In this document: one piece after another, positions 1-39,326 of the stretch
How the letters are laid out: each line of letters opens with the position of its first letter
Numbering within the stretch: position 1 is the first letter of the stretch
Source of the DNA: Clostridia bacterium
GTDB taxonomy: Bacteria > Bacillota > Clostridia > Oscillospirales > Acutalibacteraceae
DNA length: 39,326 nt
Direction: 5' to 3'
Assembly (NCBI GenBank): GCA_017621885.1
Contig: JAGASD010000031.1
Span: forward strand, 1 to 39,326
The notes under the pieces: generated by a model
The model's database searches: none
What the model was told of the DNA's origin: nothing
The model's input: the letters and a program-made list of their open reading frames with translations, nothing else
Made by a program: the position numbers and the translations under genes

Positions 1-56
1 AGAGCAGAGGACTGAAAATCCTCGTGTCGTTGGTTCAATTCCGACCGGAGACACCA
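1..56 (+). tRNA. tRNA-Phe (GAA), 5' part missing at window edge
   Basis: The window opens inside a tRNA. Positions 7-11 and 19-23 pair as a five-base anticodon stem around a seven-base loop (12-18), with anticodon GAA at 14-16, which reads Phe codons. A T-arm follows (stem, loop TTCAATT, stem), then the 3' acceptor strand and an encoded CCA at 54-56. The D-arm start and the 5' acceptor strand lie before the window, so this is an edge truncation and not a broken gene. A rho-independent terminator follows immediately. Confidence 0.93.
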
Positions 57-92
57 AAAAATTCCGTACGCGATAGTGTGCGGAATTTTTTA
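57..92 (+). terminator. Rho-independent terminator of tRNA-Phe
   Basis: A hairpin with arms AAAAATTCCG and CGGAATTTTT, separated by a short loop, runs into six T residues directly after the tRNA CCA end. Position and shape fit an intrinsic terminator for the tRNA transcript. Confidence 0.8.
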
Positions 93-224
93 CTTTTTCC
101 ACTATTAACTATTCACTCCTCACTAAAATACTTTCGTGTACGGAATTTCAGGTAAGAAGTAAGAGTGAGTAACGAATAGGTGAAAATTAATACATTATCG
201 GTTATTGAAATTCTTTGAAATTTA
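93..224. other. Intergenic stretch with echoes of the terminator stem
   Basis: No gene is visible between the tRNA terminator and the next promoter. The motif GTACGGAATTT at about 138-148 is the reverse complement of the left arm of the tRNA terminator (about 59-69). The blocks around 100-125 and 150-180 are loosely inverted copies of each other, rich in CTATTCACTC-like words. It may be a degenerate palindromic repeat, but the match is imperfect. Confidence 0.3.
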
Positions 225-253
225 TTGAACAACAAAAATTATTTTGCTATACT
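225..253 (+). promoter_or_regulatory. Sigma-A-type promoter for the YcxB-like genes
   Basis: TTGAAC at 225-230 and TATACT at 248-253 are separated by exactly 17 bases. The start codon of the first YcxB-like gene follows at 275, after an AAGGATGGTGA ribosome binding region. Confidence 0.65.
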
Positions 254-274
254 TAAACCAAGGATGGTGATATT

Positions 275-780
275 ATGGAAATCAGAGCGAAAAGTAAATA
301 TGATTTTGAGACGGTTAAGGCTTTAAGTCATTTATTATTTTATAAGAAAAATAATCCCCAAAAATCATTAATTTCTATTGTTACTTTTTTTTCGATTTTT
401 AGTGTGATTATTATTGTGGAAATTATCATTTTCAAAGCGTATTTATTATTAGTATTGGCACTTGTTTTAAATGTTTTTTCATTTTATGCAATTTTTTAAT
501 TCATTATATTTTCCCAAAATATCAATACAAATTATTAGCGAAAATGCAGGGTGTTGAAAATGAATATATTTTTTGTGACAATATACTCAAGGTATATTCA
601 AACGGCGAACATTATAACGGTAAAGTTGAAATTGAGTATTCTTTATTTGTTAATGTTTATGAAACATCTGAATATTTCTTTTTGTACCAAACGCAAAATC
701 AAGTTTATGTGATTGATAAGTCTACAATTACAGGTGGCTCAGCAGAAGATATAAAGAAGATTTCTTCCGATTTTATGTGA
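275..780 (+). pseudogene. YcxB-like membrane protein, frameshifted
   Basis: Two reading frames make one protein. The first (275-499) encodes an N-terminal helical segment and a two-helix membrane hairpin, and stops at 497-499 in a run of six T. The next frame is open across the stop, from about 481 to 780. Its C-terminal half has the beta-rich pattern of the YcxB-like family (PF14317-type), including an IEYSLFVNVYET segment and a VIDKSTI segment. One extra T in the 492-497 run would restore a single protein of about 168 residues with the same layout as the intact gene downstream. The function of YcxB proteins is not established. The break may be a real inactivating mutation or an error at a homopolymer. 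An independent second gene starting at ATG 544 is possible but unlikely, because the open frame continues upstream. Confidence 0.7.
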
Positions 781-833
781 TAAGTATATCGTGTGTAAGT
801 ATTAGACCTTATTGTTAATTTAAGGAGTTAATT

Positions 834-1337
834 ATGAATATCCTTTTTGAAAACCAATATTTAAGAGATGAGTCGTTAGTTAAGGAACTTTATCAATATT
901 TATATTTCAAACGAGGTATTACAAAAGCTTGTTTTGCTTTAATGGGTATAACCGTTGTTATAAATATTGTTAACGGTGTTACTTTAAATCAATTTGATAT
1001 AGTTGCGTTGTTTTTTCCGCTTCTTTTTGCTTTTTTTATTTTTTATCGTTATTTTCGTGACGTTAAATTGTCGCTTAAACGTGATGCTGAATGTTGTAGT
1101 GATGGTCTGTGGGGTAATGTTGTTGTGACAGACGAGGGCATTATCCGCAGCTTTTCAACAGGAGATCTGGTTCGGTTATCGTTCGATAAATTCAAATACG
1201 TAACTGAAACCAAAAACTTAATTTTGCTTTTTTCAGAAACCGGTCTCATTACAATTCTTCGTAAAGATTCGTTTTTGAAAGGTGATTCGTGCAGCTTTGT
1301 TTCATTTTTATCGGCAAAGGGTGTAAAAATTAAATAA
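834..1337 (+). CDS. YcxB-like two-helix membrane protein
   Basis: This 167-residue protein has two hydrophobic segments at about residues 33-52 and 58-72, then a basic turn (YRYFRDVKLSLKRD) and a C-terminal beta-rich region with the LSFDKFKYV/LILLFS pattern typical of YcxB-like proteins. An AAGGAG ribosome binding site at 822-827 supports the ATG at 834. It lies 53 bases after the frameshifted paralogue and shares its length and layout, so the pair looks like a tandem duplication. No promoter of its own is obvious, so it is probably transcribed from the promoter at 225. The biochemical function of the family is unknown, and the assignment rests on layout and recalled family pattern, not a database match. 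Confidence 0.65.
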   Translation: MNILFENQYLRDESLVKELYQYLYFKRGITKACFALMGITVVINIVNGVTLNQFDIVALFFPLLFAFFIFYRYFRDVKLSLKRDAECCSDGLWGNVVVTDEGIIRSFSTGDLVRLSFDKFKYVTETKNLILLFSETGLITILRKDSFLKGDSCSFVSFLSAKGVKIK

Positions 1338-1351
1338 TATTTTATTTTTAG

Positions 1352-1380
1352 TTGTAACTTAGTTTTTTGTGTGTTATAAT
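1352..1380 (+). promoter_or_regulatory. Promoter for the YgjV-like gene (extended -10)
   Basis: TTGTAA at 1352-1357 and TATAAT at 1375-1380 have a 17-base spacer, and the -10 is preceded by TG in the extended -10 position. The gene starts 30 bases downstream of the -10, at 1410. Confidence 0.7.
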
Positions 1381-1409
1381 CTGTTAAAAATTTTTGTGTT
1401 GGAGAGATT

Positions 1410-1991
1410 ATGGATACTTTAGCTTTTATTTTCAGTACTTTAGGTCTTATTGCAATGCTTACATCATCCTTATTGAAGGGTAAGAATATGAAAAAAATTC
1501 TTATTCTTGTTTTCCTTGGTAATGCGTTTGTTGCAATAAGCTATCTTCTTGGCGGTAGCGGTTTCAACGGTGCCGCGTCATGTCTTTTGGGTGCGCTTTT
1601 TTCAATCATCAACTACTTTTTTGACGCAAAAGAAAAACCGGTTCCCAAGTGGCTTGCCGCTGTTTACGGACTTTCATTTGTGGCTGTTAATATTATTGTC
1701 AGCTTTAACAGTATAGTTACTTTTGATGATACTGTTACAATAGATTATAGTGCACTTGTGTTATGCGTTTTGGCTATCTTCGGTACGCTTGCATTTGTTA
1801 TGTGCATCGGTCAGAAAAACGGAGCTAAATACCGCTTCTGGACTGTTATGAATATGATAATGTGGTGTATATATGACCTCTTATCAGGTAATATTCAGGT
1901 CCTTATTACACATATTATTCAGCTTTCTGTTGCTGTAATCGGTATGGTTATACACGACAGAAAAAAACAAGTCAAGGCAGTTAAACAGTAA
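1410..1991 (+). CDS. YgjV-like multi-pass membrane protein
   Basis: The 193-residue product is almost entirely hydrophobic, with about six membrane helices at roughly residues 5-23, 29-47, 53-70, 80-100, 115-137 and 147-176. The order and spacing, the FLGNAFVAISYLLGGS segment, a small-residue-rich second half and a basic C-terminus (DRKKQVKAVKQ) match the YgjV family (Imp-YgjV, PF10688) of inner-membrane proteins of unknown function. A GGAGAG ribosome binding site precedes the ATG. The gene has its own promoter and is followed by a terminator, so it is monocistronic and not part of the large operon downstream. Confidence 0.7.
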   Translation: MDTLAFIFSTLGLIAMLTSSLLKGKNMKKILILVFLGNAFVAISYLLGGSGFNGAASCLLGALFSIINYFFDAKEKPVPKWLAAVYGLSFVAVNIIVSFNSIVTFDDTVTIDYSALVLCVLAIFGTLAFVMCIGQKNGAKYRFWTVMNMIMWCIYDLLSGNIQVLITHIIQLSVAVIGMVIHDRKKQVKAVKQ

Positions 1992-2039
1992 TTAAAATCC
2001 GCAAAGAAATTAATTTAAAAATTTATAATAAAATAGCTC

Positions 2040-2074
2040 GACCGCAAGGCTTAATGGCTTTGCGGTCTGTTTTT
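2040..2074 (+). terminator. Rho-independent terminator after the YgjV-like gene
   Basis: GACCGCAA and TTGCGGTC form a GC-rich stem, extended imperfectly by GGC/GGC-side bases around an AT-rich loop, followed by TGTTTTTA. It isolates the YgjV unit from the operon that starts near 2236. Confidence 0.8.
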
Positions 2075-2199
2075 ATAAAAGCAGAGGTATAAAAAAATAT
2101 AATTTTAAGTTTTCCCCCCCTAAAATTCGGTTTTCTTTTTTGGTAAAATATGCACAAAAATCAAGTTTAAAATACTACAGATAGAAGGGGGATTTTAGA

Positions 2200-2229
2200 T
2201 TGACAATTTTTGTTCATAAATAGTATACT
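2200..2229 (+). promoter_or_regulatory. Sigma-A promoter of the VWA/tubulin-like operon
   Basis: A consensus TTGACA at 2200-2205 and TATACT at 2224-2229 are separated by 18 bases, which makes this one of the strongest promoter matches in the window. Transcription would start near 2236 and leave a leader of about 95 bases. The leader contains a small hairpin (CAACAC 2292-2297 with GTGTTG 2304-2309) just before a strong AAGGAGGG ribosome binding site at 2319-2326. The 125 bases upstream of the promoter hold no gene. Confidence 0.8.
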
Positions 2230-2331
2230 ATGTTAGTATAGGTCTGTTGTAGTCGGATTTTGTCAAAATTTGATTACATTTGACGAATTTTCAACACAGT
2301 TGCGTGTTGTGTGGAAAGAAGGAGGGCTTAA

Positions 2332-4596
2332 ATGAAGAGATTTATTAAAGGTTTTTACAGAGTTTCTTCATTGTTGCTTACGCTTTTAATGGTAGTTAAT
2401 ATATTTGCGATTATGCCGTTAACAGCAAATGCAGCAAAAAAGACGGAAAAAAGTTACGAAATTGCAATTGTTTTCGATAACTCAGGATCAATGTATGAAT
2501 TTGGGTCTACAAGTTGGTGTCAGGCTAAGTATGCTATGGAAGTTTTTGCTTCTATGCTCAATTATGAAAATGGGGATAAATTGTGGATATATCCCATGTG
2601 GAATGTTACCAACGGTGAACCTAAAAACGGTGATGAAGGTAGTTGTAATGCAATTTCTATTGACTCGAAGGATGATTTAATAACTATCAGGAATTTATAT
2701 ACAACAAAACCTTATGGTACGCCTCTTGCTCCTATTTTCGAAGCACACAAATATTTGAAAACCAGTAAAGCTACCGAAAAGTGGATTATTGTTCTTACAG
2801 ATGGTGAGTTCACATCTGAAGATAGGGAAGGCGCACCGATTACTGATGAACATAAAGATCTAAAGAAAACGCTTCTTTCGGTTGCTACAGATGGTATTAA
2901 GGTTCAGTATCTTGGTTTTGGTCAGGCTTCTGCGTTAGCTCCAGATGAAAGCAAAAATTTCTATGTTCCTAAAAAGGATGATAATAATCAAGAGAAGGAC
3001 CTTAAAGAGCAACTTATTGATATATGTAATAATATTTTCCAGAGAGCTGCGCTTCCCTCTGATAGATTATCCGGAAAATCATTAGATATTTCCGATTTGT
3101 CTATGAACAACCTTATTGTGTTTGCGCAGGGTTCAAATGCTAAAATTTCTTCAATGGTTAATCCATCCGGCAAAGATGTTAAAGTTACTCTTGATAGCGG
3201 GCGGATTCAATATAGTGAAATTACTGCAAAAGGTTACAAAGGCAAGACTACACCAAAAAAAGGTGAGCAATACGAGGCTGGTATTGATAATAAGCTTTAT
3301 GGTCAGGTCGTTTCTTTTGATAAGGCTGATGCCGGTAAATACACTCTTAATTATTCAGGTGCTGATAAGGTTGAAATTTTCTATGAACCCAACGTAAAGC
3401 TTAAAGTTGAATTTAAGGATGCTTCCGGTAAAGTTGTTGACGGTTCAAAAGGTGAAATTGAAGCCGGCGAATATACCGTTACAAGCACTATTATTGATGG
3501 TGTTACAGAGAAAAATGTAACCAATAATGAATTGTTGGGTGAGGTTAATATAAAAACATACGTTAAAACTTCAAAGGAAAAAGAATATAAAGCGTATGAT
3601 AACAATGCTAAAATTAATCTTACTCCTGACTCTGCAACTGACATTTATGTTGAAGCTACATATCTTAATGATTTCACTTTAAGCAGCCTTGACGATGAGT
3701 CTCTTGATTGGCTCACGGGTCTCAAGGTCGGTGCTCAAAGCCTTGATTTTAAAGTTAAAGCAAATGTTCAACAACCTGAAAACTGGTATAAAATCAGCGA
3801 TCACGAAAACTGGAAACCGGTTAAGTTCGATATAACAGTAAAAGGTAAGCCGTTAACTGCCGAACAGATGGCAAAGGTTAAGTTTTCAGTTGAAAAATCA
3901 GCAGGCGGCAAGCTTGATTATAAGTGTCAGCCGCTTCCGAATGAATCAGCATACGTTGTATATGTGGCTCAGGATAAAAACGGTAAATATGTTGAACCTG
4001 AAACAGGTGCGTATATACTTAAAGCTCAGGCATCCTATGTGGATGAATACGGTTCAACGCACACTGCCGATGATAGCGCAATGTTTGAAATTCAGACATA
4101 CGATAAATTCTGGCGTTGGTTATTCTGGATACTTATTATTCTTGTTCTTATTCTTCTGTGGTTGTTCTTTATGACCCGCAAGGTGTTACCCAAGAAGATA
4201 TCTAAAGATACAGGCGAAGTCAGAGTGGGAGCAAGAAATAAGCTTGATGAAAATTTTGTTGATGTTTCTTATAACCGTAAGAGAGGCACTATAACCGTGG
4301 AAACAAATGATGCGGTTTCTTACGATAATCAGGCATCTGTTACCCTTAAAATTGTTCCTGTAAATAATCAATTTACAAGGTCCAAGGATCGTTATTTTAA
4401 AGTTGTTAACATCAGCTCGGAAAACGACAGTGTTTCAATACAGGGTGTTCCTTATGTACAAAATGAGGAAGGTGTTTGGGTAATGAAGGCTCACGCTAAA
4501 ACCCAGAATCCGCCGCCCATTGATCAGGATACTATTAATCCGATTATTATTGTTAAGAGTCGGGCAACCCTGACAGGTAAATTAAAAAATGGTTAA
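2332..4596 (+). CDS. Secreted, membrane-anchored VWA-domain protein
   Basis: The 754-residue protein begins with a signal peptide (basic MKRFIKGFYR, hydrophobic core, probable cleavage after TANA near residue 35). A von Willebrand A domain occupies about residues 43-240: the MIDAS metal site reads D49-N-S51-G-S53, with PYGTPLA and VLTDGEF strands in the expected places. A long beta-rich region follows to about 590, then one membrane helix at about 594-617 and a basic stop-transfer (MTRKVLPKK). The remaining 135 residues form a cytoplasmic tail. VWA domains bind protein partners through a divalent metal, so an extracellular adhesion or sensing role coupled to the cytoplasm is plausible. It is the first gene of the operon, 19 bases before the tubulin-like gene. 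VWA proteins are known partners of one family of tubulin-like proteins, which supports a shared complex. The ligand is unknown. Confidence 0.85.
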   Translation: MKRFIKGFYRVSSLLLTLLMVVNIFAIMPLTANAAKKTEKSYEIAIVFDNSGSMYEFGSTSWCQAKYAMEVFASMLNYENGDKLWIYPMWNVTNGEPKNGDEGSCNAISIDSKDDLITIRNLYTTKPYGTPLAPIFEAHKYLKTSKATEKWIIVLTDGEFTSEDREGAPITDEHKDLKKTLLSVATDGIKVQYLGFGQASALAPDESKNFYVPKKDDNNQEKDLKEQLIDICNNIFQRAALPSDRLSGKSLDISDLSMNNLIVFAQGSNAKISSMVNPSGKDVKVTLDSGRIQYSEITAKGYKGKTTPKKGEQYEAGIDNKLYGQVVSFDKADAGKYTLNYSGADKVEIFYEPNVKLKVEFKDASGKVVDGSKGEIEAGEYTVTSTIIDGVTEKNVTNNELLGEVNIKTYVKTSKEKEYKAYDNNAKINLTPDSATDIYVEATYLNDFTLSSLDDESLDWLTGLKVGAQSLDFKVKANVQQPENWYKISDHENWKPVKFDITVKGKPLTAEQMAKVKFSVEKSAGGKLDYKCQPLPNESAYVVYVAQDKNGKYVEPETGAYILKAQASYVDEYGSTHTADDSAMFEIQTYDKFWRWLFWILIILVLILLWLFFMTRKVLPKKISKDTGEVRVGARNKLDENFVDVSYNRKRGTITVETNDAVSYDNQASVTLKIVPVNNQFTRSKDRYFKVVNISSENDSVSIQGVPYVQNEEGVWVMKAHAKTQNPPPIDQDTINPIIIVKSRATLTGKLKNG

Positions 4597-4615
4597 TATA
4601 TAGGAGGTATAAACT

Positions 4616-7600
4616 ATGGCAGGCAAAAAAGAAAAATTAAGTTGTAACGTTACCAAGGAAACATTGTTTATCGGTGTTGGCGGTATCGGTTCAAAAATTG
4701 TAAGAAGAGTTGCAGAAAGCTGTAAGGGTACAGAAACCGATAAAATCAATTTTGTTGTAATGGATACTAATGCAAACGACCTCAGGGCTGTTAAAAATTC
4801 CGGTGCAACAATTACTCACATTCAGACATCATCTACACAGAGTGTTCTTGATTATCTTAAAAAAGATGATGATGCAAGAAATAACTGGTTCCCCAATAAT
4901 ACAACTCTTTATCCTAAGACTGTTTCTGAGGGTGCAGGTCAGGTTCGTGCAATTTCAAGACTTGCTCTTAACGCTACAATCAAAACCGGTGAAATTCAGA
5001 AGCTTTATAAAGCTATTGATGATCTTTTCTTAAAAGACGGTGGTGACCTTAAACAGGCACTTCGTGTTGTTATCGTTTCAACTGCAGCAGGCGGCACAGG
5101 CTCAGGTATCGCTATGACTACAGGTATGCTTATCCGTGAATACTTGCATAAGCATTATCGTGAAAAAGCTGCTATTATCCGTGGTTATGTTGTTCTTCCC
5201 GGTGTTCTTGATACTGTTATCCGTACAGAAACAGAAAAAGAAAGCCTCAGAAGAAACGGTTACGCAACTATTAAAGAAATCAATGCCTTTATGATTAAGG
5301 CAAGCGGTTTCTGCTCGGTTCGTAAAGAACTTGAAAGATATAAAGATCTTTATATTGATATTCCCACAACTACCAAAGGCTTTGATAAACTCGAAGGTCT
5401 TCCCTTTGACTTCTGTTTCCTTCTTGACAGAACAGGTCAGAGCCAGGAAAGCATGCAGACTCTTGACCAGTATCTTGATTTTGCTGCTAAGAGCCTTTAC
5501 GAACAGAATATCGGACCTATGGAAAAGGATGCTTTCGGTATTGAAGATAACATCATTAAAGAATTTGCAAACGGCGATAACTTAGGTAGAAACCGTTTTG
5601 GCGGTATCGGTGCATCAACACTCCGTTATCCTTATGCTGATATTATTGATTACGTTGCATATGCAAAAGCAATCGATTGCATCGGTGACGGCGAGAGCGT
5701 TGGCGAATGGTTAAAATACGATAAGGCTTTCAGAATTGAAAAAGCTGAGTACAAGAAGAATCGTTCATTTACAAAGGATCCCGAGCCCACAAGAGCAAGC
5801 GTTTATATGAAAACATTAGAAAACGGCGAAGCTCCCTTTGATACTGATATTAAAGGTCTCCTTGTTAACGATGCTATTGATGATAAAGCTAAATTTATGA
5901 GCGAGATCGATACAAAGGTTGATAACTTTATTACTGCCTTTGAGGAGCGCGTTCTTAGTGACTTCCTTGCAGATGGTGATATTGATACCCGTACCTCTAA
6001 GGTTGAGCAGCTTCAGTCTAAGATTGATTTTGAAAAACATGAATCTGATTACGCAGCAAAGAGCCTTAAAGTTGTAAGAGATTATCAGGCTATGGTTAAA
6101 CGCGATGCTCCGTCTTCTGCAAAAACAACAGCAAAATCAATTCTCTATAAAGCTCCTTCTATTAATAACAAAGACCTTGCTGATTACAACCTCGAAAAGA
6201 TTCTTGTTGGTACTGAGGGTGCAATACATCCTAATGCTATGCGTTACATTCTTTATGTTTTGTCAGCAAAACTCAAAGACTTGTACGAAGGTGTTAAAGC
6301 TGAGCATAATGACGCAGTAGACGCATTAAGAGTTTACGGTCGAAACGTAAATAACAAAGAATTTTTTGATGTTCAGAAGGGTGTTGCAGGTAAGGATGTT
6401 GAGAAAAACTTTGATGATGTTGTAAAGCTTACAACTAAAGACGATTCCATTCTTTCAAAAATCGGTGGTATGAAGGCTGTTTGGGACAAACTCAACAACT
6501 TGTTCCCTGCTTTTGCTACAGGTGTTATCGATTATCGTGATATCGTTCTTAAAGAGCAGGCATACGGCGTAGCTCTTGAGTATGTAAACTCTCTTTCTGA
6601 AGAGTTCGAAGTATTCTATGATGCTTTTGAAAGAAATGTTATTATGCTTTCAAAAGAACAGCAGGAAATTGTTGATAAGCTCAAATTCAGAGACGGTGAT
6701 TGCACTGCTTACGTTTGTGCTAAGAAAGAGCATCTCGACAGAATTGCTGAAATTTGTGCAACATCAGGCGGTGGCTTAATGTTGCCCAGCGATTTGAACG
6801 CTAAAATTTATGATGCCGTTAAAATGAATGCAGAAAACAAACGTGTTGCTGCGGTTGATACTAACGAATCTAAGCCCAGAATTGACATCTTCAAAACGAT
6901 TCTTATTGAATACTTTAAAGATACAGTTACAAATGATTGTGATGACATTATAAATATCGACGTTATTAAAGCTATTTCTCAGGAATTGGAATTTAATGAG
7001 TTCTTTAAACTTCGTGAAGAAGCAGAAGAGGGTGAGCCTGTATTTAAACCTGAGATTTCTGATTCTAAGAAATATGATTATCTCAGAGATAAATTCAGAT
7101 TCGGTAACAAGTTGGCTGCCCCCGGTATCGGTTGTGCTAACTTTAATGAGCCTCGTGACGTTTTGCTTTGTGCATACAACTATAAGCTTGATGAAATGAG
7201 AGACCTTAGCATTCCTAAGATTGTTGAACCCTTCAGAATGAATGCAACAGGTACAAAAACAGTTTCAAAATACGATATCTGCTTCTTTAATGCCCTTTAC
7301 AACATCACTCCTGATATGTTAGCTCGCTTCAAGAGTCCCGAGGATTGCAAAGAGGATGAACAGTACAGTGAAGAGCCCGGTATTTATTACAAGGCTTACC
7401 ATGATTATATTAAGAATATCGGTCCTGATTCAACAAAGAGCTCAACAATTTCATTACATATTGATAAGCGTTGGGATGCTTTAGTTGCAATGCCTGAAAT
7501 TTCTCTTGATGCCCACTACAATGAAATGCTTAAAATCCATTCTGCTTTGATTTACGGTATTGTTCACGGTATGATTATTACTCATCCTTCATCAAGATAT

Positions 7601-8209
7601 GATGCAAAGAAACGCATTTTTGCTCTTGAAGATACTGAAGGTGACAGAACATCGCTTGTAGTTTCAAATAACACTGAATGTGACGAATTCTATGAGGTTC
7701 TTGATGCACTTTACAGAGACAGAGCTTCTGTTTCAAAGATTTATGAAATGCAGGAAGAACGTTGCAAGTTTGACATTGAAACTAACCGCAGGTATTCAGA
7801 AAGCGCATTTGTTCGTGATACTGCAAACTTTAAAATCGGTGACGGCCACGATTCGCCAACAAGTATTTTTGAAATTCCCTTGGCATATTATAACTCATTG
7901 CCTCGCTCAAAGATGGATGATAACGAAGTTTCAATTATGATTGATAGTGTGATTTCAGTTCTTGAAAAAGAGGTTTCTAAATACGAACAGGAAGTTGACA
8001 GAGATGCATTCCTTGCAAGTCGTCTTGAAGCTCAGTTTAAGTTGTTAATTAAGAATTTTGATGAATACGATGTTCTTAAGAAAAACTCAACTCTTCAGGA
8101 AAACAGAGTTGTTAATATGGTATTCCGTAAAGTTACAAATAAGCTTAAAAGATTGGGCGTTCATAAGGTTGATGACAGAGTAGAGGAACTTCGTGCACTC
8201 ATTAAGTAA
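4616..8209 (+). CDS. Tubulin/FtsZ-superfamily protein (Tubulin_2-like)
   Basis: The 1197-residue protein has an N-terminal tubulin-type GTPase domain. A glycine-rich T1-like loop, GVGGIGSK, lies at about residues 20-27, followed by strand FVVMDTN. The tubulin signature loop is seen as AGGTGSG at 158-164, with ATP/GTP-binding-fold strand VVIVST before it. The rest, to 1197, is a large mostly helical and charged extension without a motif I recognise. FtsZ is about 350-400 residues and has a different C-terminus, so this is not the division protein. It fits the long tubulin-like family (PF13809) proposed by Makarova and Koonin, from memory, as part of a membrane-remodelling system with a VWA protein. 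It has no membrane segment and is presumably cytoplasmic, meeting the membrane through its operon partners. GGAGG precedes the start. Polymerisation and nucleotide use are inference. Confidence 0.85.
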   Translation: MAGKKEKLSCNVTKETLFIGVGGIGSKIVRRVAESCKGTETDKINFVVMDTNANDLRAVKNSGATITHIQTSSTQSVLDYLKKDDDARNNWFPNNTTLYPKTVSEGAGQVRAISRLALNATIKTGEIQKLYKAIDDLFLKDGGDLKQALRVVIVSTAAGGTGSGIAMTTGMLIREYLHKHYREKAAIIRGYVVLPGVLDTVIRTETEKESLRRNGYATIKEINAFMIKASGFCSVRKELERYKDLYIDIPTTTKGFDKLEGLPFDFCFLLDRTGQSQESMQTLDQYLDFAAKSLYEQNIGPMEKDAFGIEDNIIKEFANGDNLGRNRFGGIGASTLRYPYADIIDYVAYAKAIDCIGDGESVGEWLKYDKAFRIEKAEYKKNRSFTKDPEPTRASVYMKTLENGEAPFDTDIKGLLVNDAIDDKAKFMSEIDTKVDNFITAFEERVLSDFLADGDIDTRTSKVEQLQSKIDFEKHESDYAAKSLKVVRDYQAMVKRDAPSSAKTTAKSILYKAPSINNKDLADYNLEKILVGTEGAIHPNAMRYILYVLSAKLKDLYEGVKAEHNDAVDALRVYGRNVNNKEFFDVQKGVAGKDVEKNFDDVVKLTTKDDSILSKIGGMKAVWDKLNNLFPAFATGVIDYRDIVLKEQAYGVALEYVNSLSEEFEVFYDAFERNVIMLSKEQQEIVDKLKFRDGDCTAYVCAKKEHLDRIAEICATSGGGLMLPSDLNAKIYDAVKMNAENKRVAAVDTNESKPRIDIFKTILIEYFKDTVTNDCDDIINIDVIKAISQELEFNEFFKLREEAEEGEPVFKPEISDSKKYDYLRDKFRFGNKLAAPGIGCANFNEPRDVLLCAYNYKLDEMRDLSIPKIVEPFRMNATGTKTVSKYDICFFNALYNITPDMLARFKSPEDCKEDEQYSEEPGIYYKAYHDYIKNIGPDSTKSSTISLHIDKRWDALVAMPEISLDAHYNEMLKIHSALIYGIVHGMIITHPSSRYDAKKRIFALEDTEGDRTSLVVSNNTECDEFYEVLDALYRDRASVSKIYEMQEERCKFDIETNRRYSESAFVRDTANFKIGDGHDSPTSIFEIPLAYYNSLPRSKMDDNEVSIMIDSVISVLEKEVSKYEQEVDRDAFLASRLEAQFKLLIKNFDEYDVLKKNSTLQENRVVNMVFRKVTNKLKRLGVHKVDDRVEELRALIK

Positions 8210-8242
8210 TTTATTTTATAGTTTTTAAGGGGAGGTTATATA

Positions 8243-10480
8243 ATGTTTACGGTAATTTTTGCCGAAAAAGAAACAATTAAACTCTTCGAAGAAACTAAAA
8301 TGTTTTTTGGCCCGTTGTTAGATTCAAAAAATATTGCATTTTGCGAATGGAACAAATATGCCGATACTTTTGATGAAATGGTTCCCGATATTTATGATAT
8401 TGTTGAATTTCAAAAAGAGTGGCGTGCGATTGTTTTAGATAACAATAATATTGAAAAAATTAATCCCTTTGATTTTACTGAGTATTCCGACAGATGTGAA
8501 TACGATGAATGTATTAACTGGGAGTATTTAAAAAATCGTCGTAACGGCAGACTTGCTTCTTATGAAAAAGCGGTGGATAACCCGTTAGTAAAGTTGACTA
8601 CCGCTTTATGCGAAATGCCAAAACTTAAATCGGTCATTTCTGATGATGCTGATTATCAGGCGTTGATTTCAGGCGAAATGGAAACTTATGAGTTTATGCT
8701 CAAATCACAGTTTGCTGAAGTCAATTGCAGAGAAGTGGCAATAAGGCTTGAAAGGTTTCAACGTGAATCTCTTGTTAAGTTTGTTGAAGAAAAGAACATT
8801 GATGATTTGATTAAATGTATTGAAAATGCCGATGTATCGGGAATAGTCAGCCTTATTCCCGATACGGATATTGTTCGTTTTATTAAATTCATCGGTGTTG
8901 ACCCGACTTTTTATGACCCGGAATACACGGAGTGTATGATTGAAAATACAAAGAGAGTTGCGCTGCTTAATAAGATTTACGAAAACTTTTCAATGAAAGA
9001 TAAGCTTCCTGCTGAGGTTGTTTGTCTTTCACCAAGAACATTCGACTTCGAAAATTTCGAGATGGATGTCAAGTGGGATGACAGAGATGAAAAGGATTAT
9101 TCCCGATTCGCTGACTTTAATTTATTTAATGATAAATTAAAATTTATGCTTTATGACATTCTTCCCGATGATAACAAGCAATATAAATTTGATCAAATTA
9201 AAATGTTATGCTTGTTGTTACTGGTTGCCAATAACGATATCCCTCAGGGCTGTATGAATGCTAATCAGGTTTATCGTGCTGATATTGAGTTTAACAAAGA
9301 TATCGTTACTGATATTTGCGAAAAGTATATCAGTAAATTGCGTTCTACAGAGGTGCTTTTAAAGGAAATTGAGTCAGACCTGGAGCATGATTTTGAAGAT
9401 TCTATTGATGACGAAACTGCCGAAAGACTCTTTGAATCAGATGTGCAGATTCCCGTGACTACTCGCGGAAAAGTTGATACAGTAGATCTTTTTGCAAATT
9501 ACAGCTCTATAGGTTTGTCAAACGATTGTCCTGAAAATGAGGCTTATTTCTGGAGCAATCAGTATAGAGATATTAACAAGAAATTTATTAAATATCTCAG
9601 AGAGCCCCGCCGTGCAGTAAAAACTGCTGTTAACGAGGGCTTAAAAAAGAACAATGTTATTGATGATGATCGTTCACTTGTTTTATCTGAATTTCAGTCA
9701 GAGGATGTTAATTATCATTTGCTTGAAGAAGAACATACGATGAACAAAACAGCAACGACACAAATATATAACACAAAGCGTTTTAACGAACAAATTGAAG
9801 AAGCTGACAAAGAAATCAAAAGGGGAATAGCCCAAAGAATGTCGCGTTCACAGACAATTAATATCGCTCTTGTTGCTTTGGGTGGATATTTGTTTGGATT
9901 TTTACCTTTAATTATCGGCAATTTGTTTTCACCTACGGCAATTATTGTCGGTCTTGTGATTACAGGGGTTATGATGCTTGCTTTTGCTGCAGTCGGACTT
10001 TTCAGATTGTTTTCTTTACGCAGAAAATTAATCAATCGTTTTAAGCATTTCAATTATGTGATTAGCGGAATTTGTGATGAAATTAACGCATCTTTGACTG
10101 AATTTTCTGTTTATCTCAGTAAAGCCTGTAATGTCATGAGAGGTTTTTCTGCTTTGGAAAAAAGAGAATCAAGTTTGAGTAAGCATAAAAAAATATTAGC
10201 TTATCACGATAATAAAATTAAAGAGCAAATAGGCAATGTTAACGATATGTTCTCCAAATATGTTGATCTCAAAAACCTCAATATTGTTGAGTGTGATCCT
10301 TATGACTATGATTTCACTGTATTGAAGGAATATTATTATGAAATGCCCCGTGTATATTCATCAAAACGAATTGAATATATGCAAATCGGTAATGAAATCA
10401 TTATTCCGGTTGACTACGTTGATTCAGTATTATTAATCAGGGAGGAATTATATGAGCGCAATATTAACAAGCATAATTAA
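8243..10480 (+). CDS. Unrecognised 745-residue membrane protein of the tubulin-like operon
   Basis: I do not recognise a known family. The first 500 or so residues are acidic and look soluble. A charged, probably coiled-coil stretch (about 505-535) leads into two adjacent membrane helices at about 540-557 and 564-588, closed by a basic FRLFSLRRKLINRF. A second helical region (about 600-680) and a short C-terminal domain follow. The hairpin-like pair of helices would put both large domains on the same side, probably the cytoplasm. A GGGGAGG ribosome binding site supports the ATG at 8243. The last 29 bases overlap the next gene in another frame, so the two are translationally coupled. Its place between the tubulin-like gene and the giant membrane protein suggests a membrane adaptor. 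That role is inference. Confidence 0.75.
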   Translation: MFTVIFAEKETIKLFEETKMFFGPLLDSKNIAFCEWNKYADTFDEMVPDIYDIVEFQKEWRAIVLDNNNIEKINPFDFTEYSDRCEYDECINWEYLKNRRNGRLASYEKAVDNPLVKLTTALCEMPKLKSVISDDADYQALISGEMETYEFMLKSQFAEVNCREVAIRLERFQRESLVKFVEEKNIDDLIKCIENADVSGIVSLIPDTDIVRFIKFIGVDPTFYDPEYTECMIENTKRVALLNKIYENFSMKDKLPAEVVCLSPRTFDFENFEMDVKWDDRDEKDYSRFADFNLFNDKLKFMLYDILPDDNKQYKFDQIKMLCLLLLVANNDIPQGCMNANQVYRADIEFNKDIVTDICEKYISKLRSTEVLLKEIESDLEHDFEDSIDDETAERLFESDVQIPVTTRGKVDTVDLFANYSSIGLSNDCPENEAYFWSNQYRDINKKFIKYLREPRRAVKTAVNEGLKKNNVIDDDRSLVLSEFQSEDVNYHLLEEEHTMNKTATTQIYNTKRFNEQIEEADKEIKRGIAQRMSRSQTINIALVALGGYLFGFLPLIIGNLFSPTAIIVGLVITGVMMLAFAAVGLFRLFSLRRKLINRFKHFNYVISGICDEINASLTEFSVYLSKACNVMRGFSALEKRESSLSKHKKILAYHDNKIKEQIGNVNDMFSKYVDLKNLNIVECDPYDYDFTVLKEYYYEMPRVYSSKRIEYMQIGNEIIIPVDYVDSVLLIREELYERNINKHN

Positions 10481-13400
10481 AATGTTTGTGGCAATTCTTC
10501 CCTTTGTGGTGATTTGTCTTTCTGCAAAGAAGGTTAATTTACCTAAACCTGACCGTAGTAAACAATTTATTATGCCGGTTGTAGCAATAGTTTACGTTAT
10601 TATTGCCATGATTTTAATCAGGCCACTCAACACTGCTGTTATTGCATTGTTCGGTTGGTTGCCAAAATTATTAGGCGGTTTGAGTATTTTAGGCGGGTTG
10701 AGTTCAATTTTATCAGCCTTACTCGGCGGTTTGAATATTAAGTTTTGGGCATTCTTTATCTCAAACATTGTTATAATGTCGGCATATCTTTCCTTAAAAA
10801 AGATTTGTCTTGTGTTCATCAAGAAAATATTAAAGGAAGATTCAAGCGATTTACACCAGAAGGTTGCAAGCAACTTTTATGAATTCTTTCCCGAAAGAAA
10901 CAAATGGTGTCTGAGGGATCAATATGTTCAGGCGCGCAGCATGTTTAAAACATTTTTCTACGGTGCGCTTATTCTTTCTACGTTTTTGATGTTTATAAGC
11001 CGTTTCCTGTATTTGTTCGGTCTTATGAAATCAATATTCTATCCGGTTTTCGGTATACTTATTGTAAGTGAATTCTATTTCTATCTTGATGGTTTAACTA
11101 AGCGTGAGTATTGTAATGATATTCTCGGTGAAGATGAAAATGCATACAAGATTGTAAACTATTCATTGCTCAGAAAGTTTTTGCGTTCTGTTTTCGGTGA
11201 TAAGCTTATCAGTGAAAATACAAGCATTAATGCAAATGCTTCCTATCATCTTACTACTGATGATGTTATAAATGAGCTTGAGAAGTCAGAAGATCAAAAA
11301 ATACAGAATTTTGCCCTTTTTGTAGATGGTCTTAAAAAGAGCGGCTTTGCATTTGATAACAATTACTTGCATTCCACTGTTGATATGCTTAATGGTAAAA
11401 GTGTTTTGTTTAACAATCCGTTTTATAATGACCTTATTCCGTATGCGTTTTATCCTATGAACAGAACTCTTTTGAGTCATCAAAAGGTTCTTGTAATTCT
11501 TGGCAGACACGCTATTGAATACGATGTTAAGGATTGGATTGAAAAGGGTATAGAGTCTGTTACTAATATTCCGTTTATGTGGAATATAGGTATACTTGAT
11601 TCTGAATCAAAGGATTTGGATATTGGTATTGTAACCAGATCCGACGTTCTGGATATTGAAATGCATAATGCCAATTCTGAATTTTTAGAAAAGGTCAATT
11701 ATGTTGTTATAATCGAACCTTCAAAGCTTATCTCAACCGCACAGATAGGACTCAATCTTCTTGCGAAAAAATGCAGAACCGAAGAAGACAAGAACATTGT
11801 TTATTGTATGTGTGATAAAAACTGTGACGGTCTTGTTGATGCGATGTCACATACCCTTATGGCAGACATTACGGAAGTTTCTGCAACTCGTAAGCATCAG
11901 GGAACGTCCTCGTATATGTGCTGGGAAGCTGATAGTGATTATTTACATCATAGACTTGTTCCGAATATTTCAAGATACCTCGGTATAGGTACTGAATTGT
12001 CATTTGCTGCACTGAAAAATCAAGTTTCAAAAACAACCTGGTATGGTGGCGATGCTTTTCCGGTTGTTGATATGCATTGGATTGACAGTCAGTATTATTA
12101 TGACCTTACCAAATACGCAAATCTTCCTTCAACCCAGGATTCAATGAATGATTTTTTCCATACTTCACAGAATTTCTGGAGTGCAGAGGTTAATCGAGAC
12201 AGTTATATTACTGTTGAAGATGAAGCTTTCAATATGTTTGAGATTCTTCGCGATTTCTCTACAAGAACAACAGAGCAGGGCTTTATAAATGTTATTTCTT
12301 CCGATTATCTTCTGAAGGATTATATGGCTGATAATGCGTCAATTTTTGAAACGGATGCTAAGGCAATTCCTTATATTGTTTCTGATTACACAAGAAGTAA
12401 TCGTAATACAATTCTACGTTTGCTGCTTATGCTGAGCACTGCACCCGTAAGCTCAAAAGTTCTTGAAAAAGAATTATCTCTTTTGGGTGTTTCTGTTTTT
12501 GATTTGAAAAAACAGCTTTGGTTTGAGATTTATAATTGTTATTCGGATATTTCATCAACATCTGATATTTCCGAAGATTATAAAGCTGCCGTAAACTCTG
12601 TTTATTCAAAATCCATTGAGTTGGGCGGTATTAATTGGAAGCCCTCAGTTATTAAATCTGAGGAGAAATTTAACGTTAAGACAGGGGATTTTGAAACTCT
12701 TTATTTTGTGGCAGATAAGAGATTTTCTGCTTTGTGTGTAGCCGATTCGCGTTCTGCAAGTTATGTTGCTGAAGATGAAAAAGGTCAGAGATACTACTTA
12801 GGTTCTGAGCTTTCAGGACATATTTATCAGAAATATTTACCCGGTCAATTCTTTACTTTTGCCGGTAAGTATTATGAGATGCAGTATCTTACTGCCGATA
12901 ATCAGATTCTTGTACGCAGAGCAGCAGATCATATCACGTCTCGTCCTGCTTACAGACAGATTCGCGATTACACAATACATGGTGTTAAACCTTCTTTAAA
13001 AATCGGTGATATCAAAGATGTTGAAGGAATGAAAATCCGCAAAATGTTTGCCGATATCAGCGTTTCAACACCGGGTTATTATCGAATGGAGCGTTATAAT
13101 GATTTTTCTTCGGCTAAAAAAGTTACTTTTGAGGGCGACGAAACTTCAATTCCGAAACGCGTTTACCGTAACAAAGAAATTCTTTGTATTGAGTTACCTG
13201 AAATTAACGGTAAACTCAATGATAACATCAGATATACAATAACTGTTTTATTTAATGAGATTTTCAAAACCATTTTTGCTGAAAATCAGGCGTATGTTTG
13301 CGCTGTTACAGATGAATCTTTTATTGGTGATGATGAAAAGCTTATTTCTACTTATTCAGTTAAGGGCGACGGTTATGAGCTCCAAAATAATGTTATTTAT

Positions 13401-16118
13401 ATTATTGAGGATAGTCAGCTCGATTTAGGTCTTACTGTTGCAGTTGAAAGAAATCTGGAAAGAATTCTTGCTATAGTTAATGATTACCTTGATTGGCATC
13501 TGGATGCTCTTGAAAAGAGTCTTAATCCTCCGCCTGAACCCAGACCTCACGTTGTATTTACCGAAGAGGATAACGTTGAACCTCCTAAGGAAAAGGGTAT
13601 TAAGGCAATTATTGCTAAAATTAAAGGATTCTTTAAAAAGCTTATAGAAAAAATTAAAAACTTTTTCAAAAGAAAAGGTAAAAAGCCCACGGATGAAACT
13701 CCTGCAGACGAAACTCCTGCAGACGAAACTCCTGCAGATGAAATTCCTGCGGACGAAATTTCTGCAGATGAAACTCCTGCAGATGAAATTCCTGCAGATG
13801 AAGCTCCTGCGGATGAAACTCCTGCAGATGAAATTCCTGCAGTTGAAACTCCTGCAGATGAAACTCCTGCGGACGAAATTCCTGCGGATGAAATTCCTGC
13901 AGTTGAAACTCCTGCGGACGAAATTCCTGCTGTGACCCCTGTTGTGACAGAAGATATTTCAGAAGGCGGCAATGATTTGTACGGTAAAATTTCTGATAAT
14001 TCTGTTGAGATGGCTGATGAAAGCATCGTTTATGAAACCGAAGATGATTGTGTTGCTGAAAAAGGTTTCGTAATAGCCAGAAAGCCTTATCATGAACGTT
14101 ATTATCTTCTTTACGGAAGAGAAAACGAGGTCGGTCAGTTAGATGTAACCGGTACTTTGGCGTATTTGAAAGAATTGGGATTACAGCGTAACGCTCTTAA
14201 ACAAGCACGCGACGGCAAAAAAATAGCAGATTATATTGAGCAAACCTTTAAGCCGGGGAAAGCAGATGCACGGTATTGTGATTTCTGCGGAGCAGAAATT
14301 TACGGTGTTGAATACGAAACTCTTGCCGACGGTCGTGACCGTTGCATAAATTGCGGCAGAACTGCAATTAAAACCGGCGAAGAATTCCGTAAGATTTTTG
14401 AAGACGTTAAAAGAAATATGGAGTCTTTCTATGGTATTAAAATCAATACCGGTATTAAGGTTGAGATGGTTAATGCAAAAAAACTTCATAAGCGTCTGAA
14501 AAAAGCTTTTATTCCCACACCTAATGCTGATGGTCGTGTTCTCGGTGTCGCTATCAGTGACAAAAACGGTTATACATTGATGATTGAAAACGGCTCTCCC
14601 AGAATGGCATCTATGATGACAATGGTTCATGAGCTTACTCACATTTGGCAGTATATGAACTGGGATGATAAAGCAATTCGTCAAAAATACGGAAATCTTC
14701 GACTTGAAGTATATGAAGGTATGGCCAAGTGGGCGGAAATCCAGTATGCTTACCTTATTAATGAACCTGCTGTTGCTAAACGCGAGGAAATCATTACCTC
14801 TTGTCGGGATGATGAATATGGCAGAGGCTTCCTCAGATATTTGTGCAATTATCCCTTCTCATTGGGTACGGTTATAACTAAGCCTACACCGTTTATGAAT
14901 ATCGAGACGCCTCTTGATTCTGAGTACTGCGGTGGTATAAGAGTTCTTACACCCGAAGAGATTGCACGTGAAACCGATGATACAACCGTTCCGGGTGATG
15001 ATTTTATTCCGGTGTCTGAAAATATTGAGGGTACAATAGAAAGAGACACAGAAGCTGTTTTCAGGTATGCATACAACCATCTTAATGACAGCGAAAAGAA
15101 AGCATATGATGTTATTCTTGACGCAATAATGAATTTTGCCGATGTTATATCGCCGTTTACGGTTGAGATTACTACCGATCAGATCAGTAAGATAGTTGAA
15201 TATATTTATGCTGATCATCCGGAAATTTTCTGGATAAGACACGGTGTAACCTGGAGCTACAGCGTCGATACCGGTCTTGTTAATAAGGTTGAATTTACAT
15301 ATTGTTTAACTCAACAAGAAGCTGAGTCGCGGCAGAAGAAGATTGATATGTCGATTAAATCGTTCTTAGCCTCAATTACGGATAGTATGAGCGATTTCGA
15401 GGTTGCTTTACGTGTTTACGAAAATATCATTTCGCTAGTCGACTATGATACCATCGGTTTAAATAAACAGAAAAAGGATGGTAAGCCGGCTCCTGAGATG
15501 CCTGACGATCTGCGTTCCATTTATGGTGTTTTTGTAAATAAAAAGGCTGTGTGTGCAGGCTATGCAAAGGCTGCTCAGTACCTGTATAATCTTCTTGGTA
15601 TTGAGTGTGTATATATTGTTAGCGATACACATGCATGGAATCTGATTAAGCTTGAAGGTGATTATTATCATCTTGATGTTACCTGGGGCGATCAAAGTAA
15701 TACGGATTCTCGTAAGGATGGCGGCAATGATGTGAGCTATGCTTGCTTCTGTATTACAACTAAGGAGGTATTAAACCTCAAGGAACACACACCTGAGGAT
15801 ACCTTGCCTCTTCCCGAATGCACAGCGACTAAGTGCAACTATCATGTCCGACTCGGACTGTTCTTTAATGAGATTAACTCTGACAGAGTCAGAAACATTA
15901 TTTCTAAATGTGTTCAGACACAGAAGAGTTCAGTATCCTTTAAATTCTCTTCCGCTGACTTACTCACGGAAGCAAAAAAACAATTGGTTGATGGCGGAAA
16001 AATCGGTGAGTTTATCCGCTATGCAAACCTTACCGCTTCTCAGAAATTCGATGTTTCGTATAACTATAGCATCAGTGAAGAGAAGTGTATTATGACAATT
16101 TGTTTTAATAAAATATAA
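10452..16118 (+). CDS. Giant multi-domain membrane protein with metalloprotease-like and transglutaminase-like domains
   Basis: This is an 1888-residue protein. About six membrane helices lie within residues 1-205. A long middle region (about 210-1060) has no motif I can name and no P-loop. It is followed by a basic KKLIEKIKNFFKRKGKK segment and sixteen five-residue Asp-Glu-Thr-Pro-Ala-type repeats (1081-1160). Next come a zinc-ribbon-like CxxC-x18-CxxC (Cys 1276, 1279, 1298, 1301) and an HExxH site (HELTH 1393-1397) with a likely third ligand Glu 1422 in YEGMAKW, a gluzincin-like pattern. The C-terminal third is a transglutaminase-like cysteine domain with Cys 1701 (VCAGYA), His 1727 (THAW) and Asp 1742 (YHLDVTWGD). 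It may thus cleave or cross-link proteins. Whether the catalytic end is inside or outside the cell cannot be settled by eye. A GGAGGA site at 10440-10445 sets the start, overlapping the previous gene by 29 bases. Confidence 0.85.
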   Translation: MSAILTSIIKMFVAILPFVVICLSAKKVNLPKPDRSKQFIMPVVAIVYVIIAMILIRPLNTAVIALFGWLPKLLGGLSILGGLSSILSALLGGLNIKFWAFFISNIVIMSAYLSLKKICLVFIKKILKEDSSDLHQKVASNFYEFFPERNKWCLRDQYVQARSMFKTFFYGALILSTFLMFISRFLYLFGLMKSIFYPVFGILIVSEFYFYLDGLTKREYCNDILGEDENAYKIVNYSLLRKFLRSVFGDKLISENTSINANASYHLTTDDVINELEKSEDQKIQNFALFVDGLKKSGFAFDNNYLHSTVDMLNGKSVLFNNPFYNDLIPYAFYPMNRTLLSHQKVLVILGRHAIEYDVKDWIEKGIESVTNIPFMWNIGILDSESKDLDIGIVTRSDVLDIEMHNANSEFLEKVNYVVIIEPSKLISTAQIGLNLLAKKCRTEEDKNIVYCMCDKNCDGLVDAMSHTLMADITEVSATRKHQGTSSYMCWEADSDYLHHRLVPNISRYLGIGTELSFAALKNQVSKTTWYGGDAFPVVDMHWIDSQYYYDLTKYANLPSTQDSMNDFFHTSQNFWSAEVNRDSYITVEDEAFNMFEILRDFSTRTTEQGFINVISSDYLLKDYMADNASIFETDAKAIPYIVSDYTRSNRNTILRLLLMLSTAPVSSKVLEKELSLLGVSVFDLKKQLWFEIYNCYSDISSTSDISEDYKAAVNSVYSKSIELGGINWKPSVIKSEEKFNVKTGDFETLYFVADKRFSALCVADSRSASYVAEDEKGQRYYLGSELSGHIYQKYLPGQFFTFAGKYYEMQYLTADNQILVRRAADHITSRPAYRQIRDYTIHGVKPSLKIGDIKDVEGMKIRKMFADISVSTPGYYRMERYNDFSSAKKVTFEGDETSIPKRVYRNKEILCIELPEINGKLNDNIRYTITVLFNEIFKTIFAENQAYVCAVTDESFIGDDEKLISTYSVKGDGYELQNNVIYIIEDSQLDLGLTVAVERNLERILAIVNDYLDWHLDALEKSLNPPPEPRPHVVFTEEDNVEPPKEKGIKAIIAKIKGFFKKLIEKIKNFFKRKGKKPTDETPADETPADETPADEIPADEISADETPADEIPADEAPADETPADEIPAVETPADETPADEIPADEIPAVETPADEIPAVTPVVTEDISEGGNDLYGKISDNSVEMADESIVYETEDDCVAEKGFVIARKPYHERYYLLYGRENEVGQLDVTGTLAYLKELGLQRNALKQARDGKKIADYIEQTFKPGKADARYCDFCGAEIYGVEYETLADGRDRCINCGRTAIKTGEEFRKIFEDVKRNMESFYGIKINTGIKVEMVNAKKLHKRLKKAFIPTPNADGRVLGVAISDKNGYTLMIENGSPRMASMMTMVHELTHIWQYMNWDDKAIRQKYGNLRLEVYEGMAKWAEIQYAYLINEPAVAKREEIITSCRDDEYGRGFLRYLCNYPFSLGTVITKPTPFMNIETPLDSEYCGGIRVLTPEEIARETDDTTVPGDDFIPVSENIEGTIERDTEAVFRYAYNHLNDSEKKAYDVILDAIMNFADVISPFTVEITTDQISKIVEYIYADHPEIFWIRHGVTWSYSVDTGLVNKVEFTYCLTQQEAESRQKKIDMSIKSFLASITDSMSDFEVALRVYENIISLVDYDTIGLNKQKKDGKPAPEMPDDLRSIYGVFVNKKAVCAGYAKAAQYLYNLLGIECVYIVSDTHAWNLIKLEGDYYHLDVTWGDQSNTDSRKDGGNDVSYACFCITTKEVLNLKEHTPEDTLPLPECTATKCNYHVRLGLFFNEINSDRVRNIISKCVQTQKSSVSFKFSSADLLTEAKKQLVDGGKIGEFIRYANLTASQKFDVSYNYSISEEKCIMTICFNKI
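13692..13931 (+). repeat. 15-bp tandem repeat, 16 units, in frame
   Basis: Sixteen consecutive 15-base units of the form GAtGAAACTCCTGCa encode variants of Asp-Glu-Thr-Pro-Ala (also Asp-Glu-Ile-Pro-Ala, Val-Glu-Thr-Pro-Ala and single Asp-Glu-Ile-Ser-Ala and Asp-Glu-Ala-Pro-Ala units). Because the unit is a multiple of three, gain or loss of copies keeps the frame. The encoded acidic, proline-rich stretch is probably an extended spacer between the membrane-proximal and catalytic halves of the giant protein. Confidence 0.97.
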
Positions 16119-16145
16119 ATTGTTAAAATTTTTTCGTCTTCCCCC

Positions 16146-16175
16146 TTGAAAATGGGGGAGGGCGAATTGTATAAT
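16146..16175 (+). promoter_or_regulatory. Internal promoter for the RyR/PrsW/TIR unit
   Basis: TTGAAA at 16146-16151 and TATAAT at 16170-16175 are 18 bases apart, in the 109-base gap after the giant gene. The -35 lies exactly in the loop of a GC-rich hairpin (arms 16138-16145 and 16154-16161, TTCCCCC with GGGGGAG). There is no T-run after the hairpin, so it is not a standard terminator. Transcription from here would give the next three genes independent control. Confidence 0.7.
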
Positions 16176-16227
16176 TAGTTTGAAAATAATCCTTTAATGG
16201 TTAATATAGATTTTTTGAGGTATTCTT

Positions 16228-18045
16228 ATGTTTTGGGAAATCTTTTTAGTTAGTTCTGTATTGTGTTTATCAGCATCTCTGTTCTTAACTTTGTTCAAGA
16301 AAAAGTTGAATATCGGTTTTTTATTAAAATTAGATAATGTTAATATTTTAATTTGCGGTGTTGCTTTAGCTTCGGTTATTGCATTTATTCCGGTGTATTA
16401 CAATGCTTTTGTAACCACAGATTGTAATTTTTTTGAAACGCTTTTTATTTCCGTTCATAATACCATCAGACTTTTTGTTGTTGACGGCGACTATGATTTT
16501 ATAATCGGTAATATCAAGGATTTATCTTACTATACCTTTAAGGCTTATTCTGTATATTTTGCAATTTTGTATGTGTTAGCCCCTGTGTTCACATTCAGTT
16601 TTGCATTATCCTTTTTCAAAAATTTATCTGCATATAGAAAATATTTCACTCATTTTTATTCTGATGCCTATATTTTTTCAGAGCTTAACGAGCGTTCTCT
16701 TGCTCTTGCCGAAAGCTTAATGATGAAAAAAGACAGCAAGAGGATAATAGCTTTTACCGATGTTTTTGATCATAATGAAGAAAAAACATACGAGATGTTG
16801 GAAAGAGCAAAAAATATTGGTGCCGTATTATTTAAAAAAGATATTATCAGCGTTGATTTTTCACGGCACCACAAAAAGTCTAAGTTAACTTTTTTTATAA
16901 TAGGTGAAGACCACAACGAAAATCTTAGCCAGTCATTATCTATTATAGAAAAATTTAAATATAGAAGTAATACTAATTTGAATTTGTTTACTTACAGAGT
17001 TGAAGATGAGTTACTTCTCGCAGGTTGCTATGAAACAAAAGATGGAGAAAGTGACCAAAACATTAAAATCAAAATCAGAAATATAAACGATGCACAGTCA
17101 TTGGTGTTAAGAACTCTTTTTGATAATGGTTACGAAAATGTTTTTAAAAGTGCGATTGATAACGGTGAAAACAAGAAGATAAATGCTGTTGTAGTCGGTA
17201 TGGGAAGACACGGCATTGAAATGACAAAGGCCTTGTCCTGGTTCTGCCAAATGGACGGTTATGTTGCGGAAATAAATGCATTTGATTTAAATAATGATGC
17301 AGAAGATGTATTTTGTTCTATGTGTCCTGAGCTTATGGCACCGGGGTTCAATGGTAACTTTTCCGATCCTGGTGAAGCACAGTATAAGATTTCTGTTCAC
17401 TCAGGTATTAATGTAGAAACAAAAACTTTTGATGATAAAATTATATCTTTGGATACACCGACTTATATTTTTGTTTGTTTAGGTGATGATGCTATAAATA
17501 TCGCTACGGCAATAAAACTCAGAACCTTGTTTGCAAGATACAGGAAATTTCCTGTGATTCAGGCGGTTGTTTATAACAGTGATAAAAGGAATGCACTTGT
17601 CGGTGTCAAGAACTTCAAAAAACAAAAATATGATATAGACTTCATTGGTGATTTAAAAGAATCTTATTCGGAAGAGGTTGTTCTTAATTCTGATATTATT
17701 CAACTTGCATTACAACGCCATTTGCGTTGGGGCGACGAAGAAGATTTTTGGAGATATTCTTATAATTATAAGTCTTCTGTTGCTTCAGCCATTCATCGCA
17801 AATTGAAGATTCAGTGCAAAATACCCGGTGCCGACATTCCTGACCCTGCAAAGAGGTCTGATGAAGACAGACACGCTTTACGTGTCCTTGAACATAGGCG
17901 CTGGAATGCATATATGCGTTCAGAAGGTTATGTCTTTGGCGGTACAATTGAACCCGCGGGCAGGTTTGACCTTGCTAAGCAGCATAATTGTCTTGTTACT
18001 TTTGACGATTTGCCTGAATCTGAGAAGATTAAAGATGACGATTAA
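16228..18045 (+). CDS. Membrane protein with TrkA/RCK-like Rossmann fold and C-terminal RyR domain
   Basis: The 605-residue protein has three or four membrane segments in residues 1-135. Two regulator-of-conductance-like halves follow. The first (about 145-270) has Rossmann-type strands (RIIAFTDV, FFIIGEDH) but no glycine motif. The second (about 318-480) starts with VVGMGRHG, giving G324-x-G326-x-x-G329, a typical NAD(H)/nucleotide-binding loop. The last 55 residues match the RyR domain (PF02026) pattern: LEHRRWNAYMRSEGYVFG (His 556, Trp 559), then KQHNCLV, FDDLPESEK and a terminal Asp cluster. Architecturally it resembles RCK-gated ion channels, though I cannot point to a selectivity filter. 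It could be a ligand-gated channel or a nucleotide sensor. GAGGT precedes the ATG. It heads the second transcription unit and ends 18 bases before PrsW. Confidence 0.75.
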   Translation: MFWEIFLVSSVLCLSASLFLTLFKKKLNIGFLLKLDNVNILICGVALASVIAFIPVYYNAFVTTDCNFFETLFISVHNTIRLFVVDGDYDFIIGNIKDLSYYTFKAYSVYFAILYVLAPVFTFSFALSFFKNLSAYRKYFTHFYSDAYIFSELNERSLALAESLMMKKDSKRIIAFTDVFDHNEEKTYEMLERAKNIGAVLFKKDIISVDFSRHHKKSKLTFFIIGEDHNENLSQSLSIIEKFKYRSNTNLNLFTYRVEDELLLAGCYETKDGESDQNIKIKIRNINDAQSLVLRTLFDNGYENVFKSAIDNGENKKINAVVVGMGRHGIEMTKALSWFCQMDGYVAEINAFDLNNDAEDVFCSMCPELMAPGFNGNFSDPGEAQYKISVHSGINVETKTFDDKIISLDTPTYIFVCLGDDAINIATAIKLRTLFARYRKFPVIQAVVYNSDKRNALVGVKNFKKQKYDIDFIGDLKESYSEEVVLNSDIIQLALQRHLRWGDEEDFWRYSYNYKSSVASAIHRKLKIQCKIPGADIPDPAKRSDEDRHALRVLEHRRWNAYMRSEGYVFGGTIEPAGRFDLAKQHNCLVTFDDLPESEKIKDDD

Positions 18046-18063
18046 GGTTGAAAGGATGTTTTT

Positions 18064-18930
18064 ATGGGATTAAATGAAATCCTTTTGGTATGTGCAGCTT
18101 TGATACCTGCAATTGTTCTTGCTGTTTACATTTTCATTAAAGACCGAGCCGAAAAAGAACCAATCAAATTGTTACTTGTTTTGTTGGTTTGCGGTGTCAT
18201 CAGTTGCTTTCCTGCGATGTTTATTGAAGATGCACTTATATCAGCGATAAACTCTGTGTTTGGTGTTGCAACCGATTTACCTGTGTTTTCTGATAATTTA
18301 ACAAACATTTTATATCAGTTTAGTTTTAATTTTATCGGTATCGCTTTAGTCGAAGAAGGATTGAAATGGCTTTTCCTTTTTTTCATTACAAGAAAAAACA
18401 AGAATTTTAACAGCTTGTTTGACGGAATAATTTATGCAGTTTTTGTTTCACTCGGTTTTGCTGCTTTTGAGAATATTTTATACGTTTTAGAATACGGTTG
18501 GGGGACAGCGATTTCCAGAGCCATTCTTTCAGTGCCGGGTCATATGTTCTTTGCCGTTGTAATGGGTTATTATTATAGCTTGTGGAATGTTTATGAAAAG
18601 GCAAAACGTCAAGAAGCAGTTTTCGATAATAATGGAATGATACACATTACTTCAAAGAGATTCAGCGGTAAAAAACATCTGTTGTTATCTTTGTTGGTTC
18701 CTGTTTCAATCCATGGTTTCTATGATTTTTGTTGTTCATTCTCAAGCTTCGGGTCAACTATTATCCTTATTGTTTTTGTGATTTTTCTTTACATTTACTG
18801 CTTTAGAAAGATAAGGGATATATCAAAAAAAGATACAGCAGATGTTGCGGTTTCTTTTTCACTCGTTTGTAAAAAATACCCCGGATTGCTCGGGAAAATA
18901 ACTGAAGCAAACAGTCAAAATGTAAATTGA
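18064..18930 (+). CDS. PrsW-family intramembrane protease
   Basis: The 288-residue protein has about seven to eight hydrophobic segments and the family's conserved motifs inside them: EEGLKW (about residues 98-103), FDGIIYAVFVSLGFAAFEN (about 119-137) and late HGFYDF (about 219-224). These are the glutamates and histidines proposed as the metal site of PrsW (PF13367). In Bacillus subtilis PrsW makes the first cut in the anti-sigma factor RsiW. No anti-sigma factor is adjacent here. The nearest single-pass membrane proteins are the TIR-LRR protein 18 bases downstream and the VWA protein, so either could be a substrate; that is inference. An AAAGGA-type ribosome binding site precedes the ATG. 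The C-terminal 40 residues are soluble. Confidence 0.9.
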   Translation: MGLNEILLVCAALIPAIVLAVYIFIKDRAEKEPIKLLLVLLVCGVISCFPAMFIEDALISAINSVFGVATDLPVFSDNLTNILYQFSFNFIGIALVEEGLKWLFLFFITRKNKNFNSLFDGIIYAVFVSLGFAAFENILYVLEYGWGTAISRAILSVPGHMFFAVVMGYYYSLWNVYEKAKRQEAVFDNNGMIHITSKRFSGKKHLLLSLLVPVSIHGFYDFCCSFSSFGSTIILIVFVIFLYIYCFRKIRDISKKDTADVAVSFSLVCKKYPGLLGKITEANSQNVN

Positions 18931-18948
18931 ATTTTTGTGGTGAATTAT

Positions 18949-20892
18949 ATGAGCAATGTATTTATAAGTTATAAAAGCGATGAATTCGATGAAGCAAATT
19001 GGGTCAAAAGAAGGCTTGAGGCTGAAGGTATTTCATGTTGGATGGCACCAATGTCTATTCACGGCGGTTTAAGCTATGCCGAGGAAATACCGAAAGCCAT
19101 TCGTGAGTGTTGTGTTTTTGTTCTGATTTTATCTGATAAAGTCCGGGAGTCTAAATGGATTCCGCGAGAGCTTGACCAGGCTATCAACAATAATAAAACT
19201 ATTTTACCTTTTATGATTGTTGATTGTGCTTTAAAAGATGATTTCGAGTTTTATTTATCAAATGTTCAGCGTTATGAGGCTTATAAAGACAAAGAAGAAG
19301 CCTTATTATGTCTTATTAGAGATATTAAAAATATCTTACATACCGATGTTGAACCAAATGTAGAAGATAACGTAGTCATCAAGGATGATGAAGTTGAAGA
19401 GACGCCCGATAAACTTGAACAGAAGGTGGATGAAAACAGTCGTTCTGCAAAAAAGCGTAAAAAGAAACACAAGAACCAAAAAGATAAAAGTGTTAAAAAA
19501 ACCGATGGCAAAAAGAGAAAAAAGCCGTTGGTTATATTGGCTTGTATAGCTTTGTCGTTGGTTATTGTTTTTTCTTCTGTTTTTATTTATAATGCTAATA
19601 ATACTGTTTGGATTTGTTCGGAATCATTTAAAAAAAGCGACTCGTTTTTACAATTCGAAAATGTTTCTGTCACCAACGAGGATATAGTAAATATGGCTGA
19701 GTTGGACGAAGTAAGTACGTTGATATTTAAAAAATGTCATTTAAAAGGTATTGATTTAAACCGCATTCTAATGCTTGTTACTTACAGCGTTACTTTTGAC
19801 GGCTGTTCACTGAATAATGCGGATATTGCAAATCTTAACGTTAAAAATTCCGAAATTAATAAAATTATTCTGGATAATAATCCCGAGTTGAGCGATTTGT
19901 CTGTTTTAAGGGCATATGCGGGATCGGTAACAAGACTTTCTTTCAATAATTGTTCGGTCAGCGATTTAAATTTTATTAAAGATTTTAAAAATTTAACAAG
20001 CTTATCAGCTGTCAAGAATAATATTTCCGACATAACAGCGCTTGAAAATTGCGTATCTATTGTAGAGCTTGATTTATCAGAAAATAATATTTCAACCTTA
20101 GAACCCATAAGCGGGTTGGTAAATATAACGTCCCTTGATGTTTATAACAATAAACTGGTAAATCTTATGCCTCTTGAAAAAATGATTCATCTTACCGAAA
20201 TTAATGCTTCTAATAACGCCCTTACTGATATTAGCGGACTTACTAATGCAACTCTGCTTGAAACAGTTAATTTCAGTAATAATCAGATTTCAGACGTTTC
20301 GGTGCTTGCCAAATCTTCTTTGAATCTTAATTCTGTAAATATCAGTAACAATAAAGTTTCTGATATTTCTTCTTTAGCGGTTTGTAATTTGGTTACCAAG
20401 TTTTTTGCCGATAATAACGCAATAACCGATGTCAGTGCCTTGAAAAATTGGGGTGAATTGTCAAGCATAGATATTTCTCACAATCAGATTGCTGATGTCA
20501 GTGCGCTTTCAGCTTGCCATAAGCTTTTACACATCGATTTATCTAATAATGTAATTACGTCTGTTGACTGTTTTGATTTTTCTGAACATCATGCGACGGG
20601 AATATACTTTAATATAAGCAACAATGTTATAACATCCGTGAAGCTTTCACCCTTTGATTGCTCGGATATGATTTTGTACGGCAACAAAATTGAAGATGTT
20701 TCTTTTTTAAACGGTTTTGAATACATTGCTAATCTTGTGTTTGATTATAATGAGAAGATTGATTTTGAGTCTTTAAAAAATACTAATTCAATGACATATT
20801 ATGTACTTAATTGTCCTTTGGATAAGCAGGTTTATGTGTCAACAACCCTTGGTGCTTATTCTGTTAAATTTGAATTAGATGATTTTCAGTAA
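18949..20892 (+). CDS. TIR domain - transmembrane - leucine-rich-repeat protein
   Basis: I start this 647-residue protein at ATG 18949 (MSNVFISYKS, the classic TIR opening) with GTGGTGA ahead of it, instead of the GTG at 18937, which has no ribosome binding site. A TIR domain covers residues 1-130: W31-M-A-P, the GLSYAEEIPKAI helix and SKWIPREL, in which Glu 74 aligns with the catalytic glutamate of NAD-cleaving TIR domains. An acidic then very lysine-rich linker (about 132-192) precedes one membrane helix (about 193-213). The rest is extracellular by the positive-inside rule and contains about ten internalin-like repeats of about 22 residues (LxxLxLSxNxISxxxPIxxL, roughly 280-560). This is a Toll-like receptor layout with the order reversed. 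It may sense a ligand outside and deplete NAD or signal inside. A terminator follows. Confidence 0.9.
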   Translation: MSNVFISYKSDEFDEANWVKRRLEAEGISCWMAPMSIHGGLSYAEEIPKAIRECCVFVLILSDKVRESKWIPRELDQAINNNKTILPFMIVDCALKDDFEFYLSNVQRYEAYKDKEEALLCLIRDIKNILHTDVEPNVEDNVVIKDDEVEETPDKLEQKVDENSRSAKKRKKKHKNQKDKSVKKTDGKKRKKPLVILACIALSLVIVFSSVFIYNANNTVWICSESFKKSDSFLQFENVSVTNEDIVNMAELDEVSTLIFKKCHLKGIDLNRILMLVTYSVTFDGCSLNNADIANLNVKNSEINKIILDNNPELSDLSVLRAYAGSVTRLSFNNCSVSDLNFIKDFKNLTSLSAVKNNISDITALENCVSIVELDLSENNISTLEPISGLVNITSLDVYNNKLVNLMPLEKMIHLTEINASNNALTDISGLTNATLLETVNFSNNQISDVSVLAKSSLNLNSVNISNNKVSDISSLAVCNLVTKFFADNNAITDVSALKNWGELSSIDISHNQIADVSALSACHKLLHIDLSNNVITSVDCFDFSEHHATGIYFNISNNVITSVKLSPFDCSDMILYGNKIEDVSFLNGFEYIANLVFDYNEKIDFESLKNTNSMTYYVLNCPLDKQVYVSTTLGAYSVKFELDDFQ

Positions 20893-20897
20893 TTTAA

Positions 20898-20936
20898 AAA
20901 GCAACATAGCCGCTGCATAAACGGTTATGTTGCTTT
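20898..20936. terminator. Bidirectional terminator between convergent operons
   Basis: A 15-base-pair stem (20898-20912 with 20922-20936, one G-T wobble) around a nine-base loop is followed by TTTAATTTT on the plus strand and by TTTTTAAATT on the minus strand. It closes both the TIR-LRR unit and the minus-strand phosphodiesterase operon. Confidence 0.9.
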
Positions 20937-20940
20937 AATT

Positions 20941-22500
20941 TTATAATTCATAATAATCTTTAAGGGCTCGTATATCTTCTTCTTTGAATGCACCTTTAAA
21001 TATGAACAAATCGTCAATGTTGAAAATTTGTTTTATTTCATTGTTATATGTGCCCAAGCCATCATTACCAACAGTAAACGGCATATTATCAAGCTCTGTA
21101 AGATATTGCGGTTCAAGAGTTGTTTCGTGGCAAAGCTTAAAATTATAATAAGTCTGCACTTTTCTGTTATCTTTATCAATTACAAAAATTCCGTGCACCC
21201 AGCCTGTAGAAATTTCAGGGGGAAAGGGTGTAACAAAATCAAAATCATCGTCACCGCAACCGATATTAAGAGCTGTGTTTGAACAACGGAGCGCCAATAA
21301 AATACCTTTTGTGCATCTTTTGCCACTCCAGTTTTTGTTTGCGAATACGGCCGGCTCGTCAATCAATTCTCTGTTTATTTTAAGCCAAACAGAAAACGTG
21401 ATGCTTTCATTACCGAATTTAATATCATCAAAAATAAGGTGACCGTTGTTGCCAAGCTCAGTACAAGCACCGCGTACACCATCTGAGTAAAACTTAACAG
21501 TTCCGCACTCTGTCGGCGTACTTGTTGAAAAAGCATCTTCGTAATTATTATCAAAGAAAAGAGCAAGTTTGATTTTTTCTTTGCTTATAAAAGATAAAAG
21601 ACCTTTTTCTGACCTTATTTCAGGTGTGGGTTTGGTTTGAGGGTTAAAGGGCTTGCCTACAATTTTTATGTAATTACCTTTGTATTCGCTGAAAATACCT
21701 TTGGGTATTTGTGAAGAAAAGCCATTGATGTCATAATTGGGGATATCAATACCAAAAGCGTAAAGAACAATTGCATAAAGATCTATTGTGCGCATGTCGC
21801 CGATTTTTGATTTTTTAATACCTTTGCCTCTTGCACCGAAGAAGATGTATTTTTCCGTGTCAGAATAACCGCCATGACTTCTTTCGTATCCGCCGTGGTC
21901 AGACAGGACAATAAATAATGTGTCGTCAATTATTCCTGCTTTTTCATAAGCGTTAAAAATTCTGCCAACCTGCTCATCTTCATAAGTGATTTTTTCAAGA
22001 TGCTCCTTTGAGCCGTAACCGTACCTGTGACCGGCACCGTCGCCTTCATCTAAATGAACGAAAAGAAAGGTTGGTTTGTTTTCTATGCATTTTGTAACCT
22101 TGGTTGTTAATTCGGCATCATTACCGTTTGTGTATTTATCTACGTCTAAATCTTTTTCAATGAGACCGTTGTTTATCGGTGTCCAATTGCAGTAGGATGC
22201 AAGAGTCGCATTCGGAATGTGTGTTTTAATCCTTTTAAAAAGTGAGGGAAGTATATCACTTTTGTGGTCGTGTTGATTTAAAATGCTGTTAGTTAAGCCG
22301 TGAACAACCGGTTCAGCACCCAAAAGCATTGAACCCCAGTTTTCGGCACTTATTGTAGGGTCCATTGACAATCCGCTGAAGGTTTTGGCACTGTTTTCAA
22401 AAATTCTGTCAATATTTGGTGTTTCGGCTTTGGCGTTGAAGTTACCAATTCCGTCGATACCGATTACAACAACATGTTTATATATTATCCTTTCACTCAT
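20941..22500 (-). CDS. Alkaline-phosphatase-superfamily phosphodiesterase with C-terminal LamG-like domain
   Basis: The 519-residue protein opens with a type I phosphodiesterase/nucleotide pyrophosphatase-like catalytic domain (about 1-290). Metal and catalytic residues are visible: Asp 16 in GIDG, a nucleophile region PTISAENWGSMLLG (Thr 49 or Ser 51), Asp 151 and His 158 in LDEGDGAGH, Asp 201-His 202 in LSDHGG, and His 209. The C-terminal part (about 310-515) has the strand pattern of a LamG/concanavalin-type jelly roll (SFFDNNYEDA, FSVWLKINRE, GWVHGIFVID), likely a carbohydrate-binding module. No signal peptide is present, so it probably acts inside the cell. It hydrolyses a phosphate mono- or diester; the substrate is not evident. 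Its ATG overlaps the patatin stop by eight bases with GGAGG ahead of it, so the two are translationally coupled. Confidence 0.85.
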   Translation of the reverse strand: MSERIIYKHVVVIGIDGIGNFNAKAETPNIDRIFENSAKTFSGLSMDPTISAENWGSMLLGAEPVVHGLTNSILNQHDHKSDILPSLFKRIKTHIPNATLASYCNWTPINNGLIEKDLDVDKYTNGNDAELTTKVTKCIENKPTFLFVHLDEGDGAGHRYGYGSKEHLEKITYEDEQVGRIFNAYEKAGIIDDTLFIVLSDHGGYERSHGGYSDTEKYIFFGARGKGIKKSKIGDMRTIDLYAIVLYAFGIDIPNYDINGFSSQIPKGIFSEYKGNYIKIVGKPFNPQTKPTPEIRSEKGLLSFISKEKIKLALFFDNNYEDAFSTSTPTECGTVKFYSDGVRGACTELGNNGHLIFDDIKFGNESITFSVWLKINRELIDEPAVFANKNWSGKRCTKGILLALRCSNTALNIGCGDDDFDFVTPFPPEISTGWVHGIFVIDKDNRKVQTYYNFKLCHETTLEPQYLTELDNMPFTVGNDGLGTYNNEIKQIFNIDDLFIFKGAFKEEDIRALKDYYEL

Positions 22501-23347
22501 TGTTTACCTCCAAATAATCATAAAGTTCATTAAGCTTATCAATAGTGTCTTTTTTCCCTAAATCATAAGCTTTTTGCAATATCTTTCTGCTTTTTTCAGT
22601 AGTTTTGATTTTAATGCGTTCTGTTGGTCGTATTACAAAAATTCTTTTATCCGTTTCGAGTTTATCTACTAAATCACATTGCGATGAATAATAATGGTTT
22701 CTGTTTTTTAGTGTTTCAGAAAATAAAGGGTAATTTTTATAAAATAACTTTGTAAAATGAATATGTCCTTTTTTTCTGTAACCGGACGGTCTTGTTAAAA
22801 CAACAATGATTTTATCATAACCTTTGTCTATATAGTTCTGAACAGGAATACTGTCACAAACACCACCGTCAAGGTAGGGTATGTTATTAATAATAACCGG
22901 CTTTGAAACAAACGGGAGCGAACCCGATGCACGAAGGTATTCCATACATTCAGAATTTTTTATGTCATATATAGATTTATATTCAGCAAGACCGGTATTC
23001 AGATTGCTGACAACGGCATAAAACTCAGTGGGATTGTTTCTGTATGTTTCGTCATCCATTACGTCAAGCTTGTACGGTAGATCGTCAAAATAAAATTGCT
23101 TGCTCATTAAATCTCCGGTTTTCAATAGTGATTTAACTCCAAGATTTTCGCTGATACCGGCATATTTAAGATTATAACGTAAAACTCTGCCTATTTGTTT
23201 TGATTTGTAATTGATGCCAAATAATGCACCTGCAGAAACACCGGCAACAGCATCAACAGAAATGTCGTTTTCCATAAGAGTATCAAGAACTCCTGCGGTA
23301 TATAAGCCTCTCATTCCGCCACCCTCAAGAATTAATGCTGTTTTCAT
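22493..23347 (-). CDS. Patatin-like phospholipase
   Basis: The 284-residue protein has all patatin landmarks: oxyanion-hole GGGMRG at residues 9-14, nucleophile Ser 38 in GVSAG, and catalytic Asp 160 in DGGV. It is a cytoplasmic-type lipid acyl hydrolase resembling YchK/RssA-like bacterial patatins. The start is placed at the ATG of MKTALILEGGG because AAAGAAGGT lies ten bases upstream; an in-frame ATG 23 residues earlier has no such site and would add an unlikely N-terminus. It lies 61 bases after the MFS gene and overlaps the phosphodiesterase start by eight bases. The pairing suggests stepwise lipid headgroup or acyl removal, which is inference. Confidence 0.9.
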   Translation of the reverse strand: MKTALILEGGGMRGLYTAGVLDTLMENDISVDAVAGVSAGALFGINYKSKQIGRVLRYNLKYAGISENLGVKSLLKTGDLMSKQFYFDDLPYKLDVMDDETYRNNPTEFYAVVSNLNTGLAEYKSIYDIKNSECMEYLRASGSLPFVSKPVIINNIPYLDGGVCDSIPVQNYIDKGYDKIIVVLTRPSGYRKKGHIHFTKLFYKNYPLFSETLKNRNHYYSSQCDLVDKLETDKRIFVIRPTERIKIKTTEKSRKILQKAYDLGKKDTIDKLNELYDYLEVNNE

Positions 23348-23408
23348 TTTGTTTTTACCTTCTTTAGAGTGAATGGATTCGAACCAGATATGCCTTAAAT
23401 GGCCGAAT

Positions 23409-24595
23409 TCACGCACCTTTGTAATTTTTTTGTCTCGTAATATTCTTTATTGTTTTCAGTGTAACTTCGTTTGCGATGAATAGCAGCGATATAAAGCCTA
23501 ATAAAATTAATGGTGTTATATCGAAGGTAGTAGCAGTTGCAACGTACCCGAAAGTCAACTGAACTTCAAAGCCTAAAGCATAAGCACCACCCATATGGTA
23601 TCCTGTTATATCTGCCGAAAACTCTTTTCCGAATCTGTCAGGAACACTGTGAAGAATACTTGGAAAAATTGGCCCGAATCCGATGCCGATTAAAAGTAAA
23701 CCAATAAAAGAGAGTGCACCAAGAGGCAACGCTAAAAGCAACATACCAAGAAACGATGTGATAATTCCGCCTCTTATTAGTGTATTGTCGTTTGCTTTAA
23801 ATGATATGAAACCCGAAATCAATCTGCCCAGCATAATTCCGCCATAATATAGTGAAATCCACTTTGCTGCAACATCGGGGGAAAGTCCGTGTGAGTTGAC
23901 AAGAAAGCTTGCACCCCAGGTACCGATAAGGAATTCCATACTGCAGTAAAGCCCTTGTGACAATACACTTGTAATCAGACCCTTTGTTTTAAAAATATTT
24001 AGTTTTCCGCTTTTAGTATTTTCTTCTTCTTCTGCTGAATTGTCAGATTTATTATCAAAGCTTTTCCATTTTTTTAAAAACAAAACAACTAAAAATGCAA
24101 TTGCAAATTGCATTATTGAGATTACTCGGTATCCGTTACGCCAGCTACCTGTTTCACCGTTAAGGAATAAGGACATAATAAGAGGACTGACGGTAACACC
24201 AACTCCCCAAAAGCAATGAAGCCAATTCATATGGCGGGCTTCATAATGGAGAGAAATGTAATTGTTAAGCGCCGTGTCAATTGCTCCGGCACCATAACGA
24301 TAGTGCAAAGCATCATAACAACTATGTTTGGTGCAAAGCTTATGCCCAAGAGACCGGTTGCTGTTAGCAGAACCGATACAAAAGTAACATTTGGTGTACC
24401 GAATTTTCTTATAAGCTTACCTGCAATAAGACTTATACCACCCGTACATACACCGGTTATAATGCTGTAAAGGGAGGCGAAGCTTTCTGCCACCATAAAT
24501 TCTTTATGTACAACCGGCCAGGCAACACCGAAAAGCGAGTCAGGGAGACCCAAAGATATAAAAACAACGTATATAATAGCCAGAATAGTTACCAT
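23409..24595 (-). pseudogene. MFS transporter (sugar-type), frameshifted
   Basis: Two overlapping minus-strand frames together form a 12-helix major facilitator. The first (24595 to about 24292) has the N-terminal helices with motif LPDSLFGVAWPVV and the cytoplasmic RKFG loop. The second (about 24292 to 23409) continues with GAGAIDTALNNYISLHYEAR, a conserved helix-4 region, through the central loop to the C-terminal half. A single extra base in the GG at 24292-24293 (as read on the minus strand, ATGGT to ATGGGT) would join them as a protein of about 395 residues. The family is like FucP/bypass-of-stop-codon type sugar permeases, and the upstream Gfo/Idh gene suggests a sugar or polyol substrate. 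GAGGTC precedes the ATG. The frameshift may be a true lesion or a sequence error. Confidence 0.85.
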
Positions 24596-24619
24596 AGAGA
24601 CCTCGTTAATTGTTATGTT

Positions 24620-25606
24620 TTAATTTGTATCCCGGGGATAAATAATCCCCGTCATTCTTCTGATTTCATCCATTTGTTTTGCAATGAAAAGCGATTGTTC
24701 AAAAGTATTGATAGGGCTTTGAGTCAGACCCTTGTTTATACATTCGCAAGCATGTATAATCTGTTCTTCAAACCCATTTCCGCTGTAAGGACAAGAATAA
24801 TTTTGTTCTTCACCGTCGTATATTACAATTTTTATATTCTGCGGTGCATAGCATCGATCAAGCTGTGCATAGCCTTTTGTGCCGTATAGATACCCGCCGC
24901 CGTTTTTGCGTAGTAAAACTGCGCTTGAAAGGTCTGCAATTGCTCCGCTTTTGTATTTTATAAGTGTACAAAGGTGGCTGTCAACACCGTTAAAGCTTTC
25001 TGCCTCTGCGCTGATTCTTTCTACATCGTTACCGAGATACCAGCTCGAAAAATACAAGCAATAGCAACCAACATCAAGTAAAGAGCCACCACCATTTTCA
25101 ACCTTTAATGCGTGGTGATCCATTTCGTCTTCGTCGAAGGAATAACAGAATTTACCCTCGGCACACTTTATATCACCTAATATGCCGCTTTTTGCAATTT
25201 CAAGCATTTTTAACGTGCCCGGGACAAATCTTGCCCACATACCTTCCATAAGAAAAACGTTGTTTTTTACGGATGCATTAATCATTTGGCTTACTTCACG
25301 TGCATTGATTGCCAAAGGCTTTTCTGAAATCACGTGTTTACCGTAATTCATAAACATAATTGAGTATTCAGCGTGACCCGAATGGGGTACGGAAACATAA
25401 ACAGCATCTATAACATCTGATTTCGCCATATTTTCGTAGCCTTCAAACCTGTGAGGAATATTAAATTCATCGGCAAATTTGTTTGCGTTATCAATACTGC
25501 GCGAGGCTACGGCTGTTAATTCTGCATTAGGTACATTTTTTATTGCGTTTGCAAATCTGTGTGCAATGTTACCCGGACCAACAATACCAAAACGAATTTT
25601 ACCCAT
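24620..25606 (-). CDS. Gfo/Idh/MocA-family NAD(P)-dependent oxidoreductase
   Basis: The 328-residue protein has an N-terminal Rossmann fold with GPGNIAHRFA (about residues 10-19), then VASRSIDNANKFA and YVSVPHSGHAEY. The family's catalytic-lysine motif appears as SEKPLA near residue 95. The C-terminal alpha/beta domain contains GGGSLLDVGCYC, a conserved cofactor/substrate region. Such enzymes oxidise or reduce sugars, inositols or related polyols; the substrate cannot be read from the sequence. AGGTGGTGAA precedes the ATG. It is the first gene of the minus-strand operon, 24 bases before the MFS gene, which suggests the two handle the same carbohydrate. Confidence 0.9.
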   Translation of the reverse strand: MGKIRFGIVGPGNIAHRFANAIKNVPNAELTAVASRSIDNANKFADEFNIPHRFEGYENMAKSDVIDAVYVSVPHSGHAEYSIMFMNYGKHVISEKPLAINAREVSQMINASVKNNVFLMEGMWARFVPGTLKMLEIAKSGILGDIKCAEGKFCYSFDEDEMDHHALKVENGGGSLLDVGCYCLYFSSWYLGNDVERISAEAESFNGVDSHLCTLIKYKSGAIADLSSAVLLRKNGGGYLYGTKGYAQLDRCYAPQNIKIVIYDGEEQNYSCPYSGNGFEEQIIHACECINKGLTQSPINTFEQSLFIAKQMDEIRRMTGIIYPRDTN

Positions 25607-25633
25607 TATATTTCACCACCTAAAATTAAATTT

Positions 25634-25662
25634 AGTATATCATATAAAAATTTTATCTACAA
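25634..25662 (-). promoter_or_regulatory. Promoter of the Gfo/Idh-MFS-patatin-phosphodiesterase operon
   Basis: On the minus strand TTGTAG (25657-25662) and TATACT (25634-25639) are 17 bases apart, with a TG extended -10 element. The oxidoreductase start codon follows 28 bases downstream of the -10. Confidence 0.65.
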
Positions 25663-25684
25663 TATATAATTCTATTAAATAATG

Positions 25685-25693
25685 TGATATAAT
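25685..25693 (+). promoter_or_regulatory. Extended -10 promoter for the nitroreductase operon
   Basis: TGATATAAT forms a perfect extended -10 (TGnTATAAT) 35 bases before the first start codon at 25728. No recognisable -35 lies 17 bases upstream, as is usual for extended -10 promoters. It is back to back with the minus-strand promoter at 25634-25662. Confidence 0.55.
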
Positions 25694-25727
25694 AAGAAAA
25701 ATTGATTTAATTATGTTAGAGGTTGTT

Positions 25728-26390
25728 ATGGATTTAATTACTGCAATGTATCAGCGCAATTCTGTCAGAAGATATAAAGATGAACCGCTTAGACGCGAGG
25801 ACATCGAAAGCATCAATTCCGAAATATTAAAGGTTAATGCAGAAAGCGGATTGCGTTTTGTTCTTGTTACGGATGAGCCTGCTGCTTTTAGCGGTAAAAT
25901 GGCAAGCTACGGGCATTTCAGCGGCTGTACGGATTATATTGTTTGTGTCGGAGAAAAGCATAGAGATGAAGATGTCGGATATTTTGGTGAAAAGCTTGCT
26001 CTCTTCTGTCAGTCAATAGGTGTAAATTCGTGCTGGGTTGCACTTACTTACAGTAAAAATAAAGTTAAAACTGAAATCCATAAAAATGAAAAGCTGTATA
26101 TTGTTATATCTCTCGGATACGGGATACATCAGGGCAGACCTCATAAAAATAAGCCTCTTGAGGAGTTGTGCAGTTTCAAAGATGAAATGCCGCTTTGGTT
26201 CGAAAATGCAATGAAAGGTGCATTGACGGCACCAACCGCAATGAATCAACAGAAGTTTTATTTTGAATTACTTGATAATGATAAGGTTAAAGCAAAATCT
26301 CTTTTAGGACCTTATTCAAAAATGGATTTAGGTATTGTAAAATATCATTTTGAGTTAGGTGCCGGTGAAACTGATTTTGAGTGGGTTTGA
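25728..26390 (+). CDS. Nitroreductase-family flavoprotein
   Basis: The product is 220 residues from ATG 25728, chosen because AGAGG sits five bases before it and the protein then opens with the usual MDLITAMYQRNSVRRY. The N-terminal RxSxRxY FMN-phosphate contact (NSVRRYKDEPL), a central GYFGEKLALFCQSIGVNSCWVAL helix, an ISLGYG strand and late TAPTAMNQQKFYFEL are typical of the TM1586-like nitroreductase subgroup (PF14512-type). It is likely an FMN-dependent NAD(P)H oxidoreductase of unknown substrate. An in-frame ATG at 25713 is less likely. The stop is one base before the next gene's start codon, so the two are coupled. Confidence 0.85.
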   Translation: MDLITAMYQRNSVRRYKDEPLRREDIESINSEILKVNAESGLRFVLVTDEPAAFSGKMASYGHFSGCTDYIVCVGEKHRDEDVGYFGEKLALFCQSIGVNSCWVALTYSKNKVKTEIHKNEKLYIVISLGYGIHQGRPHKNKPLEELCSFKDEMPLWFENAMKGALTAPTAMNQQKFYFELLDNDKVKAKSLLGPYSKMDLGIVKYHFELGAGETDFEWV

Positions 26391-26391
26391 T

Positions 26392-26859
26392 ATGATAAAG
26401 ATTATGTTCGTTTGTCACGGTAATATATGCAGAAGTCCTATGGCTGAGTTTGTTTTCAAAGATTTAGTCCTTAAAAAGGGGATGGAAGACAAATTTTATA
26501 TTTCTTCAAGTGCCACAAGTACCGAGGAAATATGGAATGGTGTGGGTAATCCTGTTTATCCACCCGCAAAAAGAGAGTTAGCGAAACACGGAATCTCTTG
26601 CGAGGGTAAAAGAGCGGTACAACTTAAAAGATCAGATTATGATAAATTTGATTATTTTATCGGAATGGATAGAGCAAATATCCGTAATATGAATAGGATA
26701 TTAGAGAATGACCCACAGAACAAGATTTATAAATTATTAACCTTTGCAGGGCTTTCTGATGATGTTGCAGACCCTTGGTATACAGGGGATTTTGAAACTA
26801 CATACAACGATGTTGCTGAGGGCTGTGAGGCATTACTTAATTTTATTTTAGATAAATAG
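26392..26859 (+). CDS. Low-molecular-weight protein tyrosine phosphatase
   Basis: The 155-residue protein begins MIKIMFVCHGNICRSPMAEF, where Cys 8 and Arg 14 form the CxxxxxRS phosphatase loop. The catalytic aspartate lies in the late VADPWYTGDF segment, followed by the usual C-terminal helix. Length and motif placement match the LMW-PTP family completely. It removes phosphate from protein tyrosines or acts on arginine phosphate in some Firmicutes relatives. I use ATG 26392, not the in-frame GTG at 26359 inside the nitroreductase gene, because the family begins two or three residues before the first strand. The start codon is one base after the preceding stop, so translation is probably coupled. 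Confidence 0.95.
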   Translation: MIKIMFVCHGNICRSPMAEFVFKDLVLKKGMEDKFYISSSATSTEEIWNGVGNPVYPPAKRELAKHGISCEGKRAVQLKRSDYDKFDYFIGMDRANIRNMNRILENDPQNKIYKLLTFAGLSDDVADPWYTGDFETTYNDVAEGCEALLNFILDK

Positions 26860-26867
26860 GTGATTTT

Positions 26868-27623
26868 ATGAAGATTGTATTGTTAACCGCTTTGGGTGTC
26901 GGCGGAGCTACAATGATTGGCTCTGTTATAGGTTTTATTTTTAAAAAGATTTCTCATAAATTCAGCGATATTGTGCTGTCTTTTGCGGCAGGCGTTATGC
27001 TTGCGGCGGCTGTGCTGGGTTTAATTATACCGTCGGTTGAATATGGTGGTAAATACGGTGTTATCATTACTGTTATAGGTATATTTTGCGGTGCTGCTTG
27101 TCTTAACCTTATTGATAAACTTGTTCCCCATTTGCATAGGCTTGTGGGCGTTGACCGCGAAGAGCATAAGGGTAATGAAAATTTGAATAAAATTTTACTC
27201 TTTGTTATGGCAATTGCTATCCATAATTTGCCCGAGGGCATCGCGGCAGGTGTCGGATTTGGTGGCGGAGATACGGGCGAAGCGCTTCTTATTGCAGGTG
27301 GTATTGCTCTACAGAATATCCCGGAGGGTATGGTTATCATCGGGCCAATGCTTGCGGCAGGCATCACTCCGAAAAGAACTTTTGTTTGTGCAATGGCAAC
27401 GGGCCTTGTTGAGGTTCTTGGTACATTACTCGGCTATTTTGCAGTAAGTATTGCATCGTTTATATTACCATTTGCTCTTGCCTTTGCAGGGGGTACAATG
27501 CTTTATGTTGTAAGTGATGAGATAATTCCCGAAACTCACGCACACGGTAATGAAAGAGGCGCAACCTACGCTTTACTTGTAGGCTTTTGTTTGATGCTTG
27601 TTTCTGATGCTCTTTTGAATTAA
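26868..27623 (+). CDS. ZIP-family divalent metal transporter
   Basis: The 251-residue protein has about eight membrane helices. The two signature metal-binding helices read HNLPEGIAAGVGFGG (about residues 118-132) and ALQNIPEGMVI (about 145-155), diagnostic of ZIP carriers. A short histidine-bearing loop (PHLHRLVGVDREEHKG) lies before them, and HAHGNERG lies near the C-terminus. It probably imports zinc or another divalent metal across the cytoplasmic membrane and resembles bacterial ZupT/GufA-type members. The ribosome binding site TAGGTGA overlaps the end of the phosphatase gene, with nine bases between genes, so it is in the same operon. Confidence 0.93.
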   Translation: MKIVLLTALGVGGATMIGSVIGFIFKKISHKFSDIVLSFAAGVMLAAAVLGLIIPSVEYGGKYGVIITVIGIFCGAACLNLIDKLVPHLHRLVGVDREEHKGNENLNKILLFVMAIAIHNLPEGIAAGVGFGGGDTGEALLIAGGIALQNIPEGMVIIGPMLAAGITPKRTFVCAMATGLVEVLGTLLGYFAVSIASFILPFALAFAGGTMLYVVSDEIIPETHAHGNERGATYALLVGFCLMLVSDALLN

Positions 27624-27644
27624 AACTTTGATGGAGTGATTTAT

Positions 27645-28343
27645 ATAAAATACAAAAACATAGTAAAAGCTGTTTTTCTTGAGCGACCTAACAGATTTAT
27701 TGCAAAGGTTCTTGTCGACGGAAAAGAAGAATTTGTTCACGTCAAAAATACGGGCAGATGCAAAGAGCTTTTGGTTAAGGGTTCAACTGTATATTTAAGC
27801 GTTTCTGATAACCCCAAAAGAAAAACTAAATACGATTTAATTTGTGTCGATAAAATCACCGATTGCGGTATTCTTAAAGTTAATATGGATTCACAAATAC
27901 CTAACGATGTTGTTGGTGAATGGCTGAAAATCGGCAACTTGTTTTCTGATAAAGCAATTATAAAACGCGAAGTTTTTTACAAGAAATCCCGTTTTGATTT
28001 TTATATTGAAGATGGTGAACGAAAAGCTTTCCTTGAGGTTAAAGGCGTTACCCTTGAAGAAAACGGAGTTGCAATGTTTCCCGATGCACCGACAGAAAGA
28101 GGAATTAAGCATATTAATGAACTGATTGATGCTGTAAATGAAGGCTATGAGGGCTACATATTTTTTGTAATACAGATGAATAATGTAACATCATTTACCC
28201 CTAACTACCAAACTCACGCCGACTTTGGTGTAGCTTTGAAAACAGCACAAAACAGTGGTGTTAAAATAATGGCTTACAACTGTGTTGTTGCAGATGACAG
28301 TATAGTTATTGATAAAGAAATAAAAGTTAATTTGGACAGATAA
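27645..28343 (+). CDS. sfsA: SfsA-family protein (probable nuclease)
   Basis: The protein of about 232 residues has family landmarks ERPNRFIAKV, VHVKNTGRCKELL, the catalytic-looking DFYIEDGERKAFLEVKGVTLE (PD-(D/E)xK-type D and E-x-K) and MFPDAPTERGIKHI. SfsA was named for sugar fermentation stimulation and is now regarded as a DNA/RNA-binding nuclease-like protein. The start is odd. The family normally opens M-K-Y-K-N-I; here that position is ATA (27645), with GGAG eight bases upstream. The only standard alternative is GTG at 27636, inside the ribosome binding site. I mark the ATA position, with GTG 27636 as the alternative. Confidence 0.85.
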   Translation: MKYKNIVKAVFLERPNRFIAKVLVDGKEEFVHVKNTGRCKELLVKGSTVYLSVSDNPKRKTKYDLICVDKITDCGILKVNMDSQIPNDVVGEWLKIGNLFSDKAIIKREVFYKKSRFDFYIEDGERKAFLEVKGVTLEENGVAMFPDAPTERGIKHINELIDAVNEGYEGYIFFVIQMNNVTSFTPNYQTHADFGVALKTAQNSGVKIMAYNCVVADDSIVIDKEIKVNLDR

Positions 28344-28356
28344 CGGATGTGAAATT

Positions 28357-30834
28357 ATGTCAAAAAAATTACATTTACTTTGTAACGCGCACCTTGACCC
28401 CGTGTGGCAATGGGAGTGGGAAGAGGGTGCAGCAGAGGCTTTGTCAACCTTCCGCATAGCGGCTGATTTTTGTGAGGAATATGAAAATTTTGTATTCTGC
28501 CACAATGAAGCATTGCTTTATAAATGGGTTGAGGAATTTGACCCCGAGTTGTTCGCACATATTCAGGACCTTGTTAAAAGGGGAAAATGGCACATAATCG
28601 GTGGTTGGCATCTTCAGCCTGATTGCAATATGCCTTCGGGTGAAGCCCTTGTACGGCAGATAATGTCCGGCAGAAAATATTTTAAAGAAAAATTCGGTGT
28701 TGTGCCGAGAGTCGCTTTCAATGCCGACCCCTTTGGGCATAGTCGCGGACTTGTTCAGATAATGAAAAAGAGCGGATATGACGGCTATCTCTTTATGCGT
28801 CCGAGTCCTGCGTTCCTTGATTTACCTTCTAATGATTTCACATGGAAGGGTTATGACGGCTCTGAAATAACCGCTGTAAGAATGAGGGGCGGTTACAATT
28901 CGGCAAAAGGCAGAGCGACAGAAAAGATTTTAAGGCTCATTGATGAATGTCCCGAGGATGATTTCTTCTTATGCCTTTGGGGTATCGGTAATCACGGCGG
29001 AGGTCCCTCTAAAAAAGACCTTGATGATATTGATGCTCTTATTGAAGAACAAAATGAAAAGGGTGTTGAGGTTTTACATTCAACCGAGGAAGCATATTTT
29101 AACGACCTTAAAGAGAAAAAGGATTTACCCCTTTTCAGCGAAAGTCTTAATCCGTGGGCGCCCGGTTGTTATACAAGCCAGATTCGTGTTAAGCAAAAAT
29201 ACAGACTTGCCGAAAATACATATTTCCTTACAGAGTCAATGTGTGCTCTCGCATCTGCAGAAGGGTTAATGAAATACCCCGAAGAAAAGCTTGCAGAGGC
29301 AATTTATGACATAATCACTGTTCAGTTTCACGATATGTTACCGGGCTCATCAATCCAACCTGCAGAAGAAATGTGCATAAGAATGCTTGACCATGCAATT
29401 GAAATTCTTTCAAGAATAAAGGCACAGGCTTTCTTTGCCCTTGCATCGGGTCAGAAAAAAGCAACTGAGGATAAAATCCCGATTTTTGCTTATAACCCTT
29501 ATCCGTACAGGGTTAAAGGTGATTTTGTTGCGGAGTTTATGTTGTGGGACCAGGTTCGTGACTTTGTGTTTATGAAGCCTGATGTTTATGATGAATATGG
29601 TAATATTTGTCCCACACAATGTGAAAAAGAGTACAGCACAATCCCCATAGAGTGGAGTAAAAGGGTAGTCTTTAACGCGACTCTTGAACCAATGAAGCTT
29701 AACAGATTTGAGTGTGCTTTTGATAGAGTTCCGCAAAAACCTTTTAAGGAATGCTTGTCGACGGATACTCATTTTGTTTTTGAAAGCAAAGATTTAGCTG
29801 TTAAAATCAATAAAAATACAGGCTTTATTGACTCTGTTGTTAAATGCGGTAAGGAGTATGTAAAAGAGGGGGCTTTTGCTCTTGAGGTGTGGGACGATAA
29901 TTCCGATCCCTGGTATATGGAAGAAACCGCCTGGCTCAACAAAATTGGTGAGTTCAAGCTCCTTGACAGCGAAAATACGCAGAAATTCTGTAATACAAAA
30001 AATAAAATTGACGGAGTACATATCATTGAAAGCGGTGCCGTTCGCCTTGTGATTGAGGCAGTTTTTGGTTTCAATAACTCAAACGCAATTGTTAAATATA
30101 TTCTTTCGAATGACGGCAGTCTTAAAATTGATGTTCGGGTTAACTGGAGCGAAAAGGAAAAACTTATAAAACTCAAGGTTCCCTCGGACTTTGGTGCAAC
30201 TGAGTGTATCGGTGAGCATCCTTACGGCAGAGAAATTCTCAAAAACGGTCTTGAGGAAAATGTTTCGCAGAAATATATCGCCGTTTGTTCAGATCAATCT
30301 GCAATCCTCGCAGTTAACAACGGTGTTTACGGTTCTTCTTTTGATGAAGAGAAAGGTGAATTGCATATCACCCTTATGCGTTCTCCGTCATATTGTGCTC
30401 ATCCTGTTGATGACAGAGTTGTAATGCCCCAAGACAGAGCAATGCCATATATTGAACAGGGCGAAAGAGATTTTTCTTTTGAATTCAGTTTTGGAGATAA
30501 AAAAGAAATACTTGATAACGCTTCGAGAATTGCACAGCACTTCAATGTCTCGCCAATGGTTCTTTCTTTTTATCCGACCGGTGTAGGAAGTTTGCCCCAA
30601 ACACCCATAAGCATTACGGATAATGATGTTATTAACATAACAACATTTAAAAAGGCTGAGTATAGTGAAGGTTATATCATCCGACTTTTCAACCCGACGG
30701 AAGAAAAACAAACAGCAACCTTCTGTTTTAAGAGTAATAGAATAAGTGTCAACCTTGGTGCTTTTGAAATTAAAACTTTTAAGTGTAATGATTCGGAAAT
30801 CACAGAAACACAGTTGCTTGAGGATGTGTATTAA
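28357..30834 (+). CDS. GH38 alpha-mannosidase
   Basis: The 825-residue protein starts with the glycoside hydrolase family 38 zinc site AHLDPVWQW (His 12, Asp 14). The nucleophile is Asp 124 in NADPFGHS. The usual HNEAL (about 49-53), IGGWHLQPDCNMPSGE and QFHDMLPGSS (late catalytic-domain His/Asp) segments are all present. A helical middle domain and C-terminal beta-sandwich domains complete a standard bacterial length. There is no signal peptide, so it probably trims imported manno-oligosaccharides in the cytoplasm. It lies 13 bases after sfsA and is the last gene of that operon. Confidence 0.93.
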   Translation: MSKKLHLLCNAHLDPVWQWEWEEGAAEALSTFRIAADFCEEYENFVFCHNEALLYKWVEEFDPELFAHIQDLVKRGKWHIIGGWHLQPDCNMPSGEALVRQIMSGRKYFKEKFGVVPRVAFNADPFGHSRGLVQIMKKSGYDGYLFMRPSPAFLDLPSNDFTWKGYDGSEITAVRMRGGYNSAKGRATEKILRLIDECPEDDFFLCLWGIGNHGGGPSKKDLDDIDALIEEQNEKGVEVLHSTEEAYFNDLKEKKDLPLFSESLNPWAPGCYTSQIRVKQKYRLAENTYFLTESMCALASAEGLMKYPEEKLAEAIYDIITVQFHDMLPGSSIQPAEEMCIRMLDHAIEILSRIKAQAFFALASGQKKATEDKIPIFAYNPYPYRVKGDFVAEFMLWDQVRDFVFMKPDVYDEYGNICPTQCEKEYSTIPIEWSKRVVFNATLEPMKLNRFECAFDRVPQKPFKECLSTDTHFVFESKDLAVKINKNTGFIDSVVKCGKEYVKEGAFALEVWDDNSDPWYMEETAWLNKIGEFKLLDSENTQKFCNTKNKIDGVHIIESGAVRLVIEAVFGFNNSNAIVKYILSNDGSLKIDVRVNWSEKEKLIKLKVPSDFGATECIGEHPYGREILKNGLEENVSQKYIAVCSDQSAILAVNNGVYGSSFDEEKGELHITLMRSPSYCAHPVDDRVVMPQDRAMPYIEQGERDFSFEFSFGDKKEILDNASRIAQHFNVSPMVLSFYPTGVGSLPQTPISITDNDVINITTFKKAEYSEGYIIRLFNPTEEKQTATFCFKSNRISVNLGAFEIKTFKCNDSEITETQLLEDVY

Positions 30835-30851
30835 ATTCTTCATTATTTTCA

Positions 30852-30880
30852 TTGCTTTTAAATTAATATGCGAGTATAAT
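30852..30880 (+). promoter_or_regulatory. Promoter of carB
   Basis: TTGCTT at 30852-30857 and TATAAT at 30875-30880 have a 17-base spacer, within the 77-base gap between the mannosidase and carB. It gives carB an independent start. No pyrimidine-responsive attenuator is visible in the short leader. Confidence 0.65.
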
Positions 30881-30911
30881 AATTAAAAATCGTCTGTTTG
30901 GAGGATTATGT

Positions 30912-33900
30912 ATGGCAAAAAGAACAGATATTCATAAAATTCTTATTATTGGTTCGGGTCCTATAATTATCGGTCAGGCTTGTGAGTTTGACTATTCAGG
31001 TACTCAGGCTTGCAAGGCACTGCGTAATTTAGGTTATGAAATCGTCCTTGTGAACTCTAACCCTGCAACAATTATGACCGACCCTGAAACCGCAGATGTT
31101 ACTTATATTGAACCTCTTAATGTTGAAAGGCTTGAGCAGATTATTGCAAAAGAAAGACCCGATGCGCTTCTTCCTAACCTTGGCGGTCAGTCAGGTCTTA
31201 ACCTCTGTGCAGAGCTTTATAACGCAGGTGTCCTTGATAAATATAACGTTGAGGTTATCGGTGTTCAGGTTGATGCTATTGAACGCGGTGAAGACCGTGT
31301 CGAATTTAAAAAGACAATGGATGAGCTTGGTATTGAAATGGCTCGTAGCGAGGTTGCTTACAGCGTTGAGGATGCTTTGCGTATTGCGGATGAGTTAGGT
31401 TATCCCGTTGTTCTTCGTCCTGCATATACAATGGGTGGTGTAGGCGGTGGCCTTGTTTATAATAAAGAAGAGCTTAAAACCGTCTGTGCCCGTGGCTTGC
31501 AGGCAAGTCTTGTGGGTCAGGTTCTCGTCGAAGAATCAATTCTCGGTTGGGAAGAGCTTGAGGTTGAGGTCGTTCGCGATAAAGACAACAATATGATTGC
31601 TGTTTGCTTTATTGAGAATATTGACCCTCTCGGTGTTCATACGGGTGACTCTTTCTGTTCTGCTCCTATGCTCACGATTTCAGAGGATTGTCAGAAACGA
31701 TTAAAGGAACAAGCCTTTAAAATTGTTGAATCCGTTCAGGTTATCGGCGGTACTAATGTTCAGTTTGCTCACGACCCCGTAAGCGACAGAATAATTGTTA
31801 TTGAAATTAACCCTCGCACATCCCGTTCATCGGCTCTTGCTTCAAAGGCAACAGGCTTTCCCATTGCGCTTGTTTCTGCTATGCTTGCAACCGGGCTTAC
31901 TCTTAAGGATATCCCTTGCGGCAAATACGGTACTCTTGATAAATATGTTCCCGACGGTGATTATGTTGTAATTAAATTTGCACGTTGGGCATTTGAGAAA
32001 TTCAAAGCCGTTGAGGACAAGCTCGGTACACAGATGCGCGCCGTAGGTGAGGTAATGAGTATCGGTAAAACATACAAAGAAGCTTTCCAGAAAGCCATCA
32101 GAAGCCTTGAAACAGGCAGATATGGTTTGGGATATGTCAAAGACTTTAACTCCCTTTCTAAAGAGCAGTTATTAAAAATGCTCATTACTCCATCAAGCGA
32201 AAGACATTTTATTATGTATGAAGCACTCCGCAAAGGTGCAACAATTGATGAAATTCACGAGATCACAAAGGTTAAGCATTATTTTATAGAACAGATGAAA
32301 GAGCTTGTGGATGAAGAAAATGAGCTCCTTGAATTCAAAGGCGGTTTGCCCACAGATGAGCTTTTGATTTCTGCTAAAAAGAACGGTTTTTCCGATAAAT
32401 ACATCAGCAAGCTTCTTGAAATCAGCGAGGATGATGTTCGTAACCGCAGAATTGCTCTCGACGTTATTGAGGAGTGGGAGGGCGTTCACGTAAGCGGTAC
32501 TCAAGATAATGCTTATTATTACTCAACCTACAACGGCACAGATAAAAACAAAATTTCTGATGAAAAGCCGAAAATTATGATTCTTGGTGGCGGTCCTAAC
32601 AGAATCGGTCAAGGCATTGAGTTCGACTATTGCTGTGTTCACGCATCAATCGCGTTGAGAAAGCTTGGCTTTGAAACGATTATTGTCAACTGTAACCCTG
32701 AAACCGTTTCAACAGATTATGATACATCGGACAAGCTTTATTTTGAACCGTTGACTTTGGAAGACGTTTTGAGCATTTATAATAAAGAAAAGCCCGTCGG
32801 TGTTATTGCTCAGTTTGGCGGTCAGACTCCTCTTAACCTTGCGGCAGACCTTGAAAAGAACGGTGTGAAAATTCTCGGCACACCTCCGTCAGTTATTGAC
32901 CTTGCAGAAGACAGAGATTTGTTCCGTGAAATGATGGAAAAGCTTAATATTCCGATGCCTGAATCAGGTATGGCTGTTAATGTGGAAGAAGCTTTGGAGA
33001 TAGCCGCTAAAATCGGTTATCCCGTTATGGTGCGTCCTTCTTACGTTCTCGGCGGCAGGGGAATGGAAGTAGTTTACGACGATGAAAGTATGGTCGGCTA
33101 TATGAATGCGGCTGTTGGCGTAACTCCGGACAGACCTATCCTAATTGACCGTTTCCTTAACCACGCTCTTGAATGTGAAGCTGATGCTATAAGTGACGGC
33201 ATTCACGCATTTGTTCCTGCTGTAATGGAGCATATCGAGCTTGCAGGTGTTCATTCGGGCGACTCCGCTTGTATCATTCCCTCAAAGCACATCAGCGATG
33301 AAAATGTTGAAACAATTAAGGAATATACAAGAAAAATTGCAGAAGAAATGCACGTTAAAGGCCTTATGAATATGCAGTATGCAATTGAAAACGGTAAGGT
33401 TTATGTTCTTGAAGCAAACCCCAGAGCATCAAGAACAGTTCCTCTCGTTTCAAAGGTGTGTAACATAAGAATGGTTCCTCTTGCAACTGATATTATTACA
33501 TCGGAATTAACGGGCAGACCTTCTCCCGTGCCTGCACTTAAAGAGCAGATTATTCCTTATTACGGTGTTAAAGAAGCGGTTTTCCCCTTTAATATGTTCC
33601 AGGAGGTTGACCCCGTTTTAGGTCCTGAAATGCGTTCTACAGGTGAGGTTCTCGGTTTGTCACATTTTTATGGAGAAGCGTTCTTTAAAGCACAGGAAGC
33701 AACACAGTCAACATTACCTCTTGAAGGTAAGGTTCTTATTTCTGTAAACCGAAGAGATAAAGATGAGGCTGTTGAAGTTGCGCGTAAGTTCAACGAATGC
33801 GGCTTCTCAATTATTGCAACGGGTAGTACCTATGACAGAATCATTGCAGAGGGTATACCTGCCGAAAAGGTTAAAAAGCTTGACGAAGGCAGACCGAATA

Positions 33901-34136
33901 CTCTTGATATTATTACAAATGGTGAAGTTCAGCTTATTGTTAATTCACCCTTGAGTAAAGACAGCACCGAAGACGACAGCTTTTTGAGAAAGGCTGCCAT
34001 TAAGTCAAAAATTCCTTACATCACAACAATGGCAGCAGCTAAGGCTTCTGTTGACGGAATTTCAAAGCTTATTAAATATAAGAGCAGTGAAATTATGTCT
34101 TTACAAGACCTTCACAAAGAAATACACGATGCATAA
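30912..34136 (+). CDS. carB: Carbamoyl-phosphate synthase large subunit
   Basis: The 1074-residue protein has the exact family length and duplicated design. The first ATP-grasp half opens KILIIGSGPIIIGQACEFDYSG and carries EEMARSEVAY-like lid regions. An oligomerisation region (about 400-550) separates it from the second half, which opens KIMILGGGPNRIGQGIEFDYCC (about 554-575) and contains RPSYVLGGRGMEVVY. A C-terminal methylglyoxal-synthase-like allosteric domain (about 935-1074) has IATGSTYDRI. It makes carbamoyl phosphate from bicarbonate, ammonia (from the small subunit) and ATP for pyrimidine and arginine synthesis. The small subunit carA is not in the window, which is unusual because the two are often adjacent. 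GGAGG precedes the ATG by seven bases. A terminator follows. Confidence 0.98.
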   Translation: MAKRTDIHKILIIGSGPIIIGQACEFDYSGTQACKALRNLGYEIVLVNSNPATIMTDPETADVTYIEPLNVERLEQIIAKERPDALLPNLGGQSGLNLCAELYNAGVLDKYNVEVIGVQVDAIERGEDRVEFKKTMDELGIEMARSEVAYSVEDALRIADELGYPVVLRPAYTMGGVGGGLVYNKEELKTVCARGLQASLVGQVLVEESILGWEELEVEVVRDKDNNMIAVCFIENIDPLGVHTGDSFCSAPMLTISEDCQKRLKEQAFKIVESVQVIGGTNVQFAHDPVSDRIIVIEINPRTSRSSALASKATGFPIALVSAMLATGLTLKDIPCGKYGTLDKYVPDGDYVVIKFARWAFEKFKAVEDKLGTQMRAVGEVMSIGKTYKEAFQKAIRSLETGRYGLGYVKDFNSLSKEQLLKMLITPSSERHFIMYEALRKGATIDEIHEITKVKHYFIEQMKELVDEENELLEFKGGLPTDELLISAKKNGFSDKYISKLLEISEDDVRNRRIALDVIEEWEGVHVSGTQDNAYYYSTYNGTDKNKISDEKPKIMILGGGPNRIGQGIEFDYCCVHASIALRKLGFETIIVNCNPETVSTDYDTSDKLYFEPLTLEDVLSIYNKEKPVGVIAQFGGQTPLNLAADLEKNGVKILGTPPSVIDLAEDRDLFREMMEKLNIPMPESGMAVNVEEALEIAAKIGYPVMVRPSYVLGGRGMEVVYDDESMVGYMNAAVGVTPDRPILIDRFLNHALECEADAISDGIHAFVPAVMEHIELAGVHSGDSACIIPSKHISDENVETIKEYTRKIAEEMHVKGLMNMQYAIENGKVYVLEANPRASRTVPLVSKVCNIRMVPLATDIITSELTGRPSPVPALKEQIIPYYGVKEAVFPFNMFQEVDPVLGPEMRSTGEVLGLSHFYGEAFFKAQEATQSTLPLEGKVLISVNRRDKDEAVEVARKFNECGFSIIATGSTYDRIIAEGIPAEKVKKLDEGRPNTLDIITNGEVQLIVNSPLSKDSTEDDSFLRKAAIKSKIPYITTMAAAKASVDGISKLIKYKSSEIMSLQDLHKEIHDA

Positions 34137-34144
34137 TTAAAAAA

Positions 34145-34178
34145 AGAGGTCGGATTTTTAGTCCGACTTCTTTCTTTA
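34145..34178. terminator. Bidirectional terminator between carB and the GH30 gene
   Basis: A ten-base-pair stem (34145-34154 with 34162-34171, GGTCGGA/TCCGACT core, one wobble) has a seven-base loop. T-rich tails follow on the plus strand (TTCTTTCTTTA) and the minus strand (CTTTTTTTAATT). Confidence 0.85.
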
Positions 34179-34180
34179 TA

Positions 34181-35611
34181 TCATTCAATTATAAATGTTG
34201 TTATTGTGTTACCTTTAAGTGTGTAGTTGAATTTGCCGTCTGTAAACTCAAAGCAGGGGAGCTGCTTCCGGTTTTCACCGTCTTTGAGATTACCTGATGT
34301 ACGGATAATTTCTGCTTTCCCTGAAATGTTTTTAAATTCACTAACATCTATTGTTTTTTCTATATTATTCTTTTTATCGTTTACACATACCACGATAACT
34401 TTATTGCATTCTTTGTTGTACGATGCCAGAGTGTCTGCATCACAATGGATTATTGTATCACCGGGGCGGATATATCTGCTGAATTGACCCATTGCGTAAT
34501 ATTTTTTAGAAAGATATATTTTCTTTTCATCGTGTTCTACAAAGGCGAGCCCCCAATATCCGTTTTCGGTTGAGGGGAAGCCGGAATCTGCAATGCCGTT
34601 CCAACCGTCTTTGCTTTTATGGTGGTCTATTGTCAGCCAGATTACCCATGCAGAAGGGGAAAGAGCGTTGATGTCAGAAATAATCTTTTTAGAAAGCCAC
34701 AATGCAGCACCCATTTCTCCTGCATCTTCACCCATTGTGTCGCTCCAATCAGTTTCGCTCATCCATATATTCATATTTTCGTTTTGCATTAATCTGCCTA
34801 ATTCTTCAATTCTCTCTGTGCCGTATGTATGAGTGTTTACTCGGTCAAGGACTTTCTTTACATCGTCTGAATAATTGAGAAATTCCTCAAGCTGTTTATC
34901 GGTAGAGGTTTCGTCGCTTGCAACTATTTTTATATGATTTAAGTCTTTGTCTTTTATTGCTCTCGCGGTTTCGATGATAATTCTGTTCTGGCTCTCACCG
35001 CAATCATAATGGCAACCCTCTTGCTTTTCGCTGAACTCCTTCCAATAATCTGTGTTTGGCTCATTCATTGGCGATACGCAGTAAACATTTATATTTAAAG
35101 TGTTATTAATGTATTCGGTTACATTTGCAATGTATTCTGCAAAGTCCTTGTAACAATCATCTTTAAGGTTGTTTGAATCAGGGGGTGTATTACCTCCCGT
35201 GCAACCGCTTTTTGTCATAAAGTATGGGGGAGAGTTTGAAAACACCTCAACCAAAGCATTTTCACCGGCTTTATTGTACGCAGAGCGTAATACATTCAAT
35301 TGATTTTTATCTGCATTGTAATCATAAACGAATTTTTGTGAGGCTTCATCGTATTTTAACCACCCCGGTACAGCCGAATCTGTTCTTTTAATATGGTTGT
35401 GAGTCGGGTCATCACCACCGCCGATATTGTATCGCATTATATTAAGATTTAATCCATTTTCGCTAAAGAATAATTCAGCAGCTTGCTCTGTAAGCTCGGG
35501 TGAATATCCGATTCTGTGAGCCCACCAGCAAAGGCTTGTGCCCCAACCCTCAAACTTTCCGTTGTTGGTCTTTGAAGCATTTTTTTTGCTGACTGTAATT
35601 ACGTTATTCAT
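34181..35611 (-). CDS. GH30-family glycoside hydrolase
   Basis: The 476-residue protein has the GH30 pattern: GWGTSLCWWAH near the N-terminus, the GLNLNIMRYNIGGGDDP strand, SNSPPYFMTKSG, the acid/base Glu 184 in SPMNEPN, and the nucleophile Glu 286 in IWMSETDW. The C-terminal 80 residues are the family's beta-sandwich side domain. The GGGDDP motif and YCVSPMNEPN resemble the endo-beta-1,6-galactanase-type subfamily, but beta-glucosidase or xylanase activities also occur in GH30, so the substrate is open. No signal peptide is visible, which suggests cytoplasmic action. The start is at ATG 35611 because AAGGAAGTGAG lies just before it; an in-frame ATG 11 codons earlier has none. Confidence 0.88.
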   Translation of the reverse strand: MNNVITVSKKNASKTNNGKFEGWGTSLCWWAHRIGYSPELTEQAAELFFSENGLNLNIMRYNIGGGDDPTHNHIKRTDSAVPGWLKYDEASQKFVYDYNADKNQLNVLRSAYNKAGENALVEVFSNSPPYFMTKSGCTGGNTPPDSNNLKDDCYKDFAEYIANVTEYINNTLNINVYCVSPMNEPNTDYWKEFSEKQEGCHYDCGESQNRIIIETARAIKDKDLNHIKIVASDETSTDKQLEEFLNYSDDVKKVLDRVNTHTYGTERIEELGRLMQNENMNIWMSETDWSDTMGEDAGEMGAALWLSKKIISDINALSPSAWVIWLTIDHHKSKDGWNGIADSGFPSTENGYWGLAFVEHDEKKIYLSKKYYAMGQFSRYIRPGDTIIHCDADTLASYNKECNKVIVVCVNDKKNNIEKTIDVSEFKNISGKAEIIRTSGNLKDGENRKQLPCFEFTDGKFNYTLKGNTITTFIIE

Positions 35612-35631
35612 TAACTCACTTCCTTTATTAG

Positions 35632-35660
35632 ATAATACAATCATTATCAGATTAATTCAA
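35632..35660 (-). promoter_or_regulatory. Possible promoter of the GH30 gene
   Basis: On the minus strand TTGAAT (35655-35660) and TATTAT (35632-35637) are 17 bases apart. The resulting leader would be only about 14 bases, just enough for the ribosome binding site, so the call is tentative. Confidence 0.35.
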
Positions 35661-35678
35661 CTGTTAACATAAATCTTA

Positions 35679-35707
35679 TTGAACAAAAATTGATAGTGTA
35701 TTAAAAT
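35679..35707 (+). promoter_or_regulatory. Possible promoter of the two-component system
   Basis: TTGAAC at 35679-35684 and TAAAAT at 35702-35707 are 17 bases apart, giving a leader of about 95 bases before the response-regulator start. The paired TTTACT sites lie just downstream of it. Confidence 0.45.
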
Positions 35708-35719
35708 AAAACTAAAATC

Positions 35720-35736
35720 TTTACTTATTCTTTACT
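35720..35736 (+). promoter_or_regulatory. TTTACT direct repeat, 11-bp spacing: possible response-regulator operator
   Basis: TTTACT occurs at 35720-35725 and again at 35731-35736, exactly one helical turn (11 bases) apart. This is the spacing used by OmpR/PhoB-family dimers on tandem half-sites. It lies upstream of the OmpR-type gene at 35807, so autoregulation is plausible. In AT-rich DNA a chance repeat cannot be excluded. Confidence 0.35.
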
Positions 35737-35806
35737 ATTTTATAGATTTATTTTGATTTGTTTGTGGTTAAATACAAACAGGTCAAAAGGATTACGGAGG
35801 TTTTTT

Positions 35807-36496
35807 ATGTACCGCGTGCTTGTTTGTGACGACGATAATGCAATATTGGAGTCAATCAAAATTTTTCTTCAGAATGAAGGTTATGAAGTTCTTACGGCTG
35901 TTGATGGTGTTGAAGCTTTGAATGTTATTGATAATAATGAAATTCATTGTCTTGTTCTTGATATTATGATGCCGCGTCTTGATGGATTGAGAACCATAAC
36001 CAAAATCAGAGAAAAATATACCTTTCCCATAATTTTTCTTTCGGCTAAAAGTGAAGATACCGATAAAATTACGGGGCTTGGTTTCGGGGCAGATGACTAT
36101 GTTACTAAGCCATTTAACCCGTTAGAGCTTGTTGCAAGGGTGCGCTCACAAATAAGACGATATGTTTCATTCGGTAGCTTGCAGGTTACAAAAAATACGC
36201 TTGTAACAGGCGGACTTACACTCAATAAGGAAACAAAAGAGGTTTGTGTTGACGGCGATGCAGTCAAGCTTACAGCCAGAGAGTACAACATTCTTCAGTA
36301 CCTTATGGAAAATATGGGTAAGGTTTTGTCAAGCTCGCAGATATATGAGGCTGTCTGGAATGAGGTTTCTTTTCATACAGAAAAAACTGTAACGGTGCAT
36401 ATAAGAAATATCCGCGAAAAAATTGAAATTAATCCTAAAGAACCTAAATATTTAAAGGTGGTGTGGGGTCTTGGATACAAGGTTGAAAAGATTTAA
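35807..36496 (+). CDS. OmpR/PhoB-family response regulator
   Basis: The 229-residue protein has a receiver domain (1-120) with the acidic pocket CDDD (residues 7-10), phospho-acceptor Asp 52 in LDIMMP, and the conserved Lys of VTKPFNP near 101. A winged-helix DNA-binding domain (about 130-229) has LTAREYNILQYLMENMGKVLS and the recognition-helix region KTVTVHIRNIREKIE. It is a transcription factor controlled by the adjacent histidine kinase. The start at ATG 35807 is set by ACGGAGG seven bases upstream; an in-frame ATG 18 codons earlier has no ribosome binding site. The kinase gene overlaps its 3' end by 26 bases. Confidence 0.95.
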   Translation: MYRVLVCDDDNAILESIKIFLQNEGYEVLTAVDGVEALNVIDNNEIHCLVLDIMMPRLDGLRTITKIREKYTFPIIFLSAKSEDTDKITGLGFGADDYVTKPFNPLELVARVRSQIRRYVSFGSLQVTKNTLVTGGLTLNKETKEVCVDGDAVKLTAREYNILQYLMENMGKVLSSSQIYEAVWNEVSFHTEKTVTVHIRNIREKIEINPKEPKYLKVVWGLGYKVEKI

Positions 36497-38918
36497 GTAT
36501 TCATTATTTACAAAGTTTTTATGCTGGTTAACGGCAGTTCTGTTGTTCTGCTTTTCGCTACTTGTTGGTGTAAATGTTGCTGTGGGCATGTATTTTTTTG
36601 GAGTGGAAAATGCTCTTGAAAATAAAAAGACTGATTTTTTCTTAACTAATCCCGTTATTTCTCAGGTGAATTCTGATGTTTACACTGTCATAAGTCTCGG
36701 TAGACAAAATCTGAGTGTTTATGAAAATGTAATTGATGCAAACAAGACTGTAATTGTTGATAAATTAGCCGATAAGTTCCTTGATGATAAAGCTGCAATG
36801 ATTAAAAGTGAGCTTGAATATGCTGTCAGGAATTTCGATGATTCTTATTATGAGCATAATGATACTGTTTCCGTAACTGAAGAGGGCGAGTTTACAACAT
36901 CTGTTTATGTTCCGTCTGATTATCCCGAAAGCATAAAAATGGCTGTTCAGGTTCTTGCAAATGCCAAAGGTCGCGATTTCTTAAAATATGATGCCCTTGT
37001 CCGTACAGAGGCTTTTGCTGCAGCTGTGCCCTATACCGAGGCAATAGATTTCCCTGATGGTTCAAGATTGGATTTTCACGTTGATGTTAATTACGGATAT
37101 GATGAAACTAATGTGAAAAATTATATAACAATGTGTTTTGAAGAACAGGCCGAAGAATTTTTGAGAGGCTTCAGAGTGGATAGCTACAACGCTGACCAAT
37201 TAAGCGAGCGTGAAAACCTTAAATATTATGTTGAAAACTACGATGGGGAGATTTACAGTAATATCAATTCTATTCCTGCTAATATCCGTGATTATAATTA
37301 TTACATTTATAATGCAGGGGATAAGGTTGCTGTTAAAGGTCTTGAACCTTATAAATTCCATGAATTTTTAAAGGATAATCCTTGTAAAAAATTATGTTTA
37401 TACTTTGAAAATGATATTAAATATAATGATATTTATAAAGGCTTATATGATGCATATAACCGCAACTTATCGGTTGATTTTAATAAGATGATTATCATTT
37501 TCGGCATATCATTTCTTCTTTCGCTAATGTTATTGGTTTTGTGGCTTCGTATTTGCGGACGTAAGGCAGATAAAGATTTAAGTACTGCGCGAATTGATAA
37601 AATTCCCAATGACATACATTTGATTTTATCCGTCGGACTTATAGCGCTTTTATCATATGGTGTATATAATTTTGTCTATTTGAACTGGCATGATATGTTT
37701 TTCTTCGAAAAAAGGTTAGAAAAATTCCTTTATTTCCTTTTGTTTGTTTACGTGTTTATTTGTATGGCTGTTTTCACAGAATGGCTTTCTTCTGTTGTTC
37801 GAGTTGCCGGAAGCAAGAGCGGATATTTCAAAAATACAGTAATTGCGCGTGTTTGGAATTGGGTTAAAAAGCTGTTTTTTAAGTTAAAAGCTGTTTTCGG
37901 TTATAAGCCCAAACGAGTAAAAGTTCAAGTAATTTTACTTTCGGTCGGCTTCATTTTATTGAATGTTGTTATCCATATAATATGCATATCATTGCTTTTC
38001 GAGGGTGATTATCCTGAAATCGGTGTTGTTCTTTACATTTTAGTAACCTTGTTTAACGTTTTTGTTATCTACAAAATGGTTAAATTCTTCAAGCAGCTTG
38101 ATTTGATTGTGGATGGCTCTTTTAAAACTGAGGATATTGATTTTAAAGGTGAGAAAGTACCCGGCATTCTTAACACACTTGCACATAATATGAGCGACAG
38201 CAACAGTAAGCTCAATGTTGCTATTGAAGATGCGGTTAAAAAGGAGCATCTTAAAACTCAGCTTATAACAAATGTTTCACACGATTTGAAAACGCCGCTT
38301 ACATCCTTGATATCTTATTCTGAATTACTTTCTGAGTGTGACATTAAGAATGAAGATGCAGAAAAATATATTGATGTTATCAATCAGCAGTCCAAAAAAC
38401 TCAAGATACTTATTGAAGACCTTATTGAAGCTTCGAAGGTTTCAACGGGTAATGTTACGCTGAATAAAACCCCGATAAATCTTTCTGAGCTTGCAGTTCA
38501 GGCAATTGTTGAATATACATCCGATTTTGAAAAAAATGAGCTTGAGCTTATATTTACAGAGCCTGAAAATCCTTTAACCGTTTTTGCTGACGGTACAAAA
38601 ACCTACAGAATAATTTCCAATCTGCTTAACAATGCAAAGAAATACTCTGCACCTCACACGAGGGTTTATGCTTCAATCTCTGAGTCTGACGGATTTGGAT
38701 TGATTGAAATTAAGAATATTTCAAAGGAACCCCTTAATATAAGCCCCGATGAGCTTACAGAAAGATTTGTAAGAGGGGATGAGTCGCGAACAAAAGAAGG
38801 TAACGGCTTAGGTCTTGCCATTGCAAAGGATTTATGCGTGATTCAAGGCGGTTCAATGAATATTGCTATTGACGGGGATTTGTTTAAAGTTACTGTTAAA
38901 CTTCCGTTGAATAAATAA
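36471..38918 (+). CDS. Membrane sensor histidine kinase
   Basis: The 815-residue protein is the partner of the preceding regulator. One membrane helix (about 13-38) is followed by an extracytoplasmic region of about 300 residues and then five further helices (about 344-367, 382-403, 414-440, 482-505, 515-538). A HisKA dimerisation domain has the phospho-acceptor His 604 in NVSHDLKTPLTS. A HATPase domain carries the N-box NLLNNAKKYSA and the G-box GNGLGLAIAK. The start is TTG 36471, with AAAGGTGGTG eight bases upstream and inside the regulator gene; no ATG fits. An outer domain plus a multi-helix membrane bundle before HisKA is longer than the usual two-helix layout. The ligand is unknown. Confidence 0.92.
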   Translation: MDTRLKRFKYSLFTKFLCWLTAVLLFCFSLLVGVNVAVGMYFFGVENALENKKTDFFLTNPVISQVNSDVYTVISLGRQNLSVYENVIDANKTVIVDKLADKFLDDKAAMIKSELEYAVRNFDDSYYEHNDTVSVTEEGEFTTSVYVPSDYPESIKMAVQVLANAKGRDFLKYDALVRTEAFAAAVPYTEAIDFPDGSRLDFHVDVNYGYDETNVKNYITMCFEEQAEEFLRGFRVDSYNADQLSERENLKYYVENYDGEIYSNINSIPANIRDYNYYIYNAGDKVAVKGLEPYKFHEFLKDNPCKKLCLYFENDIKYNDIYKGLYDAYNRNLSVDFNKMIIIFGISFLLSLMLLVLWLRICGRKADKDLSTARIDKIPNDIHLILSVGLIALLSYGVYNFVYLNWHDMFFFEKRLEKFLYFLLFVYVFICMAVFTEWLSSVVRVAGSKSGYFKNTVIARVWNWVKKLFFKLKAVFGYKPKRVKVQVILLSVGFILLNVVIHIICISLLFEGDYPEIGVVLYILVTLFNVFVIYKMVKFFKQLDLIVDGSFKTEDIDFKGEKVPGILNTLAHNMSDSNSKLNVAIEDAVKKEHLKTQLITNVSHDLKTPLTSLISYSELLSECDIKNEDAEKYIDVINQQSKKLKILIEDLIEASKVSTGNVTLNKTPINLSELAVQAIVEYTSDFEKNELELIFTEPENPLTVFADGTKTYRIISNLLNNAKKYSAPHTRVYASISESDGFGLIEIKNISKEPLNISPDELTERFVRGDESRTKEGNGLGLAIAKDLCVIQGGSMNIAIDGDLFKVTVKLPLNK

Positions 38919-38950
38919 TATATATTTTTTCTCAAGAAATGTGTATCATT

Positions 38951-38988
38951 GAAAAGCGACAAGTTTCTAACGAAACTTGTCGTTTTTC
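38951..38988 (+). terminator. Terminator of the two-component operon
   Basis: A 17-base-pair stem (38951-38967 with 38972-38988, one wobble, ACAAGTTTC/GAAACTTGT core) has a four-base TAAC loop. The distal arm contains the T-run. It could also serve as the minus-strand terminator of the tRNA-Ser-like sequence that ends at 38990. Confidence 0.85.
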
Positions 38989-38989
38989 A

Positions 38990-39011
38990 TGGCGCAGACG
39001 GTGGGATTCGA
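38990..39011 (-). repeat. 22-bp copy of a tRNA-Ser 3' end
   Basis: The 22 bases at 38990-39011 are identical to 39136-39157, the 3' acceptor strand and T-arm start of the tRNA-Ser fragment, including the encoded CCA on the minus strand. Homology stops in the T-loop, where the cloverleaf-like segment begins. It is a truncated tRNA remnant, not a functional gene. Confidence 0.85.
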
Positions 39012-39081
39012 TGGGCTCCGCCCATCGTTTGCTACGCAAACACCCGATTATGTTCGGCTTTGCCGAGGTGGGTTCGAATCC
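39004..39081. repeat. Cloverleaf-forming palindromic element
   Basis: Outer arms GGATTCGA (39004-39011) and TCGAATCC (39074-39081) pair perfectly. Between them lie three perfect small hairpins: CGATGGG/CCCATCG with a five-base loop (39009-39027), GTTTGC/GCAAAC with a three-base loop (39027-39041) and TCGGC/GCCGA with a three-base loop (39054-39066). Its outer arms look like tRNA T-loop sequence in opposite orientations. It resembles a mobile palindromic unit that uses the tRNA end. No known family is recognised. Confidence 0.6.
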
Positions 39082-39087
39082 GATTTG

Positions 39088-39130
39088 AGAAAGAAAAGCA
39101 GAGAGTATTACTCCCGGGTAACACTCTCTG
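39088..39130 (-). terminator. Terminator downstream of the tRNA-Ser fragment
   Basis: CAGAGAGT (39099-39106) pairs with ACTCTCTG (39123-39130), extended by TTAC/GTAA around a CCCGG-containing loop. Read on the minus strand it is followed by CTTTTCTTTCT. It lies just after the minus-strand CCA end of the tRNA fragment. Confidence 0.7.
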
Positions 39131-39135
39131 TATAT

Positions 39136-39193
39136 TGGCGCAGACGGTGGGATTCGAACCCACGAGCCCGGTTAAAGGCTAACGCATTTCGAG
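39136..39193 (-). tRNA. tRNA-Ser (CGA), 3' half only
   Basis: On the minus strand the sequence runs from the anticodon loop CTCGAAA (39187-39193, anticodon CGA) through the 3' anticodon stem, a long class II variable arm and the T-arm GTGGGTTCGAATCCCAC, to an encoded CCA at 39136. The five bases before the loop (CTTGA) do not pair with the 3' stem TGCGT, and no D-arm follows. The gene therefore stops at the anticodon loop: a half tRNA of the kind left by tRNA-targeting integration. Confidence 0.8.
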
Positions 39194-39210
39194 TCAAGTG
39201 TCAAAAAACG

Positions 39211-39240
39211 AACTTAACGGAATTTAACGGAAGATAACGG
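39211..39240 (+). repeat. Three 10-bp direct repeats beside the att-like junction
   Basis: AACTTAACGG, AATTTAACGG and AAGATAACGG follow each other without a gap. Strict 10-base periodicity places each copy on the same face of the helix, consistent with cooperative protein binding such as integrase arm sites. Confidence 0.75.
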
Positions 39241-39247
39241 CAACCAA

Positions 39248-39292
39248 GAGAACCCCGAAAACCCCGATGATTTCAGGGTTCTTTCGGTTTTT
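39248..39292 (+). terminator. Terminator-like hairpin at the right edge
   Basis: CCGAAAACCC (39255-39264) pairs with GGGTTCTTTCGG (39276-39287) with a small bulge, followed by five T on the plus strand. Minus-strand reading also gives GGGGTTTT after a weaker stem, so it may serve an integrase gene arriving from the right. The last 34 bases of the window show nothing further. Confidence 0.6.
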
Positions 39293-39326
39293 ATATCAAA
39301 AAACACAGTGAAAATCAGAGTCTAAA

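Follow-up and report, generated by a model that had tools for sequence, protein, structure and literature searches.

A conserved four-gene FtsZl1-VWA cassette of Clostridia with a predicted membrane-anchored pseudo-helicase and a fused peptidase domain

A cassette of four genes, encoding a VWA protein, an FtsZl1/Tubulin_2 protein, a membrane protein with two TM helices (TM2), and an 1,888-residue membrane protein (BIG), was found on a contig of a Clostridia bacterium (family Acutalibacteraceae; JAGASD010000031.1, positions 1 to 39,326, the whole of which is referred to below as the window). It belongs with the FtsZl1-VWA systems but departs from them in its conserved fourth part, a putative pseudo-helicase/peptidase protein. 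The largest conserved portion of BIG is a predicted SF2 helicase fold that appears to be dead, a feature that is new relative to an earlier note on this DNA. Coordinates of all features are given in Table 1.

Table 1. Features of the cassette and its surroundings in the window
Feature	Positions	Strand	Basis
Terminator-like stem-loop, upstream of operon	2040..2067	+	Pattern scan; 1 found versus a shuffle mean of 0.2
Sigma-70/A-type promoter, TTGACA-18-TATACT	2200..2229	+	11 of 12 consensus bases; rests on match quality, weaker sites being equally common by chance (1 found, shuffle mean 2.1)
VWA protein, 754 aa; signal-like N terminus, VWA, one TM helix, tail	2332..4596	+	ORF, hydropathy
FtsZl1/Tubulin_2 protein, 1,197 aa	4616..8209	+	PF13809, E 4e-54
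TM2, 745 aa; two TM helices (~541-584), no recognized fold	8243..10480	+	Hydropathy, AF2
BIG, 1,888-aa membrane protein	10452..16118	+	ORF; conserved downstream gene
BIG residues 1-215, multipass membrane region	10452..11096	+	Hydropathy
BIG residues 216-1030, putative SF2 (MrfA/DUF1998-like) pseudo-helicase core	11097..13541	+	Predicted fold; motifs absent
BIG four-Cys zinc ribbon with HExxH peptidase domain	14163..14912	+	Conserved motifs; HELTHIW, codons at positions 14628-14648
BIG optional transglutaminase-like domain	15069..15776	+	NCBIfam MAG6410 family, E 6e-17, below cutoff
Possible separate promoter ahead of RyR gene, TTGAAA-18-TATAAT	16146..16175	+	3 promoter-like sites versus a shuffle mean of 1.3
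605-aa membrane protein with three helices, a TrkA/RCK-like domain, and a C-terminal RyR domain	16228..18045	+	Family matches to PF02026/TrkA_N
PrsW-family intramembrane protease	18064..18930	+	PF13367, E 2e-33
TIR domain, one TM helix, and leucine-rich repeats (TIR-LRR)	18937..20892	+	PF13676, E 4e-19; PF12799, E 2e-26

A four-gene unit conserved among relatives

The four open reading frames (ORFs) occupy positions 2332 to 16118 and are separated by gaps of 19 and 33 bases, followed by a 29-base overlap between the TM2 and BIG genes. A recount returned the same positions, lengths, gaps, and overlap as the earlier note, and the consensus promoter that it had placed ahead of the operon was recovered with the qualification given in Table 1. 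A pattern scan of positions 16000 to 16300 found no terminator between the BIG and RyR genes. The RyR, PrsW, and TIR-LRR genes may form a second transcription unit, because a promoter-like site of their own precedes the RyR gene.

Conservation was assessed in the best 80 of 369 tubulin relatives, obtained by a scan of genome contigs in which distant forms are undersampled. As labeled, these 80 were mostly from Clostridia (Ruminococcus, Oscillospiraceae, Lachnospiraceae, and the like), with rumen or gut as a frequent sample source; single records were labeled otherwise, one as Proteobacteria. Some of the loci belong to genomes that are also in a set of 300 same-family genomes (e.g., locus L043 and genome G003), and the HMMs run on the 80 loci were built from relatives in that set. 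The tubulin, RyR, BIG-core, and Castor/Pollux searches were taken as covering a single 300-genome set on the basis of matching handles. For alignment A3, 64 relatives were reduced to 61 at <85% identity and L061 was omitted as well, which leaves the window plus 60; A4 and A6 comprise 62 of 69 and 52 of 60 available rows, respectively, and A5 comprises 20 chosen rows.

The four genes, which the earlier note had read as one system, do co-occur in relatives. Among the best 80 of 369 loci, TM2 comes after the tubulin gene in 71 of the 73 loci with contig room and BIG in 68 of 70, with order and strand kept; the grouping is therefore not due to chance. The two exceptions both have damaged tubulin genes: in L048 a broken tubulin gene is followed by part of an RyR gene, and in L105 the tubulin gene stops at 391 aa. 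Tubulin matches were obtained in 16 of the 300 same-family genomes (own genome included), and the BIG core was found in 13, all within these 16. With the window's own genome excluded, the core was present in 12/15 tubulin-bearing genomes and 0/284 others (Fisher P of 5e-19; like those below, this test wrongly assumes that genomes are independent). The independent backing for BIG in genome G107, where A3 gave no core match, comes from a C-terminal blastp match only, and the local HMM that found its core had included G107 itself. The cassette appears to be accessory, since its tubulin occurs in so few of the family genomes and was found in none of the three further members of the genus on the 300-genome list. 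Pairwise divergence of the VWA protein, the tubulin, TM2, and the first 1,060 aa of BIG is correlated (r of 0.68 to 0.88; 0/300 permutations). The whole cassette is also carried by Pseudoflavonifractor sp. An44 (L058), the record of which is not labeled as a MAG and by its title may come from an isolate.

In the VWA protein, a plain hydropathy script placed an N-terminal hydrophobic stretch, one C-terminal transmembrane (TM) helix at residues ~597 to 615, and a tail of ~139 aa, in agreement with the earlier reading of a secreted VWA protein with a cytoplasmic tail. The VWA domain is accordingly drawn, as a prediction, outside the cell and the tail inside it. No Pfam match of the VWA domain was over the cutoff (best, VWA_2, E of 0.14), and the assignment rests instead on an intact DxSxS MIDAS motif (DNSGS, codons at positions 2476 to 2490) and on the relatives. 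Among those from the best 80 of 369 loci, the motif is present in 69/70 VWA proteins and a single C-terminal TM helix in 69/70, with tails of 109 to 166 aa; the VWA gene adjoins the tubulin gene in 79 of the 80. Three tandem VWA paralogues precede the tubulin gene in one locus (L033, positions 10773 to 18581; genome G240).

The tubulin-like protein, predicted to be cytosolic, was linked in the earlier note to the VWA-associated tubulin-like family of Makarova and Koonin, and profile evidence places it in that family, FtsZl1/Tubulin_2: residues 17 to 350 match PF13809 with 184.5 bits against a cutoff of 27. A match to PF00091 (E of 3e-7) is just below the cutoff, and in a whole-genome scan two PF00091 segments sum to 37.6 bits against a cutoff of 33. 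The GTP-binding T4 loop GGTGSG (codons at positions 5090 to 5107) occurs in 74/74 tubulin relatives from the best 80 of 369 loci; in the longer motif GGGTG(S/T)G, the first G is replaced by A in the window protein. The accessible text of PMC9871819 separates Tubulin_2 proteins from canonical FtsZ and tubulin. A role of the cassette tubulin in cell division seems unlikely, because the same genome has an ordinary FtsZ-type match on a different contig. Genome G107 has, apart from its cassette-type locus (L034), another and different FtsZl1-type tubulin gene beside a TIR gene (L036, positions 3381 to 8076), where neither TM2 nor BIG was matched. A record labeled "Bacteriophage sp." (L193; MT836542.1) has a VWA gene together with an incomplete tubulin gene belonging to this family and may be a bacterial contig.

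TM2 had been described as an unrecognized two-helix membrane protein, and so it remains: two hydrophobic helices are kept in 66/68 relatives from the best 80 of 369 loci, a structure search with the AF2 model gave no PDB match at an E value of ≤0.001, and no convincing Pfam family was found, the scattered matches resembling those of TM segments. The AF2 model itself is confident (pLDDT of 90.5, pTM of 0.70) and places long helices beside the TM hairpin. The overlap between the TM2 and BIG genes is 8 bases in the median relative from the best 80 of 369 loci. The TM2 gene is split in L112 and L119. The TM2 profile missed the gene that separates tubulin from BIG in the distant loci L034 and L035; the product of this gene is of the same size as TM2 and has two TM helices.

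Predicted pseudo-helicase core and catalytic domains of BIG

The core of BIG is confidently predicted to have an SF2 helicase fold, with MrfA nearest to it; the predicted structure includes both the SF2 and the accessory-domain fold of MrfA/DUF1998 helicases. None of the 61 core members had a Pfam match at an E value of ≤0.01. Walker A (motif I) is missing: the loop that joins strand 102-105 to helix 110-126 of the core reads NNPFY or similar in the 12 variants listed, and its P108 and F109 are invariant across 61 members. A GxGK[ST]-type pattern occurs anywhere in the core in 2/61 members, and GK[ST] falls within residues 95 to 125 in 40/61, lying in the printed rows at the strand start, before the loop. 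The DExD/H box (motif II) was found in 0/61 members; an EPSK-like stretch stands in its place in the printed rows, and E207 and P208 are invariant in all 61. Because neither Walker A nor DExD/H was found on the predicted SF2 fold, we regard BIG as a putative membrane-anchored pseudo-helicase that would have lost its motor. A second, diverged BIG-like gene of 1,193 aa, with no peptidase domain matched, was observed in genome G290 (L179, positions 14045 to 19745), close to the end of a contig and next to a gene encoding a one-TM protein of 723 aa, with no tubulin gene in view.

The earlier note had proposed an enzymatic partner with protease-like and transglutaminase-like domains; of these the peptidase holds, and the transglutaminase proved not to be a fixed component. 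HExxH is present in 59/59 relatives from the best 80 of 369 loci, and the motif and the four Cys of the zinc ribbon are invariant across the 52 rows of A6, though the ribbon pattern was picked up in 50/59 relatives. Downstream of HExxH, E185 of A6 is conserved in at least 90% of rows and may be the third ligand. Weak matches to the putative metallopeptidase family DUF6782 were obtained for 51/52 peptidase-domain members, and to the DA1-like family PF12315 for 8/52 at an E value of ≤0.1, with 0.0052 as the best value and no match in the window genome; no curated peptidase family was over the cutoff for the window's own domain. Among the best 80 of 369 loci, the domain is present in 58 of the 59 with enough downstream contig and is a separate ORF directly after BIG in 11 of the 80. 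The transglutaminase-like domain, in contrast, occurs in 13 of these best 80 of 369 loci and is fused to BIG in 9. Its MAG6410 match in the window is below that equivalog's cutoff, as is the match to Transglut_core (E of 0.003), and a Cys-His-Asp triad can be read in AVCAGYA, HAWN, and LDVTW. By pattern, all three triad motifs are present in 7/9 fused relatives; L094 has a single one of them and L099 lacks them all.

For BIG, hydropathy gave five helices before residue 260 in 30/59 relatives and between three and eight in the others. The core, the peptidase, and the transglutaminase-like domain probably face the cytosol, since in a reading of hydropathy and positive loops by hand, K/R-rich loops follow helix 1 and precede the last two helices. 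Between pseudo-helicase and peptidase (window positions ~13690 to 13980, BIG residues ~1080 to 1175) lie low-complexity repeats of the PADE[T/I] type; several relatives have a different P/E-rich repeat in the linker.

Neighboring genes and possible functions

Channel-like genes are the most frequent neighbors of the cassette. In a clustering of flanking ORFs from the best 80 of 369 loci, relatives of the RyR protein accounted for 21 loci, a Castor/Pollux-like RCK channel for 14, and the next cluster for 5; of the loci of at least 20 kb drawn from the same best 80 of 369, 22/39 have one or the other. The RyR family matches PF02026 in 11/20 members at an E value of ≤0.1 (best, 8e-8) and TrkA_N in 6/20, as well as PDB chains of ryanodine-receptor domains; the match of the window protein itself to PF02026 is partial (E of 0.10). 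Strong RyR-protein matches occur in 10/15 tubulin genomes and 4/284 others (P of 2e-12) at a threshold of E < 1e-80 that was chosen after the list had been viewed; at E ≤ 1e-5 the counts are 11/15 and 11/284. The four nontubulin genomes with strong matches are 80 to 86% complete. The Castor/Pollux-like protein, a weak label (Castor_Poll_mid, E of 8e-4, below the cutoff, in one of two proteins), is present in 6/15 versus 3/284 genomes (P of 4e-7), the query having come from G225, which is itself among the six positives; it also occurs in the window genome on another contig. The association with channels exceeds mere neighborhood, because several of the RyR and Castor/Pollux-like genes are unlinked to the cassette.

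Genes of other kinds recur around the RyR gene. The RyR-PrsW-TIR-LRR trio is kept together in G003 and G148, and RyR genes adjoin a TIR-LRR gene in G235, another TIR gene in G222, and a DUF4062/NACHT gene in G111. A gene with a Card1-like endonuclease domain was observed at L164 (positions 9959 to 11206; PF09002 over the cutoff), and ORFs judged similar by eye were seen in L166, L168, and L100; those in L164, L166, and L168 stand beside RyR-type genes. On the window, PADLOC matched only TIR-type models; with respect to Thoeris, a TIR protein is present and the RyR protein is a candidate effector. The position of a TIR gene beside a gene for an RyR-domain channel-like protein suggests cADPR-type signaling.

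The architecture of the cassette is solid; its function is what we infer. Our preferred reading, held tentatively and with somewhat less than even confidence, is an accessory system of sensor, tubulin switch, and protease that would act in envelope stress or conflict (anti-phage or anti-competitor) and not in cell division. The VWA domain would read a ligand or damage at the cell surface and signal via its tail to the tubulin, the GTP-dependent assembly of which would serve as a threshold switch. The motorless pseudo-helicase may be a scaffold or recognition module that keeps the peptidase inactive until tubulin assembly frees it to cut cytosolic or membrane substrates. The RCK/RyR and Castor/Pollux-like channels, and here also PrsW and TIR-LRR, would be interchangeable neighbors. 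The conflict flavor comes from the enrichment of both channel families in tubulin genomes and, in several genomes, from the presence of TIR, PrsW, Card1-like, and NACHT/DUF4062 genes close to RyR genes. Two observations speak against a switch-protease system, namely, that no PADLOC model matches the four core proteins and that the peptidase, unlike many effectors, is not swapped among relatives, in which only the transglutaminase and the channels vary.

One alternative is a membrane-remodeling cytoskeleton, in which a polymer would shape or vesiculate the membrane, with the VWA protein and TM2 as anchors, BIG as organizer, and the peptidase trimming components. Three of the four proteins are in the membrane, the long helices of TM2 lie beside its TM hairpin, and both the family and its VWA partner are those of the FtsZl1 systems behind the original proposal; that proposal was, however, itself built on gene context (Makarova and Koonin 2010; PMC2875224, as far as its available text extends), and remodeling has no need of an invariant peptidase or of co-occurring channel and TIR genes, so that we consider it possible but rather unlikely. 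It is improbable that BIG and TM2 form a secretion or surface-protein processing complex that processes or cross-links envelope proteins under VWA control: the predicted outside location of the VWA domain and the HExxH and transglutaminase-like domains would suit such a complex, but the hand reading of topology places the catalytic domains in the cytosol, and no secretion ATPase was recognized among 25 flanking gene clusters, most of them judged by eye without a Pfam search.

The operon and the RyR-PrsW-TIR-LRR genes could also be a single anti-phage locus, with the TIR protein making a cADPR-type signal that gates the RyR protein. All seven genes are on one strand here and in G003, and phage RyR-domain proteins are reported to bind, sequester, or cleave cADPR isomers (RyDEP preprint, PMC13232231, in its available portion). 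Yet the trio is unlinked to the cassette in G148, most cassettes of the best 80 of 369 loci lack an RyR-type gene, and RyR divergence follows that of the four core proteins weakly (r of 0.20 to 0.40; for tubulin, 27/300 permutations reached the observed value). This weak codivergence and the RyR gene's own promoter-like site argue against the RyR protein as part of the system, and a single locus is unlikely. We give a still smaller chance to a signalosome resembling those of innate immunity, in which an extracellular VWA receptor would trigger tubulin assembly on a membrane-bound dead helicase, the helicase would sense foreign nucleic acid or the polymer and activate the metalloprotease, and cADPR made by linked TIR proteins would open RCK channels via their RyR domains; if true, bacteria would have their own counterpart of cADPR-gated RyR channels.

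The description of FtsZl1 tubulins dates from 2010 (PMC2875224), and the literature as available to us has yet to settle what they do. A vague idea of membrane remodeling now gives way to testable predictions: one FtsZl1 clade has a fixed four-part makeup, a putatively dead helicase as the membrane core common to its members, a catalytic site that is invariant and open to mutation, and two channel families that co-occur with it. The invariant HExxH is the most useful handle, and the cassette in Pseudoflavonifractor sp. An44 means that there may be a workable host. If the prediction is right, the fusion of a protease to an SF2 pseudo-helicase anchored in the membrane would surprise specialists in both enzyme classes, and the adjoining TIR and RyR-domain genes make a bacterial cADPR-RyR link testable.

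Comparison with known systems

The peptidase domain shares a zinc ribbon, HExxH, and a downstream conserved Glu with HExxH metallopeptidases (DUF6782, DUF6055, BSP, and DA1-like), to which BIG has weak matches in many members, none of them over a curated cutoff for the window domain. BIG differs from MrfA, a DUF1998 SF2 helicase, in being membrane anchored and peptidase fused, without Walker A and DExD/H.

The GAP1-N2/DO-GTPase conflict systems (Kaur et al. 2020; PMC7159879, in its accessible text) likewise combine a tubulin with an extracellular-VWA protein, and a role near the membrane has been proposed for them. Their Firmicute forms have two tubulins, two VWA proteins, a DO-GTPase, and GAP1, whereas the window has one tubulin, one VWA protein, no matched P-loop GTPase, and an added pseudo-helicase/peptidase. 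Pfam, NCBIfam, and PADLOC gave no DO-GTPase or GAP1 match, with inclusion of such models in these libraries unconfirmed.

The closest known systems are those of FtsZl1/Tubulin_2 and VWA described by Makarova and Koonin (2010; PMC2875224), which share with the cassette the tubulin family, the adjoining VWA gene, and many membrane partners. The available main text of that paper makes no mention of a protease, transglutaminase, or helicase, and its supplementary partner families may include TM2 or BIG homologues. The earlier note had found no GTPase or OmpA-type partner here, and Pfam agrees: apart from the tubulin itself, no P-loop GTPase, kinase, or OmpA match was obtained for the window genes at positions 834 to 20892, and no P-loop GTPase or OmpA partner was recognized by eye among the 25 flanking clusters. 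Where the FtsZl1-VWA systems, in the text available, frequently but not obligatorily have GTPase, OmpA, and kinase partners, the window cassette has TM2 and BIG.
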